Virus record (IMG/VR): IMGVR_UViG_3300025769_000138
Location: 1-57,206 of that record
Direction: 5' to 3' (one strand)
Length of the DNA stretch: 57,206 nt
From: a virus
Part shown: one piece after another, positions 1 to 57,206 of the stretch
How the letters are laid out: the number at the start of each line of letters is the position of its first letter
Numbering within the stretch: the first letter of the stretch is position 1
The notes under the pieces: model-generated
What the model was told of the DNA's origin: nothing
What the model saw: the letters and a program-made list of their open reading frames with translations, nothing else
Database searches by the model: none
Translations under genes and position numbers: made by a program

Positions 1-169
1 CAGCAGAATGTATGTAGTTTTCTGTAAACCATTCAGTAAAATTATCAACACAAGTATCACCATCATAATAATCTAACGCTGTGTCAATGTCTTCTGTATG
101 GTCGCTTAAGTATTCTGAGTTATTAAATGCTTCAATTAATTTTTGTTTTTCTTGTGTGTTATTAGTCAT
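1..169 (-). CDS. Partial second copy of the 126-aa hypothetical gene (first ~56 codons)
   Basis: This reads leftward from an ATG at 169 and runs off the window start. It duplicates the N-terminal half of the gene at 56767-57147, with two amino-acid differences: residue 19 is Glu here and Lys in the full copy, and residue 24 is His here and Tyr there. The start is preceded by an AAAGGATAAAACT leader. If the genome is circular this is the same gene seen twice. If the ends are genuine redundant ends it is a truncated copy. Function is unknown. Confidence 0.8.
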   Translation of the reverse strand, partial: MTNNTQEKQKLIEAFNNSEYLSDHTEDIDTALDYYDGDTCVDNFTEWFTENYIHSA

Positions 170-228
170 AGTTTTATCCTTTCATTATGTAATTATAGTT
201 TTATTTTACAGTATATATTTTGTATAAT
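1..228. repeat. Left copy of 228-bp terminal direct repeat
   Basis: These bases recur at 56979-57206 with two substitutions (position 100 G versus 57078 A; position 115 C versus 57093 T). This is the usual sign of a circular or terminally redundant phage genome. It contains the 5' part of a leftward gene whose full copy lies at the right end. The mismatches mean it is not a perfectly exact assembly overlap. Confidence 0.95.
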
Positions 229-301
229 AGATAGTAAAGTATTTATATATGCTTTTTTAATAATTGCATTAGCTTTGTTCCTTTTTATTGGTTAAGTAAA
301 G

Positions 302-508
302 TTAAAAATCTTCTTTATAGTATGAGCTATAACATGAGTTTACACCTCCAATATCTAGCCATACAACTTCTGCATCAGGTTCATAATTATGTAGTTGTTC
401 TTCTGCATGGCTAGGTTCTTCAGCATCACAAGTAAACGCTAGCGGTGCATCTGCAGGCAATAAAGACTTATCTCTGTATAGTATAGTGTATGTTTTTAGT
501 TTTGACAT
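302..508 (-). CDS. Small hypothetical protein (68 aa)
   Basis: The product begins MSKLKTYTILYRD and is acidic in its second half. I recognise no domain. The reading frame stays open upstream, but the ATG at 508 is chosen because it directly follows AAAGGAGTAAAACCA, a variant of the leader used by the neighbouring genes. It is part of a leftward run of small genes typical of host-takeover regions, an inference from position only. Confidence 0.7.
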   Translation of the reverse strand: MSKLKTYTILYRDKSLLPADAPLAFTCDAEEPSHAEEQLHNYEPDAEVVWLDIGGVNSCYSSYYKEDF

Positions 509-521
509 TGGTTTTACTCCT

Positions 522-716
522 TTATTTATCATTAAGTAATGTTACTAATATTTTAATTAATTCTTGTTCGTTTATAGATTCATTAAGTTGCAACATAAGC
601 AATACGTCTTGTGTATCAAAATCTTTGCAAGCATCTTTATACTGTTCTATCATTTGCTTGCGTTGTCCGTTGATATAGGATTCTACTATATCATTTATTC
701 TTTCACCTAATGTCAT
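522..716 (-). CDS. Small hypothetical protein (64 aa), helical
   Basis: The product is predicted all-helical and charged (MTLGERINDIVESYINGQ...), with no recognisable domain. The start at 716 directly follows AAAGGAGTAAAGACA, the shared leader of this gene block. The next gene downstream (302-508) begins 14 bp after this stop. Confidence 0.7.
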   Translation of the reverse strand: MTLGERINDIVESYINGQRKQMIEQYKDACKDFDTQDVLLMLQLNESINEQELIKILVTLLNDK

Positions 717-736
717 TGTCTTTACTCCTTTAAGTA

Positions 737-901
737 TTATAAATCTATATAGTTACTTTCATGAATATATCTACAAGTATTTATTAATTCCCTTGCCATA
801 TCCACGGGTATACCTTGGTGCTCTGCAAACTTCTTTATGGTTAAGTAGTTGTTTATATAGTCTAAGTATATTTCACTAAGTGTATATCTATTGTTTCGCA
901 T
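737..901 (-). CDS. 54-aa protein, possible small helix-turn-helix
   Basis: The translation begins MRNNRYTLSEIYLDYINN. The middle (residues about 20-42, with YLTIKKFAEHQGIPVDMARE inside it) has a helix / short turn / helix pattern that resembles small DNA-binding or adaptor proteins of marine phages. The start at 901 is preceded by AAAGGGTAAAGACA, the leader shared by this block, and the frame closes cleanly with TAA at 737. The DNA-binding role is inference. Confidence 0.65.
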   Translation of the reverse strand: MRNNRYTLSEIYLDYINNYLTIKKFAEHQGIPVDMARELINTCRYIHESNYIDL

Positions 902-913
902 TGTCTTTACCCT

Positions 914-1063
914 TTATTTTGTTAAGTTTAAATATTGTAACCAGTCTTTAGCAACCATTACCCCATACTTATGAAGGTTTATTTTCTTAATAATTTTAGG
1001 GTTATAAAATTCCAATACAGGTTTTAGAGTTTTCTTGTTTATTAGTATGTAAGATGTTTTCAT
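914..1063 (-). CDS. 49-aa hypothetical basic protein
   Basis: It begins MKTSYILINKKTLKPVLEFY and is rich in Lys and aromatic residues, with no recognised domain. The start at 1063 is preceded by AAAGGACTAAAGACA and the stop (TAA) is at 914. The strictly conserved leader is the main reason for believing such a short gene. Confidence 0.6.
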   Translation of the reverse strand: MKTSYILINKKTLKPVLEFYNPKIIKKINLHKYGVMVAKDWLQYLNLTK

Positions 1064-1086
1064 TGTCTTTAGTCCTTTATTTATTG

Positions 1087-1410
1087 TTATACTTCATAGC
1101 CTTTATTATGTATACTTGTAAACAGATTATAATCATTATAAAATGTATCCTTAATTAATTGTTTAGCAATTTTAAAAGAAAAGCAATCATACCCATTGTT
1201 ATCTATAAAATGTTTGTTATTATATTCTATTTGCCAATACTTTTTGCCATAATTAAGTTGGTTTATTAGTGCAATAGGATAATATATAGCATTTCTGCTT
1301 TTATCAAAAGGTTTTACCAATGTTTCCACCCTATAAAATCCGTCATCTACTTTAGTGAATTTTAGTTTTAATTTTTTTAATCTTTCTTGATATGTTTTTA
1401 TATCTACCAT
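1087..1410 (-). CDS. Hypothetical protein (107 aa)
   Basis: This is a lysine- and tyrosine-rich soluble protein (MVDIKTYQERLKKLKLKFTK...) with no family I can name. It starts at 1410 after AAAGGGACTAAAGACA. It belongs to the leftward small-gene block that begins next to the divergent control region, so early expression is likely by position. Confidence 0.7.
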   Translation of the reverse strand: MVDIKTYQERLKKLKLKFTKVDDGFYRVETLVKPFDKSRNAIYYPIALINQLNYGKKYWQIEYNNKHFIDNNGYDCFSFKIAKQLIKDTFYNDYNLFTSIHNKGYEV

Positions 1411-1435
1411 TGTCTTTAGTCCCTTTGTTTATTTA

Positions 1436-1633
1436 TTAACTCCAAGTGATTTTACTTAGTATTCTTGTATTTAAATATAGTGTTTTATGCACTTGCCTTA
1501 GATACATTAATTTATCTTCCTCATTTTCCTTCTCACAACTTGTTATTAAGTCCAACAAGTTGTCTTGAATAACTTTTAGGTTCAATGTTATAAGTTTTAG
1601 TTGGTTGTCTTTTTTCTTTTGGCAGTCGTTCAT
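1436..1633 (-). CDS. Hypothetical helical protein (65 aa)
   Basis: The product is a predicted long helical or coiled-coil protein (MNDCQKKKDNQLKLITLNLK...). No domain is recognised. It starts at 1633 after AAAGGAGTAAAGACA. It lies in the leftward early-type block. Confidence 0.65.
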   Translation of the reverse strand: MNDCQKKKDNQLKLITLNLKVIQDNLLDLITSCEKENEEDKLMYLRQVHKTLYLNTRILSKITWS

Positions 1634-1646
1634 TGTCTTTACTCCT

Positions 1647-1934
1647 TTATTTATATTGGTTAATTCTTTTTGTATATTCTTTTCTAGCCTCTGTTAGTGT
1701 GTCATAACTATCCCAAAATTCTCTATCTCTTATATTATTATTATATCCTTTAATATGTATACAAGCACTATCTTTTTCTAATGTTAGAATTACACCATTT
1801 AATTCTACGGACTCTATATAGCCGCACGCAAGGGCGTATTCTGATAGCTTGCCAGTTTTTGTATAAAATAAGGTTTTAGTATCCTCATTTACTTCTTTAT
1901 GAAAGGAATTTGTTTTAATATTTTTTACATACAT
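1647..1934 (-). CDS. Hypothetical protein (95 aa), first gene of leftward block
   Basis: Function is not recognised. The N-terminus is MYVKNIKTNSFHKEV and the protein is mixed alpha/beta. It is the first leftward gene after the non-coding control region, so it is probably the first transcribed. The start at 1934 follows AAAGGACTAAAGACA. Confidence 0.7.
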   Translation of the reverse strand: MYVKNIKTNSFHKEVNEDTKTLFYTKTGKLSEYALACGYIESVELNGVILTLEKDSACIHIKGYNNNIRDREFWDSYDTLTEARKEYTKRINQYK

Positions 1935-1952
1935 TGTCTTTAGTCCTTTAAT
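1935..1952 (-). promoter_or_regulatory. Shared translation leader AAAGGA(G/C)TAAAGACA-ATG
   Basis: The same leader, read on the minus strand as AAAGGA(G/C)TAAAGACA immediately before ATG, sits in front of the genes starting at 1934, 1633, 1410, 1063, 901 and 716, with a close variant at 508. It includes a Shine-Dalgarno core, but the conserved TAAAGACA between that core and ATG goes beyond a normal ribosome site. A variant (GGAGTAAAGAGA) precedes the gene starting at 45381. Confidence 0.75.
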
Positions 1953-2072
1953 AATTGATTCGTTCGATAACTCTATTAATACACATATTGATTATGTATG
2001 CAAGCATTATTTTAAAGAAAGTTGAAAAAAGTTTTTAAAGTATTGATATTAAAGAATATTTTAAAGATGGTA

Positions 2073-2102
2073 GACTAAAGAAAGACTAAAGAAAGACTAA
2101 AG
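2073..2102 (+). repeat. 11-bp tandem repeat GACTAAAGAAA, 2.7 copies
   Basis: Two full units and a third partial unit lie head to tail. The word GACTAAAG also occurs inside the conserved leader of the leftward genes (GGACTAAAGACA), and related words are dense at 2805-2905. It may be a protein-binding iteron. Function is not shown by sequence alone. Confidence 0.8.
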
Positions 2103-2143
2103 TTAATATATTAATACATTATAGGAGGGTATATATTTTAGAA

Positions 2144-2159
2144 TGTTTCACATGAAACA
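2144..2159. promoter_or_regulatory. parS-like centromere site TGTTTCACATGAAACA
   Basis: This 16-mer differs by a single base from the bacterial chromosomal parS palindrome TGTTTCACGTGAAACA bound by ParB. Seven-base arms TGTTTCA/TGAAACA are perfect, and only the ninth base differs (A for G). A 15/16 match is very unlikely by chance in 57 kb. No parA or parB gene is visible here, so binding of host ParB is the natural hypothesis. Confidence 0.6.
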
Positions 2160-2214
2160 ATAGGGGAGGATAGATTTTAGATTTTAGCTAAGGCTTTAGT
2201 TATGTTTGGACTCA

Positions 2215-2252
2215 CCCCAAAGAACAACCCCCATAAATATCCCTCAATTCCC
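2215..2252 (-). other. Four G-runs on the minus strand (possible G-quadruplex)
   Basis: Read on the minus strand there are four runs of at least three G (3, 3, 5, 4) separated by loops of 6, 8 and 9 bases. On the other strand, 2297-2318 carries runs of 4, 5 and 5 G. Such runs stand out against the low-GC background and cluster only in the divergent control region. Confidence 0.5.
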
Positions 2253-2720
2253 TTTTTAAATCAAGGCTTAAGCCCTAGCATTAGTTAAATTCTTAAGGGG
2301 TATGCGGGGGTCAGGGGGACTAGTGTAGGTAGTATATACCAAACCCCTGGAAAATCCCCAAAAAATAGTAATTCCAGTTAGTATATAAGCACCCCCTATG
2401 GACCTATCTAAAAAATATTATAAAAAATAGGGATCTAAAATAAAAATAAAATAAAAACCATTAGTAGTTTTCCTACTAGCATAAGATATCAGTGGAAGAA
2501 CTCTTAAGAAACCCCTTTAAATCTGCGCTTAAAAGGTTGATACCTGTTAGTATATAAAGAATATATTATAAACTCTATGTATTATAACTAAAACTTATAA
2601 AGAATAGTATGTTATTAGTTTTATTAAAGTTATATTATAGAAACTCATAGCATATATAAAGTTTGTCAAGCTTTTTCTTATTTCAAGAAGCTAGGTTTTC
2701 TGCGGGTTTCAGCACCCTAT

Positions 2721-2749
2721 TTGACATTAGTATAAAAAATCTGTATAAT
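2721..2749 (+). promoter_or_regulatory. Consensus sigma70 promoter for the rightward module
   Basis: TTGACA at 2721-2726 and TATAAT at 2744-2749 are both perfect consensus hexamers with an optimal 17-bp spacer. It points at the rightward virion genes, whose first member starts at 3002. Its strength and the absence of a phage RNA polymerase gene suggest the host enzyme transcribes this module. Confidence 0.9.
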
Positions 2750-3001
2750 GTTTATTGAGGGTGGGGAAAATACTATCTTAAGCTTAAGACTAGAGCCTAA
2801 ATCTTAGAGACACTAAAGACTTTAGCTAAAAACTTTCTAAAGTCCTACTAAAGTCTTTCTAAAGAATATAAGATTCCTACTAAAACCCTAATAAAGTCTT
2901 TATAAAAACAATAACTAAAAGAATATAAATAATATCTCTAAGATAATAAGACTTAACTAAAAGAAAATAAAATATATCTTAAAGATAAAGACTTAAGTAT
3001 A

Positions 3002-3193
3002 ATGTATAATAAAATATTAAATGAGATAAATAGTATATCTTACTGTACATTAGATAAATATCTAAAAGAATTAGAATTATTATGTTTATCTGTACATGTA
3101 AAGAATAAGTTTCCTTTAGATAAAAGAAATATAAAGGAAATATATAATATCATATGTGATGAATTTAAAATTATTCCACCTGTAGAGGTATAA
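3002..3193 (+). CDS. Hypothetical protein (63 aa)
   Basis: This is the first rightward gene downstream of the strong promoter. It begins MYNKILNEINSISYCTLDKY and contains two Cys. No domain is recognised. Ribosome-site support is weak (the leader is only AT-rich), so the gene is plausible rather than certain. A roughly 78-bp AT-rich gap separates it from the first structural-type gene. Confidence 0.5.
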   Translation: MYNKILNEINSISYCTLDKYLKELELLCLSVHVKNKFPLDKRNIKEIYNIICDEFKIIPPVEV

Positions 3194-3271
3194 GCTATAG
3201 TCTGTGTCTTAAAGATATAGATCTTTTCTTATAGTATCTTATACCTCTTTCATTTTGTATAAATAAAGTTT

Positions 3272-3556
3272 ATGAACGGACAAATTCAAAGAAGAGGAAG
3301 TTTCTATATTGCTATAGCTCCAGGTAGAGTTAGATTAGAAGGTGAATATAGAACTAAGTCTCAAGCCTTAGCAGCTTTAAATGAGTATAATATATCTGTA
3401 CATCAAGAGAAGATAGATCTTCTTGCTAAAGAATCTGAAAGAAAAGCTAAAGAAGCTGAAGAGCTTAAAGAAATACAAGCTGTAGTAGAAAAGAGAAAAG
3501 CAGCTAGAGCTAAAAAGAAATCAACTAAAAATAAATCAACTAAAGGAAGTAAGTAA
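3272..3556 (+). CDS. Hypothetical protein with charged coiled coil and Lys-rich tail (94 aa)
   Basis: Residues 1-45 form a compact mixed domain. Residues about 46-80 are a highly charged predicted coiled coil, and the last ~18 residues are a Lys/Ser/Thr-rich basic tail. The stop overlaps the start of the next gene by 1 bp (TAATG), indicating coupled translation with the structural genes. It may be a virion or nucleic-acid-binding protein. Function is unknown. Confidence 0.65.
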   Translation: MNGQIQRRGSFYIAIAPGRVRLEGEYRTKSQALAALNEYNISVHQEKIDLLAKESERKAKEAEELKEIQAVVEKRKAARAKKKSTKNKSTKGSK

Positions 3557-3846
3557 TGCCTTTATTAGTATTATGTGCAGCTCAAGCTAATGGAACTAGT
3601 ACAGCTGTAAAGATGGATAGGTCAAGCTATAACTATAGAGCAGGATCTATTTATGTATCAGGGACTTTTGATGGAGCTACTGTACAATTAGAAGCTACCC
3701 CTGATGATGGAACTACCTGGTTTAATGTATCAGGAGGTAGCTTCACAGCTAAAGAAGCTAAAGAATTAAGTATCAGTGCTACTCATTTAAGAGTAACAGT
3801 ATCTGGTGGTGGTGGATCTGAAAGTATTAACGTTTGGTTAGGATAG
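3556..3846 (+). CDS. Small beta-sandwich virion protein (96 aa)
   Basis: This Gly/Ser/Thr-rich beta protein has a central GSIYVSGTFDGATVQLE and DDGTTWFNV pattern, typical of small jelly-roll or Ig-like phage appendage domains. The N-terminal domain of the next gene has a related pattern (NPGTLYFDFSIDGTNWD), so the two may be paralogous domains of an adhesion complex. It is translationally coupled to the previous gene. Confidence 0.65.
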   Translation: MPLLVLCAAQANGTSTAVKMDRSSYNYRAGSIYVSGTFDGATVQLEATPDDGTTWFNVSGGSFTAKEAKELSISATHLRVTVSGGGGSESINVWLG

Positions 3847-3850
3847 TAAT

Positions 3851-5011
3851 TTGGCTTTAATAGATCCTAATCAATCTATTGTCTCTTCAGGTAATAGTTC
3901 TGTAACCCCTTTGTCTAGTGGAGCCACCTTCACAGGTACAGGAGAACGGAATGATTTTAGTCATGTAGGAGTACAACTAAAAACTGATAATCCAGGTACA
4001 TTATATTTTGATTTCAGTATTGATGGTACTAACTGGGATAGTACATATCCTGTAAATGGATTTAGAGTAGCAGCTAATATATCTGAATTTCACACTGCGG
4101 TTAAATTAGGTAGGTACTTTCGGGTTCGATTAGTTAATGATACAGGCGCACAGACATTCTTACGTCTCGCCACCTATTATGGAAACTATTTTGTTCCGTC
4201 TGTAGCACCTCTCAATCAACAGGCAGGATTAAACCAAGATGCTATATTTACTAGAGGCACTATACCCCAAGATGAAATACGTATAGGTAGACGAGCTGGG
4301 GCAGACGGCTGGACTAAATTCGGTTATAGGGATGACCTACAATCAGCTTCTGGAGAGCAAACTATATGGGCTGCTTCTGGTAATTTTACTCCTTTAACAA
4401 GTGCTGAAACATTTGATATTGCTTATGATGGTACGGCTGGTGGATCCACAGATGGTGCAGGTACTAATGGAGCTACAGAACTAGCCTTCTATTATATAGA
4501 TTCAGATGGGCTTCCTGCTATATCTACTCATACATTAGGTACTGATGGTAGTGATACTACTTCTTTTAGTGGCTTAGGTATTAATAGGGTTGCTGTTAGT
4601 GCAAGTGGATCTAATGATTATAATACAAGTGATATAACTGTAACAGCTACTACATCAGGTACGACTCAGGCTATTATACCTGCTGAGGGAAGTGTTACTC
4701 AGCAAGCTATATATTTTAATGGGTCTAATCATGATGCTATACTTAAGTACCTATTTTTTAATGTTAATAAATTATCAGGATCGAATCCTAAAGTTACTGT
4801 AAAAGCCTATGTTTATAATAGAGCGGTAGCCACTAGGTATGAAGTGTTTAGACATATTATTGATACTCAATCAGAGAATACTATAACTATTACTGAACCT
4901 GTAGGATTTAATTTATCCCCTACAGATGTGTTATACTTTACAGCTGATACAGATCAGAATGATACAGTGATTACTTTAAGATTTAGTTTAAATCAATACC
5001 AGAGGACTTAA
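3851..5011 (+). CDS. Putative virion appendage/tail protein (386 aa)
   Basis: This large, beta-rich, low-charge protein has features of phage appendages: an N-terminal domain (about 1-115) with FDFSIDGTNW, a middle Gly/Thr-rich region, and a C-terminal beta domain ending SLNQYQRT. The start is TTG, 4 bp after the previous stop. The stop overlaps the ATG of the spike gene by 1 bp, so the two proteins are probably made together and may assemble together. Tail role is inferred from composition and neighbours. Confidence 0.65.
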   Translation: MALIDPNQSIVSSGNSSVTPLSSGATFTGTGERNDFSHVGVQLKTDNPGTLYFDFSIDGTNWDSTYPVNGFRVAANISEFHTAVKLGRYFRVRLVNDTGAQTFLRLATYYGNYFVPSVAPLNQQAGLNQDAIFTRGTIPQDEIRIGRRAGADGWTKFGYRDDLQSASGEQTIWAASGNFTPLTSAETFDIAYDGTAGGSTDGAGTNGATELAFYYIDSDGLPAISTHTLGTDGSDTTSFSGLGINRVAVSASGSNDYNTSDITVTATTSGTTQAIIPAEGSVTQQAIYFNGSNHDAILKYLFFNVNKLSGSNPKVTVKAYVYNRAVATRYEVFRHIIDTQSENTITITEPVGFNLSPTDVLYFTADTDQNDTVITLRFSLNQYQRT

Positions 5012-6963
5012 TGGCAATAGTTTATAATGATAATGAAGTAACTAGTACACAGCTATTTGAAGCTAAGGACTTTGGAGCTATAGCAGATGGTAGTACTGAC
5101 TCTAGGGCTGCTATTAATTCTGCTATAGATGCAGCCTTTAATGCTGGTGGTGGTGTAGTATTATTAGAAGCAGGTACATATATTGTAACAGGTACTGGTA
5201 CTAAATCAGATGGAGCCATCCAAGTAAAGACTAATGTAGCTTTAAAAGGCAAAGGCTTAGGTGTTACTATTATTAAACTCCAAGATACATTCGGTAGTGC
5301 AGTAACAGGATTAATACGTACTCCAGGAGCAGAGGTGACAAGGAATGTTTATGTATCTGATCTTACTATAGATGGCAACAGAGCTAATAATCTTGCAGCA
5401 GCAGGTACAGTTATAGGTATGTATTGTGGGGTAAGTCCTTCAATAAATATTACTTCAATAACTAGATCTGGCTCTACAGCTACAGCCTTGACAGCGGATA
5501 CTCAAGAGATAGTTAATGGTCAGACTGTACATATATTTGCAGAAGATCCTGAAATTACGGAACCAGAATACTTAGGAGATTTTACTGTAGCTAATGTAGT
5601 TACAAATACCAGTTTTGAATACACAGTATCAGGCACTCCTACTACTCCTGCTACAGGAAATGTATTATTCTATGATAACTCTGAAGCTAATGCCTCAGAC
5701 TATGATATTACTTTTGAAAGAGTAGAGATTAAAGATTGTAATGATTACGGGTTTGACCCTCATGAAAGAGTAACAAGATTAAGATTAATAGATTGTAAGT
5801 CGGAGGGTAATGGTGAAGACAATTATGTTGCAGATTATATCATTGATGGGCAATACAAAGGATGTACTTCTGCCTCTGCTGATCGCCATGGGTTTAATAT
5901 CACTACTGGTACTAACAACTTTAGACTAACTAATTGCAGTTCATCTGGAGATACAGAGAATGGTATTATTGTACAGAAAGGGTCTGGCAATACACCTGAT
6001 TGTAAAGATATATTAATAGCCCATAATACTGTAGAGCTAGCAGGTAAAGAAGGTATAAAGATCAGACAATCTCATGACTATATTGTTAAAGGTAATATTA
6101 TAAGAAGTAATGCCAGAGATGGTATGGAGATTAAAGGATCTACTTATGGTATTATTACAGCTAATGAGTTTTCTAACAATGGTACTTCTAATAACAATAG
6201 CTACTCTGATGTAGAAATATATGAAGAAAATGGTTCTACCCCCTCTCAATATAATACTGTATCTAGTAATGTTCATAGAGCTACAGGGACTAATAAGGTT
6301 AAGTACTTTATTGAAGAGGTGGATGATTCTTCTAACTTTAATAGTATCCTAGATAATAAGACAGATGGCAATGCTGTTACTCAAGATATATTAATATCAG
6401 GTATTAATTCTAAAGAAGGGATTACTACTCAGCCAGAAAAATATATTGTAAACAATTACTACTACCCAAGACCTACTGGAGGATCTATATCAACTAAGAC
6501 TTTAACAGCTGGTAGAGAATATTATGTAGGTAGTTTTGTAGCTAAGGAAACTGTTACAGTAACTAGGTTAGGAATTGATGTAGCTACAGGTACAGGTACT
6601 GGTGGGGATACAGCTATCCTAGGTATCTATACAGATAAAGATGGACTACCGTATAAACTTGTAGGAACTAATGATGCAGAAGTAGCTATAGATGCTACAG
6701 CCCAAGTAGAAGCTACAGTATCCTGTCCTCTAGTTAAAGGTAAGAGATACTGGATGGTAGTTAATGTAGAAGCTAATGTATCCTTATCTGCTTTTGCTAA
6801 CTCAAATAATGTGAGAGACACTGGAGGTACTGCATGGAATGGAACCTCTACTCTAGTTAAAGATACTGTAGCTTATAGCAGTACTTTAGCAGCTACGTCT
6901 TCAGCTACAGCTGGAGATTACAGCAATGAATCCAACCCTTTAATGTGGTTTAGAATAGTATAA
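5011..6963 (+). CDS. Tail spike, right-handed beta-helix (650 aa)
   Basis: Residues about 15-60 contain DFGAIADGSTDSRAAINSAI, the classic start of pectate-lyase-like phage spikes. This is followed by long arrays of short beta-helix repeats (about 90-430). A C-terminal beta-sandwich (about 480-650) is likely a receptor or carbohydrate module. Proteins of this build bind or cut surface polysaccharide. No catalytic residues can be assigned from sequence alone. It is unusual that it lies upstream of the terminase genes rather than with the fibres at 17728. Confidence 0.85.
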   Translation: MAIVYNDNEVTSTQLFEAKDFGAIADGSTDSRAAINSAIDAAFNAGGGVVLLEAGTYIVTGTGTKSDGAIQVKTNVALKGKGLGVTIIKLQDTFGSAVTGLIRTPGAEVTRNVYVSDLTIDGNRANNLAAAGTVIGMYCGVSPSINITSITRSGSTATALTADTQEIVNGQTVHIFAEDPEITEPEYLGDFTVANVVTNTSFEYTVSGTPTTPATGNVLFYDNSEANASDYDITFERVEIKDCNDYGFDPHERVTRLRLIDCKSEGNGEDNYVADYIIDGQYKGCTSASADRHGFNITTGTNNFRLTNCSSSGDTENGIIVQKGSGNTPDCKDILIAHNTVELAGKEGIKIRQSHDYIVKGNIIRSNARDGMEIKGSTYGIITANEFSNNGTSNNNSYSDVEIYEENGSTPSQYNTVSSNVHRATGTNKVKYFIEEVDDSSNFNSILDNKTDGNAVTQDILISGINSKEGITTQPEKYIVNNYYYPRPTGGSISTKTLTAGREYYVGSFVAKETVTVTRLGIDVATGTGTGGDTAILGIYTDKDGLPYKLVGTNDAEVAIDATAQVEATVSCPLVKGKRYWMVVNVEANVSLSAFANSNNVRDTGGTAWNGTSTLVKDTVAYSSTLAATSSATAGDYSNESNPLMWFRIV

Positions 6964-7322
6964 TGAGTAAACTAACACCTAAACAAGAAGCTTTTCTTGA
7001 ATTGTTATTTGATAAAGAGATATCTTCTCCTGAAGAAGCAGCTAAGATAGCTGGTTATGAATGTTCTGTGGCTGCTATATTGAAGTCTAAAGCTTTATCT
7101 AAAGCTGTATTAGAACGTTCTCAACAGTTTACTGCTCTTCATGCACCTTCAGCTATAATGCGTATATTAAGTGTTATGGATAAACCTCATACTAGAGGAG
7201 CAGCCAATGCTCTTAATGCAGCCAAGGAGATATTAGATAGGGGTGGCTTAGTAAAGAAAGACAAGCTGGAAGTTGAGAGTACTCAGAAGACAGCTATTGT
7301 AGTATTACCAGAAATAGATTAA
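6963..7322 (+). CDS. Terminase small subunit-like protein (119 aa)
   Basis: The N-terminus KLTPKQEAFLELLF...SSPEEAAKIAGY is the standard DNA-recognition helix-turn-helix of small terminase subunits, followed by a helical oligomerisation region and a short acidic C-terminus. It lies 1.1 kb upstream of the large subunit, with two small genes between them. It overlaps the spike stop by 1 bp. It would recognise phage DNA and feed it to the packaging motor. Confidence 0.8.
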   Translation: MSKLTPKQEAFLELLFDKEISSPEEAAKIAGYECSVAAILKSKALSKAVLERSQQFTALHAPSAIMRILSVMDKPHTRGAANALNAAKEILDRGGLVKKDKLEVESTQKTAIVVLPEID

Positions 7323-7332
7323 GGAGTTTTAA

Positions 7333-7722
7333 ATGAGTGTAATTACTAGACGTGATATCCTTCGTAAATTAGGTACGGGATATAATCAAAAAGAACTAAC
7401 AATTATTATGGATGATGTATCTACAGCAGGATCAGCCTTTACGGTTTCCCCTGTAGCAGGTACTATCTCTAAGATTTATAGCATTATTGATGGGACTATT
7501 GCTACAGCAGATGCTGGTATCACAACTGAGATTAATGGGACAGCAGTAACAGGCGGTGCTATTACTATTACTCAGTCAGGATCAGCAGCAGGGGATGTAG
7601 ATTCCGCTACTCCTTCAGCAGCTAATACTGTAGCAGTAGGAGATGCTATTGAGATCATTACTGATGGTGCTAGTACAAATACCGTACGAGCTAATTTTGT
7701 AATTGTAATTGATGTAGATTAA
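7333..7722 (+). CDS. Putative virion decoration-type protein (129 aa)
   Basis: This Ala/Thr/Gly-rich beta protein has an acidic end (FVIVIDVD). Its composition and secondary-structure pattern resemble the putative decoration protein after the capsid gene (14965-15417), although I see no clear residue-by-residue match. AAGGAGTTTTAA precedes the ATG. It sits between small-terminase and recombinase-domain genes. A capsid surface or fibre role is inferred. Confidence 0.55.
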   Translation: MSVITRRDILRKLGTGYNQKELTIIMDDVSTAGSAFTVSPVAGTISKIYSIIDGTIATADAGITTEINGTAVTGGAITITQSGSAAGDVDSATPSAANTVAVGDAIEIITDGASTNTVRANFVIVIDVD

Positions 7723-7723
7723 T

Positions 7724-8113
7724 ATGATAGGAATCAATCAGGTTAATAGAGGAGAGAAAAGATCCAAACTACCTGAAGTTCCTTTCAGTACATTAGCTAA
7801 ACTAGAAAGGTACAGGTCTATTTGCTTAGGGCTACCTGTACCTTCTTCTCCTTTAAAACCTCCTTATGGTTATGTTGAAGATCCTGAGACAGGGATGTTA
7901 GAGCCTATTGAAGAGGTAATACAATTATTACTAAAAGCAAAGCATTATATTAGAAGAGGCTATCCTTATACGAAAGTAACCGAGTGGCTTAATATTAATG
8001 CAGAGCAGTATATTGATGAAACAATAAAGCCAGGCACATTAAGGTGGATAATGAATAACAGACCTCCTTTTGAAGAATGTGCGCTACCAAGAGATGAAAG
8101 AGAACAACTTTAA
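7724..8113 (+). CDS. Recombinase-domain-only DNA-binding protein (129 aa)
   Basis: The centre (PPYGYVEDPETG...IEEVIQLLLKAKHYIRRGY, then TKVTEWLN and GTLRWIMNNRPPF) follows the layout of the 'Recombinase' DNA-binding domain of large serine recombinases (PPYGY..., RRIF-like helix, IAxWLN, STVRRILxNP). The catalytic resolvase domain is absent, so it cannot recombine DNA alone. Because it lies between the terminase subunit genes and overlaps the large-subunit start, a DNA-recognition role in packaging is plausible. The domain assignment is by eye. Confidence 0.6.
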   Translation: MIGINQVNRGEKRSKLPEVPFSTLAKLERYRSICLGLPVPSSPLKPPYGYVEDPETGMLEPIEEVIQLLLKAKHYIRRGYPYTKVTEWLNINAEQYIDETIKPGTLRWIMNNRPPFEECALPRDEREQL

Positions 8114-9566
8114 ACTACCTTCTAAAAATGTATCTAAAAGAAAGCCGCCTACTATAGAGGAAGACGATCAAGTCCTTACCTCTAAAGCTGGGGGTTATGA
8201 CGATAGACCTATAGCATACAAACCTTTTCCTGGACCTCAAACAGATTTCCTTAAGTCTACAGAGAAGTATGTATTATTTTCTGGAGGAAGAGGATCAGGT
8301 AAGTCTCTAGCTATGTTGGCAGCTCCTTTAAGGTTTGTTCATCATCCTACTTTCCGTGGGCTTATTATCCGTAAGACTATTAAAGACTTACGTGACTTAA
8401 TAAATAAATCTAAAAGTATGTATCAAGCTGCATACCCTGGGGTTAAGTGGAAAGAACAGGATAAGTTATTTGAGTTTCCTTCTGGTGCAAAGATAGAATA
8501 TAACTACTTTGAGCAAGAGAAAGATGCTGACCAATATCAAGGACAAGAGTTTGATTATATAGGTATTGATGAGGTAACTCAATATCCTAGCTCTTATATA
8601 ATGGAAACTTTATCTCCTTGTTTAAGAGGTAACACACATATACCTAAATGGATGAGGTTAACTACCAATCCTAATGGAGCAGGTAGAGGTTGGGTTAAAG
8701 AGACTTTTGTAGATAAAGCTGATCCTGGAGTAACTATTGAACAAGAGGTTACTTTTGATGGCAGGACTGAAAAGATTACTTATAAATGGTTTAACTCTAC
8801 TGTTAGAGATAATCAAGCTTTAATGGATCAAGGTTATGGTATCTCATTAGCTAATATCAAGAATGAAACTTTAAGAAGACAATGGCTTGATGGGGATTGG
8901 GATTCAGCAGATGGATTAGCATTTGATGAGTTTAAACCTGAAATACATGTAGTTAAACCTTTTGAAATACCAAGAGGGTGGATAAAGTTTAGAGCATGTG
9001 ACTGGGGTTATAGTTCAATGGCAGCTTGTTTGTGGTTTGCTATTAGCCCAGATAATAAACTATATGTATATAGAGAGTTAACTACTACTTTAGTGAACGC
9101 AGATATATTTGCTCACATGGTACTAGAGAGAGAAGAAAGAGAGAATATAAGATATGGAGTATTAGACTCTTCATGCTGGCATGTTAGAGGGAATATTGGA
9201 GAAACTACAGCAGAGTCTATGATTAAAGAAGGTTGTCGATGGATGCCTTCAGATAGATCTAAAGGAGCTAGGATAGCAGGTAAGATGCTAGTTCATAAAT
9301 ACCTGCAAGGTCAAGACTTTAAACCAGACTCTAGAGTAATAGAATCTCCAGACCTATTTATATTTGATACCTGTAAAGAATTAATTAAAGAGCTATCTAG
9401 TCTTCCATTAGATTCTAAGAATCCAGAAGATGTAGATACAGATGCAATAGATCATGCTTATGATGCATTAAGATACGGATTATTAAGTAGACCACAATTC
9501 AGATCTCAAGATTTCTTTGCAGATGAGAACAGACATATATCACAAGATTTAACATTTGGATACTAG
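8094..9566 (+). CDS. terL: Terminase large subunit (490 aa)
   Basis: This is the ATP-driven DNA-packaging motor and headful/cutting nuclease. The Walker A SGGRGSGKS lies at about 63-71 and Walker B YIGIDE at about 155-160. The RNase H-like nuclease has Asp motifs RACDWGYSS, YGVLDSS and DTDAIDHAYDALRYG. A TTG at 8070 opens the same frame, but ATG 8094 is preferred. Ribosome-site evidence is weak for both because the start lies inside the upstream gene (20-bp overlap). Confidence 0.95.
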   Translation: MKENNFKLPSKNVSKRKPPTIEEDDQVLTSKAGGYDDRPIAYKPFPGPQTDFLKSTEKYVLFSGGRGSGKSLAMLAAPLRFVHHPTFRGLIIRKTIKDLRDLINKSKSMYQAAYPGVKWKEQDKLFEFPSGAKIEYNYFEQEKDADQYQGQEFDYIGIDEVTQYPSSYIMETLSPCLRGNTHIPKWMRLTTNPNGAGRGWVKETFVDKADPGVTIEQEVTFDGRTEKITYKWFNSTVRDNQALMDQGYGISLANIKNETLRRQWLDGDWDSADGLAFDEFKPEIHVVKPFEIPRGWIKFRACDWGYSSMAACLWFAISPDNKLYVYRELTTTLVNADIFAHMVLEREERENIRYGVLDSSCWHVRGNIGETTAESMIKEGCRWMPSDRSKGARIAGKMLVHKYLQGQDFKPDSRVIESPDLFIFDTCKELIKELSSLPLDSKNPEDVDTDAIDHAYDALRYGLLSRPQFRSQDFFADENRHISQDLTFGY

Positions 9567-11648
9567 ATGGTGACAGAAGCTGAAATAGAAGAACAAACCA
9601 TTCAACAAGAGTTTGTAGGTTTTGTTAGAAATAAGTTTACACATAGTAGAGATTCCAGATCTACTACAGAAGATATCTGGTTGGCTGCATTTAAAGCGTA
9701 TAGAGGTATCCATGATGGAGATACCCAACAGCGTATAGCTAATGCTAAAGAAAAAAACCCAGCAGCATCTTCTGTATTTATTAAGGTAACTAAAACTAAA
9801 GTACAGGCAGCTTACGGGCAGATACTTGAAGTATTATTTGCAGCTAATAAATTCCCTATTGGAGTAGAGCCTACCCCTATACCAGATGGAGTAGAAGAAG
9901 TTGTTAGAGTTGTAGATACTACAGTAGAACAGATGTCAGGCAACCCTGACGTAATAGGGTTTGAAGGGGATGGACAAGATATAGCTCCTGGTGCTACTCA
10001 AGCCTCTTTACTTAACGGGTTTGCAGATAAGCTAAAAGGATTACTAGGTAATAAATCTGTAGAAGCAGGTCCTGCTTTAGATCCTTCTCATGTACAATTT
10101 AATCCAGCAGATGAGACAGCTCAACAATTAGAGAAGGTTATACATGACCAACTAACAGAAGACAATGCTGAGTTTAGTTTACGTAAGACTGCATTTGAAT
10201 TATGCTTATTAGGTACAGGTATTCTTAAAGGTCCTTTTAATTATAATAAAACTATAAATAGATTTACTCAATCTGAAGCTAATGGACCTATTAAATATAC
10301 ACCTGAGAATAAGTTGGTTCCTAGATTTAATTTTGTATCTTGTTGGAACTTCTATCCAGACCCTGAAGCCACTAGGCTAGAGGATGCTGAGTATGTTATT
10401 GAAAGACACTTACTTACTAGATCAAAGGTAAGAGACTTAATAAACATGCCTTTCTTTGATAAAGAAGCTGTAGCTACTGTATTGGCTCAATCTCCTGTAC
10501 ATAGTAAAGAACATTGGGAGTCTGAATTACAAGACGCTCAAGTAGAACCTGATACCACTAGATATGAAGTATTAGAGTATTGGGGTTATTTAGATAAAGA
10601 GTCTGCTAAGGCATTAGGATTAGAGTTTGATGAAGACGAGATATTAGATTCAGTTCAAATAAATGCTTGGGTATGTAACGATCAAGTATTGAGATTGGTA
10701 TTAAATCCATTCACACCTAATAGAATACCTTACTATGCAGCACCTTATGAGGAACACCCTTATCAAATTTGGGGTGTAGGTATACCTGAAAATATGAGAG
10801 ATACTCAAGCTTTAATGAATGGACATATGAGAATGGCTATTGATAACTTAAGGTTTGCAGGAAATATGGTATTTGAAGTTAATGAGAACTTCTTAGTGCC
10901 TGGGCAAAATATGGAGATATATCCTGGGAAAGTATTTAAGATGCAAGGTGGTGCGCCAGGACAAAGTTTACATGGAATTACATTCCCTAATACAGCTGGA
11001 TCTCACTTACAAATGTTTGATAAAGCTATGCAATTATCTGACAGTCAAACACTTCCTTCCTTCTCACATGGGCAGACAGGGGTATCAGGAGTAGGTAGAA
11101 CTGCTTCTGGTATCTCTATGCTTATGGGTGCAGCAGCATTAAGTATTAAGACTGTTATAAGAAACTTAGATCATTACTTATTAAAACCTTTAGGCAAATC
11201 TACCTTCTATTGGAATATGCAATTCAACTCTGAGAATATATCTATGAGAGGAGATGTAGATATTGTAGCTAGAGGTACTTCAAGTTTGATGCAGAAAGAA
11301 GTAAGGACTCAAAGATTGATATCTCTATTACAAATTGCAGGAGGAGATCCTATGGTTAATAGAGCATACATCTATGAGAATATAGCTGAAGCTGCTGACT
11401 TAGATCCTGAGAAGATAGTTAATAGTGTAGATCAAGCTTTATTATATTCACAATTAGTACAAGGACAAACTAATGCTAACAACCAACAACCGCAAGCTAG
11501 TGCCACTGCTGGACAGCAAGGTGTCGGAGGCTCTGGACTTGCTAGTGGGGGAGCTAACCCAACGGACGCTACAGGAGCTGGTGGTGGCAACATCGGAACA
11601 GGATCTGCTCCGTTGCCAGGGGAAGATTCGTTTGCTGGAAACCCTTAA
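9567..11648 (+). CDS. Portal protein (693 aa)
   Basis: The large protein directly after terL has typical portal features: a mixed alpha/beta core, a long central domain with aromatic-rich segments (FNFVSCWNFYPDPEATR, YEVLEYWGY), and a helix-rich C-terminal half. It forms the DNA gate at the capsid vertex. The last ~65 residues are Gly/Ala/Asn/Gln low-complexity sequence. A second gene is encoded in another frame beneath exactly that tail (11473-11703). Confidence 0.85.
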   Translation: MVTEAEIEEQTIQQEFVGFVRNKFTHSRDSRSTTEDIWLAAFKAYRGIHDGDTQQRIANAKEKNPAASSVFIKVTKTKVQAAYGQILEVLFAANKFPIGVEPTPIPDGVEEVVRVVDTTVEQMSGNPDVIGFEGDGQDIAPGATQASLLNGFADKLKGLLGNKSVEAGPALDPSHVQFNPADETAQQLEKVIHDQLTEDNAEFSLRKTAFELCLLGTGILKGPFNYNKTINRFTQSEANGPIKYTPENKLVPRFNFVSCWNFYPDPEATRLEDAEYVIERHLLTRSKVRDLINMPFFDKEAVATVLAQSPVHSKEHWESELQDAQVEPDTTRYEVLEYWGYLDKESAKALGLEFDEDEILDSVQINAWVCNDQVLRLVLNPFTPNRIPYYAAPYEEHPYQIWGVGIPENMRDTQALMNGHMRMAIDNLRFAGNMVFEVNENFLVPGQNMEIYPGKVFKMQGGAPGQSLHGITFPNTAGSHLQMFDKAMQLSDSQTLPSFSHGQTGVSGVGRTASGISMLMGAAALSIKTVIRNLDHYLLKPLGKSTFYWNMQFNSENISMRGDVDIVARGTSSLMQKEVRTQRLISLLQIAGGDPMVNRAYIYENIAEAADLDPEKIVNSVDQALLYSQLVQGQTNANNQQPQASATAGQQGVGGSGLASGGANPTDATGAGGGNIGTGSAPLPGEDSFAGNP

Positions 11649-11703
11649 GGATGGCAGGATAAAACAAACTGTAGCAGATAGATTAGGAAAAGATGACATT
11701 TAG
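11473..11703 (+). CDS. Overlapping small helical protein under the portal tail (76 aa)
   Basis: It begins MLTTNNRKLVPLLDSKVSEA. Residues about 15-60 form an amphipathic helical protein, of a type often found directly downstream of portal genes in podoviruses. The first 176 bp are dual-coding with the portal C-terminus, and the last 11 bp overlap the next gene. A good Shine-Dalgarno (AAGGA at 11461-11465) sits 7 bases before the ATG. Its ordered sequence contrasts with the low-complexity portal frame. Confidence 0.7.
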   Translation: MLTTNNRKLVPLLDSKVSEALDLLVGELTQRTLQELVVATSEQDLLRCQGKIRLLETLKDGRIKQTVADRLGKDDI

Positions 11704-12745
11704 TTCTGTAGATGAATTTACTATACCTCAGCCTGTAAGAAGACCAGAGGCACAAGGACCTCAACTTCCTGTATCTCCTACTAATATTACTAAAGTCCCT
11801 GGAGTAAAGACGGGGATTGTAGGGGCAACCAATCAAGTAGGTGCACAATTAGGTTTTGGAGGGGTTACTCCAGGATTTGTAGGACCTACCTTACCTACTA
11901 CAGGTGTAGCTACTCAAGCAGGTACTTTAACCTCTACTCCTCTATCTGGTGTAGCTGGAGCAGCAGCAGTCGGTGCAGTAGGAGGACAGCTTATAGCTGG
12001 TATGACTGGAGGTAATGAGACTGGAGGATCTATTGGAGGTGCAATAGGAGGAGCAGCAGGATCTTACGCAGCAGGCACAGCTGCTGGAGCAGCTATCGGA
12101 TCTGCTATCGGAATAGGAGCCCAAGCTTTAAACTTTGTTTTACCAGGCTTAGGTATAATAGTAGGAGGTTTAGCTGGAAGTGTATTTGGTCCAGATGACC
12201 CAAATATAACCTCAGAGTTTACTTCTAGGTTTGGTAAAGATGGCAGACTTACTGATATACAAATAGGATCTAAGCATATAGGTAAAGAGCAAGCTCAGTA
12301 TGTAGCTACTAATATTGATAGTTACTTCAGTAAGATACAATCTTTAACAGGATTAGACTTTGCAGACCATCACATAAGAGGCGGTCTAGGAGGGGGGAAA
12401 GAAGGCACAGGATTTATTAACTTGACTAATTCTGGGGCTAAGAATATAGATCCTTATAGACCTACCACCCAAGATGTTAAAAGAATACAATTTGATATTA
12501 GCAAACCTGATGAATTAAATAATGCTTTGAATCAAGCAGCAATTCATTTAGCTAAAGTATCTGGAGCAAGCGAGAGAACTCTAGAAACCATACGAAATTA
12601 TAAACCCACACAAGCAGGTGTTACTCTAGGAAATCAACCTAGATCTAAAAGTGGAGTTCCTTTAGTAGGAGCTAAGAGAACTAGAAGTAAGACAAGCTTT
12701 GAACAATTCGCTGAAGATTATAGGAGAAAACAAAATAATGTCTGA
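11693..12745 (+). CDS. Putative internal/ejection protein with glycine-zipper membrane segment (350 aa)
   Basis: Residues about 80-170 form a long Gly/Ala-rich hydrophobic region with repeated GxxxG (for example GAIGGAAGSYAAGTAAGAA and IIVGGLAGSVFG), as in membrane-inserting virion proteins. The C-terminal half is soluble and basic. Such proteins can form part of a channel through which DNA enters the cell; this role is inferred. It overlaps the genes on both sides. Confidence 0.6.
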   Translation: MTFSSVDEFTIPQPVRRPEAQGPQLPVSPTNITKVPGVKTGIVGATNQVGAQLGFGGVTPGFVGPTLPTTGVATQAGTLTSTPLSGVAGAAAVGAVGGQLIAGMTGGNETGGSIGGAIGGAAGSYAAGTAAGAAIGSAIGIGAQALNFVLPGLGIIVGGLAGSVFGPDDPNITSEFTSRFGKDGRLTDIQIGSKHIGKEQAQYVATNIDSYFSKIQSLTGLDFADHHIRGGLGGGKEGTGFINLTNSGAKNIDPYRPTTQDVKRIQFDISKPDELNNALNQAAIHLAKVSGASERTLETIRNYKPTQAGVTLGNQPRSKSGVPLVGAKRTRSKTSFEQFAEDYRRKQNNV

Positions 12746-13106
12746 AGAATTTTTAGTAGAGTTTGAACAAGATACTGAGACTCCAGTTGAAGACACGGTA
12801 GCAGATATACCATCTTTACTTGATGCTCGTATGAATGAACTTCCTGATAATCAAAAGGAGTTCTTTTTGGATCATTTAACCCCTGAGACATTAGCCATGA
12901 TAGGTTTAATATTAGGAGATCCTGCCTTAGACTTCTTCCAACCTATGACAGATATGAATAAGACCATATCTATTTCAGAAAGGGAGAAGGCTTCTGTAGA
13001 TTCTGATGAAGAAAGTTTAGTGACTAAAGCAGCTCAAGAAGTAAAACCTCTTGAAGAACCTGTAGAAGAAGCTGCTTTAGAATCAGAAGATATATTCACA
13101 ATTTAA
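12738..13106 (+). CDS. Acidic hypothetical virion-module protein (122 aa)
   Basis: It begins MSEEFLVEFEQDTETP and is strongly acidic throughout. It has a central helix-rich part (LPDNQKEFFLDHL) and no recognised domain. The ATG at 12738 is chosen over an upstream TTG because TAGGAG lies a normal distance before it. It overlaps the previous stop by 8 bp. It lies just before the scaffold gene, so an assembly role is possible. Confidence 0.65.
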   Translation: MSEEFLVEFEQDTETPVEDTVADIPSLLDARMNELPDNQKEFFLDHLTPETLAMIGLILGDPALDFFQPMTDMNKTISISEREKASVDSDEESLVTKAAQEVKPLEEPVEEAALESEDIFTI

Positions 13107-13202
13107 CAAAGGATACTTAGTATAACTAAACCCTTTTATTTTAGTTCGACTTAGTATTGGACACTTTGTTTTCACAACAAAACCCAATGGAGATAAGTTA
13201 AT
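13107..13202 (+). promoter_or_regulatory. Gap before the scaffold/capsid genes with two hairpins and a 9-bp direct repeat
   Basis: The first hairpin is AACTAAA/TTTAGTT (13124-13146). The second is a longer imperfect hairpin, with outer stem ATTGG/CCAAT and inner stem TTTGTT/AACAAA (13156-13188). ACTTAGTAT occurs twice (13115 and 13149). No good sigma70 hexamers are visible. The hairpins could protect or process the transcript that makes scaffold and capsid in large amounts. Confidence 0.5.
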
Positions 13203-14033
13203 ATGTCAAGTGTAGAAAATCTATTTGCTACTGTAGATGCAAGTAAAGGTGGTGCGCCCATCTTCGATAGATCAGGAACCCCTGAAAAAAATACTATAGA
13301 AGAAAAAGCAGAACCTGAAGATAAAAAGGAATCTAAAGAATTAGATACCCCTTCCGAAACTGAAGAACCTACAGACGTGTGGGAGAAGAGATATAAGGAT
13401 CTTCAATCATTTAAAGATCAGCAAGTAACTGAATACAAAGACAAAATCAAAGACCTTGAAGAAAGACTAAATACTGCTACAAAACCTGAAGTAGTGTTAC
13501 CTAAATCTAAAGAAGACATAGAGAAATTCAAACAAGAGAATAAGGATTTGTTTGACTCTATAGAGACAATGATTAAGACCAATCTACTTGAAGCAGATAA
13601 AGAATACTCTAATAAAATAGAGAAGCTTAAACTTCAGCATCAAGAAGTAACAGCTAATCAAAAACATGTTGAACTTCTTAAAAAACATCCTGATGCTAAA
13701 GATATCAAAGACTCTCCTGAGTTTAAAGAATGGTATCAAAAACAATCATCTGGTGTTAAAGGTTTATTTACCACTGAAGGATCTGTAGAAGATTGGGTTG
13801 TAGGGTTTAACTTATATAAAAGTACTATTAGTACGAAAGAAAGTCAAACTAAAGCAGCTGAATCAGTAATAAGTAATTCTAAAGGTCAGGTAACAAAAGA
13901 AAAGAAAGTCTATAAAGAATCTGAAATTCAAAAGAAAGCTAATTCTTCCCCTCATTGGTGGGAGAAGAATAGGGATAAAATCCTAGAGGCTGAAAAAGAG
14001 GGTCGGATTGAATACGACTTAAGTAAAAAATAA
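13203..14033 (+). CDS. Capsid scaffolding protein (276 aa)
   Basis: The protein is very charged and Lys/Glu-rich, with an acidic disordered N-terminus, a coiled coil (about 60-160) and a basic C-terminal region ending RIEYDLSKK. Its position directly before the capsid gene is the classic place for a scaffold that guides procapsid assembly and then leaves. GGAGATAAGTTAAT precedes the start. Confidence 0.8.
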   Translation: MSSVENLFATVDASKGGAPIFDRSGTPEKNTIEEKAEPEDKKESKELDTPSETEEPTDVWEKRYKDLQSFKDQQVTEYKDKIKDLEERLNTATKPEVVLPKSKEDIEKFKQENKDLFDSIETMIKTNLLEADKEYSNKIEKLKLQHQEVTANQKHVELLKKHPDAKDIKDSPEFKEWYQKQSSGVKGLFTTEGSVEDWVVGFNLYKSTISTKESQTKAAESVISNSKGQVTKEKKVYKESEIQKKANSSPHWWEKNRDKILEAEKEGRIEYDLSKK

Positions 14034-14046
14034 AGGAGATTAAAAT

Positions 14047-14943
14047 ATGGGTAATAATCCATTCCCAGCTGCTGCTGGTTACGGTCAGTTTCCTAATGGC
14101 AACTGGTCTAAGATAACATTCTCAAATGATTTGATTATGTTTAACAGAACCATTTCTGTGGTAGAAGAAATCACTAATAATGATTATCTATCAGATGGTC
14201 CTGTAGGTATGGGTTCTGAAGTAGAGATTATGAAAGAGCCTGAAATCACAGTTACACCTTATGCTAGAGGTAAGCGTTTAACACCACAAAGAATTGATGA
14301 CGATAAAGTAGTCTTAACTATCTCTGAAGCTAATAGTTTTGCCTTTGAGATGGATGATATTGAGAAAGCTTTAGGTCATGTAGATTGGGCTCCTAAGCTC
14401 ATGAACGCTGGTGTATATGCTCTTAGAAATAACTATGATACTTCTGTATTATCTTTCATTGTTTCTAATGCTTCTACTAATGCATCTACTACTGGTGTAT
14501 CTATTGGTTTTGGAGCAGGTTTAACTACCCCTCTAAACTACTTAGGTACTTGCCGTAGGGTTTTAGATGAGAATGATGTAGCTGAAGCAGGGCGTTATGC
14601 AGTATGCTCCCCTCGTTTCTTCGAGTATATGGAAGATGAAGACTCTAGTCTTACTGATATTTCTTATACTGGAGATACAGAGTTTAATGCTTTACGTGCA
14701 ACTAAATTTGGTGCTAACAGAGTTGTTAAAGGGTTTGTACTTTACAAATCTAATAACCTTCCTGCAAATACGGATGTTATCTATGGTAATGTTAATGCAG
14801 TTGCAGCTGTTCAAGCTATTGATAAAACTAAGGTAGCTGATATTCCTGATGGCTTTGGTCAAATGTTTGCTGGTCTTCATGTATTTGGTAGACAAGTAAT
14901 TAAAGATGAAAGTGTGTTCCATGGAACTGTTACTTTTGGTTAA
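14047..14943 (+). CDS. Major capsid protein (298 aa)
   Basis: It starts MGNNPFPAAAGYGQFPNGN and is rich in Asn, Val and Phe with little Cys. It follows the scaffold gene by 13 bp, with AAAGGAGATTAAAAT before ATG, a strong ribosome site that fits high expression. Segments such as FAFEMDDIEKALGH and YAVCSPRFFEYME fit an HK97-fold capsid protein of podoviruses. The fold assignment is by length, position and pattern. Confidence 0.85.
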   Translation: MGNNPFPAAAGYGQFPNGNWSKITFSNDLIMFNRTISVVEEITNNDYLSDGPVGMGSEVEIMKEPEITVTPYARGKRLTPQRIDDDKVVLTISEANSFAFEMDDIEKALGHVDWAPKLMNAGVYALRNNYDTSVLSFIVSNASTNASTTGVSIGFGAGLTTPLNYLGTCRRVLDENDVAEAGRYAVCSPRFFEYMEDEDSSLTDISYTGDTEFNALRATKFGANRVVKGFVLYKSNNLPANTDVIYGNVNAVAAVQAIDKTKVADIPDGFGQMFAGLHVFGRQVIKDESVFHGTVTFG

Positions 14944-14964
14944 TAATATAAGGAGATAAAAATT

Positions 14965-15417
14965 ATGGCAAATGTTACTACACTTGCATGTGGTGGTTCT
15001 ACAGTTGTTGTCCCAGGTTCTAAACCTATGGACATTCACTGGGAAATTGACATAGCTGAGGCAGTTACTGCTGGTTTGGCTACCACTGAATATGTAACAG
15101 TATTTAGCTTCCCAGCTGATACTTATTACAAAATTAAACAAATCGAAGTTGTTGAGGCACTTTCTTTAGGTGCAGGAGCAAGGATTGATGTTGGTGATGC
15201 AGCGGATGATGATGAGTATGTTACTAATGCAACTACTCTGACTGCTGGTACTAACTTAACTCTTACTTCTGATAATGAGAAGTATCAAGGTTCAGCAGCA
15301 GAAATCAGACTTAAAGTTACAGGTGGTACTATTGCTACTGGTAAGTTAAGATTTGTTGTTGAAGTTGGAAGTATGGTCCGTAATGCTAACGCTACTGAGC
15401 CTACTTATACTAACTAA
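14965..15417 (+). CDS. Putative capsid decoration/cement protein (150 aa)
   Basis: This Ala/Thr/Gly-rich beta protein follows the capsid gene by 21 bp with a strong ribosome site (AAGGAGATAAAAATT). It is co-transcribed up to a strong terminator, so capsid and this protein are made from one message segment. The composition (ADDDEYVTNATTLTAGTN and similar) fits a capsid-surface protein. It resembles the protein at 7333-7722 in type. Confidence 0.65.
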   Translation: MANVTTLACGGSTVVVPGSKPMDIHWEIDIAEAVTAGLATTEYVTVFSFPADTYYKIKQIEVVEALSLGAGARIDVGDAADDDEYVTNATTLTAGTNLTLTSDNEKYQGSAAEIRLKVTGGTIATGKLRFVVEVGSMVRNANATEPTYTN

Positions 15418-15424
15418 ACTACTT

Positions 15425-15450
15425 GGGGAGGGAAGCCTCCCCTTCTTATT
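15425..15450 (+). terminator. Rho-independent terminator after capsid genes
   Basis: The perfect 7-bp stem GGGGAGG/CCTCCCC has a 4-base loop (GAAG) and is followed by TTCTTATTT. It lies directly after the putative decoration gene. It is the clearest terminator in the window and would end or attenuate the capsid message. Confidence 0.9.
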
Positions 15451-15462
15451 TAAAGGAATATT

Positions 15463-16158
15463 ATGGCATACGATTATATAGGATTATGTAATGAAGTACT
15501 AAAGGCAATAGGGGAAGAAACTTTTGCAGATAGTACGGAGTTTAATGCAGCGGTAGGCTTGCATAATTATGTTAAATGTGCTATAAATTATTCTATAGTA
15601 GATATATATAATCAAGAACAGAATGAATGGTCTTTTGCTAAGACTACAGATACTGTCACTCTAGTAGCAGGTACATTAGAGTACTCTTTAAATGCTAATG
15701 CAGCTAGTGTAGATTGGGATTCATTCTTCATACAATATGATGCAGCTCTTACTTCACCAGACCATAAAGAGTTAAACTTTATATCATATGACAAATACAA
15801 AAAATACAATAGGGAAACAGAAGAGAACGCCCTTACTTCAGATGAGTATAATAAACCAGAGAATGTAGTAAGAACCTTAGATAATAAAGCTATCTTCTAC
15901 CCTAAAACAGATGATGTTTATACTGTAGAGTATGAGTATTTTGCTAAACCTACAGAGTTGAGTGCTTCTACTGACACCCCTTCTATACCTTCTATGTACA
16001 GGCATATAATAGTTTTAGGAGCAGTAGTGTATATGCATCACTATTTAGACGATGAAGTTAAAGCACAACAAACAGAGAAGATGTTTGAAAAGAAAGTAAA
16101 TGATATGCGTAGAGCATTAATAGTTCAAGATGATACAGCGAGGGCTGGTAATTGGTAA
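15463..16158 (+). CDS. Head-tail adaptor, T7 gp11-like (231 aa)
   Basis: The N-terminal CNEVLKAIGEETF, the central NEWSFAKTTDTVTL segment and the length fit the adaptor/tail tubular protein A family. This family forms the ring between portal and nozzle in short-tailed phages. It starts after AAAGGAATATT and is followed by the nozzle gene, the standard order. Assignment is by pattern and synteny. Confidence 0.75.
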   Translation: MAYDYIGLCNEVLKAIGEETFADSTEFNAAVGLHNYVKCAINYSIVDIYNQEQNEWSFAKTTDTVTLVAGTLEYSLNANAASVDWDSFFIQYDAALTSPDHKELNFISYDKYKKYNRETEENALTSDEYNKPENVVRTLDNKAIFYPKTDDVYTVEYEYFAKPTELSASTDTPSIPSMYRHIIVLGAVVYMHHYLDDEVKAQQTEKMFEKKVNDMRRALIVQDDTARAGNW

Positions 16159-17726
16159 GTAGATGGCAGTCTAAAGTAGTTATATGTAAAGGTGGGTTGG
16201 TACTAGATACCGATGCCTTGACTCAAGGAACTGTAACCCCAGGTTCTGCTAGGATATTACAGAACTATGAACCAGCATTGGAAGGTGGCTATAGACGTAT
16301 TGATGGTTATAGTAAGTATGATTCTGCCGAGCTAGCTACAGGTAGTGATAAGAAAGTATATGGCGTTAAAGTAGCTTTCTCAGGAGTATTTGCTTATGCA
16401 GATACTGGTACATCAAATGACTACAGGCTCCATTATAGTACAGGCTCAGGTTGGGCTGATGTATCAGGTGCTGCTAGATCTACTACAGCTCCAGGTAAAG
16501 CTAGGTTTGTATCCTACTATATGGGAGAGGAAAGACTTGTCATGGTCGATGGCAAGGATGAAGCAGTAAGATATAATGGTACTACCTCTGGGGATCAGAC
16601 TCTTATAGATGGATCAGGATCAGGATCAGGAACCCCTCCAGCAGACCCTAAGTTTTGTGAATATTTCTTAGGAAGGTTATGTCTAGCAGGATATAGCTCT
16701 AATCCTTCAGCTGTAACTTTATCTGCACCTAATGATGACTTGAAGTTTTCTGGAGTAGATGGTGCAGTAGAAGTAAATGTAGGAGATATAATTGTAGGTA
16801 TTAAGACCTTTAGAGATACTTTATATGTATTCTGTAGGAATAGTATTTATAAAATAGTAGAAGATGTAGGTACTTCATTTGCAGTATTAGATGTAGCTAA
16901 ATCTATTGGATGTATAGCTACAGATAGTATACAGGAGTTAGGAGGGGATTTAACTTTCTTAGCTCCAGATGGATTAAGATCCGTAGCAGCTACAGAAAGA
17001 ATAGGAGATATTGAACTAGCATTATTGTCTAGAAGAATACAACCTTTTATCAAACCTTTGATAGCCTCTGTTACAAATGATAACTTTAGCTCTTGTACTA
17101 TAAGAAGAAAGTCTCAATATAGATTATTTAAGTTTGATTCTAGTATTACTGAATCTAGTACATTAGGTGTATTAGGAAAACTAGAACCTACAGAAGCAGG
17201 TATCTCTTATGAGTGGTCTACTTTAAAAGGTATTCAACCTTATTGTTGTGATTCTTTTTATGATGGATCAGATGAAGTAGTAGTATTTGGACATCCTTCT
17301 GATGGCTATGTCTATCAATTAGAATCAGGAAATAATTTTGATGGAGATGAGATATCAGCAGTATATTCTTCTCCTCAGATAACTTTTGATGATGCTACTA
17401 TAAGAAAAGTATTACATAAGGCAGATATCTATACTCAAGTAGAAGGTTCTATAGAAACAGATTTATCCGTATTATTTGATTTCCAAGAGACAGATAAGAT
17501 CCAACCTCCAAGCCAAACAATAGCTACAGCTGCTGGAGGAAGTACATATGGATCTGCTGTGTATGGGACATCTAGTTATGGTATCTTAGAGTTTCCAGTA
17601 TTTAGAAAATCACTACACGGATCAGGGTTTACAGCAGCTTTTAAATACACATCTTCTACTTCAGATAAAGCATCACATAGAATAGACAGCTATCAAATAA
17701 CATACAGTCCAAAAGGAAGAAAGTAA
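16152..17726 (+). CDS. Tail nozzle, T7 gp12-like (524 aa)
   Basis: This beta-propeller-type protein has an early LVLDTDALTQGTVTPGSARI and YEPALEGGYRRIDGY, the hallmark opening of podovirus nozzle (tail tubular B) proteins. Many short beta repeats follow (about 60-400). It starts at a TTG inside the end of the adaptor gene (7-bp overlap). It plugs and extends the short tail. Confidence 0.8.
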   Translation: MVSRWQSKVVICKGGLVLDTDALTQGTVTPGSARILQNYEPALEGGYRRIDGYSKYDSAELATGSDKKVYGVKVAFSGVFAYADTGTSNDYRLHYSTGSGWADVSGAARSTTAPGKARFVSYYMGEERLVMVDGKDEAVRYNGTTSGDQTLIDGSGSGSGTPPADPKFCEYFLGRLCLAGYSSNPSAVTLSAPNDDLKFSGVDGAVEVNVGDIIVGIKTFRDTLYVFCRNSIYKIVEDVGTSFAVLDVAKSIGCIATDSIQELGGDLTFLAPDGLRSVAATERIGDIELALLSRRIQPFIKPLIASVTNDNFSSCTIRRKSQYRLFKFDSSITESSTLGVLGKLEPTEAGISYEWSTLKGIQPYCCDSFYDGSDEVVVFGHPSDGYVYQLESGNNFDGDEISAVYSSPQITFDDATIRKVLHKADIYTQVEGSIETDLSVLFDFQETDKIQPPSQTIATAAGGSTYGSAVYGTSSYGILEFPVFRKSLHGSGFTAAFKYTSSTSDKASHRIDSYQITYSPKGRK

Positions 17727-17727
17727 T

Positions 17728-18828
17728 ATGGGATCAGGGTACGTCAGGCAAGAAGCAGCCAATATTATTACAGGAAATACTATTGAAGCTTCACATCTTA
17801 ATAATGAATTTAACGCATTGCTTGCAGCATTCGATGCTAGTACAGGACATTCTCATGATGGGACTCCAGGTGAAGGACCTCAGATAAGTTTAACAGCTTC
17901 TGTATCAGGTACTCTCCCTGTAGCTAATGGGGGTACTAATGCTACTACAGCCAGTGCTGCAAGGACATCTTTAGGTGTAGCTATAGGTACAGATGTACAA
18001 GCCTACAATGCAGAGCTTGGAGAGATAGCAGCTATTACACCTGTAGATGGAGACTTCTTAAAGAATGTATCAGGTACTTGGACTGTAGTTAATGAATCTA
18101 ATTTCGAGATTAATAAACTGAGATGTAAGAATTCAACTAATCAAATCTTATTAGATTCAGATGCAGCTAATACTGGTACAATAAGTATGGCTACATTATC
18201 TTCTGACCAAACTTATACATTTCCTGATGAGACAGGTACTGTTATATTAGATGCTGACCAAGCTTCAGCCAGTTCACTAGGTATAGCTAGTTTCTCTCCT
18301 ACTTACTTTACAGTTACTGCTGGAGATGTAGCTATAGATGATGCTACTACTACAGGTAAAGGTATATCTGAATTAGCTACAACAACAGAGATAAACACAG
18401 GTACAGATACAGGAAGAACTATTACTCCAGGGGCTTTATCTGATAGTAACTATGGTTTAATTCCAGTATCTTTTCCTAGTGCTACTACTTTAGATACTTC
18501 CACAGGAGATGGATGGAGCTATTTTCATGTACCTTCTACTTTAAATGGGATGGACCTAGTCTCAATAGAAGCTTTTGTAGCTACCGCAGGTACAACAGGT
18601 ACTACTGATATCCAAGTACATAATGTAACAGATGCAGTAGACATGCTATCTACGGTACTCACGATAGACTCTACTGAAACTAATAGTTCTACAGCAGCTA
18701 CTCCAGCAGTTATTAATACAGCTACTGATGATGTAGCTACAGGAGATGTACTAAGAATAGATATTGATGCTGTTAGTACTACTCCAGCAAAAGGCTTAGT
18801 TGTAATTTTATATTTTAGGATTCCGTAA
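17728..18828 (+). CDS. Tail fibre protein (366 aa)
   Basis: The N-terminus (about 1-50, with ASHLNNEFNALLAAFD and GHSHDGT) is the virion-attachment style found in fibres. Residues about 60-90 carry SLTASVSGTLPVANGGTN, a common fibre repeat motif, and the C-terminal ~120 residues form a beta-rich receptor-type head. It lies immediately after the nozzle. It probably works alongside the beta-helix spike at 5011-6963, giving two adhesion systems. Confidence 0.8.
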   Translation: MGSGYVRQEAANIITGNTIEASHLNNEFNALLAAFDASTGHSHDGTPGEGPQISLTASVSGTLPVANGGTNATTASAARTSLGVAIGTDVQAYNAELGEIAAITPVDGDFLKNVSGTWTVVNESNFEINKLRCKNSTNQILLDSDAANTGTISMATLSSDQTYTFPDETGTVILDADQASASSLGIASFSPTYFTVTAGDVAIDDATTTGKGISELATTTEINTGTDTGRTITPGALSDSNYGLIPVSFPSATTLDTSTGDGWSYFHVPSTLNGMDLVSIEAFVATAGTTGTTDIQVHNVTDAVDMLSTVLTIDSTETNSSTAATPAVINTATDDVATGDVLRIDIDAVSTTPAKGLVVILYFRIP

Positions 18829-18829
18829 T

Positions 18830-19387
18830 ATGCAAGGCTATGTAGGTAATTTTGTAGGTGGTGGAGGTATTAAGTCTATACAGACTTTCTCAGATACTGT
18901 GACTACAGGTAATAGCACTAAAGACATAACTATAACATCTGTCGATACTACTAGTAGTATTATCATTGCAACACAGGACTTAAGAAACGCTGTGGTTACA
19001 TACAGCGATTATGTCTGTAGCTGGCAGCTTACTAGCTCTACAAACTTAAGACTTACTAGAAATGGTACATCTGGGTCTTCAGATACTGTAAGTGGTTTTA
19101 TAGTAGAGTTTGAAGACAATGTTATTTTATCTAATCAATATGCTACCGTAGCTTTAGCAGCTTCTGCTACAAGTGCTACACAGACTATATCCTCTGTAGG
19201 TACTGGAGATACATTTATTATACCATCGGGGGCTATACAGACAGCAGGATCATATGGGTCAGCACAGCCTTTTCCCTCTATGGTAGAGGTAACTCTCAAT
19301 AGTGCTACGCAGATAGGAGTAACTTGTACCAACCCCCAAACATCTTTAGACGTAAGCTATGCTTATCAGGTCATAGAGAAAGTTTAA
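18830..19387 (+). CDS. Putative fibre-associated beta protein (185 aa)
   Basis: This Ser/Thr-rich beta protein (VTTGNSTKDITITSV, VCSWQLTSSTNLRLTRNGT) has no recognised catalytic domain. It follows the fibre gene by 1 bp, which suggests a shared operon and possibly a shared complex. It may be a fibre tip or adhesin. Function is otherwise unknown. Confidence 0.55.
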   Translation: MQGYVGNFVGGGGIKSIQTFSDTVTTGNSTKDITITSVDTTSSIIIATQDLRNAVVTYSDYVCSWQLTSSTNLRLTRNGTSGSSDTVSGFIVEFEDNVILSNQYATVALAASATSATQTISSVGTGDTFIIPSGAIQTAGSYGSAQPFPSMVEVTLNSATQIGVTCTNPQTSLDVSYAYQVIEKV

Positions 19388-19409
19388 TGAAATATTTTAC
19401 AGGTAGTGT

Positions 19410-20003
19410 ATGTCTATTAAGTATTCTGATATAAGATCACAATTAAAAGTTGGAGATGTAATCGCTTTCTCAGGAAAGTCTAGAGTAAGCAACTTGATTA
19501 AATTTGCTACAAGAAGTGATATATCTCATGTAGGTATTGTATTAGAATCAAATAGCTTAGAGCTAGGGCATATGGTTCATATCATAGAATCAACATCTTT
19601 AGCCACCACACCAGATGCAGTTACTAAAGAATTGTTTGTTGGTGTCCAGATCCAACAACTATCCCGTAGGATAGAATCGGAGAAAGGGCAAATCTATCAT
19701 GTACCTCTACTAGAGCCTTTAGATGAGTATAAACAAACTGCTATGATAGATTGGTTGAGATACAAGCATACTCAAAGAACTCCTTATGATACCATCCAAG
19801 CATTAGGTGCAGGGTTAGATCTCTTGGACGGATTAGGATTAGAGAATGATACAGACTTCTCTAGTCTATTCTGTAGTGAATTAGTAACTAAAGCTTTACA
19901 GTTAGCAGGAAGAGTACCAGAAGATATAAATCCTAGTGAGATGACTCCTGAAGATGTTATGAAGTTTGATTGTTTAGGAGAAAGACAGGAGATCATTCTA
20001 TGA
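19410..20003 (+). CDS. Permuted NlpC/P60-like cysteine hydrolase (197 aa)
   Basis: The layout matches circularly permuted papain-like enzymes (YiiX/YebB type): VGDVIAF (about 14-20), the catalytic His in SDISHVGIV (His40), an acidic partner in HIIEST (Glu60), and the nucleophile in SSLFCSELV (Cys155). Such enzymes cleave peptide or amide bonds. Beside a coiled-coil/TM gene it could be the cell-wall enzyme used in lysis or entry. No other endolysin is evident. Confidence 0.7.
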   Translation: MSIKYSDIRSQLKVGDVIAFSGKSRVSNLIKFATRSDISHVGIVLESNSLELGHMVHIIESTSLATTPDAVTKELFVGVQIQQLSRRIESEKGQIYHVPLLEPLDEYKQTAMIDWLRYKHTQRTPYDTIQALGAGLDLLDGLGLENDTDFSSLFCSELVTKALQLAGRVPEDINPSEMTPEDVMKFDCLGERQEIIL

Positions 20004-20431
20004 GTACAGACCCTCTATTACTAGGTATAGTACGAGATATACAAACTGATGTTAAGCAGATATCTAAAGATGTCAATCAATTAAAACTAGAGCATCAAGA
20101 AATATCTATGGGATTTAAAGGTCATGTTAAAGAATATGAATCTGATAAAGTACGATTTAATAATGCTATCCAATGGCAGACTAAGATTGATGGCACTCTA
20201 GATAAAAAGCTAGAGGACACCTTAGCTCCTTATACAGATGTAGTAGAAGCAATAAAAGAAGATATAAAAATAATAAATATAGATCATAAAAATATAGTAG
20301 AGCAATATAAAGAAGCTAAATACCTTAATAAAGTATCTAAGGTAGTTTGGATGACAGGTGGTTCTGTAATGGGAATATTAGCTACAGTTATAGCTTGGGT
20401 AATAAAGAATTTTGATATGGTAATTAAATAA
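20000..20431 (+). CDS. Coiled-coil protein with C-terminal TM (143 aa), holin-like
   Basis: Residues about 5-110 are a charged coiled coil, followed by a single hydrophobic segment near 114-135 (SVMGILATVIAWVIK) and a short tail. This matches haemolysin XhlA-type holins or membrane-bound lysis partners. The ATG at 20000 is chosen (AGGAGATCATTCT before it) over an upstream TTG. It overlaps the hydrolase stop by 4 bp, supporting a lysis pair. Exact role is inferred. Confidence 0.6.
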   Translation: MSTDPLLLGIVRDIQTDVKQISKDVNQLKLEHQEISMGFKGHVKEYESDKVRFNNAIQWQTKIDGTLDKKLEDTLAPYTDVVEAIKEDIKIINIDHKNIVEQYKEAKYLNKVSKVVWMTGGSVMGILATVIAWVIKNFDMVIK

Positions 20432-21807
20432 TGGCTATCACTAGATCACAAAACCAGCAAATATTAGAGAGCCTTGGCTTTCAAGGGCAAGCAGGAGAAG
20501 GAAGAGGGGATCAATTCCTACGAGAGAACCCTCAATTAATAGAGTCTTATGCTACAGCTAGGCAAAGAATAGAGCCAGAATATAGTGCAGCAGGATTGAT
20601 GCAGACTGTAGCTCCAGGTATTCCTATTACAGATGTAGTAGCATCCCAAGTAAGAAACCCTACTTTAGCTTCAGGAGCAGAGTTTACTCCTGTCACCCAA
20701 CAGGTACAATCACAAGAAATACTACAAGCTCCTCAAACCTTAAGTCCTACAGGACAGGCTATTACTTCTGTACCAACAATAGCTCCTCCAACTCCAATAC
20801 AAACTACTCAAGCTCAAGCTCAACAAGTAGATCCTTCTCAAGTCCAAGGTTTAGTATCCTCAGAAGCAGGGCAGGTAACACCTCAATTCACTCAAGCTGT
20901 AGACCCAGCGGTAGCACAGCAGATGACAGTAGATGCTAATGCTACAGTACAAGGACAGTTAGAGAATTTATTATCAGGAGTAGAAGAAGGTGAAGTACCT
21001 TTATGGGCTAGAGGTGCAGTAGCTAAAGCTCAAGGAATATTAGCTTCAAAAGGATTAGGTGCTAGCTCTATAGCAGGAGAAGCTATTACTGCTGCTGTTA
21101 TTAATAGCGCACTACCTATAGCAGCTGCTGATGCTAAGACTTACTTTCAGGCAGATCTAGCTAACCTAAATAACAGACAACAGACAGAGCTGGAAAACCT
21201 AAGAGTCAGACAGCAGAATATGCTAACAGACACATCTATAGCTAATGCTGCTGAACAGATTAATGCAGCCTCTGAATTACAGAGAGAACAATTTGTAGCT
21301 AAGATGGTTACAAGCATCCGAGATCAGAACGCTAATAGAATGACTACTATCAGCCAGTTCAATGCTGCTGAAGAGAATAGAGCTTCTGCTTTAACTACAC
21401 AAATAGAGGCTGATTTATCTAAGGCTAATGCTCAGATAGATTTGACAGTTAAAGAGTTTAATGCTAAACTAGCACATGAAAGAGAAACTTTCAATTCACA
21501 AATGCAATTTGCTGTCAACCAATCTAATGTAGTTTGGAGACGACAACTCAATACAGCTAACACTACTGCTATTAATGCAGCTATGCAAGCTAACGTACAA
21601 AATAGATTCAATATGTCTGCTTCTGCTCAGAATAATATCTGGCAGCAGTTTAGAGATGAAGCAGCCTGGGCTTTCACTGCATCCGAGAATGCTAAGACTA
21701 GAGCATATAATGCAGCTCAAGCAGCTACTAACAGACAATTCAGTTCAAGGAATGATGCAGGATGGTTAGAGCAAGCAGGCTCGTTTGCTGCTTCCATTTG
21801 GTTATAG
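20431..21807 (+). CDS. Internal virion protein-like, Gln/Ala-rich helical (458 aa)
   Basis: The N-terminal third is a low-complexity Gln/Pro/Thr region. Residues about 165-440 are long Ala/Gln/Asn-rich helices (for example NLNNRQQTELENLRVRQQN), as in core or ejection proteins of T7-like phages. It sits in the gene block leading to the 1529-aa giant. Role in DNA ejection is inferred. Confidence 0.6.
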   Translation: MAITRSQNQQILESLGFQGQAGEGRGDQFLRENPQLIESYATARQRIEPEYSAAGLMQTVAPGIPITDVVASQVRNPTLASGAEFTPVTQQVQSQEILQAPQTLSPTGQAITSVPTIAPPTPIQTTQAQAQQVDPSQVQGLVSSEAGQVTPQFTQAVDPAVAQQMTVDANATVQGQLENLLSGVEEGEVPLWARGAVAKAQGILASKGLGASSIAGEAITAAVINSALPIAAADAKTYFQADLANLNNRQQTELENLRVRQQNMLTDTSIANAAEQINAASELQREQFVAKMVTSIRDQNANRMTTISQFNAAEENRASALTTQIEADLSKANAQIDLTVKEFNAKLAHERETFNSQMQFAVNQSNVVWRRQLNTANTTAINAAMQANVQNRFNMSASAQNNIWQQFRDEAAWAFTASENAKTRAYNAAQAATNRQFSSRNDAGWLEQAGSFAASIWL

Positions 21808-21815
21808 GAGATAAT

Positions 21816-22145
21816 ATGTCAGATATATTTGCTAATATATTTAATGATTTAAAAGGAGCTTACGATGATGTCGCCGGCTTCTTCGATAGGAGCTTAGAAG
21901 AGATAGGTATCTTAGATGATGATGAAGATGAGTCTTCAGGATCTGTATCTGAAGCATCTCTTACGGCTTTCAGCCCTAGTGATAAAAGTAATCTAGGAGT
22001 ATCTACATCTGAAGGGCAGGTGAGAGAAGGTCCTGGAGTATCAGCAGGAGATAGTAGATCTATCTCTTCAGTTAATATGAGAGCCATAGAACAACAATGG
22101 CTATATAGATTACGAGAGTTTTCTAAAATAGATGGAGGTAAATAA
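21816..22145 (+). CDS. Acidic hypothetical virion-module protein (109 aa)
   Basis: It begins MSDIFANIFNDLKGAYDDV, has an Asp/Glu/Ser-rich centre and ends with a helix containing EQQWLYRLREF. No domain is recognised. The ATG at 21816 follows AGGAGATAAT, so the longer open frame upstream (inside the previous gene) is ignored. Its stop overlaps the next start by 1 bp. Confidence 0.65.
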   Translation: MSDIFANIFNDLKGAYDDVAGFFDRSLEEIGILDDDEDESSGSVSEASLTAFSPSDKSNLGVSTSEGQVREGPGVSAGDSRSISSVNMRAIEQQWLYRLREFSKIDGGK

Positions 22146-22624
22146 TGGCAACACCTATAGATGCATTAGCAGCCCCTATACCTGGAGAGTCTCTGACTTT
22201 ACCTAAAGGATCTTCAGCTTATGAGCAACAACCAAGATTCACAGATCCAGATGAAGTATTATCTTATCTGTGGAATGAGATGACTAAACAAAGAAGACAA
22301 GCTCAATTAATAGGTATGCTAAAGAATGGCGCACCAGCTGAAGCTTTAGCTAGAATAAACCTATTCCAAGGAGCAGCCAAAGGATATTTTACTTTTGATA
22401 TGGCTTTATCTATAGCTAATACAGTACATCAAATGGTTGTATCTATTGGACAAAGAGCTGTAGCTAATGGCTTACTTAAATCAGAAGAGTTAATTATTCA
22501 TGCACCAGATGAAGAGATGGAAGAGTTTATATCTTCTATGCCTAACAACCTATCCGTAGAACCCCAAGTAGAAGAATTACCTACTGAAGAGCCTACAGAA
22601 GAAGATATACTAGGAGGATTATAA
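22145..22624 (+). CDS. Hypothetical virion-module protein (159 aa)
   Basis: This helical protein has a conserved-looking centre (FTDPDEVLSYLWNEMTKQRR) and an acidic C-terminus with repeated EEPTEE-type sequence. No function is recognised. It is coupled by 1-bp overlaps on both sides to other internal-protein genes, so it is most likely a minor structural or assembly factor. Confidence 0.65.
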   Translation: MATPIDALAAPIPGESLTLPKGSSAYEQQPRFTDPDEVLSYLWNEMTKQRRQAQLIGMLKNGAPAEALARINLFQGAAKGYFTFDMALSIANTVHQMVVSIGQRAVANGLLKSEELIIHAPDEEMEEFISSMPNNLSVEPQVEELPTEEPTEEDILGGL

Positions 22625-23763
22625 TGTCAGGATTAGAAGATTTCTTAGGAGGTTTCTTTGGTACTGGTTCTAAGATTGTACAAGAAAAAAAGAAAGAAAG
22701 AAGAAAAGCTAAGAGAGAAGATGAGGTAAGAGCACAAAGAAACGCAGATGAATTAAATCTTTACACTAAAAAGCTAGAGCTAAAAACTGCAGCTAGCCAG
22801 TATGAAGCTATTGCTAAAGTTAAGAGAGAGAAGGAAAGGTTAGAAGCCTGGAATGAAAAGCTTAATATTGCTTTTGATACTAATGGAGATACTACTTCTG
22901 CTAATGGAGGTGCTTTGACTCTGTCTACTGTAGATAAAGTAATAGATCTAGCTTATGAACAGAAAGCTCCTAAGAATATACTAGACAGACTAGAGCATAA
23001 ACGTAAGGTTTTAGAAGAGTTTAAAGAAGAGAAGAATAAACCTATAGGTTCTTTGATTGATAGAGATACTTTAAGACAGTTTAATGATATGTGGGCTGTA
23101 ACAGGGGACGATAAGAATACTATGGCTTTATCTCCGTTATTCCCAGAAGGAAAGAAGATACCTAAAGTCATGTCCTTATCTGATGCCAGGAAAAACGAAC
23201 TTATAAAAGAAGGTGTCGATAATAAGAATATATTAGTAGAAGGTAATGTAGTCACCCATCTAGTAGAGCCTACCGTTCATATGGCTAAAAGAGAAGTACT
23301 TCAATCTGAATCTAGGGCGCAATCAATAGCTATACATATAGGTAAAGAGAAAGGCTCTACTATCGGTCCTCGTGAGTTAGATGCAGCTGGCAGGATGGAG
23401 AAAACATTAAATACTTTAGACTTAGCTACTAGTGACGAAGAGAAGGTGGCAGCCTTTAAAGAGTTTTCTTCTATATATAAAGAAGTGCTAGGAGATACAC
23501 CTATTAAGCTTTCAGGTCAAGTACCTATCTTCCTCAATTCAGATAGACAAAGAAGAATTAAAGAAGCTAAAGAATTGATACGTCCTGCAAGAGAGGTTGT
23601 ATCCGAAGAGGTAGCTACTCCATTAACAGACAAACTAGATGTAGGTAGAAAGGAAGAATCTTTAGCTACAGACAGGCAAAGAAAGATACAGCAAGCTATT
23701 CAAAGAGCTAAAGACTTAGGCTATACAGATGAGCAGATTAGAGATTTATTAAGAGGTAGATAG
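22624..23763 (+). CDS. Hypothetical coiled-coil virion protein (379 aa)
   Basis: After a short Gly-rich start (MSGLEDFLGGFFGTGSKIV) there is a very basic coiled coil (about 20-80), then mixed helical segments. The C-terminus (DRQRKIQQAIQRAKDLGYTD) is helical and basic. The protein could bind DNA or other internal proteins. It lies immediately before the giant gene. Function is unknown. Confidence 0.6.
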   Translation: MSGLEDFLGGFFGTGSKIVQEKKKERRKAKREDEVRAQRNADELNLYTKKLELKTAASQYEAIAKVKREKERLEAWNEKLNIAFDTNGDTTSANGGALTLSTVDKVIDLAYEQKAPKNILDRLEHKRKVLEEFKEEKNKPIGSLIDRDTLRQFNDMWAVTGDDKNTMALSPLFPEGKKIPKVMSLSDARKNELIKEGVDNKNILVEGNVVTHLVEPTVHMAKREVLQSESRAQSIAIHIGKEKGSTIGPRELDAAGRMEKTLNTLDLATSDEEKVAAFKEFSSIYKEVLGDTPIKLSGQVPIFLNSDRQRRIKEAKELIRPAREVVSEEVATPLTDKLDVGRKEESLATDRQRKIQQAIQRAKDLGYTDEQIRDLLRGR

Positions 23764-26700
23764 TGGCTACTTTAGAAGAGCTATTCCAAGATATTAATAT
23801 TACTGATGAAGAATTAAATAATTATCTACCTGTAGAGGAAGAGGTGTTCAATCAACCTACCAGGGAGTTAGCTGATGAAATAGGCATGGAGCTTCCAGAA
23901 GGAAAGGAATCTTTAGAGTCTATCTTCTCTGGTATAGAGATGTCAGATCAGGAAGCTACTATTACCTTAGAGCAATCAGAGGATTTTATACGAGATACAG
24001 AAGTAATATCTGACCCTAGATCTGGCTTAGATACCCTCATAGATAATATTATAGGAGGTGCTTACATGGCTATGAAAGGGGAGGATGTACCTGAAGGTAT
24101 GGGTCCTGGGACTGGAGTAGGAGAAGTATTAGGTACTACTGCATCTATGATAGCATCTATCCCCTCTGTAGCAGGTAAGACAGCTGAAGGGTTTACTGTA
24201 GCTGTAGGTACATTGCCCACGGATCTTTTATATCTAGCAACAGAGACTATGAAGAATGTTGCAAAAGGAAAAGAAGTTCTATTACCTACATTTAACTCTT
24301 GGTTAGAGCAAGGTAATCCTTTTGTAACCTTAGAAGAGTTTAATACTTTATCAGAAGAGTTTAATAAAAGCCAGTTAGCAGAAATCTTAGGTACTACAGG
24401 AGATGTAGTACAAGAGCTAGGAGATAATTTAGGTGCGGATATTAAAGAATCCTTCGAGCTTTTAGTACCTGAAGATGTTACTGAATCAGAAAAAGATGTA
24501 GCTTCGTTCATAACTTTGCTAGCAGGAGGAGTACTAGGAGCTAGGAAGAAAGTAATGTCTTATATGAAACATAAGAAAGCTACTAGTAAAGAAGGTATTA
24601 CTTCAGCAGAATTATTTGACCAAAGTGTTAAAGGAGAGATGCTTGGGGTAGGAGTAGTTAATTCTAAAGAACTAGATAACGAAAGTTTAGTAGTTGGTTT
24701 AACTGGAGGAGAGATAGATCCTACTTTAGAAAGTAGATTTATTGTTCCTTTAGAAACTGGAGGTATAGCCAAGGGATTGAAAGAAGTCTTTGTATTTGGA
24801 CAAGAGAGTATTAAAGGATTAAAGAAGATACATTCTATATCTAAGGAAGCTATAGATAAATGGATTCCTTTAGATAATGAATTAGCTGCGGAAGATGTGT
24901 GGCTTAAATTCGAGTTAAGGTTAACCCAAGCAGCAGAAATAGAAGCACAAGCTACAGAGAAACTAAATAAGATATTCCCTGGAGTTATTAAGAATGAGGG
25001 GGGACAACAACTAGTCAATCCTAAAGATGAAATACTAGAAACTTCCCTAAGACAGAATGTAGATCCAGAAATATTAACTGAGATGTATCCTAATTATATG
25101 GCTCTAGCTGTAACTGGAGAAGATATGCAATCTATCTTTGAGTCTAAGATAGCAGATGCTCATGCAGCTCTTATATCAAGATACGCCCCTTTATACAATA
25201 TTGAAAGAGTATCTAGAGCTGCTAAAGAATATAATGAGACAGGAAGAAGAGATATTCTAGAGGATAGTATTCCTAGAAAAATACAACTTATAGATGAGCA
25301 GTCAGGAGTCCAGGCTAAATCTTTAATAGGGGATTCTGTATCTCTTAAAGATTCTAGCACTCATAGATTAGCCGTCAGAAGAAAAGAAGATGGATTACTA
25401 GAAGCTATAGATGGGAAACCACTCAATGTAGTATTCAATGAAGCTATTCAATCTAGTGGCTCAGAAGAAGCTGTATCTAATTTTCTTATAGCTAGAGATA
25501 CTCTTGATACTATTATCTATAAAAACCAACAGAGAGAGGTCTTAGAGCAGCAGATTAAAGATATAGCTGGAGACCTACCTGTAGGAGTAGACCCTTCTAA
25601 AAAAGGGTTTATAGAGGATTTAAAAGCTAATAAAGATATTGATGAAAATATAACTGACAAAGTCATATCTAAGATATCTAACCTAAAATCTCAAATAGAT
25701 AAATACTATACTGTAGATCCAGATGTACAAGAGATAGCTGAGGCTACTGTAGCTAAGTATGAAAAAGAATCTTGGGTTAAACCTTTATTAGAAGGAAAGA
25801 ATAAAATATCTAATATAGTATTGGATGAAGCTGTATTATCTGGTAGACTCTCTCAGAGAGATGCTAATAATATTAGAGCAGCCCACCCTAATTATACCCC
25901 TCACTATAGAATTATTGAAGTTGAAGGTGTAGATAGTTTAGATTTAGATAAGAGTATATCTTCTGCTGGAGTATTAAAGTATAGATCGGGTAATGATAAG
26001 CTTAAGAATATTGGAGCATTAGATGCTCATGTATTAGCTATTACTAAAACTTTAAATGCTACAGAGATGCAAAGAAGAAAGAAAGGTATCTTTGATTTCC
26101 TAATACAATTAGATGATGAAGCTTGGGGTACTTTATTTAGAGAGTCTAAAGAAGATGTCCTCATAGCTTTAGAAAAGATTAAACAAGGTAATGTAAGAAG
26201 AATAACTAATACAGAAGTAACTCCTTTAGAGATTACTGATACCTTACGTAAGACAGCAGATCCTGAATCTTTCTTCATTGATGGGGTAGAACTACAGCTC
26301 ACCCCTAATAACAAACTCTTAAGAAATATACTGGATTATAAAGCTAAGGATTCAGGCATTGTATTTAAGGCTATGCATAATATGGCTGCATTAGTTCGTA
26401 ATGCTATTACTGTATATAATCCTTTCTTTCAAATAAGATCTTTTTTAAGAGAGACAGAAGGAACTATGATATTCTCTAATGCTGTACCTTTTAAAGATTA
26501 CATTCCTTATAAATCTAATTTGGAAACAGTATTTAATAGTACTATAGATCCTAAGATGGATGAGTTCTTTAAATTAAACTATGGGTTAGGAAGGACTTAT
26601 GGCTCTGAGTTATCTGGATTACCATTAGAAGAGCAGATAAAAAATATAAGATCTAATATACAAGATAGAGGAATCTTATCTACTCAACCTTTAAAGAATG

Positions 26701-28352
26701 TACACAGCTTCTTTGAAAATATGGCAGAGAAGGTAGAGCTAGCTCCAAGGATTATGGAGTATAAGATAGCTAAAGCTCAGGGTAAGACAGATGCTGAAGC
26801 TTTAGCCCTAGCTAAAGATTTATCTATCAATTTCTCTCAGAAAGGATATAGTACTAGATGGGATAATGCTATAAGATCAGCACCTTTCTTAGCTGCACAT
26901 ATCAAAGGTTTAGACCGTATGTTTAGATTGGGTAAGTATGAGCCTAAGCAAATGGTTAACCGTATGATGTATGGTGTATATCCTAAGTATCTTCTTATTA
27001 AAGAATGGAATAGTTTATTTGGAGATGAAATCTTTGAAGAGCTTTACGGAGATGAAAGACCTTTTAATAGGAAGCTGACGGATGATGAGATTATATTAGG
27101 CATCCCTCCTCAAGTTAAAGAAATATTACTAGGGGAGGATCCAGATAATCTTACAGCCTTTGCTCAAGCAGTTAGAGAGAATGGAGGCTATTATAATACT
27201 TTACGTATGCCTAGAGCGCATGGAGTAGGGGTGGTAGGATCTATTGGAGTAGACGGTCTGGTAGACTTTGTAGGGTCTAGTATGGATCTAATCTATGATA
27301 AAGTAATAGAGGATAAGTATACTAATACAGATATAGGTAAAGAACTAGCAGCTCAAGGATTTACTTTAGAGAAGTTCTCTAGGGCTACTAAAGATATATT
27401 GGCAGGAGCTACACTCCCTGGATCCATAACTCCTCCAATATTTAGTATACCTATGGATCTAGCTGCTAATAAGAACTACTTTAATAATCCTATTGTACCT
27501 AGATCTGTTAGGCAACCTGAAGGAAGAAGATGGACAGAAGATAAGCCTGGTACTTTAGATGCTTTCAAGTCTTATGCTAAATCTTTAGCTAAGCCTGATA
27601 GGAATGGAGTAGCTACAGGTATCGATGTATCTCCTATTCAACTACAGTATATTATGCAAAGTACCTTAGCAGATGCAGGTTTATCTGTAATGCAATTAGG
27701 TGAGAGGATGGTAGCTAAGATAAGGAATGATGGATCAGAAATACCTGAGATTCCTAACAATAAGATATTTAGTTTCAGACAAGTCTTTGGTTCTGTAGGT
27801 AAAAGAAATAACCTGCCATTAATAGATAAATTCTATACAGCAGATAATTATCTATCTGATAAGAAAGTACAATTAGATTCTCTTACAGCCAAAGCTGATA
27901 GACCTAATGCTACAGCTAAGGATAGTGCAGCCTTACAGAATTTCTATAATGAGTATAGAGATGAGTTAGCTATGTATGATTTATTCGATCAAGCTAAACA
28001 AGATATTAATATCTTAAGAGTACAGATCAAGAATATCAGAGAGAATAAAGATGTAGGTACAGTAAAGACTGAGTTCTGGGGGGATCCTGTTAAAGCTAGG
28101 ATGATACAGAACTTAGAGCATGAGATGTTAAATATTTATTCTTCTGCTTTAGCTACTAGTAGATTCTGGGACGATGAGTATAGAGAGGCGTTAGCTAGGA
28201 AACCTTTCTTTGATTCTAAAGGATTAGAATTTGTAGATCCTTTTGAGATGTATAAAGGATTTAAGCTGAGACAGAGATCCCAGCTATTAGATCAGATAGA
28301 GGAAGAAGAGGATAGGAAACAATTGGAAGCTATACTAGAGTCCAGGTCTTAA
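23763..28352 (+). CDS. Giant internal/ejection protein, LPD38-like region (1529 aa)
   Basis: This is the largest gene in the window and starts at GTG. Two early Gly/Ala-rich hydrophobic stretches (about 100-160 and 245-265) may insert in membranes. Residues about 1000-1060 (AEKVELAPRIMEYKIAKAQG, then LSINFSQKGY and FLAAHIKGLDRMFR) resemble the large-polyvalent-protein domain LPD38 found in phage ejection giants. No lysozyme or transglycosylase motif is evident. It ends the rightward module and overlaps a leftward gene by 18 bp. Confidence 0.65.
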   Translation: MATLEELFQDINITDEELNNYLPVEEEVFNQPTRELADEIGMELPEGKESLESIFSGIEMSDQEATITLEQSEDFIRDTEVISDPRSGLDTLIDNIIGGAYMAMKGEDVPEGMGPGTGVGEVLGTTASMIASIPSVAGKTAEGFTVAVGTLPTDLLYLATETMKNVAKGKEVLLPTFNSWLEQGNPFVTLEEFNTLSEEFNKSQLAEILGTTGDVVQELGDNLGADIKESFELLVPEDVTESEKDVASFITLLAGGVLGARKKVMSYMKHKKATSKEGITSAELFDQSVKGEMLGVGVVNSKELDNESLVVGLTGGEIDPTLESRFIVPLETGGIAKGLKEVFVFGQESIKGLKKIHSISKEAIDKWIPLDNELAAEDVWLKFELRLTQAAEIEAQATEKLNKIFPGVIKNEGGQQLVNPKDEILETSLRQNVDPEILTEMYPNYMALAVTGEDMQSIFESKIADAHAALISRYAPLYNIERVSRAAKEYNETGRRDILEDSIPRKIQLIDEQSGVQAKSLIGDSVSLKDSSTHRLAVRRKEDGLLEAIDGKPLNVVFNEAIQSSGSEEAVSNFLIARDTLDTIIYKNQQREVLEQQIKDIAGDLPVGVDPSKKGFIEDLKANKDIDENITDKVISKISNLKSQIDKYYTVDPDVQEIAEATVAKYEKESWVKPLLEGKNKISNIVLDEAVLSGRLSQRDANNIRAAHPNYTPHYRIIEVEGVDSLDLDKSISSAGVLKYRSGNDKLKNIGALDAHVLAITKTLNATEMQRRKKGIFDFLIQLDDEAWGTLFRESKEDVLIALEKIKQGNVRRITNTEVTPLEITDTLRKTADPESFFIDGVELQLTPNNKLLRNILDYKAKDSGIVFKAMHNMAALVRNAITVYNPFFQIRSFLRETEGTMIFSNAVPFKDYIPYKSNLETVFNSTIDPKMDEFFKLNYGLGRTYGSELSGLPLEEQIKNIRSNIQDRGILSTQPLKNVHSFFENMAEKVELAPRIMEYKIAKAQGKTDAEALALAKDLSINFSQKGYSTRWDNAIRSAPFLAAHIKGLDRMFRLGKYEPKQMVNRMMYGVYPKYLLIKEWNSLFGDEIFEELYGDERPFNRKLTDDEIILGIPPQVKEILLGEDPDNLTAFAQAVRENGGYYNTLRMPRAHGVGVVGSIGVDGLVDFVGSSMDLIYDKVIEDKYTNTDIGKELAAQGFTLEKFSRATKDILAGATLPGSITPPIFSIPMDLAANKNYFNNPIVPRSVRQPEGRRWTEDKPGTLDAFKSYAKSLAKPDRNGVATGIDVSPIQLQYIMQSTLADAGLSVMQLGERMVAKIRNDGSEIPEIPNNKIFSFRQVFGSVGKRNNLPLIDKFYTADNYLSDKKVQLDSLTAKADRPNATAKDSAALQNFYNEYRDELAMYDLFDQAKQDINILRVQIKNIRENKDVGTVKTEFWGDPVKARMIQNLEHEMLNIYSSALATSRFWDDEYREALARKPFFDSKGLEFVDPFEMYKGFKLRQRSQLLDQIEEEEDRKQLEAILESRS

Positions 28353-28925
28353 TATCTTTTTTAAGAAGTGGTCTTCTACTGCTGAAGTTATACAGCAGGT
28401 TAGAGCTTTAATATCTTTATGATTGAATACAGGTAGATGAAAACTTCCATTAGGATCTATGTATTCTCTAGAATCATTCCTGAAGTTCTTTCCTGATCTT
28501 ATCATTTGTACTACCATAATATTATCTTTACCTAGATAGTCTTGGATAACTTCATACTCCTCTTGGAAGCCACAATCAGAGACCAGGAAGATACCATCAT
28601 TCTCTCTCTTCTTAAGTCTTCCTACAAATTGTTTACCGAAGAAATCTAATCCCATTCTAGGTTTGATAAACTGTTCACTAAAAGCTATATACTCATCTCT
28701 TAGTGAGTTACCATTAAGTACCTCTAAAGGAGTATCTTTTATTTTTTCTATAGCAGTCTTACTATATGGTATACTATAGAATTTATGTACTGCATCTTTC
28801 ATAGGTTGGGCTATAGATATTCTCATAGCTCCTATACATCTCTTACGTAGAGCAGATTGAAATAGTTTAGCTGAGGTATCTTTACCTGAGCCTGGAGGTC
28901 CATTAAATATTACTGCTTTATGCAT
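28335..28925 (-). CDS. Deoxynucleoside monophosphate kinase (196 aa)
   Basis: The P-loop GPPGSGKDT (9-17) and the opening MHKAVIFNGPPGSGKD, with FFGKQFVGRL downstream and IFLVSDCGFQEEYE in the middle, are typical of T4 gp1-type dNMP kinases. These enzymes phosphorylate dTMP, dGMP or modified dCMP to dNDP. It fits the nucleotide operon (RNR, ThyX, MazG). Its end overlaps the end of the giant gene on the other strand by 18 bp. Confidence 0.8.
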   Translation of the reverse strand: MHKAVIFNGPPGSGKDTSAKLFQSALRKRCIGAMRISIAQPMKDAVHKFYSIPYSKTAIEKIKDTPLEVLNGNSLRDEYIAFSEQFIKPRMGLDFFGKQFVGRLKKRENDGIFLVSDCGFQEEYEVIQDYLGKDNIMVVQMIRSGKNFRNDSREYIDPNGSFHLPVFNHKDIKALTCCITSAVEDHFLKKILRPGL

Positions 28926-29100
28926 CTATAGCCTCCCCTTCTAGTTGTTTAACACATAAGAACTCTGTATTTCTTGTATCAGGTTTAGCTTGAAGGAAGT
29001 ATTTATCTTTATTACATTCTTCCAAACTAGGATACTCATCTATGGTTACATACCCTTGATTAAAACCATTTAGTAATAATCCTATTAATAATACTTTCAT
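28918..29100 (-). CDS. Small exported protein with two cysteines (60 aa)
   Basis: A short signal-like hydrophobic start (MKVLLIGLLLNGFNQG) is followed by a soluble part with Cys in LEECNKD and FLCVKQ that could form a disulfide in the periplasm. The start at 29100 follows AGGAGAGATATTATA, although the frame is open further upstream. No lipobox is visible. Role is unknown; it could be a small envelope or superinfection protein. Confidence 0.6.
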   Translation of the reverse strand: MKVLLIGLLLNGFNQGYVTIDEYPSLEECNKDKYFLQAKPDTRNTEFLCVKQLEGEAIDA

Positions 29101-29813
29101 TATAATATCTCTCCTATCCATCTTCCTTCTTCATTTATAATCATAGGTATAAAATGCGGTACACCTTTATTAACAATCAGACTACCTAATGTAGGCTTAT
29201 GAGGAAACTTCTTTCCATACTTAAAGGCATAAGATTCTATATCTATAAGACACCCAGCATTAGCTGCAAATGTCATAAACTCATCATTAGCCTGATATTG
29301 AATGCCTCCATGAGAATGATGGTGTCCTATAACAGTAGATCTTCTGTTGATAGACTCCAACTTCTTAGCAGCATACATACCTCCTGCTCTATCCCCATGC
29401 TCAAACCTTATACCATCAATGATAACATACTCTTGAATATCCCACCCATCAGGCATACATAAGATTTCCCTTAAAGGCTTCATAAACTCTGGTAGTAATC
29501 CAGCTTCAGCTCTTCTTAATTCTATCCTAGCTACGTGGTTGGAGTATACTTCTACTCCAGTAGGAAATATCTCATACTGTTCTTCTAATCTTTCTTTAGC
29601 TTGTTTATACTCCTCTATAGGAGATAATCCTTGCGGATCTGAAAGGAATGTTGAGAAATTGTTAGCATCAATACTATCCCCTATATGAATTACTTTAGTA
29701 GGCTTCCACTTCTTTTTAATAGCTTTTAAGAATGGAAAGGTATCTGGATGCTCAAAAGGATACTGACTATCCCCTATAGCTAGTATTATTTCCTCACCTC
29801 TATTTAATCTCAC
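29100..29813 (-). CDS. Calcineurin-like metallophosphoesterase (237 aa)
   Basis: The metal-site motifs are in order: GDSQYPFEH (near 14), IHIGDSID (near 43), VYSNHVAR (near 90), FEHGDRAGG (near 140) and VIGHHHSHGG (near 165). The enzyme could be a phosphatase or nuclease. Phages often carry one near replication genes. It is coupled to the next gene by a 1-bp overlap. A second phosphoesterase of a different subtype lies at 47837-48373. Confidence 0.85.
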   Translation of the reverse strand: MRLNRGEEIILAIGDSQYPFEHPDTFPFLKAIKKKWKPTKVIHIGDSIDANNFSTFLSDPQGLSPIEEYKQAKERLEEQYEIFPTGVEVYSNHVARIELRRAEAGLLPEFMKPLREILCMPDGWDIQEYVIIDGIRFEHGDRAGGMYAAKKLESINRRSTVIGHHHSHGGIQYQANDEFMTFAANAGCLIDIESYAFKYGKKFPHKPTLGSLIVNKGVPHFIPMIINEEGRWIGEIL

Positions 29814-29814
29814 T

Positions 29815-30141
29815 TTACATTCTCCTTCTCATATTATTTGCTATTGCACTATTGGTGTTACTCATCCATAACATATTCCATACTTCATATCCTTGACTAG
29901 GTAGTACTCTATGTGCTACAGGAGTAAGCTTTATATCTTTATCAGATAATATCCAATCATCATATAGTCTTAAGAATACATCATTACTTATAGACCAGTC
30001 AAGAAACTCTTCTAAAGGACAAACACTTAAGCCTAAGAATATGTGAGGGCTTCTAGTAGTTATACCTTTAGCCCTTCTTCCCATAGCTCTATGCTTCTCC
30101 TTTAGAAATTTAATGACAGGTTTCAGATTTTTCTTTTTCAT
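29815..30141 (-). CDS. HNH-like small protein, possibly degenerate (108 aa)
   Basis: The C-terminal part (YDDWILSDKDIKLTPVAHRV, then LPSQGYEVWNMLWMSN) follows the pattern of phage HNH-fold proteins that read 'LSPSVDRIDPxKGYxxxNxxWMT', but the Asp of that motif is replaced. The nuclease may therefore be inactive or use other residues. It could be a relative of a homing enzyme; the nrdB intron lies about 2.2 kb away. Assignment is by pattern. Confidence 0.5.
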   Translation of the reverse strand: MKKKNLKPVIKFLKEKHRAMGRRAKGITTRSPHIFLGLSVCPLEEFLDWSISNDVFLRLYDDWILSDKDIKLTPVAHRVLPSQGYEVWNMLWMSNTNSAIANNMRRRM

Positions 30142-30346
30142 CTAATTCTTCCTGCATTAATGCTGAAACCTCTTCTAGTTGCTCCATAGAAGCTGAATTA
30201 ATAAAATCTAGAGCTGCAAGTATAAACCCTGCATTAATAGATAGGGGATGAAATAGATCTATATCTTTAGGGTTTAGATCATAAGATAATCTTATAGCAT
30301 TTGTATCTTCATCATATGTTATTTCTAGTTCAAATTTATTAGTCAT
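30110..30346 (-). CDS. Hypothetical acidic protein (78 aa)
   Basis: It begins MTNKFELEITYDEDTNAIRL and has a helix-rich acidic C-terminus. The start at 30346 follows GAGGAGCTTAAAG and is preferred to an upstream in-frame ATG. It overlaps both neighbours slightly. No function is recognised. Confidence 0.6.
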   Translation of the reverse strand: MTNKFELEITYDEDTNAIRLSYDLNPKDIDLFHPLSINAGFILAALDFINSASMEQLEEVSALMQEELDEKEKSETCH

Positions 30347-30575
30347 CTTTAAGCTCCTCTTCAATAACTTCTAGTAGGGATCTACTATCTTTACAAAGAT
30401 AGTACTGAATATAAAATTCTTTACCTTTATTTGGTGTTACTTTTATGTCTAAAGATATGTCTGACCAGTCTGTGATACCCTCTAATGCCTTGTCATTTTG
30501 TATCTCAAAAGAAAAATCCTTTACATACTTTCTATAGGATGATATCTCCCATTTGTATACAGTATATTTAGTCAT
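30339..30575 (-). CDS. Hypothetical protein (78 aa)
   Basis: The product is a small mixed alpha/beta protein (MTKYTVYKWEISSYRKYVKD) that ends EELKDD. The thyX product also ends EELKDD. The shared end arises because both coding sequences finish in similar DNA where they overlap their next gene start (GGATGAC-type). No function is recognised. Confidence 0.6.
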   Translation of the reverse strand: MTKYTVYKWEISSYRKYVKDFSFEIQNDKALEGITDWSDISLDIKVTPNKGKEFYIQYYLCKDSRSLLEVIEEELKDD

Positions 30576-31503
30576 CCTTAAGTTCCTCTTTAATCATAGC
30601 TGCTAAATCCCTGATCTCTTTCTGAGCATGAGGATCTTCTCTTAAACCTATAAGCCTATTCCAAGCATCCATATTACCTGTAAGATAGTATTCAGTATAC
30701 ATACTCTGAGGAGGTATCATACGGACTTGCTCTGGCGATACTGCCTCTCCTATCCCTTCTATGTATAGGTATTTGCCTACTTCATGGTATGGTACATACT
30801 CTCCAGTAATAGGGTGCTGAAGGACAGGCTCCCAATCCACAAACTCATCCTCACAAGATCCTTGCTTCTTATTCTTAGAAGCTTTCCTCCAGTTATCTGG
30901 AGTATAGAACTCAGGATCATCTGATACGTATCTACGGCTTACTTCATTCTTAGCTAACTCTAAAGGAAAGCTAAAGCCAAAGTCTAGCTGATGCTTAATC
31001 ATCTGACGCTCTATAAAGATAGGATTCTTAATATGTAGAGTTTTATAGTTGTGCTTAGGATCAGTAATAAATTCTACTAAAGTTATATCATGGATATGAT
31101 TAGACCAGACAGGCTCGGATAAAGCATTACTTACAGTTTTATTAGCCTTATACCTAATCTCGTATTCTAGGTCGTCAAAGCCTATCCGTAATTTTATAAG
31201 CTCTAATAACGCCCATAAGCTACCTGATATAATCTTACCTTCGTTCACAGTAGATATATTAAGACCTGCCATAAGTCTCTTGTTAGTTATAACATCCTCT
31301 AGATCATCCCAAGAACAATCCACTAGGAAAGTCAGATGACTATGGAAGAAAGGACTTAAGTGATTATGCTTAATAAGGTACTTGATAAGCTTAGAGTTCT
31401 GTTCTTCAGTATAGTTCTCTGCTTTTTTCTTGAACGAAACTCTAGCAGCATCTACTACTCTAGAGTCAAAGTCTTTAGTGTACGGTATTCTAGTTACTTC
31501 CAT
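30568..31503 (-). CDS. thyX: Flavin-dependent thymidylate synthase ThyX (311 aa)
   Basis: It makes dTMP from dUMP using FAD and folate. The signature is variant: RQ (166-167), KHQ (170-172) in place of RHR, then NEVSRRY (186-192), with a longer loop between His and Asn than the usual RHR-x7-S spacing. The N-terminal AARVSF and LSPFFHSHLTF also match the family. It starts after AGGAGTATTTAAA. It works with RNR, the dNMP kinase and the MazG-like enzyme to supply dNTPs. Confidence 0.85.
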   Translation of the reverse strand: MEVTRIPYTKDFDSRVVDAARVSFKKKAENYTEEQNSKLIKYLIKHNHLSPFFHSHLTFLVDCSWDDLEDVITNKRLMAGLNISTVNEGKIISGSLWALLELIKLRIGFDDLEYEIRYKANKTVSNALSEPVWSNHIHDITLVEFITDPKHNYKTLHIKNPIFIERQMIKHQLDFGFSFPLELAKNEVSRRYVSDDPEFYTPDNWRKASKNKKQGSCEDEFVDWEPVLQHPITGEYVPYHEVGKYLYIEGIGEAVSPEQVRMIPPQSMYTEYYLTGNMDAWNRLIGLREDPHAQKEIRDLAAMIKEELKDD

Positions 31504-31892
31504 TTTAAATACTCCTCTAAAGGTTTCTCTGGTACAAGAGTTATAGGCGTCATCTGTGTATTCCCTTTGTTACTTACGGTTACACACCCCACACGAACTT
31601 GCATATTCTCTGGTAAGGTATTATACCCATAGCAAGACACAGACTCTACATAATGGACATGTCCGTCTAATATAAAAGATATGGTAAAGTGACTACCCAT
31701 CCTCTCAGACACCTCCTCAGTACTTCTGTCAGCCAACTCTTCAGTAGCTTTATCAATTAATTCTTTAAGTTCTTCTATGCTTTTATCTTTCATAATCAGC
31801 TCCCTCAGTTCCTTTACAAATTTATAAGGTGCAAACCCTAGCCCTTTACCTTCTAACCTGTACTTAGTATGTCTCTGCTCCCAATGATCCAT
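31494..31892 (-). CDS. Hypothetical protein (132 aa)
   Basis: It begins MDHWEQRHTKYRLEGKGLGF, with a helical, acidic middle (SIEELKELIDKATEELADRS) and a beta-rich C-terminus. No family is recognised. The start at 31892 is chosen because it lies just after the nrdB stop (31897) and follows AGAGG; longer starts would run into nrdB. Its end overlaps thyX by 10 bp. Confidence 0.6.
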   Translation of the reverse strand: MDHWEQRHTKYRLEGKGLGFAPYKFVKELRELIMKDKSIEELKELIDKATEELADRSTEEVSERMGSHFTISFILDGHVHYVESVSCYGYNTLPENMQVRVGCVTVSNKGNTQMTPITLVPEKPLEEYLKWK

Positions 31893-31896
31893 ACAA

Positions 31897-33159
31897 TCAA
31901 CCTCTACCCCAAACATTATCCCAAGATCCACTAAGCTCCTTCTTAGTATACTCTGTAACTCTAGCTTCAAAGAAGTTAGCATGTTCTACAGAGTTTAACA
32001 TATCAGCTAACCAAGGTAAAGGATTATCTTTAACTCCATAGTTAGTTTTTAATCCTAGCTGTAGTAATCTTCTATCAGCTATATACCTAATATATTGCTT
32101 AACTTCTTCTTTAGTTAATCCCTCTACTCCACCTTGAGCAAAAGCTAAGTCAATAAACCTATCCTCTAGATCTACCATCTGCCTACAACATTCATAGATC
32201 TCTCCTCTAGTCTCATCTCCAGCAGCACTATTCCAGAACACTTTATTGTCTTCCACTAAAGTACGGAATACTTTAATCATAGATTCTACATGAAGGCTCT
32301 CGTCTCTACATTTATGTTCAGATAAGTTCGTTACTCTTATCCCGCTTTCGCTGCTTTATGTTACCATAAAGATCGGACTATATCATCACCGCTCTTGCAG
32401 TGTTAGGCGCTTCGGGCTACTTAGCCCTACTCTCTTTCGAGATAGTCTCTGAACCTTCCAATTCTTGCCATAACTGTCAAGCAAGTATTGGCTTGGCTGC
32501 TGATTGTCCTTCTCAGGAGTTTCCAGCAATTCACCTAATTTAAGGAGCACTCAAGCTTAGTTAATGCTCCAGCTCACTATCTGTCCCATACCTTTCATCT
32601 TACCAAACCTTTGGAAGTTCATAAGGATGGCAAAGGAACTGAACAATTGCATACCTTCAGTAAATGCTGAGTAGATAGCTACAGATTTAAGTAGATCTGC
32701 GGTAGCATAAGTACCATCTAGTCTAGGCTTAAGATCCACCATAGATTCTACATAATCATGCTTATCTTTCATCTCTTCATACTCTAGGAAAGCTTTATAC
32801 TCTAGCTCAGGCATACCTACAGTATCTAATAGGTGAGCATATGATAATACGTGGTTGACTTCCATAGCAGCAAAGGTAGTCATCATCATTCTAAGATCAG
32901 GATTCTTAAACACCTTGATGTAATTATCTAAGTATCCTTTAGCAACATCCATATCTGCAGTAACAAAGAACCTAAAGATCTGAGTCAAAAGATTCTTCTC
33001 TTCAGGAGTTAACTTTAGTTTCCAGTCTGATATGTCCTCTTTCATAGGTACTTCTGAAGGAAGCCAGAACATACTTTGTTGTGCTTCTGTAGCTTCAATA
33101 GCCCATGAGAAGTCTAAGGGTCTGAAGTAGTTTCTTTCTTGTAGTGCTTTACTTGTCAT
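31897..33159 (-). CDS. nrdB: Ribonucleotide reductase beta subunit, interrupted by a group I intron (335 aa when spliced)
   Basis: Exon 1 is 33159-32564 and exon 2 is 32308-31897. Joined, they give 1008 nt in one frame. The radical/metal centre is split: exon 1 has EVNHVLSY (Glu100, His103, radical Tyr107) and TEGMQLF (Glu168), while exon 2 begins with Arg-Asp-Glu-Ser-Leu-His, the second ExxH ligand pair. The intron interrupts an Ile codon (AT|T) just before that motif. Without splicing, translation stops two codons later. It pairs with NrdA just upstream. Confidence 0.93.
32309..32563 (-). ncRNA. Self-splicing group I intron in nrdB (255 nt)
   Basis: On the minus strand the core elements appear in order: CAATCAGCAGCCAAGC, then GTTCAGAGACTA, then GATATAGTCCGATC, the conserved core of T4-type (td/nrdB/sunY) group I introns. 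The 5' exon ends in T, the intron ends in G, and removal restores the NrdB frame. It has no open reading frame, so it is a small intron without its own homing endonuclease. Confidence 0.93.
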
Positions 33160-33553
33160 CCTGTATTTCCTTTAATTTGGGGTTAAAAAATGGCTTGTTA
33201 TCTCTTTGTATAATGATATTATAGGTAAAGTTCTTTAAATAGTTCTGATTAGTAGACTCAGACAATATATGTACATCCTCATAAAAAATGCTTGACATAG
33301 GATCTTCATGTAAATACAAAACATCTCCTATCTTTTTGTCAAATATATGGTAGCTATCTGGATCTACCTCTATCTCTGGAGAGCAGCAACCTTTAGAATA
33401 ATCCTCTGTTAAACTTTTATCATCTGCATCCCAATATCGCCATCTTTTAGGGTGTACCCCATTATCTAGTTCCCAAGTTCGTAACTTAACTCCGAACTCT
33501 TTAGCCATGTAAGCAGCTTCTAGAGGGCTCGTGTAATATAATTTACCTACCAT
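33149..33553 (-). CDS. Hypothetical protein between nrdA and nrdB (134 aa)
   Basis: This is an aromatic-rich soluble protein (ELDNGVHPKRWRYWDADD) with two adjacent Cys (KGCCSPE). No family is recognised. Placement inside the RNR operon, overlapping the nrdB start by 11 bp, suggests co-expression with RNR. It is not a glutaredoxin by sequence (no CxxC motif). Confidence 0.65.
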   Translation of the reverse strand: MVGKLYYTSPLEAAYMAKEFGVKLRTWELDNGVHPKRWRYWDADDKSLTEDYSKGCCSPEIEVDPDSYHIFDKKIGDVLYLHEDPMSSIFYEDVHILSESTNQNYLKNFTYNIIIQRDNKPFFNPKLKEIQDDK

Positions 33554-33732
33554 TATAATTCTCCTGTATATAAATCTTCAGCTAAGTTTATAGCCTCTGC
33601 TAAAGCCTCTAATAACTTATCATTATACTCTAGAACAAACTCGTAAGACTTATTTAAGTTACCATCATAGTTATCAATCAGTTTATCCCATTCTTCTATA
33701 GCTGGTCTAATATCTTTCCTAGATTTAATCAT
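33553..33732 (-). CDS. Hypothetical helical protein (59 aa)
   Basis: It begins MIKSRKDIRPAIEEWDKLID and is predicted all-helical and acidic. It starts 3 bp after the nrdA stop, with GAGGG just upstream inside nrdA. Its TAA overlaps the next ATG by 1 bp (TAATG). The tight coupling on both sides supports a real gene. Function is unknown. Confidence 0.65.
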   Translation of the reverse strand: MIKSRKDIRPAIEEWDKLIDNYDGNLNKSYEFVLEYNDKLLEALAEAINLAEDLYTGEL

Positions 33733-33735
33733 TCA

Positions 33736-35583
33736 TTAACCCTCACAACTTAAACATTCATTATCACCTGAGCTATAGCTATGTCTATCAAACTTTAGAC
33801 TAATGTTATCAGCTCTATTTTGTACCATTGTCCTACAATAGTACAACGTCTTCAATCCTTTTTTCCAAGCACTAAAATGTACTGAGTGCATATATTCTAC
33901 AGAAGCATCCGAAGGAAAGAATAGATTAACAGACTGAGACTGGCAGATATACTCTTGTCTAGCTGCTGCATGTTCTATAACCCAATGTTGGTCTATCTCA
34001 AAGGCAGTCTTGAAGGTATCTTTCTTATACTCGTCTATATCTATCCCTAGAATAGATCCTTGAGCAGAAGATACTTCAACCCATTGTTCTTCAGTTAATT
34101 CTAAGAACTTATTCCTTACTATAGTAGTGCCATTAAGAGTCTTCTGCCCTACAAGATTAGTAGAGAAAGGTTCTATAGAAGGACTAGTACCACAAATAAT
34201 ACCTGAAGAAGCGTTAGGTGCTATAGCTAATAGCTGAACATTCCTCTGCATATACTTTGTAGTTTCTGTTATAGAATAGGTGCTACCTTCTTTATGGTTT
34301 AAGGTAAATGTAGGAGTGTCTCCATATAAGGTTTTTCTTTTTCCTGTAAGTTGTTCATTTATAAGTATTGTATCTTCTTCTATAGGACAAGGACCTCTCT
34401 CTATAGCCAACTCTCTAGTAGCCTCTGTAGCTTTCTCTTTAATATCCTTAAAGATATTCCTATTATAAGAACTAGCTAAAGCAGATTCAAAAGGAACACC
34501 TTTAGATTGTAGATAAGCATGGAAGCCCATAGCACCTAAGCCTATATCTCTACCTCTAATAGCCCCTTTAACAGCCTTAGACATAGTTTCTGGAGCGTTA
34601 TCTATGAAGTCTTGTAGAACATTATCAAGCATCCTTATAAGATCCTTCACCATGTCTGTGTCCTTCCATTCGTCATACTTCTCTAGGTTGACTGAGGATA
34701 GACAACATACTGCTGTAGTCTCAGGATCTGTAGGTATTAAAATCTCACTACAAAGATTTGATTGGCTAATCTCAAGCCCTGCATCTTTATAAGCTTGAGG
34801 TCTATGTCTATTAGAAGCATCTATGAAATGTAGATAAGGCTCTCCTGTTTCAAACCTAGTCTTAAGTATCTGTTCCCATAGATCAGAAGCCTTAACAGTC
34901 TCGGTAACTTCTTTAGTATGAGGGTCTATAAGATCCCAAGAATCATCAAAGTCTTTATCCTTCATCTTAGCTTCAACAAGTTTCATGAAACTATCAGGAA
35001 TATTAATACCGTGATGTAGGTTGAGGTTCTTTCTATTAGGATCTCCTTTAGGTATTCTCATAGATAGGAACTCAGATATTTCTGGATGGGATATATCTAG
35101 GTATGAGGCGTACCCCCCTCTACGAGTAACAGATTGATTTACTGCTAATATTAATCTATCAACAACATGCATAAAAGGTATCATACCAGTGGATTTAGAC
35201 CCTTGAGAAGTACCAGAACCTTCGGATCTAATCCTAGACCAGTTAGACCCTATGCCACCTCCCATAGATGCTAACCAAATAGTGTCAGAGTAATTATCCG
35301 CTATACCTTCTCTAGAGTCATCTAACTCATTTAAGAAACAGCTAATAGGTAGCCCCCTCTTAGTGCCTCCATTAGATAATACTGGAGTAGCAAAACCAAA
35401 CCAAAGATTAGAAGCATAATCGTATAATCTTTGAGCATGTGCTTCATCATCCCCATAATAAGAAGCTACTCTAGCAAAAGCATCTTGAGGAGAATCTTCT
35501 CCTTCTATTAGATATCTTTCCTTGAGCATTACCTTAGCTGCTTCTGATAGCAGTTCATCTTTAGTATAATCAATCTGTACCAT
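33736..35583 (-). CDS. nrdA: Class I ribonucleotide reductase alpha subunit (615 aa)
   Basis: It reduces ribonucleotides to deoxyribonucleotides with NrdB. The redox Cys is Cys82 (PISCFLNE). The thiyl radical site is NLCSE (Asn276, Cys278, Glu280), with paired Cys293-294 after it. The C-terminal thioredoxin-exchange tail is CLSCEG. The protein is shorter than cellular NrdA and lacks an N-terminal ATP-cone, so the usual dATP feedback switch is probably missing. Confidence 0.93.
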   Translation of the reverse strand: MVQIDYTKDELLSEAAKVMLKERYLIEGEDSPQDAFARVASYYGDDEAHAQRLYDYASNLWFGFATPVLSNGGTKRGLPISCFLNELDDSREGIADNYSDTIWLASMGGGIGSNWSRIRSEGSGTSQGSKSTGMIPFMHVVDRLILAVNQSVTRRGGYASYLDISHPEISEFLSMRIPKGDPNRKNLNLHHGINIPDSFMKLVEAKMKDKDFDDSWDLIDPHTKEVTETVKASDLWEQILKTRFETGEPYLHFIDASNRHRPQAYKDAGLEISQSNLCSEILIPTDPETTAVCCLSSVNLEKYDEWKDTDMVKDLIRMLDNVLQDFIDNAPETMSKAVKGAIRGRDIGLGAMGFHAYLQSKGVPFESALASSYNRNIFKDIKEKATEATRELAIERGPCPIEEDTILINEQLTGKRKTLYGDTPTFTLNHKEGSTYSITETTKYMQRNVQLLAIAPNASSGIICGTSPSIEPFSTNLVGQKTLNGTTIVRNKFLELTEEQWVEVSSAQGSILGIDIDEYKKDTFKTAFEIDQHWVIEHAAARQEYICQSQSVNLFFPSDASVEYMHSVHFSAWKKGLKTLYYCRTMVQNRADNISLKFDRHSYSSGDNECLSCEG

Positions 35584-35795
35584 TAACTAAAATCCCCATT
35601 AATAATTGACCATAACGGTCCTTGCAATTTGTTTATTTCTTCTTTAGTACCTGTAGCTAATATCTCTATAGGTTTCTTGCCATCTGTACTTTTATTATTA
35701 GAAGTAAACCATAAGTCTACGTTAGCTGGCTTAAGTACATAAGAAGCCAGTTTATAAGTCTCTATAGTTTCCCAAGTTCTTTCTTCTGGTGTCAT
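35583..35795 (-). CDS. Solitary MbcA/ParS/Xre-type antitoxin domain (70 aa)
   Basis: Residues about 28-70 (NVDLWFTSNNKSTDGKKPIE, then LATGTKEEI and INGDFS) follow the DUF2384 toxin-binding pattern (WLNTPNxxLGGxxPLELL, then GVFS-type end) of antitoxins that block RES-domain toxins. There is no N-terminal DNA-binding domain and no RES toxin nearby. A phage protein with only this part could neutralise a host toxin. The family call is by eye. It overlaps the nrdA start by 1 bp. Confidence 0.6.
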   Translation of the reverse strand: MTPEERTWETIETYKLASYVLKPANVDLWFTSNNKSTDGKKPIEILATGTKEEINKLQGPLWSIINGDFS

Positions 35796-35846
35796 ATTCT
35801 TTATTGTCCTTATTTAATTCTCCTCCTCTTTCCTTAGGATTACTTA

Positions 35847-36080
35847 CTAACTTAATAGGGAGGTTAAATCTTTTTCTGTTAGAGTACCTAGTTCTGTTAT
35901 CTCTAATACTTTAAATATTCTAGACACTGCAAAATCTTGTTTAAAGGTCTTAGACCTCTCCATTAGTGCTTTAGCCTGTAGCTCTGCTGTAGTTTTATCT
36001 TTAAAATACCCTAATATCTCTTCCTGATAACTTAAGTCATATGTACAGGCGTATTCATGTTTCAATATATATATAGTCAT
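35847..36080 (-). CDS. Hypothetical protein (77 aa)
   Basis: It begins MTIYILKHEYACTYDLSYQE and contains a helix (TTAELQAKALMERSKTF). The overall pattern is alpha/beta. No function is recognised. It overlaps the nuclease gene upstream by 4 bp (ATGA). Confidence 0.6.
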   Translation of the reverse strand: MTIYILKHEYACTYDLSYQEEILGYFKDKTTAELQAKALMERSKTFKQDFAVSRIFKVLEITELGTLTEKDLTSLLS

Positions 36081-36409
36081 AACAACTCCTTAAAAAAATA
36101 TTCAGCATCTAATAATACTAAAGGTTTCTTATGATTAGCTTTAATAACAACTAAAGGTTCATACTTACCTGCGTTAGCTTGAGCTTGTTCATAATATTTA
36201 TATACAGCTATAGCCTTAAGACTCTTACATTCTACAGAATAAGGAAATAACTTACGAGCTGCTGGAGATAATTGTACATCTTCCCCTCCAGCTCCCATAC
36301 TTGTAGACTTAACATCATCAGGCTCTAGCTTAGGGAAGGTCTTAAGGATAAGATCTCTTACGTATTTTTGTAAGTTTCTTCCTTTAGCTTTTTTGCTTTG
36401 AGTCTTCAT
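36077..36409 (-). CDS. Small PD-(D/E)XK nuclease, resolvase-like (110 aa)
   Basis: The active-site pattern is readable: GGEDVQLSP (Asp near 48), then SVECKSL (Glu-Cys-Lys near 60-62). A conserved basic start KKAKGRNLQKYVRDL precedes it. Small enzymes of this form act as Holliday-junction resolvases or nucleases in phage replication. It lies beside a second, larger nuclease gene (26-bp overlap). Substrate is not determined. Confidence 0.65.
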   Translation of the reverse strand: MKTQSKKAKGRNLQKYVRDLILKTFPKLEPDDVKSTSMGAGGEDVQLSPAARKLFPYSVECKSLKAIAVYKYYEQAQANAGKYEPLVVIKANHKKPLVLLDAEYFFKELL

Positions 36410-37286
36410 AAGTAACTTCCTTATCTTTATCTAAGAACCACTTCTTAGTTTTACCTTTCTCACCTAATCTATACTCAGCTTCAGGATGACATTTATCTTT
36501 TCTAGGACAGAATTGACAAGGCTCTCCTGTACCACAGGCTATAACTTTCTCTCCTGTTTTCTTACCATACCAGGTTTCTTCTTTAACTCCAGGGCAGGGA
36601 GGTAGAGGTCTATCATTCTTAAAGTGGTCTACTACTTTAGTAATATCCTTTAAAGCTTCTTGTCTCTCATCTTCTACTTCAAGGAATTTAAACTCTCCGC
36701 TAACCTTATTTACCACAAACAAGCCTTTAAAGCAAGAGCTATCTACATCTTTTTTAGCTGCATTATATCCCCATCCTTGTAACCTATAGCCAAAGCTATC
36801 CTCCTCTTTAAAAGATTCATAATCTTTAAACTTATGCTCAAAGGAATGAGGGGAACAAGACTTGATATCTATAAGATAATTCTCTCCAGTTAATTGATCT
36901 TTATAAATATGGTCATACTCCCCTTTAATAGTCTCTCCTAATATATCTAGCTCTACCTTACCTGATTCCCCTACAATATCAACACCTGAAGCTTTAAGCA
37001 ATACAGTTATCATAGCTTCAATAATATCCCCATAAGTAACTAAGAGCTTAAACTCAGGAGACTTAAGATCTTCTCCATATAGTTTATCCATATGTAATTG
37101 TCTTAAGTCTTTACCTATGTTAGACATCCTAAGTCTAAACTCTTTTTCTCTAGGAGTATTGAATTGCTTAACGAGAATATTCTTACATAAAGTACCAAAC
37201 TCTTCTATCAATTCATCTGATATATTTACGGGTACTTTATTAGCCTTAGCAAGTAAAGCTCTAAGTTTAATCTCTAGCTCATTCAT
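36384..37286 (-). CDS. Cas4/RecB-like exonuclease with C-terminal cysteine cluster (300 aa)
   Basis: The core has the PD-(D/E)XK signature: an N-terminal RMSNIGKDLRQ, then IKGEYDHIYKD and LIDIKSCSP (Asp...Asp-x-Lys). Near the C-terminus a Cys cluster (PPCPGVKE, then ACGTGEPCQFCPRKDKC) could bind a metal or Fe-S cluster, as in Cas4/AddB-like nucleases. It likely processes DNA ends in recombination or replication. Confidence 0.75.
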   Translation of the reverse strand: MNELEIKLRALLAKANKVPVNISDELIEEFGTLCKNILVKQFNTPREKEFRLRMSNIGKDLRQLHMDKLYGEDLKSPEFKLLVTYGDIIEAMITVLLKASGVDIVGESGKVELDILGETIKGEYDHIYKDQLTGENYLIDIKSCSPHSFEHKFKDYESFKEEDSFGYRLQGWGYNAAKKDVDSSCFKGLFVVNKVSGEFKFLEVEDERQEALKDITKVVDHFKNDRPLPPCPGVKEETWYGKKTGEKVIACGTGEPCQFCPRKDKCHPEAEYRLGEKGKTKKWFLDKDKEVTYEDSKQKS

Positions 37287-37498
37287 CAGTCTAATTCCTT
37301 CTTCATTAGCTTAAGACCTTCTATAAGAGCAGCTATAGATTCTTTTTCTATAAAGGCTACATGTGAGTTCTGGTTTAATCTTATACTACCTAATGCATCC
37401 TCTTTGGAGAGGTGTACGTAACCTACTCTAGATTGTCTAACCGCAACACTCTCAATAGGTCTAGTTTCTTCTTTATAATTAATCTGTAATCTATCCAT
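37286..37498 (-). CDS. Paralogous small protein A, NYKEETRPIES family (70 aa)
   Basis: It shares INYKEETRPIES near the N-terminus, and a C-terminal pattern FIEKxxIxxLIExLKLxK, with the gene at 40381-40596. This shows an old duplication within the leftward module. The order is a short beta part then a C-terminal helix. Function is unknown. The gene is coupled to the Cas4-like nuclease by a 1-bp overlap. Confidence 0.7.
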   Translation of the reverse strand: MDRLQINYKEETRPIESVAVRQSRVGYVHLSKEDALGSIRLNQNSHVAFIEKESIAALIEGLKLMKKELD

Positions 37499-37518
37499 AG
37501 TTTCTTTCTCCTTTTATA

Positions 37519-37932
37519 CTACACTAATCCTTTTAAATCTACTGGTTTAAAACTATCTGGCTTAAGAATTTTACCTTCATCATTCCTTAATACAGATCCA
37601 TCTGGAAGTATCTTTGTTAAGTTAGAGTCACATATCCTATTCATAACTTCATGTATAAGATTAGTAGCCTCTTGATGAGACTTACCTTTAAGTCTGCCTA
37701 GTTTATAGATTATATTAAGAGCTATGAAAGCTACATCTCCAGCACCATCTAAGATCTCAATATCATCCTCAGCTCCTGAAGCTTTCTCTAGCTCGCAATA
37801 CTCTTCATGAAGATAACAATATACAGAAGTATCTATAGTCTGGTAAGTTAAATCTGTATCTTGAAGTTCTAAGTCTCTAGCAAACTTAGTCATCTTAGAA
37901 ATAAAATCATTACTTATAATTGGATCTGTCAT
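37519..37932 (-). CDS. MazG-like nucleotide pyrophosphohydrolase (137 aa)
   Basis: The all-helical NTP-PPase motif is present: EEYCELE (near 39-45) and EILDGAGDVAFI (near 58-69), giving the ExxE...ExxD metal site. The conserved tail with KILPDGSVLRNDEGKI is typical of phage MazG-like enzymes. They remove unusual or signalling nucleotides, for example (p)ppGpp-type or non-canonical dNTPs. It lies in the nucleotide-metabolism cluster. Confidence 0.8.
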   Translation of the reverse strand: MTDPIISNDFISKMTKFARDLELQDTDLTYQTIDTSVYCYLHEEYCELEKASGAEDDIEILDGAGDVAFIALNIIYKLGRLKGKSHQEATNLIHEVMNRICDSNLTKILPDGSVLRNDEGKILKPDSFKPVDLKGLV

Positions 37933-38081
37933 TTGAATATCTTCTTTATTTGTTTATCATACTTCTTATTTCTTTTTCTAGTCTTATCTGTAGCCTTAAG
38001 TATAAGAGGGATGAGGAGTCTGTGAGATAAATACCCCACAGACAAACCGACTACCAGAAAGACAAGTATAAATGTACCCAT
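37929..38081 (-). CDS. Small membrane protein (50 aa)
   Basis: A single N-terminal transmembrane helix (MGTFILVFLVVGLSVGYL) is followed by a very basic cytoplasmic tail ending KKIFK. Its stop overlaps the MazG-like start (ATGA). It lies directly downstream of the SPFH-domain gene, so it may act in the same membrane complex; that link is inference. Confidence 0.65.
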   Translation of the reverse strand: MGTFILVFLVVGLSVGYLSHRLLIPLILKATDKTRKRNKKYDKQIKKIFK

Positions 38082-38082
38082 C

Positions 38083-39246
38083 TTATTTATTCCCCTCAAT
38101 CATCTTCTTATTAAGATCCATTAAAGCTTGAAGACCTACGGCATCAAAAGGATTTACTTTGGTTCCATCAGCATCAGAGCCTCCACTTACCATAATCTGA
38201 GGTAATCTTACTTTAGATAACTCTCTTGCTACACCAATAGCTGTATCCCTATCAAACTCAGCTTGCTCTCTAGGAGATAAACCAGCAGCTACCTTTAGTC
38301 TAGCAGCCTCAGCTTCAGCTTCACCTTTAAGGATGATAGCTTTCTTTTCTTCCTCAGCTTTAAGAGCTAACTGCTCTGCTACTTCCTTCTCCTTCTCAGC
38401 CTTAATAACAGCAGACTCTTTCTCTACTAGAGCTTTGTACTTCTCCCTAGCTACATTAGCCTTCCCTTGTTCCTCAGCTTTGATAGCATCTTGTTTAGCT
38501 TTCTTAGCTTCAGCTTTAGCAAGGATCTCTTCTTGCTCTGATTTCTTACGTGCAGAAATTAACTGATCTGTTTTATCATCAAAGTCTATTTCTTTGATAA
38601 CCAATTGGATAACATCTACATTATAAGTCTCGAAAGCAGAAGGTTCATTAATAATAGGAACACCATTCTTATCTAATTTTTTAGATACAACCCTAATGAT
38701 CTTAGAGTTACCTTCTGAATCAGTGATACTTTTTTCTTCGTACTCTGTAGCATATAACCCTTCTTTAACCTGCTCTAATACAAGGTTAATAAAATCTCCT
38801 CTACGAGTAGAGTACACTTCCTCTGCACCAAAATGAGTAGCAGATTGTTTAAGGGTAGCTGCTACTACCTGTCTGACTAGATCTGTATGAACTGCTTCAT
38901 AAGAACGGAACTCATTATGTAGTTTAAGTACATCTTTTTCTTTAGCTGGTAACTTAAATTTAATCTGTCCTGTAATAGCAGCTGTAGCTCCATCATTAAA
39001 TCGAACGGTGATAGGCTGATTATCAAAGCTATATGTATCTGATATCTTATAAGTAAAGATATCTCCAAAGTTCTGTAAATACATACCAGGATCTGTTTTA
39101 ACAGACATATTACCAGAAATAGCAGCCTGTTTTACTTGCATATAACCTGCATTATTAGTCTCAATTAAACTGGCTCCAGCAGTTAGTCCTACAACAACTG
39201 CAAGCCCTCCTATTACAATAGAAATATCTTTTAATATACTCATCAT
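38083..39246 (-). CDS. SPFH/band-7 (prohibitin-like) membrane protein (387 aa)
   Basis: An N-terminal TM helix (about 8-28, VIGGLAVVVGLTAGASLI) is followed by an SPFH domain (about 30-220) and a long Ala/Glu/Lys-rich coiled coil (about 225-330). This is the order seen in prohibitins, flotillins and HflK/C. Such proteins form large ring or cage assemblies on the inner membrane and can modulate proteases. Role in infection is unknown. A good ribosome site AAAAGGTGGA precedes the double ATG. Confidence 0.85.
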   Translation of the reverse strand: MMSILKDISIVIGGLAVVVGLTAGASLIETNNAGYMQVKQAAISGNMSVKTDPGMYLQNFGDIFTYKISDTYSFDNQPITVRFNDGATAAITGQIKFKLPAKEKDVLKLHNEFRSYEAVHTDLVRQVVAATLKQSATHFGAEEVYSTRRGDFINLVLEQVKEGLYATEYEEKSITDSEGNSKIIRVVSKKLDKNGVPIINEPSAFETYNVDVIQLVIKEIDFDDKTDQLISARKKSEQEEILAKAEAKKAKQDAIKAEEQGKANVAREKYKALVEKESAVIKAEKEKEVAEQLALKAEEEKKAIILKGEAEAEAARLKVAAGLSPREQAEFDRDTAIGVARELSKVRLPQIMVSGGSDADGTKVNPFDAVGLQALMDLNKKMIEGNK

Positions 39247-39266
39247 TCCACCTTTTGTTTATTAAA

Positions 39267-39343
39267 TGGTAGTCCCGACAGGGTTTGAACCTGCAATCTC
39301 CCGATTGAAAGTCGGACGTGTTAACCAATTACACTACGGGACC
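39267..39343 (-). tRNA. tRNA-Glu (anticodon TTC)
   Basis: A full cloverleaf is readable: acceptor GGTCCCG/CGGGACT, anticodon stem TCCGA/TCGGG with loop CTTTCAA (anticodon TTC), and T-loop TTCAAAC. The discriminator A is followed by an encoded CCA end. It reads GAA, a very frequent codon in this AT-rich genome. It lies 3 bp downstream of tRNA-Pro. Confidence 0.95.
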
Positions 39344-39346
39344 GTA

Positions 39347-39424
39347 TGGTCAGGGTGGCAGGGTTTGCACCTGCGATCTCTGGTTTCCAAAACCAGCGGA
39401 TTAACTAGACTTTCCCACACCCTG
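39347..39424 (-). tRNA. tRNA-Pro (anticodon TGG)
   Basis: The acceptor stem is CAGGGTG/CACCCTG with discriminator A and encoded CCA. The anticodon stem is CTGGT/ACCAG with loop TTTGGAA (anticodon TGG). The T-arm stem is GCAGG/CCTGC with loop TGCAAAC, a slight variant of the usual TTCAAAC. It reads CCA/CCT-type proline codons. Its 5' end lies 4 bases from the structured RNA candidate. Confidence 0.93.
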
Positions 39425-39427
39425 ATA

Positions 39428-39580
39428 ATTAATGCTGAGGACGCAACTATGTTACGCCCTCGAATACCTTTTCTACACTTGGCAGATAGGCTTAAGCAGT
39501 TTTTATTCTTGCTTAGGAACGGAGGGTTAGTTTGAGCATTGTAAACAAGAGGCTTAACCCTGCTCTGCCTAGGCATTAAT
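39428..39580 (-). ncRNA. Candidate structured RNA (~150 nt) upstream of tRNA-Pro
   Basis: The outer arms ATTAATGC/GCATTAAT (39428-39435, 39573-39580) enclose an 11-bp hairpin (39437-39461, 3-base loop) and a three-way junction. That junction is closed by GGCAGA/TCTGCC (39481-39486, 39564-39569), with arms TAAGCA/TGCTTA (39493-39498, 39510-39515) and GGGTTA/TAACCC (39524-39529, 39555-39560). In the 11-bp hairpin two positions pair as G-U only on the minus strand, which supports a minus-strand transcript. It overlaps the stop codon of the SSB-like gene. No known family is recognised. Confidence 0.6.
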
Positions 39581-40379
39581 CAAATGGATTCTCACCATCA
39601 ACTTCAGCATCAACTACTTCAATAATAGTAGCATCCTCTATATCTCCTGTCAACACTTTATTATACTCACTTATAATCCATTTATTTCTTTCAGCAATAT
39701 AAGTAACTGCATCTTTCAAATGCCCCATAATAGAGGAAGGATCTTCTAAAGTATACTCTTTATCCTCAGTGATAGAGAAGTCATAACCATCATGATCTGA
39801 AGCCTTAACTAAAGAGAAATCAAAAGCATGAGTATAGTAAGAATCGTATTTCACTGATTTAAAAGCATCTCCTACTGCTTTAAACTTACCCCCAGATACT
39901 TTAAGGTCTACTAAAATATCCTTTTCACCAGGAATCTCTACTAATCCGAAGCAATGCATATAGACAGGAACTTCTTTCCTCCAAGCTTTCTGGTCGTCAA
40001 CCTCTAATTGCTCGAAAGCTTTCTTAGCTGGTCTGCCACACCTAACTCCTCCAAGAGTATCAATAGGCTCTTGCTTCCAATTATCAAAGAAAATAGACTG
40101 GCACTCTACGTGGTCATGAGCTTCATTCCATCTAAGGTATTGATAGAATACACATAAAGGTTTGAACTTAAAGCTGTCTAAAGTACCTTCATAACCTGTT
40201 ACTTCAAAGACACCTTTCATCTTTGACTTACCTTTAACCTTTACCACCTTACCGTTCTCATCTGTAACAGCATCCTCAGTCCATGAAACTGAAGGGTAGC
40301 CTTCTGATTTTTCTTTAGTAAACTTAGCGATTAAACTATCTACTAAGTTCTCTTGTGTTGTTGCTATTTCGTTAGTCAT
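39576..40379 (-). CDS. Single-stranded DNA-binding protein-like (267 aa)
   Basis: Its position next to the DNA polymerase and its acidic end with a near-terminal Phe (DGENPFD) match phage SSB proteins, whose tails dock replication partners. The body is mixed beta with conserved aromatic segments (FKPLCVFYQYLRWNE). No other SSB gene is visible. Assignment rests on tail, length and synteny, so it is probable but not certain. Confidence 0.6.
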   Translation of the reverse strand: MTNEIATTQENLVDSLIAKFTKEKSEGYPSVSWTEDAVTDENGKVVKVKGKSKMKGVFEVTGYEGTLDSFKFKPLCVFYQYLRWNEAHDHVECQSIFFDNWKQEPIDTLGGVRCGRPAKKAFEQLEVDDQKAWRKEVPVYMHCFGLVEIPGEKDILVDLKVSGGKFKAVGDAFKSVKYDSYYTHAFDFSLVKASDHDGYDFSITEDKEYTLEDPSSIMGHLKDAVTYIAERNKWIISEYNKVLTGDIEDATIIEVVDAEVDGENPFD

Positions 40380-40380
40380 A

Positions 40381-40596
40381 TTAAAGTTTCTCCTTTGCTA
40401 ATTTTAATGCTTCAATCAATGAGTCTATTTTATTTTTCTCTATAAAAATTTCTTTCCTATTTACCTCATCATAAAATAATGTACTAGTAGCAGATCCTCT
40501 AGATAGCTTTACTTTATACATGCCATCTATACAAACCTCAATACTTTCAATAGGTCTAGTTTCTTCTTTATAATTAATTTTTATATCTTCAGTCAT
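40381..40596 (-). CDS. Paralogous small protein B, NYKEETRPIES family (71 aa)
   Basis: This is a paralogue of the protein at 37286-37498, with shared INYKEETRPIES and FIEKxxIDxLIExLKLAK. It starts at 40596 (AAGAGGTGGTAGT before ATG; the frame is open a little further upstream). Its N-terminus overlaps the polymerase stop. It lies between polymerase and SSB-like genes, so both copies flank replication or recombination genes. Function is unknown. Confidence 0.65.
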   Translation of the reverse strand: MTEDIKINYKEETRPIESIEVCIDGMYKVKLSRGSATSTLFYDEVNRKEIFIEKNKIDSLIEALKLAKEKL

Positions 40597-42800
40597 ACTA
40601 CCACCTCTTCTTTCTCCATCCAATTATTACCGATCTCTAAATCATAAGTTAAAGGTACATTACACTCTAACCCAAATCTTTCTTCTATAACTCTAGGAAC
40701 ATTATCGAATACTTTTCTATAGATGTCAATCATTATTTTCTCTTCACCAGGAAAAACATCACAAGTAACCGAATCATGTACCGTAAGTATTACTCTAGAC
40801 TTTACTTTATGTTTCTTCATCAACCTCCATAGCTCTAACATTGTTACCATTACTATATCAAAACAAAAACCTTGCACAGGATAATTACATATCTGTGGAT
40901 AGCTATATATCCTACCTGATGCCAACCTCCTAGCATAAGGGAATGTATATATTCTTCCTGAAGGAGTTTGAGTCTTCTTATATTTAATAGCAGTCTCACC
41001 TAACTTCTTCTGCCATTCATCTATCCCATAGAAATACTCTAAGAAGTATTTAAAGTATTGTACTTGGGCTTCTGTACCAGACATCCCTCCATATAAAGGT
41101 TTGAAGGTATGTTCTTTAGCCTCTTGTCTCTTACCTTTAGGATCTATAGACTTATACGGATGTCCATAAGATTCTAAAGTATCCCTACTAAATGCATGAG
41201 CATCATTCCCTTCTGCTATAAACTTCATAGCTTGAGGACATTGACTTAATAAAGCTGCACCTCTAAACTCTAACTGCCCAAAGTCACAATCTAATATCTT
41301 ACCTCCTTCCCATCTAGATATAATAGCCTTCTTAACAGGGAATGTATTACCTCTAGGTAGATTATGGAAAGTAGAACTAAGCCTACCTGTTAAAGTAAGG
41401 CACTGATTATAATTCATATGCAGGAAACCATCTTTAGAATCTCTATTGATAGCACCCACAAAGTTATTCAAGTATGTACTAACAGAATTATATCTAGATA
41501 ACTTCGTTAAAAATAACTTAGCTAGCTCATTGATAGGCTTCTCTAGTAATACATCTATTGTATCTCCTCCTACTGAGAACCCTCCTTCAGCTGCATACTC
41601 CCAACTATAATATGTAACTCCTAATCCTGCCAACTCTTTAGTATCTTTATAATATACCCCTTCTCCTAGACAAGCCTTACATTTATTAGGAGTCTTATAT
41701 CTTTTAGCAGGTACAACTACATCTGGCTTAGTCTTATACTTTATAACTTTAGGTTTAGTGTATCTATAATATTGTCCAGATCCCTTACACCTTTCACATT
41801 GCTTAACTTCAGTCTTATATAATCTCTTAGCATTTACATTAAGTAATCTTTTAATTTCAGTAGGGGTTTTCCTATTATGGTATTTAGCCTTTCCTTTTCT
41901 TGGTCCCTCCTTTTCTGTACCTATATTAAAGGCTTCTACCCAAGCAGGTTTATCTAGTATCTTATACCCGAATACTATTTGAGATATGCACTCAGGGGAG
42001 TTAAGATTAATAGGAGAATCTCCCATAACATTCTTAGCTATCTTATATAGATCTCCCTCTAGTTCTTTCTTCTCAGCAACAAAATCTTTCTCTACTTTAT
42101 CTAAAGCTTCTTGATCTATATGACACCCAGCTCTCTCCATATCAGTGAGCATAAGAGTAAACTCATTCATAGGCTTGAGGATAGATAAGGTAGAAGCTAA
42201 CTCTTTATCTGTCTTAAGTAACTTCTTATGCACATTAAATAACTCGGCAGTAGAGAATATATCTCCCATACCATATGTATATAGATCATCATAAGGAACC
42301 TCATCTGTATTAAATCCTTTATCAAAATAATCTTTTAATATATCTAACTTAGCTTTAACCCCTCTTCTATCACAACATTCCTTAAGTGTGAAGTAGCCTT
42401 TACCTCTAGGCTTTGCTTTATTAGCTACATACTCAAAGGTCATAGTATCAAATATCTGTATATCATCAGGTAGTTTAAAGCCAGATTCTAGTATCCAAGA
42501 TAAATCAGCCTTAAGATTATGCCCTACTAAAAGCTTAGTCCTATCTAATACATCTTGTACAAATTGGAAGGAACCCTTCTTATACTCTTTACCATCTGTA
42601 GTATACTTATGTTGTATCTCTTGATGCTCAAAGAAGGCTCCTCCTGTAGTACCATCTGAAGTAGTTAATCCTAAGAATACTAGCTTATTACCCCGACAAT
42701 AAGGAGTACCATCTATTCTTTCTCCAGACCTACCTGTATAAGGGCTAGTATAAGTATACTTTCTTACAGACCATTCACCGTCTAATACTGTAACTGTCAT
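40593..42800 (-). CDS. Family A DNA polymerase with 3'-5' exonuclease and zinc-finger-like insert (735 aa)
   Basis: This is the replicative polymerase. Exonuclease motifs are LDGEW (Asp7, Glu9), HNLKADL (Asp99) and YGMGD (Tyr176, Asp180). Polymerase motif A is DCDFGQLEFR (about 504-513), motif B RQEAKEHTFKPLYGG (about 558-572), and motif C TVHDS (about 673-677). Unusually, residues 335-380 hold two CxxCxGxG knuckles (CERCKGSG and CKACLGEG), like a DnaJ zinc finger, between exonuclease and palm. Confidence 0.93.
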   Translation of the reverse strand: MTVTVLDGEWSVRKYTYTSPYTGRSGERIDGTPYCRGNKLVFLGLTTSDGTTGGAFFEHQEIQHKYTTDGKEYKKGSFQFVQDVLDRTKLLVGHNLKADLSWILESGFKLPDDIQIFDTMTFEYVANKAKPRGKGYFTLKECCDRRGVKAKLDILKDYFDKGFNTDEVPYDDLYTYGMGDIFSTAELFNVHKKLLKTDKELASTLSILKPMNEFTLMLTDMERAGCHIDQEALDKVEKDFVAEKKELEGDLYKIAKNVMGDSPINLNSPECISQIVFGYKILDKPAWVEAFNIGTEKEGPRKGKAKYHNRKTPTEIKRLLNVNAKRLYKTEVKQCERCKGSGQYYRYTKPKVIKYKTKPDVVVPAKRYKTPNKCKACLGEGVYYKDTKELAGLGVTYYSWEYAAEGGFSVGGDTIDVLLEKPINELAKLFLTKLSRYNSVSTYLNNFVGAINRDSKDGFLHMNYNQCLTLTGRLSSTFHNLPRGNTFPVKKAIISRWEGGKILDCDFGQLEFRGAALLSQCPQAMKFIAEGNDAHAFSRDTLESYGHPYKSIDPKGKRQEAKEHTFKPLYGGMSGTEAQVQYFKYFLEYFYGIDEWQKKLGETAIKYKKTQTPSGRIYTFPYARRLASGRIYSYPQICNYPVQGFCFDIVMVTMLELWRLMKKHKVKSRVILTVHDSVTCDVFPGEEKIMIDIYRKVFDNVPRVIEERFGLECNVPLTYDLEIGNNWMEKEEVVV

Positions 42801-42997
42801 CCTTTCTCCTTATATTTATTCTCAAAGTCTTGAGCTAACAACTTCCTTATACTGGCTTTAGTAACAGAGAACCTCCAAGCTAAATGCTTTACCAAAGAGT
42901 TTGGAGGTATCTGCTTCCCTGTAGTCATATAGTATTGCTGTCTCTTTATCTCAGCTTCTCTTAATAAAAACTTAATTGGTATTAAGATATTACTCAT
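42797..42997 (-). CDS. Small putative helix-turn-helix protein (66 aa)
   Basis: Residues about 32-58 (SLVKHLAWRFSVTKASIRKL) look like a helix-turn-helix, in a basic protein that ends KYKEKG. It is coupled to the polymerase by a 4-bp overlap (ATGA). It could be a small regulator or replication accessory. Function is not established. Confidence 0.6.
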   Translation of the reverse strand: MSNILIPIKFLLREAEIKRQQYYMTTGKQIPPNSLVKHLAWRFSVTKASIRKLLAQDFENKYKEKG

Positions 42998-43000
42998 ACA

Positions 43001-43930
43001 TTATCTTCCTAATATTACTCTAGCTTTCCAATCCTCTAGTTTAAGAACTGCTTCTTCAGGTAACCATACTACTGAAGCAGATTCTTCTAGCTTATTCTGA
43101 GGTTGTCTCCCTACATACTGAGAACTTTCTATTAATACTAGATACAGATCACAGAACTGATTCATCTGAGTGGATACAAAGCATCTATCTATAAACTCAA
43201 TATCGTTATCAGATACTTCATACCCTGATTCTTCTAATACTTCTTTCTTTACTGTATCAAAAGGAGAATCCTCTGAATCTAGACTACCTCCAAAAGCTGT
43301 TACCATGAACCTACCTATCGGAGGCTTATATTCATTGATTAATCCATATAGATCTGTATCTAAATCATAAAGAATAAAAGCTACAGAATCTTTTCCTAAT
43401 CTTTCAGCATAGTAATATCCTTGGTTCTCTTTAATCTTAAGAAATTTATTCCCTTTAGAAGTACTATAGATAGTCTCTATAGTAGAGTCATGTAGGTGAT
43501 CTAAAGCATGACGTATTTGAGTAGCACTGATGTCAAACTTCTTATCCTTTAATTCTATACAGTTGTGTTTACCAAAGCAAGCTGGGATATAGTGCACTCC
43601 TTCAGAGTTCCTATCTTCAGGTTTGTCATAGTAGAAGAACTTATAATTATTTATATTATCCCACTTCAAAGTCTCTACTATAGTTTCAATCCATTCCTCA
43701 TCTGTAGAATAATCTTTAATACCAAAAGATATAATACCAGGAAATACTTTTTGTAGCTTACTTATTCTAGTGGTAACATCATAAGGATTCTTCTCAGTCC
43801 CTGATTCTTGAATTGAACCTATGATTACCACAGGTGTATACCCTCTCTCTATAATCTCATTAATGATAGCCTCATGCCCTTTATGAAAAGGCTGAAACCT
43901 ACCTATAAATACTCCATATGGTTTACTCAT
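43001..43930 (-). CDS. Bifunctional NMN adenylyltransferase / Nudix hydrolase (309 aa)
   Basis: The N-terminal nucleotidylyltransferase has GRFQPFHKGH (about 10-19) and the second-site motif DISATQIRHAL (about 132-142). It joins ATP and NMN to make NAD+. The C-terminal Nudix box GGSLDSEDSPFDTVKKEV...EESGY (about 215-238) matches Gx5Ex7REUxEExGU with Lys for Arg, and would hydrolyse ADP-ribose-type compounds. The start at 43930 is chosen for GGAGTTGTTT before it. It overlaps the NAMPT stop. Confidence 0.93.
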   Translation of the reverse strand: MSKPYGVFIGRFQPFHKGHEAIINEIIERGYTPVVIIGSIQESGTEKNPYDVTTRISKLQKVFPGIISFGIKDYSTDEEWIETIVETLKWDNINNYKFFYYDKPEDRNSEGVHYIPACFGKHNCIELKDKKFDISATQIRHALDHLHDSTIETIYSTSKGNKFLKIKENQGYYYAERLGKDSVAFILYDLDTDLYGLINEYKPPIGRFMVTAFGGSLDSEDSPFDTVKKEVLEESGYEVSDNDIEFIDRCFVSTQMNQFCDLYLVLIESSQYVGRQPQNKLEESASVVWLPEEAVLKLEDWKARVILGR

Positions 43931-45179
43931 AAACAACTCCATCTTTAAATCTAGTTACAAACCTAGGATTATCTTGAATCCCTCTCTTAGAAGTTTTTCC
44001 TTGATCAGTGACAGGATCTTTATATACATCCCTTACTGTACCATCAGCTAACTCTATAGCACAGGCTTTAATAGCCATCTTATGTGTATCTCTATCTAGT
44101 TGTTGCATAAGGTATCCTCCACAACCAAAGGCAAAGTTCTCTGCTGAGTAACCTTTAGCTTGAGTAAAATCTAAGATAGCAGATATAGTTTCTTTAGTTA
44201 TACCATCCCCCCAAATAATTCTATATTTGTCAAATACTTTATAACCTCTAGCATTCCTACTAAAATCTACTTTGTTATCCTCTAGGATATGAATGATATC
44301 TTGGATTACCATAATAGGATCTCCGCTATCAGGTCTAATAACAAAGGTAGGATACTCATCTGATTCTACTTTATCCTTAAACTCTCCAGAAGAAATATAA
44401 TCTACAGCTTCATAAATATTATATGAGTCCATAACACAAGCAACCATAGGCTGTCCTTTATATAACTCTAGGTAATTATCATAGAACTTAAACTCATTCT
44501 CTCTACCCCAAGATGTAACAGTAGAGTGTTCACTAGCTGGAATAGAATAGCCTTCAGAATATTCTATGCAAGCAAAGTTGTCTGTGCCTTTGAACTGAGT
44601 TAAGTGTGCCAACCCACCAATCAAAGCAGACTCTACTGAGCTACTACCTCTATCTCCAAAGTTATGAAATGCAAAGTCCACACCATAGATATCACCTACA
44701 GTTTTACTCCAGTATTTCTCTAATATCTTTCTGACTTCATAAGCTCTAGTAGCTACTGAGATAGGATACCAGGTCTTCATCAGTAAAGTCTCTAGATAAT
44801 TTACTAACCAGTAACAATTAGGATCTGTATTAGTGATAAGCATAAGAGGCTCACCTACTTTAGCTAGGGTATTTTCAGGCAATGCTTTGATTTCTATAGG
44901 TAGGCTACCATTTAGTTCTTGATCTATATACTTCCACCCTTCAAAATTAAATGGCAGACCATGTTTAGCTGCTAAATATTCTGCTTCAATTGTAAATTCT
45001 CTCCAAACAGTATGTCCTTCAAGGTATGTTCTTAAATAATAGTCCAACCCATTAAAAACAATCTCCTCAAAGTCACCTCCTCTAGCTTCCATATAGGAAT
45101 AAATCTTTGTGGTTCCTTCTGGGTATTGCTTCCAGTGTGATAACTTATAGCTATCGGTTAATGTAATTATATTATTCAT
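43923..45179 (-). CDS. nadV: Nicotinamide phosphoribosyltransferase (NAMPT/NadV) (418 aa)
   Basis: It converts nicotinamide and PRPP to NMN. The family signatures are TDSYKLSHWKQYPEGTTKIY (about 8-27), FHNFGDRGSSSVESALIGG (near 170) and FVIRPDSGDP (near 285). It is shorter than human NAMPT (about 490 aa). With the next gene it forms a complete nicotinamide to NAD+ route. In phages such enzymes restore NAD+ removed by defence systems. Confidence 0.92.
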   Translation of the reverse strand: MNNIITLTDSYKLSHWKQYPEGTTKIYSYMEARGGDFEEIVFNGLDYYLRTYLEGHTVWREFTIEAEYLAAKHGLPFNFEGWKYIDQELNGSLPIEIKALPENTLAKVGEPLMLITNTDPNCYWLVNYLETLLMKTWYPISVATRAYEVRKILEKYWSKTVGDIYGVDFAFHNFGDRGSSSVESALIGGLAHLTQFKGTDNFACIEYSEGYSIPASEHSTVTSWGRENEFKFYDNYLELYKGQPMVACVMDSYNIYEAVDYISSGEFKDKVESDEYPTFVIRPDSGDPIMVIQDIIHILEDNKVDFSRNARGYKVFDKYRIIWGDGITKETISAILDFTQAKGYSAENFAFGCGGYLMQQLDRDTHKMAIKACAIELADGTVRDVYKDPVTDQGKTSKRGIQDNPRFVTRFKDGVVYE

Positions 45180-45180
45180 C

Positions 45181-45381
45181 TTAATCTCCTTCTAACTTAA
45201 ACCTATTAGTAACCTCTTCAGGTTGTTCTTCCAACATCTTTAAAGCACAGTCATCTCCTACTATTATATATCTCTTCTCAATCACTTTAATCATAGGAGG
45301 TTTATCTAAAATATTATTACATCCTGCTGTTATAAATAATACTACAAGAGTTAAACTAACTCCAGCTAAAAAATCACTCAT
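45181..45381 (-). CDS. Small lipoprotein (66 aa)
   Basis: The signal peptide MSDFLAGVSLTLVVLFITAG runs up to a Cys in a classic lipobox (ITAG-C), so the mature chain would be anchored by lipid. A second Cys (DDCALKM) lies downstream. It starts at 45381 after GGAGTAAAGAGA, a variant of the early-gene leader. It could be an outer-membrane lysis partner (o-spanin-like) or an exclusion lipoprotein. Function is inferred only. Confidence 0.65.
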   Translation of the reverse strand: MSDFLAGVSLTLVVLFITAGCNNILDKPPMIKVIEKRYIIVGDDCALKMLEEQPEEVTNRFKLEGD

Positions 45382-45703
45382 TCTCTTTACTCCATTCTGC
45401 TGCAAATATTTGTTTTAACCCCAGCTCTAGAACTTCAATGTAGGTTGTATCAATAAGCACTCCTCCATAAAATAAACCTTTAACTTCAGGCTGTTCAAAA
45501 GCTTTGACTACTTCCTTTATTAATTTATCTATAGGATACTCTTGTTTAATAGCATCTTTAATAACACTATTCCAATCTATAAGGATATCCTTCTCTACCA
45601 TATTAAGTATAATTACATCCCAAGGCAAACCTAATGTATCTTTATAATAAAATAACCCAGAGGCTACAGGTGTATTCCCTTCTGTCTTCCCAACTAACTC
45701 CAT
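45374..45703 (-). CDS. Hypothetical protein (109 aa)
   Basis: This mixed alpha/beta protein (NTPVASGLFYYKDTLGLPWD) has an acidic end. It lies between the lipoprotein and the helicase, overlapping the former by 8 bp. No function is recognised. Confidence 0.6.
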   Translation of the reverse strand: MELVGKTEGNTPVASGLFYYKDTLGLPWDVIILNMVEKDILIDWNSVIKDAIKQEYPIDKLIKEVVKAFEQPEVKGLFYGGVLIDTTYIEVLELGLKQIFAAEWSKENE

Positions 45704-45705
45704 AT

Positions 45706-47856
45706 CTAACTCCTCATTCTACTGTATTCTGGTTCCAATGTATAGAACACAGGCTGTTTAAATCCTGATAATTTATTCTTAGGTATATTAATACATCTCA
45801 CGTAATCATCTATCCCTCCTGTATCTTTAGGATCTTTCATCCCTACACAAAAAACAAAATCAGCTTCAGCAGCCTTGCCTGTTTTACTACCGTCTAATTC
45901 TTCAAATCCATAATGCATCTTACCTGCAGCTCCAGCTCCAGCTTGAGTAATAGCTAGAACTAAACAATTATACTTCTTAGATATTTCTCTAGCAGAAGTA
46001 TATAAAACCCTAAGCTTTTCATCAGATCTATTATACATACCTTTAACAGATAATTTATCTAGTTGATCTATGATGAGTACATCTACTTCATTCTTTGATA
46101 CATAAGTATCTAACTCTTCGATAGACATATTAACTTTATCCTGTACAAAGATATTGTCTTTAATAGGTTCAAATAAATCTTTAGCCAAATCTTTATTCTC
46201 TAGTAATTCTGATTTAACTTTACCTGTCCAACATCCTAGTCCTCTGACTTGGGTACGGATAGCAGGTTCCTCATTACATATAATATGAACTTTAGCTCCT
46301 TGTTCTAGCCACCCTTCTTCTCCGTACACTAAGGATACATAGAAGGCAGTCTTCCCACAATTACCTGCTACAGCTACTTTATTATTACGTCTTACTATGA
46401 TCCTTCCATGAGGCACTGTAACACAATATACTTTACCATAATAATATTCCTTAGACTTAGTAACACTTCTAACCTCTGAGAAATTCCTATTAGTTAATAT
46501 ACTTAAAGAATGTATATCAGAAAACTTATCTGATCTAGTATCTTCGAATACAGAATGATTACATTGCATACCAGACAAAGCACATATACTTGATACAACA
46601 TCTGCATTAAACTTTATTGTAGTGTCATACTTAATTCTAGTATCTGTTCTTCTAGTAGCATCCCAATAGGATAGTTCCTCTATAAACTTTTCTCCCCAAC
46701 GAAAATGTACTTTAGATAAGTCTATCCAGTCAAAGTTCTTACTAGGAAGTTCTTTGCATTGTACGTATATAGTAGTATAGTTTTCTTTAGTTTTGTCTTT
46801 AGTAATACTATACTTTAGTTGTGCTTCATTAAGTATATTTATAAGCCTGTCTACTTTACGCTGTTTCTTAAAAGAGAACCTAACTGTAAAGTGCCCTCTC
46901 TCTCCAGTACATCCTTTTCTTGCTGTACTCCCGTCAGCTTGGTATGCAATCAAGAATCTTTGATAAGGTGTTAGAGTAAAATTAAACCCTTTCTTACTGC
47001 CAGAATGAATGTATTTATAATTAGAAGGAATATTATCTTTTGCCTTAATTTTTACTAATTCATTTTTACGGTTCTTCAAAACCATATCATGATTAGGTGT
47101 TACCAAGAGATCTATCCTGCCTTGAGATTGTTTAAATGAAACCATGTCTCCTTGGTAATCATTCTCAATATAATCCGTAGGATACACAAAAGATACTTCT
47201 TCATGCTCATCTACTTGGGCTACCTTCTCTGTTCGATCAAGATCTTTGAACAGTTTCCACCCTTGTTCTGTGAGTATCTCAGTATCATCTGAATAGCAGT
47301 CTGGTCTAGCTGCTATAACTCCTAGCACCCCTTGATCTTTAGGTATATTACCCATAGCATCTTGTAGTACAGGAAGATTCCAAGTAAACCCATGCTTGGC
47401 TTCTACTTGCTCTAGCATTTCATATACATCTGTGGTCACATACTCTACTTCTTCTTGTAAGATATTACCAGATTTAATTCTATCAACAATAGATATTACT
47501 TCATCTATATCTCCACCAGATATTAATAGATCAGCAGCCTCTCGCTCTAGTTCTTCTATCCAAACTTTAGTTAGTATCTCCTCCCCAATATCTAATCCTA
47601 TATCCTCCAGCTGTCTTATAGTATTAAATAATTCTCCTATCTCTTTCTTAGTAGCAAGAGTCATAGTCGGATGATCTACTTTATACTTCTCCCATAATTC
47701 TGCTAGAGTTATATCCCTCTTATAGGTTTCATGTAAATCTTTTAAAGATTGGTACACTGATAATAATTTATCTGGAAAGAAATTATCAGAGATCTTATCT
47801 TTATGATCTTCATAGAAAGAGTTGTTTAATAATAGTTTAACTAATTCCTTGCTCAT
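45706..47856 (-). CDS. DnaB-type replicative helicase carrying an intein (716 aa precursor)
   Basis: Outer residues give a DnaB-like helicase. The N-terminal helical part (about 1-110) is followed by a RecA-like core with GVIAARPD...CGKTAFYV (Walker A, split at Asp186/Cys500), VDVLIIDQLDKL (Walker B, near 592-602) and AITQAG. After removal of residues 187-499 a 403-aa helicase remains. The matching primase is a separate gene (49135-49875). Confidence 0.92.
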   Translation of the reverse strand: MSKELVKLLLNNSFYEDHKDKISDNFFPDKLLSVYQSLKDLHETYKRDITLAELWEKYKVDHPTMTLATKKEIGELFNTIRQLEDIGLDIGEEILTKVWIEELEREAADLLISGGDIDEVISIVDRIKSGNILQEEVEYVTTDVYEMLEQVEAKHGFTWNLPVLQDAMGNIPKDQGVLGVIAARPDCYSDDTEILTEQGWKLFKDLDRTEKVAQVDEHEEVSFVYPTDYIENDYQGDMVSFKQSQGRIDLLVTPNHDMVLKNRKNELVKIKAKDNIPSNYKYIHSGSKKGFNFTLTPYQRFLIAYQADGSTARKGCTGERGHFTVRFSFKKQRKVDRLINILNEAQLKYSITKDKTKENYTTIYVQCKELPSKNFDWIDLSKVHFRWGEKFIEELSYWDATRRTDTRIKYDTTIKFNADVVSSICALSGMQCNHSVFEDTRSDKFSDIHSLSILTNRNFSEVRSVTKSKEYYYGKVYCVTVPHGRIIVRRNNKVAVAGNCGKTAFYVSLVYGEEGWLEQGAKVHIICNEEPAIRTQVRGLGCWTGKVKSELLENKDLAKDLFEPIKDNIFVQDKVNMSIEELDTYVSKNEVDVLIIDQLDKLSVKGMYNRSDEKLRVLYTSAREISKKYNCLVLAITQAGAGAAGKMHYGFEELDGSKTGKAAEADFVFCVGMKDPKDTGGIDDYVRCINIPKNKLSGFKQPVFYTLEPEYSRMRS
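46360..47298 (-). other. Intein in the Walker A loop of the helicase (313 aa)
   Basis: It starts at Cys187 (CYSDDTEILTEQGWKLFKDL) and ends VAVAGN before Cys500. Block B is TPNHDM (Thr253, His256) and block F is KVYCVTVPHGRIIVRR. The residue before the terminal Asn is Gly rather than the usual His. Residues about 295-460 resemble a degenerate LAGLIDADG domain (FLIAYQADGS and FIEELSYWDATRR). Until it splices out, the ATP site is split and the helicase is probably inactive. Confidence 0.9.
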
Positions 47857-48373
47857 GTAATATATCCTCTAATAATATAGGAGTGTAGTTAATCTGTTCA
47901 ACGCATACATTCCTATATCTTTTATCTTTTAATCCATACCAAGTCTTAACATAATTCTGATGTAGATGTCCATGAATATTTAACTTCCACCTAGAGAATT
48001 GATTTGTATGAATAGGTATATGTGACATAATAATATCATACTGAGGTAATACTTTATACGCTCTTATATCAGAGAAGTATTTAGTATATTCCTTAAGCTT
48101 AAAGATATCATGATTACCTTTAATTAAAACTTTCCTACCATTTAACCTTTCCATTATAGGTAAGGCTCTCCTATTAATGACTACATCTCCAAGATGATAG
48201 ACTGTATCTTGTTCCTTAACAACACTATTCCAGTTATCCACCATCAGTTCATCCATCTGTTCTACAGAATCAAAAGGTCTAATCCTTTCTCCTTTCTTAT
48301 TAGTAAACTTAATAATATTCTTATGTCCGAAGTGAGTGTCAGATATTAAAAATTGTCTATAGTTCTTTGTCAT
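47837..48373 (-). CDS. Second metallophosphoesterase (178 aa)
   Basis: Motifs are ISDTHFGHKNII (near 10-21), YHLGDVVIN (near 60), IKGNHDIF (near 84) and MSHIPIH with INIHGHLHQN-type ending (near 115-137). Similar phage enzymes act on small phosphates or nucleotides. The start at 48373 is chosen for GGAGG before it. It overlaps the helicase by 20 bp. It is distinct from the enzyme at 29100-29813. Confidence 0.85.
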   Translation of the reverse strand: MTKNYRQFLISDTHFGHKNIIKFTNKKGERIRPFDSVEQMDELMVDNWNSVVKEQDTVYHLGDVVINRRALPIMERLNGRKVLIKGNHDIFKLKEYTKYFSDIRAYKVLPQYDIIMSHIPIHTNQFSRWKLNIHGHLHQNYVKTWYGLKDKRYRNVCVEQINYTPILLEDILHEQGIS

Positions 48374-48701
48374 TAGAGACCTCCACATCATCGAAGTATA
48401 CTATTATATCTTCTCTATTATTTCCTGATCGTCTGCAATACCAAGAGCCTCCATCTACCATAGTCTTACCACACTTACAGGTAACATAATTATGCCTGTT
48501 CTTAGATCTAATAAACCAACCACAATCCAAACATTTAGCAGCATTAAGGTATATATCCCCTATATCAAACTTTCTTCTCTGATCTTTAGTCATGGAAGGG
48601 TAGGAGAAATTATGATAATCTACCTCAAAAGACTTATATCTTTTATACTTTAATATGCCTACATCCTTCATATAGTTATACAATTCTAAATCCTTAACCA
48701 T
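48357..48701 (-). CDS. Zinc-ribbon phage protein (114 aa)
   Basis: Four cysteines are arranged CLDCGWFIRSK (near 57-60) and VTCKCGKTMVDGG (near 73-75), followed by SWYCRR. The 'CxxC...CxCG...VDGG' layout is known from small conserved phage proteins of unknown function. It overlaps the phosphoesterase gene by 17 bp. Confidence 0.7.
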   Translation of the reverse strand: MVKDLELYNYMKDVGILKYKRYKSFEVDYHNFSYPSMTKDQRRKFDIGDIYLNAAKCLDCGWFIRSKNRHNYVTCKCGKTMVDGGSWYCRRSGNNREDIIVYFDDVEVSNDKEL

Positions 48702-48702
48702 A

Positions 48703-48915
48703 TTACCATCCTTTATTTTTTATATCTCTCATAATTTCTTTAGAGATATCTTTAAGTTCTTTCTTATTAGGTCGAGTATACTCTACAAATATCTTCATAG
48801 TCCTATCATCATCTTGCATACTAATATCTATACTCTTAATACCATAAGCTACATGATCTCTTCCAGTTGTATTGCTTATAACTTCTAGTCTAGTTACCTT
48901 ACTTAAGTCTTCCAT
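48703..48915 (-). CDS. Hypothetical protein (70 aa)
   Basis: This short beta/alpha protein (MEDLSKVTRLEVISNTTGRD) has a basic C-terminal helix. No function is recognised. It overlaps the membrane-protein gene upstream by 17 bp and is separated from the zinc-ribbon gene by 1 bp. Confidence 0.6.
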   Translation of the reverse strand: MEDLSKVTRLEVISNTTGRDHVAYGIKSIDISMQDDDRTMKIFVEYTRPNKKELKDISKEIMRDIKNKGW

Positions 48916-49138
48916 CTTTATCTCCTTTTTTAAAGTCTAATTTTAAACCACACTCACATATAACTACAGGATAAAACGCATAGCACATAACTGAAAGGAC
49001 TATGTATAAAACTCTAGGTTCGAAATTAATTTCCTTAAATAGGTATAGGATATCCCACGTCACAAAACTAAATATTAAATACCATAATATTAAAAGGGCT
49101 GTTAAGAATAAGATTGATTGCCTTCTATTTAACTTCAT
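48899..49138 (-). CDS. Small membrane protein, two TM segments (79 aa)
   Basis: Two hydrophobic helices are visible (about 8-30, ILFLTALLILWYLIFSFV; about 42-62, VLYIVLSVMCYAFYPVV), with a basic C-terminal tail. It could be holin-like or an envelope protein, but no defined function is recognised. It overlaps the primase stop by 4 bp. Confidence 0.65.
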   Translation of the reverse strand: MKLNRRQSILFLTALLILWYLIFSFVTWDILYLFKEINFEPRVLYIVLSVMCYAFYPVVICECGLKLDFKKGDKDGRLK

Positions 49139-49875
49139 ACTTCCTCCATATCTTTAATATCTTTCTCTAACAACCATACACTAACATCATTACAATAGAA
49201 AGACAAATGTTTTTTTATACTTAATGACTTACTTCTAGCATCTTTATCTAAAGCTACTATAACTTTCTTATACTTCTTTATCCAAGGAATATAAGCAGAC
49301 TTAAGATTAGTTCCTAGTAAAGCTAACCCAGTATATTCTGGATTCCTTAGCAAAGAACAAGCTGAAGTACAATCCTCAACTATTACTACAGTATCAGTAT
49401 CCCCTATAATAAAAGGCTTACTAATATTATCATGATAGTTAAGAGACTTAAGCTTAGATTTACCAGAGAGATCCCTACCTACTGCACCTATAATAGTGTC
49501 CTCATCCTTAATTAAGAATAATATTCTATCCTGCCTAGGGTCATAAGCTATAGGTAATCTATGAGCAAAATCCCGACAATAATGCTTATGTAAATATTGC
49601 ACCACCTTAGAGTTAGCTAGTCCATACTGTATATAATCAGGGAGTTTGAAAGGTTTAGGACTAGAAGTTCTTTTATCCTTTAAAGACTTTAGTTCTTCTC
49701 TAGTCCTCCCCTTATGCCAAGCTCCTCTAGCACTACACCCTGCTCTATAGCAATTAAATATTATAGTACCTTGATTATTAGTTACAGTAAAAGTATTACG
49801 CCCTCCACATACAGGGCAATCATACCTTTCTGTATTACCTAATGCTACAGAGTATAAGCTTAAGTCTACCCCCAT
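49135..49875 (-). CDS. DNA primase, zinc finger plus TOPRIM (246 aa)
   Basis: The zinc-binding part is CPVCGGRN (20-27) and FNCYRAGCSARGAW (near 41-52). The TOPRIM core has VVIVEDCTSACSLL (near 155-168) and KVIVALDKDA (near 203-212). It makes RNA primers for the polymerase. In T7, primase and helicase are one protein (gp4); here they are two genes about 1.3 kb apart, separated by four small genes. Confidence 0.88.
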   Translation of the reverse strand: MGVDLSLYSVALGNTERYDCPVCGGRNTFTVTNNQGTIIFNCYRAGCSARGAWHKGRTREELKSLKDKRTSSPKPFKLPDYIQYGLANSKVVQYLHKHYCRDFAHRLPIAYDPRQDRILFLIKDEDTIIGAVGRDLSGKSKLKSLNYHDNISKPFIIGDTDTVVIVEDCTSACSLLRNPEYTGLALLGTNLKSAYIPWIKKYKKVIVALDKDARSKSLSIKKHLSFYCNDVSVWLLEKDIKDMEEV

Positions 49876-49916
49876 AATAGATAACCTACTATCATACCGA
49901 AAATAAAGCCAACCAT
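49866..49916 (-). CDS. Possible 16-aa membrane micropeptide MVGFIFGMIVGYLLWG
   Basis: A 17-codon frame overlaps both the 3' end of the small membrane gene 49892-50041 and the primase start. An AAAGGAG Shine-Dalgarno lies about 7 bases before its ATG, yet no larger gene uses that site. The whole peptide is a hydrophobic helix with GxxxG-like spacing. It may be real or may simply couple translation to primase. Confidence 0.35.
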   Translation of the reverse strand: MVGFIFGMIVGYLLWG

Positions 49917-50041
49917 TCTACAACTCCTTTAATACCAAAGATTAACGCCATTAAAATAATTAATACATATACTGGCACAAGTAAATGCTCTAACAATTTC
50001 TTTACTTTAGACCTCCACTTCTTAGATTCTATGAATAACAT
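49892..50041 (-). CDS. Small membrane protein (49 aa)
   Basis: After a basic start (MLFIESKKWRSKVKKLLEHL) a TM helix runs LVPVYVLIILMALIFGI. It starts at 50041 with GGAGGATATTAAT before it. Short single-TM proteins of this kind are common in early phage regions. Function is unknown. Confidence 0.65.
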   Translation of the reverse strand: MLFIESKKWRSKVKKLLEHLLVPVYVLIILMALIFGIKGVVEWLALFSV

Positions 50042-50042
50042 A

Positions 50043-50711
50043 TTAATATCCTCCTGTACATTTATTAGATTCTAGTAAAGTGAAAATCTTATCTGAATAA
50101 TCGTCTTCAGAATAAAAGTCTGGATTATATGTGTCTGATGTAGAACTTTCTTTAGATACATCAGGTAGCACAGACACTAACCTACCTATTAATGCAGATA
50201 AACTCTCTTTATCAATAGTATATCCTCTACCTAAAAACTTAACCATGCGAAGTAGAGATCCTGCACAATGCTCGTTTCTAATAGGTCTAGTATAAGTTAA
50301 CCTCTTAGTCTTTATATCTTCTAGAAACTCATCCAAATATACAACATAAGGTTTATTCTCTAATACATATAAACCTATTTGGTTAATAGTAAAATCAAAA
50401 TCCTCTATCATTTCTTTAGCATTCTGGTATGTCCACTTAGTAATAAGTTGGATAATAGATTCTCCCTTAATATAAAAACTAGTAGCATTATTGCTAGTGA
50501 AGTAACTATATGCTTTAGATTTTAAATACTCTTTAACTTCTTCTTGGATACCATATGTAGAGAAGATATCTATATCTTTAATATCCTCCCCTAATATATT
50601 ATCTCTAAGACATCCTCCTCCCACAAATACTTTACCTTGGAACTTAAGTAAAGTTGTCTTTACTACCATAGGTAGCGAGTCAAATAACTTATTAGCATCT
50701 ATCTCATTCAT
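50043..50711 (-). CDS. CCA-adding/poly(A) polymerase-type nucleotidyltransferase (222 aa)
   Basis: The active-site layout GGGCLRDNILG (31-41) then DIKDIDIF (Asp46, Asp48) is that of tRNA nucleotidyltransferases and poly(A) polymerases. DFDFTINQIGLY (near 104-115) continues the family pattern. It is short, with most of the tRNA-binding body missing. Neighbours encode an RNA-repair kinase and RNA ligase, so an RNA 3'-end role is likely. Confidence 0.75.
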   Translation of the reverse strand: MNEIDANKLFDSLPMVVKTTLLKFQGKVFVGGGCLRDNILGEDIKDIDIFSTYGIQEEVKEYLKSKAYSYFTSNNATSFYIKGESIIQLITKWTYQNAKEMIEDFDFTINQIGLYVLENKPYVVYLDEFLEDIKTKRLTYTRPIRNEHCAGSLLRMVKFLGRGYTIDKESLSALIGRLVSVLPDVSKESSTSDTYNPDFYSEDDYSDKIFTLLESNKCTGGY

Positions 50712-51189
50712 CTTCTTCTTCCTTTATTATAGTTATAGTTTTAAATCCTTCTTCTTCAGTAGGTATTTCAAAAGACTTTATCATACCTTCTAATACTGTT
50801 GGTGCTAAGTTCCTCCCAGACTTCCATTTATTCCTTCGTCTAATAGTATCTGGATCTACAATAAATACTACAGCATGGATGTCATATACAGTAGCAGGTA
50901 TCTTACTAAAGATCAACTTCCTTTTCTTCTTAGTAAGATTAGTTTGATCCCAGATAATATTATCCATATTAAAGACTGCTTCTTTAAGATCTTCATTCAT
51001 CTTAGACTGAGCTTTACCTATAAGATTATAGAACATTCTATTATAAGTAGAGCCTTTAGCTTTAACTTCCTCCTCTATATAATCATCTGTAGATAATACA
51101 GTATAATAGTTTAAGTCTTGTTCTTTCCTAAACCTAGTCTTACCAGAGTTAGGTACACCTACTAGGATATATGCTTGAGGTCTATCCAT
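50704..51189 (-). CDS. Polynucleotide kinase-like P-loop kinase (161 aa)
   Basis: P-loop GVPNSGKT (about 10-17), STDDYIEE (near 31-38), IIWDQTNLTKKKRK (near 77-90) and VDPDTIRRRNKW follow the kinase half of T4 Pnk. The phosphatase half is absent. The start at 51189 is chosen for GGGGAG before it. It overlaps the nucleotidyltransferase gene by 8 bp. With the ligase downstream it would heal and seal cut RNA. Confidence 0.8.
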   Translation of the reverse strand: MDRPQAYILVGVPNSGKTRFRKEQDLNYYTVLSTDDYIEEEVKAKGSTYNRMFYNLIGKAQSKMNEDLKEAVFNMDNIIWDQTNLTKKKRKLIFSKIPATVYDIHAVVFIVDPDTIRRRNKWKSGRNLAPTVLEGMIKSFEIPTEEEGFKTITIIKEEEDE

Positions 51190-51346
51190 CAATCTCCCCT
51201 TCCCTGTCAAAGTACGAAGCCAATTCATAAAGCATATGATAATCTAAATCTTCAACACATTCTTTACCCCATTCCTTTACAAATTGATTAATACTATTGT
51301 CATCAATATTATCCTCTACCCATTGTAATAATTCATCATGTGTCAT
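51182..51346 (-). CDS. Small acidic hypothetical protein (54 aa)
   Basis: It begins MTHDELLQWVEDNIDDNSIN and is acidic and helical. It starts at 51346 with GGGAGGGCTATAA before it. Its end overlaps the kinase start by 8 bp (ATGGATAG). No function is recognised. Confidence 0.65.
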   Translation of the reverse strand: MTHDELLQWVEDNIDDNSINQFVKEWGKECVEDLDYHMLYELASYFDREGEIDG

Positions 51347-51530
51347 TTATAGCCCTCCCTTCTGGTCTATCTTCTGGGTTTATATCTTGCAATGAATGTC
51401 GTGTTGCACAGTCATGACAAAATAAACAAGACTGGTCACCAGCATCCTTACAAATTTCTTCACGGCGGTATTCGAGTTTTGTCGATCCGCAATTACCGCA
51501 TATGACATGTAATCTAGCGTGTACCATCAA
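51336..51530 (-). CDS. Zinc-finger protein (64 aa)
   Basis: Several Cys in order, ICGNCGSTKLEYRREEIC and then CLFCHDCATRH, form a probable zinc ribbon. It starts at a double ATG (51530). It lies inside the RNA-repair cluster and overlaps the ligase end. It could be nucleic-acid binding. No defined role is recognised. Confidence 0.65.
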   Translation of the reverse strand: MMVHARLHVICGNCGSTKLEYRREEICKDAGDQSCLFCHDCATRHSLQDINPEDRPEGRAINDT

Positions 51531-52653
51531 TCTTCATCCTTAAATATTTATTATTAAAATCTTCAAACTTCTTATTAGAACCTAAGTAATTCTTCTCCAG
51601 AATATTATATAAAGTATCTAACATATCCCAATCTTCTTTATCTTCTATATCCCAGAACCTGAAGACTAAGAAAGTAGTCAGCTTATCTAACTTAGAATTT
51701 AAAGAGAACTCTTTCTTAGAATTAAAGATACTCTTGGCATTAGTTACTATGTCTGACATAGCATTAGCTAGAATAGCCATTCGATACTTAAAATCTTCTA
51801 TAAGATCTTGCATAATCTTTCTCTTCTCAGGATGTAGCTTAGGTAGTACATCATCTATATCTTCTGTAATAAATACATGAATAATATTCCTTAAGCTAGA
51901 TGTTATATTAACAAATCTATGTAGCTTAACATACCAATCAGTCTTAAGCTTTACCATCTGACCATCAGAATATCTTATGACTACTCCTTCTTCCTCTTCT
52001 CTATCTTTAATCCTAGCTAGATCATACATATCTCTAGTGTTAGGTACTACAGGTACTTCTCTTTCTTCTGCTAGTCTTCTCATATAATTATAACCTACGT
52101 ACATACCACTATTAATATCTCTAATAGCTAATAGCTTTAGATCATTCTTCTCATGGTGTAATACTATAGGTTCATCCTTATCCTCCCACTCAAAGATACA
52201 AGTAGTAGACGTACCTAGATAGGCTGCAAGATTTAGATACTCGGGTCTATACTTAACCCAAGCCTCTACCTTCTTACTTACATCTGTTATCCCTGCTTTA
52301 GTCATCCACTTCCATTCACCTTCTAACCATACAGGAGTAACCATGCTACCATCTAGCTTATCTAACACTACATGAGCTGGATCATCTATACATTTACTAT
52401 GCATAAGATTATATTGAGTAAATTCCTTCTCATCTATATTGAAGAACTTGTGGAAAGGTCTTCTGATTAAGAAGTTATTCTTATTAAATACTAATCCTCT
52501 ACATTCTAAATCATATTCATTATTAAATGTATCTCGATCCTGATGTGTATATATTAATACTTTATAATCTTCTTTATCTACTAGTTTGATATAAGGATTA
52601 TCTTTTACTTTAGGATATATATCCTCTAGTTTAAATAATAAAGGGAATGACAT
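51514..52653 (-). CDS. rnlA: RNA ligase 1-type (T4 Rnl1-like) RNA ligase (379 aa)
   Basis: Motif I KLDGSM has the nucleophile Lys at residue 99, the same number as in T4 Rnl1. Later motifs are CIFEWEDKDEPIV (near 149-161), EEEGVVIRYSDG (near 218-229) and VKLKTDWYVKLHR (near 232-244). Rnl1 seals 5'-phosphate and 3'-OH RNA ends and repairs tRNAs cut by anticodon nucleases. It is grouped with a kinase and a nucleotidyltransferase. Confidence 0.92.
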   Translation of the reverse strand: MSFPLLFKLEDIYPKVKDNPYIKLVDKEDYKVLIYTHQDRDTFNNEYDLECRGLVFNKNNFLIRRPFHKFFNIDEKEFTQYNLMHSKCIDDPAHVVLDKLDGSMVTPVWLEGEWKWMTKAGITDVSKKVEAWVKYRPEYLNLAAYLGTSTTCIFEWEDKDEPIVLHHEKNDLKLLAIRDINSGMYVGYNYMRRLAEEREVPVVPNTRDMYDLARIKDREEEEGVVIRYSDGQMVKLKTDWYVKLHRFVNITSSLRNIIHVFITEDIDDVLPKLHPEKRKIMQDLIEDFKYRMAILANAMSDIVTNAKSIFNSKKEFSLNSKLDKLTTFLVFRFWDIEDKEDWDMLDTLYNILEKNYLGSNKKFEDFNNKYLRMKIDGTR

Positions 52654-52853
52654 TAGAATATCTCCTCAACTGTTATACTTCCTGAATTAAAATCTACATA
52701 AGATTCTTTGTTTACTGAAGAAATACCTACAGGATTAGAAGCAGGTGCATCCATAATATAATCTTGGTCTCCTACCCTTTCATGTTTAGAAGGAAATAAT
52801 ATACTTACCCACCCTTCATCATTGCCTACTTTATATACTGGTCTATCTCCCAT
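52653..52853 (-). CDS. Hypothetical protein (66 aa)
   Basis: This is a beta-rich acidic protein (MGDRPVYKVGNDEGWVSILF). It overlaps both neighbours by 1 bp. No function is recognised. Confidence 0.6.
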   Translation of the reverse strand: MGDRPVYKVGNDEGWVSILFPSKHERVGDQDYIMDAPASNPVGISSVNKESYVDFNSGSITVEEIF

Positions 52854-53089
52854 TACACTAACTCCTCTTCTACTTGGAAGTACCCTTTGACTAATACTAT
52901 ATCTCTATCTTTATCCATAGATATATATTTTCCTGAATTTAAACTTATACCTACCCTACTAGGTGAGTCTTCTTCATTTTCTTTATCTGTTAATATATAT
53001 AAACACTTACCTACTGAAAGCCTAAATACATCTCCATTTTTTATATCCTTTAAAGTTAATTTTTTATTTTTATTATGTCTTACTTCCAT
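52853..53089 (-). CDS. Hypothetical protein (78 aa)
   Basis: The product is a small beta protein with a basic start (MEVRHNKNKKLTLKDIKNGD) and an acidic end. It lies between the Clp-type ATPase and the next small gene with 1-bp overlaps. No function is recognised. Confidence 0.6.
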   Translation of the reverse strand: MEVRHNKNKKLTLKDIKNGDVFRLSVGKCLYILTDKENEEDSPSRVGISLNSGKYISMDKDRDIVLVKGYFQVEEELV

Positions 53090-55059
53090 TACACTAACTC
53101 CTTAAACTTTATATCTCTAACCATTCTCTTAATCTCCCTGACTCCATTCTTCTTGATACTATCATAGTCTAGGATTGAGTCAAGATCTTTATCAGATAAT
53201 TCTTCACCTAATAAATTGTTAGTAATAATCCTAGCAGAATCCCTATCTATAGTATTGAATTGTACAATCCTATCAAACCTATTTCTTAATTCAGGACTGA
53301 AAGTATTCTCTATAATATCTTGATCTATAGTCATACCTTCAGAACCAAAACCAATAGAAGGTCTATATGTAGCTCCTGAATTACTAGTAGCTATAATAAT
53401 AGTGTTAGAACAATCCAACTCCTGCCCAAAACTATCTGTCACCACCCCTCTATCTAATATCTGAAGGAATAATTCCCTTACTTCAGGGTGGGATTTCTCT
53501 ATCTCATCTAATAATATGACAGTGTAAGGATTAAACCTTAGCTTATCTGTTAATACACCCCCTTCTTCATACCCGACATACCCAGGAGGGGAACCTATTA
53601 ACTTGGCTTTAGATATAGACTCAGAATACTCTGACATATCTAATCTTAAGAACTGCATAGATAATTCTTCAGCTATAATCTTAGCAGTCTCCGTCTTACC
53701 TACTCCTGTATGCCCTGTAAATAGGTAGGAGGCTATAGGTTTATCAGGTTCATGTAGGTAGCTATACCCAAATAAAAGTTGCTCTGTAATGGTGCTTAAA
53801 ATGCGATCCTGACCTATTATGTTTTCTTTAAGGTTATTATATAGAGAGTCTATCACTTCAGATATACAAGTAGTAAGCTTATGAATAGGTATTCCTGTCC
53901 TTTCAGATAAGGCTTCATTAATAATTTTCTTGGTGGTATTCTTTATACCTCTACCTTTAGCCATGACCATAGCATCATCTAATAGATCAAAAGATATATC
54001 AGGTTGATTACCATAGGATAAATATCTATCTGCCATATCATATAGATAACCTAGATTCTTAGCATAGATATGATGATAGTCTTCATATATTTTTTTATTA
54101 GCTTTAAGAACTTTCATAACAGATTCTTTATCTAATTCTTCCACATATATATTATGAAACCTTCTGACTAAAGCTTTATCATCTGCTATATAAGAATGAT
54201 ACTCAGCTTTAGTAGTAGCTCCTATAATCTGTAGTTTACCTTGAGTTAAGTAAGGCTTGAGAGTATCTACCATACCTGCTTGTTTAGTTTGAGTGATACC
54301 CGCACCTATAATAGTATGTATCTCGTCTATAAAAAGTATAGTTCTATGAGGCTTCTCGTTAATAGTATCTAGTAAATCCTTTAGTCTTTCTTCAAAGTCT
54401 CCTCTATATCTAGTACCTGCTACCATAGCTGTGACATTTAGTTCATAGATAGGTTGAGATAACATCTTACTTAAGCCTTTAACTACCGCAGTCTTACCTA
54501 CTCCTGCTTCTCCAACTAGGATAGCATTAGCTTTCTCTTTTCGATATAAGATAGATGCAAGTCTTGTTATCTCCTTGTCCCTTCCTACTATCTCTTTATC
54601 AGAGGGTTGTATCAAGGTGGTATAAGCTTTGAATGAAGGTGGCTGTTCATCTTCTTCTTTTAAGGAGGTATATTCCTTCTTTAAATAAAGAGATAGTTCT
54701 TCATGCTTCTTATGATTATATGTTGCTAAGACTGTATTTAAAGTTTTAAGATCAAACTCGTCATACCTCTTAGCAAATCTTGATAGGATGATATAATCAG
54801 AAAAGAATCTTATTAGATAGGTTGCTAAAGCCTCTGGTGTAGAAGGTAAATTCCTTATAGTCATTACTACAGGAGGCTCCTCATCCCCGTAGAAACTTAA
54901 TGTATCCACAAAGAAATCGTGGACTAAATCTTTTTTATCGAAGAATTTATTTAAGATCGTATTATATACAGGAGTATTTTCTATATCTATTAGTAGGTCG
55001 TAGGAGTCTATAATCCTCCTATTAGAATACTTCTCTACTAAGTCATTGTAATTAAACAT
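53089..55059 (-). CDS. Clp-type AAA+ ATPase with two modules (656 aa)
   Basis: Two AAA+ cores are readable. Module 1 has GEAGVGKT (183-190), pore-loop TRYRGDFEER (about 216-225) and FIDEIHTIIGAG (about 243-254). Module 2 has GHTGVGKTETAK (near 432-443), a pore-loop region GYVGYEEGG and ILLDEIEKSHPEV (near 518-530). The first ~155 residues form an N-domain. It resembles ClpA/ClpB unfoldases. No ClpP partner is encoded, so it may use the host protease or act alone. Confidence 0.88.
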   Translation of the reverse strand: MFNYNDLVEKYSNRRIIDSYDLLIDIENTPVYNTILNKFFDKKDLVHDFFVDTLSFYGDEEPPVVMTIRNLPSTPEALATYLIRFFSDYIILSRFAKRYDEFDLKTLNTVLATYNHKKHEELSLYLKKEYTSLKEEDEQPPSFKAYTTLIQPSDKEIVGRDKEITRLASILYRKEKANAILVGEAGVGKTAVVKGLSKMLSQPIYELNVTAMVAGTRYRGDFEERLKDLLDTINEKPHRTILFIDEIHTIIGAGITQTKQAGMVDTLKPYLTQGKLQIIGATTKAEYHSYIADDKALVRRFHNIYVEELDKESVMKVLKANKKIYEDYHHIYAKNLGYLYDMADRYLSYGNQPDISFDLLDDAMVMAKGRGIKNTTKKIINEALSERTGIPIHKLTTCISEVIDSLYNNLKENIIGQDRILSTITEQLLFGYSYLHEPDKPIASYLFTGHTGVGKTETAKIIAEELSMQFLRLDMSEYSESISKAKLIGSPPGYVGYEEGGVLTDKLRFNPYTVILLDEIEKSHPEVRELFLQILDRGVVTDSFGQELDCSNTIIIATSNSGATYRPSIGFGSEGMTIDQDIIENTFSPELRNRFDRIVQFNTIDRDSARIITNNLLGEELSDKDLDSILDYDSIKKNGVREIKRMVRDIKFKELV

Positions 55060-55084
55060 CTTCTTGTCCTTATATATTAAAAAT

Positions 55085-55113
55085 TTGACATTAACTTTTA
55101 TTTATGGTATCAT
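55085..55113 (+). promoter_or_regulatory. Candidate antisense sigma70 promoter in the leftward module
   Basis: TTGACA at 55085-55090 and TATCAT (one mismatch) at 55108-55113 have a 17-bp spacer. It shares TTTGACATTA with the rightward promoter at 2721. It points opposite to the surrounding genes. The inverted repeat TGGTA/TACCA (55105-55123) overlaps its -10 and could be an operator. Confidence 0.45.
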
Positions 55114-55139
55114 CTTGTTACCAAGGCGGGAGATAAAAC

Positions 55140-55310
55140 CTATAGTATAGAGTTAATATTATCTATAAGATTATCCATATGTTTAGTATCTAATTCTCTC
55201 TCTAAGATATTTAGTTCTTGTTCTATTCTATCTAGGATACTTCCTCCTTCTCCTTCATCATACTTTAAGTAAGTTTCTATATCATATAGTAGTTCTATTA
55301 AGTCTTCCAT
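55140..55310 (-). CDS. Small acidic helical protein (56 aa)
   Basis: It begins MEDLIELLYDIETYLKYDEG and ends IDNINSIL; it is predicted as a coiled coil. GGAGAATTATTATA lies before the ATG, which shares a base with the stop of the upstream frame (TAATG). No function is recognised. Confidence 0.65.
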   Translation of the reverse strand: MEDLIELLYDIETYLKYDEGEGGSILDRIEQELNILERELDTKHMDNLIDNINSIL

Positions 55311-55513
55311 TATAATAATTCTCCTTTAGTTATTAATCTTAAAGTTTCTTTATTTCTATTCCACCACTCTAGGCTATTATCTTCATGCTCTTATTCTCCT
55401 ATCTCTAAAGTATATTGTTTATTAATTAAAGTAACCCTAATATATTTATCATTAGGTACTTTCTTTAAGTGATTTTCTAATGCCTTTCTAGTGGTGAAGT
55501 TTAATAGTTTCAT
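55310..55513 (-). pseudogene. Small gene split by an in-frame TAA (68 codons in total)
   Basis: The first part (40 aa, 55513-55391) begins MKLLNFTTRKALENHLKK and stops at TAA. The same frame then continues without a gap for 26 more sense codons (EHEDNSLEWWNRNKETLRLI, then TKGELL) and ends in TAA overlapping the next ATG (TAATG), as real genes here do. This suggests one gene interrupted by a stop. A recent nonsense change, read-through or an assembly error are all possible. Confidence 0.55.
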
Positions 55514-55531
55514 AGTTTTATTCTCCTTTAA

Positions 55532-55708
55532 TTAAAAATCTTCTGATATAATCTCATTACATATTTCTTGTAAGTAAATTCTTATTTCATTTTTAATATA
55601 TTCCTTATCTTCCCTACTGGAGACATTTTCTATATATCCTAATGATCTAAATCTATCTCTCATTATACCCTTTATTATTTTTTCAAGCTCTGTTTCTATA
55701 GTGTCCAT
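55532..55708 (-). CDS. Hypothetical helical protein (58 aa)
   Basis: It begins MDTIETELEKIIKGIMRDRF and is charged and helical throughout. GGAGAGTGACTA precedes the start. No function is recognised. It lies directly downstream of the conserved 178-aa gene. Confidence 0.6.
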   Translation of the reverse strand: MDTIETELEKIIKGIMRDRFRSLGYIENVSSREDKEYIKNEIRIYLQEICNEIISEDF

Positions 55709-55711
55709 TAG

Positions 55712-56248
55712 TCACTCTCCTTGAGTTAAATATTCTCTAGCAAATTCTGGTATATAATCTCCCAACCAACTAGGTTTATATTTATCTGTATTAAACCATT
55801 GGTAAGTAAGATACTTCTGATATGCTTCTACTATAGGCAGGTGTGTGAAGTCAAGACCTTTTTCTTTAGACTTGGCACAATTAGGGAAGGGTGTTGTATC
55901 TTGATTGCCCTCCCAATACCTAATCAAAATATTTCCTGTATCCCAATGATCTATAATAGACTTATGGAGTTTACTTTTTCTCTTAAGGTATTCAGCACTA
56001 TAAGCCTGAAGTAAATTTAAAGTAAACATATAGTTCCCTATGCATTCCCTAACCCATATAGCACAAGGGTGGTTCTTATGCGTAGGTTTATAGACTGGAT
56101 TATCATTGCAGAATTCCCAATCCTTTACCCTATAGTGTTTAGCTGTAGATAATAGTTGAGTGGTTTCAAGTATCATCTTAGATAATCTCCTAGTGTCTAA
56201 ATCTCTAGCACATTCTATAGGGTTAAAGCTTGTTAAAAATATGTTCAT
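55712..56248 (-). CDS. Conserved phage protein of unknown function (178 aa)
   Basis: The pattern MNIFLTSFNPIECARDLDTR followed by RLSKMILETTQLLSTA, then THKNHPCAIWVRE and TLNLLQAYSAEYLKR, matches a family widespread in T4-like and marine phages (hypothetical proteins opening 'NIFxTxxDPxxxAxxLDxxR'). The conserved Asp, His, Cys and Trp suggest an enzyme, but no reaction can be named. It starts at 56248 after AAAAGGATTTAATAT. Confidence 0.65.
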   Translation of the reverse strand: MNIFLTSFNPIECARDLDTRRLSKMILETTQLLSTAKHYRVKDWEFCNDNPVYKPTHKNHPCAIWVRECIGNYMFTLNLLQAYSAEYLKRKSKLHKSIIDHWDTGNILIRYWEGNQDTTPFPNCAKSKEKGLDFTHLPIVEAYQKYLTYQWFNTDKYKPSWLGDYIPEFAREYLTQGE

Positions 56249-56317
56249 GATATTAAATCCTTTTAATATTTATGTTTAAATCTTATTTAAACTATTGGTT
56301 ATTCTCCTTAATATAAG

Positions 56318-56764
56318 TTATTCGTATAGCCTTCTTGTAAATGAAATTCCATTCACTTCAGTATCTATATATAAATAGTCTTCATATATTCCAGAGGAAT
56401 CCCCATCTATATGATAGCCTATATCGCAGTTATATTTTTTCCGTATATCTGTCAAGGCTTTTTCCATATCATCGAGTCTTGCTTCTGCTATAGGTTTGGC
56501 TTCACTATACTTGGCTTGCTCTTTTTGTTTGTGTAGTTCGAGCATTTCTTGGTGTATATCCCATAATCCTAATTCCTTTATTGCATCTATATTATACTTG
56601 TAATGTCCCCTACTTTTATACCCTACTTCTACTATAGTATATTTAATATTAGAGTTAGGATTTTCTTTTTTCCATGTATAAAATTCTCCAAGTATTTCTT
56701 TAGTTTCTTTATTATAAGCTAAATTTATCCTAGTTTTATCTTTTGTTAAGTCTTTAATATCCAT
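56318..56764 (-). CDS. Hypothetical protein (148 aa)
   Basis: The protein is helix-rich and charged (IHQEMLELHKQKEQAKYSEA), with a Cys-containing C-terminus ending FTRRLYE. No domain is recognised. It lies downstream of the gene duplicated at the window ends. Confidence 0.6.
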   Translation of the reverse strand: MDIKDLTKDKTRINLAYNKETKEILGEFYTWKKENPNSNIKYTIVEVGYKSRGHYKYNIDAIKELGLWDIHQEMLELHKQKEQAKYSEAKPIAEARLDDMEKALTDIRKKYNCDIGYHIDGDSSGIYEDYLYIDTEVNGISFTRRLYE

Positions 56765-56766
56765 GA

Positions 56767-57147
56767 TTAATCCTCCAAACTATCAAAATAATCTACAATA
56801 TAAGGCTTAAGTTCTTCGAGTTCCTCCCTTAGTATGTCTTGCAATAATATAGTAGCTAGTGTTTCACTATTAATATTCTCTAAGGTGTAGCCTCTATCAT
56901 GAGCAAGACTACTAGATGTCTGCAAACTAGGATCTTCCTTGCTTAAGAATTTTATTGCATTACTATAGTACACTATATCAGCAGAATGTATGTAGTTTTC
57001 TGTAAACCATTCAGTAAAATTATCAACACAAGTATCACCATCATAATAATCTAACGCTGTGTCAATGTCTTCTGTATAGTCGCTTAAGTATTTTGAGTTA
57101 TTAAATGCTTCAATTAATTTTTGTTTTTCTTGTGTGTTATTAGTCAT
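56767..57147 (-). CDS. Hypothetical acidic protein (126 aa), spans the terminal repeat
   Basis: The protein is acidic, with repeated Asp/Tyr-rich segments (DYTEDIDTALDYYDGD) and a C-terminus ending VDYFDSLED. No domain is recognised. Its first 56 codons repeat at the start of the window with two amino-acid changes (Lys19 versus Glu, Tyr24 versus His). It starts at 57147 after AAAGGATAAAACT. Together with the left copy it marks the closure point of the map. Confidence 0.75.
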   Translation of the reverse strand: MTNNTQEKQKLIEAFNNSKYLSDYTEDIDTALDYYDGDTCVDNFTEWFTENYIHSADIVYYSNAIKFLSKEDPSLQTSSSLAHDRGYTLENINSETLATILLQDILREELEELKPYIVDYFDSLED

Positions 57148-57206
57148 AGTTTTATCCTTTCATTATGTAATTATAGTTTTATTTTACAGTATATATTTTG
57201 TATAAT
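56979..57206. repeat. Right copy of 228-bp terminal direct repeat
   Basis: Identical to 1-228 except at 57078 (A versus G) and 57093 (T versus C). Both differences alter amino acids of the gene encoded here. Confidence 0.95.

Follow-up and report, generated by a model that had tools for sequence, protein, structure and literature searches.

A predicted stand-alone Xre/MbcA/ParS toxin-binding domain next to phage nrdA, a candidate mimic of RES antitoxins

Results

A 70-aa gene overlapping nrdA in a distant relative of HMO-2011-type podophages

The window analyzed here, an IMG/VR virus record taken at its full length of 57,206 bases, carries on its minus strand a 70-aa ORF (35583 to 35795) that begins with an ATG at 35795, ends with a TAA at 35583-35585, and has an AGGA-type ribosome site about 11 nt ahead of its ATG. 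Its stop codon shares one base (TAATG) with the start codon of nrdA, the gene for the large subunit of ribonucleotide reductase (RNR; 33736 to 35583, minus strand). In minus-strand order, the row comprises a RusA/endonuclease-like gene (36077 to 36409; phrog_244, E 8.7e-15) and a gene for a hypothetical 77-aa protein (35847 to 36080), followed by the 70-aa ORF and then nrdA. The RNR small-subunit gene is split by a group I intron (Rfam RF00028, 105 bits; 32354-32630, minus strand), with coding pieces at 32557-33159 and 31897-32280.

The terminase of the record is about 43 to 49% identical to its best matches and the DNA polymerase 33 to 37%. By these two proteins, it is closest to marine podophages of the HMO-2011 type (HTVC033P, the CRP roseophages, and HMO-2011), but no close relative was found. 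Several other minus-strand genes stand out. A DnaB-like helicase (45706-47856) has an apparent intein at its Walker A motif (...AARP/CYSDDTEILTEQGW...VAGN/CGKTAF...), with a weak Pfam intein match (E 0.008). A gene for an SPFH/Band 7 (stomatin-like) membrane protein (38083-39246) adjoins two tRNA genes (Glu and Pro, 39267-39424). Consecutive RNA ligase, kinase-like, and tRNA-nucleotidyltransferase-like genes (50043-52653) resemble an RNA repair set, and two small, paralog-like proteins with no Pfam match (37286-37498 and 40381-40623) have INYKEETRPIES in common. The record also encodes a ClpA/ClpB-like AAA ATPase (53089-55059), which is unusual for a podophage of such size.

Profiles of RES-linked antitoxins detect the 70-aa ORF

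An earlier note on this DNA had placed the toxin-binding half of an Xre/MbcA/ParS antitoxin in the 70-aa ORF and had set an HMM comparison with DUF2384 beforehand as a possible refutation. A match was found, though with the plain Pfam model (PF09722) it reached 16 bits (E 0.013), below the curated cutoff of 24.5 bits. The Xre_ParS_antitoxin model NF049845 also scored below threshold (E 0.027). Because neighboring ORFs match unrelated families at similar strength, these plain library matches were taken as a lead only. A tblastn search of plasmids with the ORF returned two weak matches, one of which (L178, E 3) is an antitoxin adjoining a RES NAD+ phosphorylase gene. The main profile was built from this seed and twelve further plasmid antitoxins reached through it, most of the 13 lying directly beside an annotated RES gene. 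It scored the 70-aa ORF at 21.0 bits, against a best of 9.0 among 20,000 shuffles and of 10.2 among 25,680 phage ORFs.

Since the seed had been picked by the ORF itself, profiles were rebuilt without it, still containing its relatives. The ORF then scored 19.9 bits with the plasmid profile, 23.1 bits with five actinobacterial antitoxins, and 18.0 bits, versus 8.1 for shuffles, with a broad profile that included four solved antitoxins. Seven alphaproteobacterial antitoxins alone gave no detection (6.8 bits; best shuffle, 10.2). Among solved antitoxins chosen independently of the ORF, MbcA (p=2e-4) and VPA0769 (p=6e-4) matched it, ParS matched weakly (p=0.03), and 8qnl did not match (p=0.83). 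Alignment with hhalign reached 83 to 88% probability across residues 16-55.

The similarity sits mainly in residues 15-57 (35625 to 35753, minus strand), which align without gaps to the toxin-binding domain of antitoxins and include W29, N34, G39, P42, I43, E44, and G49. The ORF shares with MbcA, VPA0769, Xre, and ParS a W(F/L)xxxN....Gx(K/R)P(I/L)(D/E)-like motif and a G-x-F-like end. With the motif residues fixed and the remainder shuffled, 0 to 2% of the shuffles reached the score of the ORF, so positions beyond the motif contribute to the match as well. Scores of 18 to 23 bits, against at most about 10 for the controls, bear out the domain proposed in the earlier note. So did its two observations on missing parts prove correct: the domain fills the whole ORF and leaves no N-terminal helix-turn-helix (HTH) DNA-binding half, and a profile search of the whole record found no RES domain (PF08808) at E up to 10. 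At the level of sequence, the assignment is confirmed, and the product is predicted to be a divergent, HTH-less Xre/MbcA/ParS (DUF2384, PF09722) toxin-binding domain.

No credible direct homologues of the ORF were found in phages, plasmids, or viral or genome contigs. Matches to L001/L002, which cover 13 residues within a ParB-like protein, and to NBG1 (E 4) were judged to be chance, as were the ORFs of L166/L168 (12.4 bits with a small profile) and the ankyrin matches from a PDB sequence search.

The predicted fold is compatible with a RES antitoxin

Modeled by AlphaFold2 with no alignment, the 70-aa protein contains strand at low confidence (pLDDT 62.6, pTM 0.45), and this model has no meaningful fold match. 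When 13 viral stand-alone sequences, which had been retrieved by a motif of the ORF, were aligned to it, the prediction became all-helical, with four main helices (pLDDT 92.8, pTM 0.79). The eight best PDB matches of the helical model are all RES antitoxins (VPA0769, MbcA, Pseudomonas putida Xre, and ParS; TMq 0.48-0.76, up to 0.76 with MbcA), although all Foldseek matches fell short of E 0.001. In BFVD, the model matches, among others, small proteins of uncultured phages, one of them already named as a DUF2384-type domain. Since the helical model depends on the alignment, it is compatible with the antitoxin fold but does not prove it.

The closest known systems are MbcA of MbcTA (6fkg), VPA0769 (8gug), Xre of Xre-RES (6gw6, 9r35), and ParS (6d0h), with which the 70-aa protein would share a four-helix toxin-binding domain. 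All of these are paired with RES toxins, whereas the phage gene has no RES partner, and MbcA, VPA0769, and Xre carry the N-terminal HTH that the phage protein lacks. According to the model and alignments, the predicted last helix (residues 51-66; 35598 to 35645, minus strand) is equivalent to the antitoxin helix that enters the toxin active site. The helix contains three extra residues (QGP) and is followed by N-G-D-F-S; the ORF keeps the antitoxin-like G-x-F ending, GDF here and GVF or GAF in antitoxins.

An ordinary phage ORFan with a mixed strand and helix fold and a merely convergent resemblance to DUF2384 might also yield subthreshold Pfam and NCBIfam matches, a strand-containing single-sequence model, failure of the alphaproteobacterial profile, similarity mainly within residues 15-57, and related phages devoid of homologues. 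We regard this as improbable given scores of 18 to 23 bits where the nulls stay at or below about 10, the two unselected solved antitoxins matching at p below 1e-3, and the confident helical model. Moreover, L210, a viral stand-alone copy that belongs to the family by its synteny with L192 and L209, reaches a similar 16.4 bits against Pfam.

Lone DUF2384 domains recur in viruses with no RES gene

IMG/VR was searched at the DNA level with a pattern that represents the shared motif of the 70-aa ORF. The pattern occurred in 28 stretches, about the chance expectation by a rough estimate, yielding about a dozen distinct viral contigs that encode small HTH-less ORFs, mostly of 58 to 82 aa and one of 107 aa. 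These ORFs score 20 to 39 bits with the antitoxin profiles; because the set had been fetched with the ORF's own motif, motif-fixed shuffles served as the control. PF09722 was the best Pfam match in all ten copies tested (L192, L194, L202, L206, L209, L210, L212, L215, L216, and L221; E 7e-8 to 0.009), and five of them exceed the cutoff. Most of the ten lack a PHROGs match, and none reaches an E-value below 0.008 there, so annotating phages with PHROGs overlooks these proteins.

Other stand-alone DUF2384 proteins from uncultured phages (e.g., UniProt A0A6J7XBF0, 73 aa; L192, L194, L206, and L209) resemble the 70-aa protein in size and single-domain makeup, are 15 to 27% identical to it, and mostly score better against Pfam. 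Like the phage studied here, the IMG/VR records lack a RES partner: no RES gene was found in 16 further viral records that carry a lone copy. Unlike the 70-aa ORF, none of the stand-alone genes examined elsewhere precedes nrdA. By names read by eye, terminase or portal genes adjoin the copies in L192, L209, L210, L215, and L216, and the L221 copy follows a small-terminase-like gene. Judging from these sequences, the stand-alone DUF2384 domain appears to be a rare but recurrent viral class.

Neither the nrdA slot nor NAD+ salvage marks a dedicated partner

Homologues of the 70-aa ORF were absent from 80 nrdA loci and 80 DNA polymerase loci, and PF09722 found no match in 90 whole records of related phages. 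Across 75 loci, the slot before nrdA holds, by names read by eye, an exonuclease-like gene (50 loci), an S-adenosylmethionine-decarboxylase-like gene (12), a DUF3310-like gene (11), or others (2). Such varied small genes mean that the RNR-operon position carries little information; the gene does lie directly before nrdA, as the earlier note had it.

The record encodes both enzymes of the NadV/NAMPT plus NadM route of phage NAD+ salvage, in line with the note's claim that this phage can rebuild NAD+. A nicotinamide phosphoribosyltransferase (NAMPT; 43923 to 45179, minus strand; NAMPT_N E 2.2e-29, NAPRTase E 1e-39) overlaps the gene for an NMN adenylyltransferase-Nudix protein (NMNAT-Nudix; 43001 to 43942, minus strand; CTP_transf_like and NUDIX above cutoff), which completes the pathway. 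The further proposal of a dedicated pairing between this route and the lone domain found no backing. The two sets of genes lie about 7 kb apart, NAMPT-type salvage genes are common among phages generally, and NAMPT occurs in one of the 16 other lone-domain viral records, a 323-kb phage, most of these records being fragments. Salvage by NadV/NAMPT and NadM is a separate known system with no general link to lone DUF2384 genes. Neither the NAD+ link, which is weak, nor the RNR link supports a dedicated pairing with the lone domain.

Discussion

The recurrence of the lone domain in viral contigs, never with a RES gene, makes an antitoxin mimic aimed at host RES toxins our leading guess. On this reading, to which we give a little under an even chance from sequence and model, the 70-aa protein would be an antitoxin cut down to its toxin-binding half that neutralizes RES toxins of the host or its plasmids. 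We infer that it would be expressed, would bind and inhibit a toxin, and would matter in infection. The targets of the small helical protein would be ART-fold RES toxins set free from Xre-RES modules of the host or of plasmids, and its last helix would occupy or cover the NAD+-binding active site, much as the C-terminal helix of the antitoxin is locked within the active-site cavity of the toxin in NatR-NatT (PMC11535050). Lacking an HTH, it would not act as a repressor at toxin promoters. RES toxins themselves degrade NAD+ or, in the case of ParT/PrsT, modify PRPP synthetase (PMC12204516), either of which would harm a phage that is making DNA; with the toxin blocked, NAD+ (or PRPP synthetase, for ParT-type toxins) would stay working during phage DNA synthesis. 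About 70 residues can bind a toxin, since a 72-residue ParS chain, labeled a fragment in one entry name, was crystallized together with the toxin ParT.

Phages are known to encode antitoxin mimics, such as the anti-DarT proteins AdfB and AdfA and the anti-RnlA/LsoA protein Dmd (PMC11481870). The role proposed here resembles theirs, a phage protein neutralizing a host toxin by direct binding. Those proteins act on other toxins, have other folds, and show little similarity to host antitoxins, whereas the 70-aa protein appears to be homologous to antitoxins. Dmd and AdfB are tested mimics; the role of the 70-aa protein is proposed from sequence and model.

The predicted toxin-facing helix holds three extra residues, Gly-Pro among them, which speaks against a RES inhibitor. 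This insertion would suit a protein in which a true DUF2384 fold has been reused as an adaptor for another phage or host protein, e.g., in packaging or nucleotide metabolism, as would the absence of a RES gene from every stand-alone record and the proximity of viral copies to terminase or portal genes (L192, L209, L210, L215, and L216; also L221), an odd setting for an early counterdefense gene. Phage gene position is, on the other hand, a poor guide to function, the literature consulted gives the fold no known role other than toxin binding, and the solved relatives found are all RES antitoxins. We hold such an adaptor to be a less probable but serious alternative to the antitoxin mimic.

Decay of a toxin-antitoxin module that the phage once acquired, leaving a functionless remnant after loss of the HTH and toxin, would account for a record that retains neither RES gene nor HTH and for a gene that is not conserved in related phages. 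Yet the frame is intact, with a ribosome site and a tight overlap with nrdA, and the recurrence of stand-alone domains in unrelated viruses argues for a retained use; we consider decay very unlikely.

Returning to the antitoxin mimic, the selective pressure that RES toxins would exert is hypothetical, since deletion of natT in Pseudomonas left sensitivity to >50 phages unchanged and RES modules had not been linked to immunity (PMC11535050). A bolder and rather unlikely extension is that HTH-less DUF2384 domains may serve as dedicated RES NAD+ phosphorylase inhibitors in this phage and at least several unrelated phage groups, joined here with NAMPT and NMNAT-Nudix, so that NAD+ loss would be blocked and NAD+ rebuilt in the same infection. 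If true, this would imply an antiphage action of RES modules. The NatT study argues against phage defense as the natural role of RES toxins (PMC11535050). Phages in which an antitoxin has been kept only as its toxin-gripping half would be indirect evidence that RES toxins threaten phages.

Follow-up and report, generated by a model that had tools for sequence, protein, structure and literature searches.

Two linked modules of structured RNA lie on the minus strand of an IMG/VR virus record, which comes from a marine-type virus of bacteria. One, at 39562-39522, is an abiF-like hairpin, and the other, at 39493-39431, is a copy of a new two-hairpin motif; both are located just 5' of the genes for tRNA-Pro and tRNA-Glu. 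Positions are those of the window, the whole stretch of 57,206 nucleotides that was analysed. The new motif, which we call motif B, is a self-contained and usually single-copy element found in phages of many hosts. The comparisons below establish the structure, strand and spread of the RNA and the linkage of its modules, and it is close to certain that this is a real RNA, read from the minus strand, that belongs to a widespread and uncatalogued motif. As for its role, we tentatively favour a small counter-defence RNA of phages that may mimic RNA antitoxins.

Results

The RNA locus and its folds

The DNA polymerase encoded in the window is 34-39% identical to those of HMO-2011-type phages, with which the window shares the gene order polymerase, SSB-like gene and Cas4-domain exonuclease. 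Searches with the polymerase and the SSB-like protein found no close relatives, only distant ones of the HMO-2011 type (identity ≤39%). Between the SSB-like gene and the exonuclease the window has an insert that holds the RNA, the tRNAs, a Band-7 gene and MazG. At the corresponding place the RNA is absent from all loci of 86 HMO-2011-type relatives, and a tRNA is present in none of the 86, the single tRNA-Arg of locus L081 being elsewhere. The elements of the locus are as follows.

39576..40379, minus strand: 267-aa gene upstream of the RNA, placed like the SSB-like gene that comes after the DNA polymerase of HMO-2011-type phages (from gene order and an alignment with 17-24% identity)
39573..39580, minus strand: outer stem, 5' strand, AUUAAUGC, which shares nucleotides with the stop codon of the SSB-like gene; base-pair probability 0.996; unconserved in relatives
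39564..39569, minus strand: GGCAGA, which in alternative folds can pair with UCUGCC (39486-39481) and would then block hairpin 1; unconserved
39522..39562, minus strand: abiF-like hairpin, stem GGGUUA/UAACCC, loop AGCCUC..AUGCUCAAAC; best match Rfam RF03085
39491..39517, minus strand: spacer hairpin CCUAAGCA/UGCUUAAG between the two modules, from sequence and folding; no homologue found
39431..39493, minus strand: motif B (covariance model R1), made up of hairpin 1, a linker of 4-5 nt, hairpin 2 and the tail AGCAUU
39467..39490, minus strand: hairpin 1, CCUAUCUGCCAAGUGUAGAAAAGG, with P1 CCU/AGG, an asymmetric internal loop A/AA, a 5-bp helix and the loop CAAGU
39437..39461, minus strand: hairpin 2, GAGGGCGUAAC-AUA-GUUGCGUCCUC; base-pair probability 0.996
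39428..39435, minus strand: 3' strand of the outer stem, GCAUUAAU, ending 3 nt before tRNA-Pro
39347..39424, minus strand: tRNA-Pro (TGG), from ARAGORN and Rfam
39267..39343, minus strand: tRNA-Glu (TTC), from ARAGORN and Rfam

The Band-7/SPFH-domain protein gene (38083-39246, minus strand) lies immediately 3' of the tRNAs. At the gathering score Rfam gives nothing for the RNA region, and elsewhere in the window it gives only the two tRNAs and a group I intron (RF00028, 105 bits) at 32354-32630 on the minus strand, in a gap between ORFs. A search for a tRNA or degenerate tRNA at the RNA with ARAGORN and Rfam returned only the two neighbouring tRNAs.

An earlier note on this DNA had proposed a structured RNA of ~150 nt at 39428-39580, with selection acting on the minus strand, that would be neither a tRNA nor a plain terminator. 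The minus strand of this stretch folds at -50.5 kcal/mol with a z-score of -4.6, none of 200 dinucleotide shuffles being as good, while the z-score of the plus strand is -2.4. The motif model also matches the minus strand, and the RNA has no Rfam family of its own. The proposal of a structured minus-strand RNA that is neither tRNA nor plain terminator is supported. By folding energy the locus ranks 9th among the 6716 segments of 153 nt on both strands, which is unusual but not unique; the energy alone is thus not decisive and a comparison of homologues is needed.

All the pairings described in the note can be found in the sequence. The outer stem ATTAATGC/GCATTAAT joins 39580-39573 to 39435-39428 and overlaps the stop of the 267-aa gene, the 11-bp hairpin (39461-39437) is fully paired on the minus strand, G-U pairs included, and GGCAGA/TCTGCC is present with both arms, the first of which is the abiF-like hairpin and the second the spacer hairpin. 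The way in which the note assembled them stands only in part. The 11-bp hairpin is hairpin 2 of the motif, but the three-way junction closed by GGCAGA/TCTGCC is unconserved and competes with hairpin 1, to which TCTGCC belongs. Nor do the ~150 nt form a single unit, since the conserved unit spans ~63 nt (39493-39431) and the other arm is the abiF-like hairpin. Folding with hairpins 1 and 2 enforced gives -50.8 kcal/mol and retains the outer stem, the abiF-like hairpin and the spacer hairpin; the three-way junction gives -46.4 kcal/mol. The unconstrained minimum, a rod-like fold in which GGCAGA and UCUGCC are also paired, has -53.6 kcal/mol and is 2.8 kcal/mol more stable than the conserved fold, so that the window sequence could adopt either form. 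The GGCAGA/UCUGCC alternative could be a switch or a lineage-specific accident.

Motif B is supported by covariation

The covariance model R1 was trained on nine loci with the window held out. On the window it scored 59.2 bits (E 6e-17, filters off) at 39493-39431 of the minus strand, the sole copy there, and no Rfam family matches the motif. The consensus is CCUAUCYRC-CANGU-GYRGAAAAGG for hairpin 1 and, after the linker of 4-5 nt, a second hairpin with a CG-U/GCG step, to which the window conforms; conservation fades ~7 nt past hairpin 2.

Among 68 distinct sequences, in an alignment that was fitted to the model and hence leans towards the structure, though with large margins nonetheless, 95.9% of base-pair cells are paired and 14 of the 17 pairs have two-sided changes, which are the compensatory changes that the earlier note had said would support the RNA. 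None of 500 shuffles reached any of the measures, and the covariation score was 0.398 compared with 0.139 for shuffled alignments and at most 0.076 for slid partners. Alignment A6, in which copies had one linker base removed to hold the register, was excluded from every model and count. Hairpin 1 has eight pairs, with 99.6% of cells paired and two-sided changes in five; its first P1 pair is C-G in 57 sequences, A-U in 8 and U-A in 2. In hairpin 2 two-sided changes are seen in all nine modelled pairs (91.8% of cells paired), the commonest pairs forming a step of C-G, G-C and U.G, with U.G the most frequent at one position. Among the unpaired bases, those that stay fixed are A and AA in the internal loop together with most of CANGU, the loop of hairpin 1.

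Motif B is spread across phages of many hosts

A word-11 BLASTN search with the window RNA found one spot, CCTATCTRCCAAGTGTAGAAAAGG, in intergenic DNA of Kayvirus, where it lies upstream of tRNA-Met, and of the unrelated Staphylococcus phage BE20. The degenerate pattern CTATCYRCCNNGTGYRGAAAAG, which left four helix positions free among pyrimidines or purines, found 73 stretches in IMG/VR viral contigs. Hairpin 1 is present in all 73, and nearly all have the short linker and a second hairpin; at the four free positions only one cell is unpaired in the counted alignment. The motif occurs at ~70 distinct places, mostly in phages, which include Kayvirus, Rockefellervirus, SPbeta-like, Muribaculaceae and uncultivated phages. 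When 26 phage records were searched whole, 25 held the motif, as a single copy in 23 and as a tandem pair in two. Tandem pairs were seen in Staphylococcus phage BE20 (L088, 739-795 and 798-864), a Clostridia contig (L170, 1420-1534) and a 175-kb phage (G006, 110818-110945), and some SPbeta-like prophages have a second, degenerate copy ~140 nt downstream.

Of 84,980 species genomes of bacteria and archaea, 7 had an exact match to the pattern, some of these matches at least being in prophages or phage contigs, and among 398 Bacilli genomes the motif was found only in the already known Bacillus genome (0 of the 397 others). At least one of the seven matches, that in Pseudanabaena, is a spacer inside a CRISPR array (L171, around 2582-2616) that contains the hairpin-1 core GACTATCTGCCAAGTGTAGAAAAGTT. 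The cyanobacterium has thus sampled the motif from a phage, which is independent evidence that hosts see the sequence as foreign. R1 found nothing in 724 kb of HMO-type loci, and matches in HMO-2011 (12.8 bits) and Pseudoalteromonas ACA1 (11.4 bits) were rejected as weak. Mimicry of rRNA was also rejected, with R1 giving only noise on the E. coli rRNA operon. We found no account of the motif in the open-access literature, whether we searched by sequence or by topic.

The upstream module resembles abiF RNA

The hairpin upstream of motif B is likely to be related to abiF RNA (RF03085), the antitoxin of AbiF/Abi_2 systems such as RCd22-AbiF, in which the same hairpin and AGCCUC..AUGCUCAAAC loop are found. 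RF03085 is the best Rfam family for the stretch, though at 15.1 bits it is below the gathering score of 37. The hallmarks of abiF RNA are present, with AGC/GCU inner pairs and the loop CUCU..AUGCUCAAAC, in which a 3-nt insertion that lengthens the loop is the sole mismatch of loop letters. The stem is complementary but A-U-richer and made of bases other than those of abiF RNA. A counterpart in Kayvirus is located 75 nt before its motif copy, with AAGCCTCTTGTTTACAATGCTCAAAC against AAGCCTCTTGTATAATGCTAAAC inside different but complementary stems, and with the abiF RNA model (threshold 37) similar hairpins from seven IMG/VR loci reach 41-56 bits.

A second model, R2, was made from seven phage abiF hairpins, the loci being chosen by matching stem and Rfam score; one of its ten pairs was written one column off, which affects the scores little. 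In 565 kb of motif-bearing loci the window arm was its top match, at 19.2 bits, followed by matches in L159, L110 and L119. All four share the strand of the motif and lie less than 300 nt away from it, and the product of the four position chances is ~1e-6. The matches are singly weak (E 0.4-0.7), so that it is the shared position that constitutes the evidence. In 553 kb of control loci R2 found no abiF-like match, and in most motif loci an abiF-like hairpin was not detectable.

In C. difficile the AbiF toxin is bound and neutralised by the abiF RNA RCd22, which works both in cis and in trans (PMC12373285), and the cyanophage S-CREM1, with 24 tRNAs, carries an abiF RNA (PMC9964418). Whereas in the type III-like AbiF toxin-antitoxin system the toxin gene lies beside the RNA, no gene for Abi_2 (PF07751) was found in the window or in 23 other records, some of which are fragments, and the abiF RNAs of phages stand alone in the records searched here. 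The window also differs in that the abiF-like hairpin is followed by motif B, which is not abiF.

Genomic context of motif B

The note had described the RNA as locked onto tRNA-Pro. This is true in the window, where the tRNA starts 3 nt beyond the outer stem, but elsewhere the motif is found 5' or 3' of various tRNAs or just after unrelated genes. A same-strand tRNA is present within 300 nt of 24 of the 70 distinct copies, several of which abut tRNAs without a gap on one or both sides, and in ~16 cases the motif starts 1-10 nt past a stop codon. Upstream lie unrelated genes, which encode capsid, Mu F-like, AAA ATPase, metallophosphatase and Tad2-like proteins. The 59 flanking proteins vary (sigma-70 region 4, HNH, Tad2-like and structural proteins), and no common toxin or family was found among them with Pfam and PADLOC. 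In four Bacteroidales-type phage loci (L118, L125, L136 and L168) the gene immediately before the motif encodes a Tad2-like (anti-Thoeris) domain. A single copy in each genome, at varying places, would be easier to reconcile with a gene for a trans-acting RNA than with a signal in cis.

Other RNAs were seen near the motif. The best-scoring copies are just upstream of a permuted phage tmRNA (L108, 12636-12694; L160, 2242-2300), and L108 has a GOLLD RNA at 4754-5180. Near-threshold matches to DUF3800-I RNA (42-43 bits, gathering 44.2) are found in Kayvirus (L090, 1470-1606; L091, 1388-1517), downstream of the motif-bearing tRNA region. The recurring sequence CCAGAGAGATAAGA..AGCAGTAGTCGG..TTCTGG between the tRNAs of the L105 and L170 arrays has the appearance of another structured RNA belonging to phage tRNA islands.

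The many copies that begin directly after stop codons or tRNA 3' ends would also be expected if the two hairpins were punctuation in cis, marking 3' ends or processing sites between genes and tRNAs as a terminator, RNase site or stabiliser. Consistent with this, the T fraction is 0.42 in the 10 nt after hairpin 2 compared with 0.26 further on, and TTTT follows hairpin 2 in 13 of 50 copies, compared with 3 and 1 in control stretches. We nevertheless consider punctuation unlikely, though deserving some weight: terminators and processing sites recur, whereas the motif usually has one copy per genome, the strictly conserved unpaired bases of hairpin 1 need a specific partner, and in the window tRNA-Pro starts only 3 nt beyond the stem. 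The U-runs may instead indicate that the RNA ends itself in some phages and is excised by tRNA processing in others.

Discussion

A possible counter-defence RNA

In the counter-defence reading that we tentatively favour, the RNA would be co-transcribed with the replication operon and then released as a small RNA, for which RNase P cleavage at tRNA-Pro, plausible here, would trim the 3' side. Once released, the RNA may work in trans, engaging RNA-controlled toxins of the host defence as a decoy or antitoxin mimic; the abiF-like hairpin would be aimed at AbiF-type HEPN toxins and motif B at some RNA-binding toxin or other host protein. A trans-acting design is suggested because the motif is mostly single-copy, has unrelated flanking genes and lies flush against tRNAs, and the link to abiF because the four best abiF-like matches are near the motif and Kayvirus has the same pair. 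Two further observations argue for the counter-defence reading, namely that abiF-like hairpins stand alone, without an Abi_2 gene in 24 records, and that the motif follows a Tad2-like gene in the four Bacteroidales-type loci. Against it are the abiF score below the Rfam threshold, the lack of a toxin gene beside the motif, the many loci without an abiF-like hairpin, the terminator-like U-run in a quarter of the copies and the more stable rod fold of the window.

The proposed mode of action has a precedent in phage PhiTE, which escapes ToxIN through RNA antitoxin mimics (PMC3475682); its pseudo-ToxI imitates an RNA antitoxin of the host. ToxI itself is a pseudoknot repeat, whereas the window has two separate hairpin modules with a putative target. 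A single PhiTE pseudo-ToxI repeat is not antitoxic alone (PMC3475682), so that resemblance is no proof of activity. A more specific version of this idea, and a more doubtful one, is that motif B mimics the RNA antitoxin of a not-yet-described RNA-controlled host toxin and would form, together with stand-alone abiF-like RNAs and tRNAs, an 'anti-defence RNA island' in phages of many bacterial phyla.

Other readings of the motif

The nearest architectural parallel is the putRNA of HK022, likewise a phage RNA of ~70 nt with two stem-loops, which acts in cis on the host polymerase (PMC9378689). An antiterminator of this kind, binding RNA polymerase and helping it through untranslated tRNA arrays, would agree with the many motif loci that precede or sit within such arrays, and the wide host range suggests a universal partner; in both cases a wide-acting host partner is conceivable. 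We regard this as improbable, since there is no sequence or covariance match (R1 has none in the HK022 record) and the genomic positions differ, the flanking genes being random and the sites after capsid, regulator or anti-defence genes not being the starts of operons. It is very unlikely that the motif is a riboswitch or attenuator in which hairpin 1 senses and hairpin 2 terminates, for though hairpin 2 is terminator-like in about a quarter of copies and GGCAGA is able to sequester hairpin 1 in the window, the downstream gene is not constant and tRNAs are often directly 3'.

Hardly more credible, and slightly less so if anything, is a self-cleaving ribozyme that trims phage tRNA precursors. 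Theta ribozymes, which are HDV-like and lie beside viral tRNAs, have been reported from gut phages and assigned a part in tRNA-based recoding (PMC10879173), and motif B can also be found beside tRNAs. Many copies, though, do not adjoin tRNAs, there is no double pseudoknot, the conserved unpaired bases are few, and no Rfam ribozyme (HDV-like, hammerhead, twister and others) matched even at permissive E-values. We discount almost entirely an RNA anti-CRISPR that mimics CRISPR repeats, which was suggested by the form UCUAC-loop-GUAGA of hairpin 1 in some copies, superficially similar to Cas12a repeats; the helix can vary (CCGC/GCGG, CCAC/GUGG) whereas flanks that are alien to those repeats stay fixed, and the second hairpin is conserved.

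Structured RNAs of phage tRNA islands

The phage RNAs GOLLD and ROOL, whose function is unknown, also occur near tRNA islands (PMC12286853), and in L108 GOLLD is in the same array as motif B; they are hundreds of nucleotides long, however, and their structures are unrelated to the motif. In phage K transcription of the four tRNAs falls in mid-infection, and the tRNA genes have abundant long non-coding RNAs beside them (PMC9241854). Motif B is a compact, strictly conserved and strongly covarying phage RNA of very wide range that has been missed by Rfam, although it is present in therapeutic phages that have been well studied, phage K among them. Its link to abiF offers a testable idea of why phage tRNA islands hold structured RNAs, some of which may disarm RNA-controlled abortive-infection toxins. 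If this is true, the motif would serve as bait in the search for a host defence system not yet known.

Follow-up and report, generated by a model that had tools for sequence, protein, structure and literature searches.

In the genome of a small uncultured virus of bacteria we have found two overlapping genes which together encode a predicted complete path from nicotinamide to NMN and on to NAD+: a short nicotinamide phosphoribosyltransferase (NAMPT) and an NMN adenylyltransferase (NMNAT) fused to a divergent Nudix domain. We think it likely that the pair is a phage NAD+ salvage module of the NARP2 type, most likely holding NAD+ up against NADase defences of the host. The kind of pair is already known, and its odd Nudix domain is the most noteworthy part.

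The window (the whole stretch of DNA that was analysed, 57,206 bases) is a single virus record, IMGVR_UViG_3300025769_000138. Its first and last 228 bases agree at 99.1%, and so the record looks terminally redundant and complete. No close DNA relative of the early half (33000–57206) turned up in 50,697 phage records, and a scan of IMG/VR with the DNA polymerase (PolA) as query found no close relatives of the virus. The best matches of PolA (735 aa, with a weak Pfam match to a DnaJ-type central domain) are HMO-2011-type phages, at 33–37% identity, and the large terminase subunit (TerL) has 44–51% identity to its counterparts in nine out of nine HMO-2011-type records. A DnaJ insertion in the polymerase is typical of the HMO-2011-type group (PMC9038755). 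The virus has related versions of the core genes of this group (TerL, helicase, primase and DnaJ-type DNA polymerase; the list was taken from PMC9038755). From the PolA and TerL matches and the DnaJ-type insertion, sequence comparison places the virus as a distant member, or a close relative, of the HMO-2011-type phages. The early region also encodes a ribonucleotide reductase (RNR), ThyX and a dNMP kinase-like gene, as well as an RNA ligase, a polynucleotide kinase-like protein and a poly(A) polymerase-head protein. Further genes for handling NAD+ or ADP-ribose (ADPR) were not recognised among the scanned part of the window proteins.

The features of the locus, all on the minus strand, are the following (evidence in brackets).

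45706–47856, minus strand: DnaB-like helicase, in the early half
45374..45703, minus strand: 109-aa ORF upstream of the pair, without a Pfam family and with a single weak PHROG match, of unknown function
45181..45381, minus strand: 66-aa ORF with ATG start, upstream of the pair; a short hydrophobic N-terminus, then Cys, lipoprotein-like by eye
45186..45191, minus strand: RBS-like AAGGAG, spaced 6 nt from the start of NAMPT (sequence)
43923..45179, minus strand: NAMPT (NadV-like nicotinamide phosphoribosyltransferase), 418 aa, shortened C-terminus (Pfam, NCBIfam, PHROG, AlphaFold, Foldseek)
43001..43942, minus strand: NMN adenylyltransferase-Nudix fusion, 313 aa as the longest frame (Pfam CTP_transf_like and NUDIX; Foldseek match to NadM 2qjo)
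43928..43930, minus strand: likelier NMNAT-Nudix start codon (second ATG, 43930), for a protein of 309 aa and an overlap of 8 nt (GGAG at 43937–43940)
43499..43942, minus strand: NMNAT domain, residues 1–148, with GRFQPFHKGH (14–23) and ISATQIR (138–144) (archaeal NMNAT structure matches)
43004..43393, minus strand: Nudix domain, residues 184–313 (Pfam NUDIX, fold matches)
43220..43288, minus strand: Nudix box, residues 219–241; E234, E237 and E238 kept, D225 for E, K233 for R (alignment)
42797..42997, minus strand: 66-aa ORF separating the pair from the polymerase, without a family match (ORF list, Pfam, PHROG)
40593–42800, minus strand: DNA polymerase, in the early half

The preliminary description of this DNA had placed adjacent, overlapping genes for NAMPT and NMNAT-Nudix here, and matches in Pfam, NCBIfam and PHROG, too strong to be due to chance, confirm both at these positions. 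Counted on the longest frame the genes share 20 nt, and from the second ATG 8 nt (ATGAGTAA); the fusion protein probably starts at this second ATG, since GGAG stands 6 nt upstream of it. The two genes would be transcribed together. Promoter-like sites show no excess in the region (31 versus 35.9 in shuffled sequences), and terminator-like sites number 5 versus 2.6.

The pair sits within the DNA-replication genes, between the helicase and the polymerase, an interval of about 2.9 kb in the virus. In eight of the nine records read from related genomes the polymerase follows the helicase directly or with one to two very small ORFs between them; in the ninth HMO-2011-type record, CRP-345, the helicase lay outside the stretch shown. 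Protein searches with NAMPT gave no match in any of the nine records (control phages positive, 3/3), and neither did those with NMNAT-Nudix (two NadM-bearing controls positive). Since neither gene was found in any of these genomes, the pair is, as far as sequence comparison goes, a gain in the virus relative to the known HMO-2011-type members, or a loss in them. This distribution bears on a plainly metabolic role, in which nicotinamide salvage would serve phage nucleotide synthesis by expanding the NAD(P) pool and have no part in defence. Nucleotide supply is indeed a theme of the genome, given the RNR, ThyX and dNMP kinase-like genes of the same early region. Yet if the need were a general metabolic one, the pair should be more widespread, which the nine related genomes, two of which (CRP-207 and HMO-2011) carry RNR genes in the parts read, do not show; moreover, several reports tie phage NAD+ pathways to counter-defence (PMC11984713, PMC12774641 and PMC13232231). 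We consider the metabolic role rather unlikely.

The identity of the NAMPT is decisive from its family matches: Pfam NAMPT_N (E-value 2.2e-29) and NAPRTase (E-value 1e-39), NCBIfam PRK09198 (463.7 bits, cut-off 405) and PHROG 448, nicotinamide phosphoribosyl transferase (E-value 3.4e-126). The best Foldseek match of its AlphaFold model (pLDDT 94.9, pTM 0.91) is human NAMPT 9iwt (E-value 9.7e-51, TM 0.94 on the query). As to naming, one profile library labels the family of this protein nicotinate phosphoribosyltransferase. The predicted catalytic residues are intact, with F174, R177, D200, H218, R282, D325 and R363 invariant across 37 aligned NAMPTs. The first three align with F177, R180 and D203 of the Xcc (Xanthomonas) NAMPT (numbered as the chain minus 14, for the tag), where the amide of nicotinamide is held by D203, a position taken by serine in nicotinate enzymes (PMC10907753). 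Because D200 aligns with this residue, nicotinamide is the expected substrate.

None of the 20 comparison proteins (457–593 aa) is as short as the NAMPT with its 418 aa; the missing part is mostly C-terminal, and the loop before the catalytic histidine is shorter too. The closest NAMPTs among the matches listed come from four IMG/VR contigs, L103, L104, L105 and L106, at 53–60% identity (tblastn), and form with the virus NAMPT one supported tree group. The relatives from L103–L105 are likewise short (425, 437 and 446 aa) and group with it in the tree with support 100/95, so that the shortening looks like a trait of the clade rather than damage. A broken or truncated gene was rejected, the three close relatives being short in the same region and the model being confident.

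One residue, Tyr356, raised the reading that this NAMPT homologue is really a Namat, joining nicotinamide to ADPR-pyrophosphate in the manner of NARP1. What defines Namat is the clamp helix GS-X-phi-X-phi-X-phi-TRD, whose positions 3 and 7 are aromatic (PMC12774641), and Tyr356 occupies the first of its adenine-stacking aromatic sites. At this place, however, the virus protein reads GGYLMQQLDRD, with an aromatic only at position 3 and with GG and Gln replacing the GS and the position-7 aromatic of Namat. Five NARP1-type proteins have GS and the position-3 aromatic throughout (5/5 each) and the position-7 aromatic in four cases; a position-3 aromatic also occurs in one NADM-linked NAMPT, from an Ochrobactrum phage, and L106 has a Trp there. 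In the tree, the NARP1-type proteins form a fully supported group of their own, with the virus NAMPT outside it. An Adps query, positive in four out of four control records, gave no hit in the virus record; an earlier Adps test, using Pfam PF13793, lacked sensitivity, with one known positive out of three going undetected. On the motif, the tree and the lack of an Adps hit, identity with Namat was rejected, and we regard it as very improbable.

In the second protein, Pfam CTP_transf_like is matched at 32.5 bits (cut-off 21). The NMNAT models of NCBIfam reach up to 50 bits, all below their cut-offs, and the NadM model scores 49.3 bits against a curated cut-off of 397; because of this last score the protein is not filed as a NadM equivalog and is, in sequence terms, NadM-like in layout only. 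The predicted NMNAT active-site residues are intact: R15, R144, H20 and H23 are conserved in 39/40, 40/40, 38/40 and 38/40 of the comparison rows, and in the alignment with the Methanothermobacter thermautotrophicus enzyme R15 and H23 fall on R11 and H19 (PDB titles list solved structures of R11 and H19 mutants of the methanobacterial NMNAT). In the NMNAT tree the virus protein joins phage proteins of the VGG type with support 98/83, a placement for which the program warns of long branches meeting. Thus the claim of a complete gene pair for nicotinamide to NMN to NAD+ holds at the level of prediction, by the family matches and the intact active-site residues; from these we infer the two activities, and the pair probably works enzymatically.

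A Nudix domain had also been described as fused to the NMNAT. It is there, with Pfam NUDIX above its cut-off (29.0 bits, cut-off 21.1) and with the order NMNAT then Nudix in one chain according to Pfam, the model and the fold matches, but the match is weak and the domain divergent. All three core glutamates of the Nudix box are kept. The box departs from the canonical GX5EX7REUXEEXGU at position 7 (E to D, residue 225) and position 15 (R to K, residue 233), the rest being kept; in the comparison rows the former position has E in 18/40 and D in 0/40, and the latter has R in 38/40, D in 2/40 and K in 0/40. Some Nudix hydrolases lack the canonical box (PMC5389931). A profile built from 40 phage NadM-type Nudix domains gives the domain 10.5 bits, compared with a leave-one-out minimum of 80.1 for the members. 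Pairwise, its best score is 12.9 bits, to a NadM-type domain, and the scores are weak against everything; E. coli NudF is not among the top ten pairwise matches. At an E-value of 0.01 it had no match among 10,839 ORFs of 267 loci. The best PDB sequence matches are mostly ADP-ribose or ADP-sugar pyrophosphatases, besides related Nudix proteins (best E-value 0.0038, range to 0.05); the highest score is 20.4 bits, to a Nudix protein, and the matches of 18–20 bits to ADP-ribose pyrophosphatases are borderline.

The structure model of NMNAT-Nudix is of no more than moderate confidence (pLDDT 71.1, pTM 0.50), low at residues 149–184 and 203–213. Its best full-length Foldseek match is bacterial NadM 2qjo (E-value 3.6e-13), a result favoured by the alignment of NadM-type proteins on which the model was built; next come ADP-ribose diphosphatases, NUDT14 and NudK. 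By VIA-align, NadM has Z 16.1, and many Nudix families tie for the Nudix domain. The domain is thus of predicted Nudix fold but too divergent for an assignment. Other proteins with the same fusion were found neither in phage records and plasmids nor among the 10,839 ORFs of the 267 loci, searches in which distant relatives would be missed; there was none either among the best 80 of 409 IMG/VR matches or the best 80 of 462 genome-scan matches.

What the domain would do divides into two options: either it hydrolyses an ADP-ribose-type nucleotide diphosphate, its putative substrate, or it is a regulatory or near-inactive remnant. It could well, though not probably, be the latter, for instance sensing ADPR or NAD+ and adjusting the synthase: its divergence past the NadM-Nudix profile and its non-standard box would suit such a remnant, and the retention of all three core box glutamates speaks against it. 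That the domain is instead the anti-defence part, destroying ADPR-based immune signals or ADP-ribose while the synthase refills NAD+, is in line with its weak matches to ADP-ribose and ADP-sugar pyrophosphatases, with the ADP-ribose diphosphatases that follow NadM among the fold matches of the model, and with the anti-defence role proposed for phage Nudix proteins generally (PMC9503650). On the other side, a proline after the Nudix box is common to ADP-ribose diphosphatases (PMC5389931) and is missing from the post-box loop of the virus protein in alignments with the PDB sequences; in addition, K stands in place of the box R. Nudix enzymes act by cutting diphosphates, and the literature consulted gave no precedent for one opening 2'cADPR or 3'cADPR. 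According to a 2026 preprint, no mechanism degrading 2'cADPR and 3'cADPR was known before RyDEP, whose fold is a RyR-domain and different from Nudix (PMC13232231). We hold the anti-defence reading of the domain to be unlikely. More speculative by a little is the idea that the phage assembled its own NadM-like enzyme, independently of NadM, from an NMNAT and a Nudix domain of the ADP-ribose/ADP-sugar pyrophosphatase type; two clades of ADP-ribose pyrophosphatases are known, that of E. coli ADPP and that of Synechocystis NadM (PMC5389931). In such a two-in-one counter-defence enzyme the Nudix half would remove ADP-ribose-type products or signals and the NMNAT half would rebuild NAD+.

For the pair as a whole, the preferred reading remains NAD+ salvage of the NARP2 type. 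NADase defences split NAD+ into nicotinamide and ADP-ribose; the NAMPT would join nicotinamide with PRPP to give NMN, and the NMNAT domain would turn NMN and ATP into NAD+. Nicotinamide would be the recycled half and ADP-ribose, unlike in NARP1, would be discarded; at a guess, the Nudix domain could in principle clear it. The NAD+ would probably be made while the phage copies its DNA, because the pair sits among DNA-replication genes. By analogy, counter-defence is the likely use; Thoeris and DSR, named in the preliminary description, would be candidate targets. A set of RNA ligase, polynucleotide kinase and poly(A) polymerase-head proteins elsewhere mends tRNA cut by host defences, and the RNA-repair-like genes of the early region would fit a counter-defence theme. 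An RNA ligase and a polynucleotide kinase also lie <2 kb from the NMNAT-Nudix gene of Ruegeria phage RpAliso, with NAMPT just beyond.

The arrangement is widespread. For P0002, relatives were found in 1,907 of 50,697 phage records. In a sample of loci that was not random, the 80 IMG/VR loci nearest to the NAMPT among the matches listed, 73 have an NMNAT gene within the flanks; a gene was counted if it had at least 120 aa and lay on the same strand in flanks of up to 5 kb, and some of the seven misses may be contig ends. Among the 73 NMNAT genes of these nearest loci, 71 have a Nudix-like motif, and the order is NMNAT before NAMPT in 70 and the reverse in three. NARP2 consists of NAMPT plus NMNAT. 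The proposal of a NARP2-type arrangement is borne out, as the pair has the arrangement of the published phage salvage pair NadV and NadM, which has been proposed to counter NADase effectors (PMC9503650); its kind, judged by sequence, is not new. According to the same paper, NadV accompanies NadM in every NadM-bearing phage and is present in about 2% of small, 22% of medium and 33% of jumbo phages. NARP2-type salvage, described mostly in medium and jumbo phages, is thus extended to a small HMO-2011-type genome. In the main text of a 2022 survey of this marine group (PMC9038755) no word starting with nicotin, nudix or nad was found. The pair hints at NADase-type defence pressure on hosts of the group, and its compact NAMPT and odd Nudix domain offer natural variants.

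Among known systems, then, the HMO-2011-type phages share with the virus PolA, TerL and the DnaJ-type insertion, and in their nine records neither gene of the salvage pair was found. NARP1 (Adps and Namat) likewise uses an enzyme of the NAMPT fold to rebuild NAD+ from defence products and differs in the Adps, not found in the virus record, and in the clamp motif of Namat. With the bacterial bifunctional NadM (NMNAT/ADP-ribose pyrophosphatase; 2qjo, 2r5w), the fusion protein shares the order NMNAT then Nudix, but identity is 16–18%, the whole chains superpose poorly (rmsd 13 A) and the NadM-type Nudix profile does not recognise the virus domain. Of the contigs with the closest NAMPTs, L104 shares the NAMPT-first order and the gene overlap and is cut before the Nudix part, while the NMNAT-Nudix proteins of L103 and L105 belong to a different type (RFQT..LHKGH, VGG Nudix). 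Among those window proteins that were compared with L103–L106, only NAMPT, NMNAT-Nudix and one tail-protein stretch gave matches. Nearest in kind is the NadV and NadM pair, with NAMPT and NMNAT-Nudix in neighbouring genes of a phage genome, as in Mesorhizobium phage Cp1R7A-A1, Acidovorax phage ACP17, Rhizobium phage V1VFA-S and Caulobacter phage CcrBL10. Compared with such pairs, the virus has the reversed and rarer gene order, overlapping genes, a shorter NAMPT and a divergent Nudix domain, in a genome of 57 kb versus 118–221 kb in these four phages.

The ends of the viral genome carry a direct repeat of 228 nt (window positions 1-228 versus 56979-57206, 99.1% identity); its two copies differ at two mismatches, and the genome otherwise looks complete. 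A second, imperfect direct repeat of ∼55 nt (37439-37492 versus 40534-40588, 89%) is located between early genes. The gene at 40593-42800 (minus strand) encodes a DNA polymerase of family A, which matches the DnaJ central domain in Pfam weakly; presence of this domain in the DNA polymerase is described in PMC9038755 as a trait of HMO-2011-type phages, a group of which this virus is either a distant member or a close relative.

In the DnaB-like helicase gene (45706-47856, minus strand) the ATPase domain is interrupted by an in-frame insertion, which from its sequence looks like an intein. Two intein models scored below cut-off, Pfam Intein_splicing at 16.4 bits and TIGR01445 at 18.8 bits, and the PHROG matches within the insertion region are to non-helicase families. 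A group I intron at 32354-32630 (Rfam RF00028, 105.4 bits) divides the gene for the ribonucleotide reductase small chain (31897-33159, minus strand) into two ORFs, of which one covers Pfam positions 1-189 and the other 201-281. Two further regions are as follows, the first of them possibly an RNA repair set of three genes:

50043-52653, minus strand: poly(A) polymerase-head protein, polynucleotide kinase-like P-loop protein and T4 Rnl1-type RNA ligase
38083-39246, minus strand: SPFH/Band 7 family protein, adjoined by tRNA-Glu and tRNA-Pro genes

In L103, the IMG/VR contig with the nearest NAMPT relative, a gene at 4045-4986 sits between the NMNAT-Nudix and NAMPT genes; its product, judged by eye from the sequence, would be a radical-SAM, RlmN/Cfr-like protein. 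Ochrobactrum phage vB_OspM_OC carries genes for NMNAT-Nudix, NAMPT, PnuC and NadR inside ∼7 kb (locus L094, 909-7209). In crAss-like phage cr126_1 a Band 7 gene lies close to the NARP1-type genes (Adps and Namat); the window likewise has a Band 7 gene.
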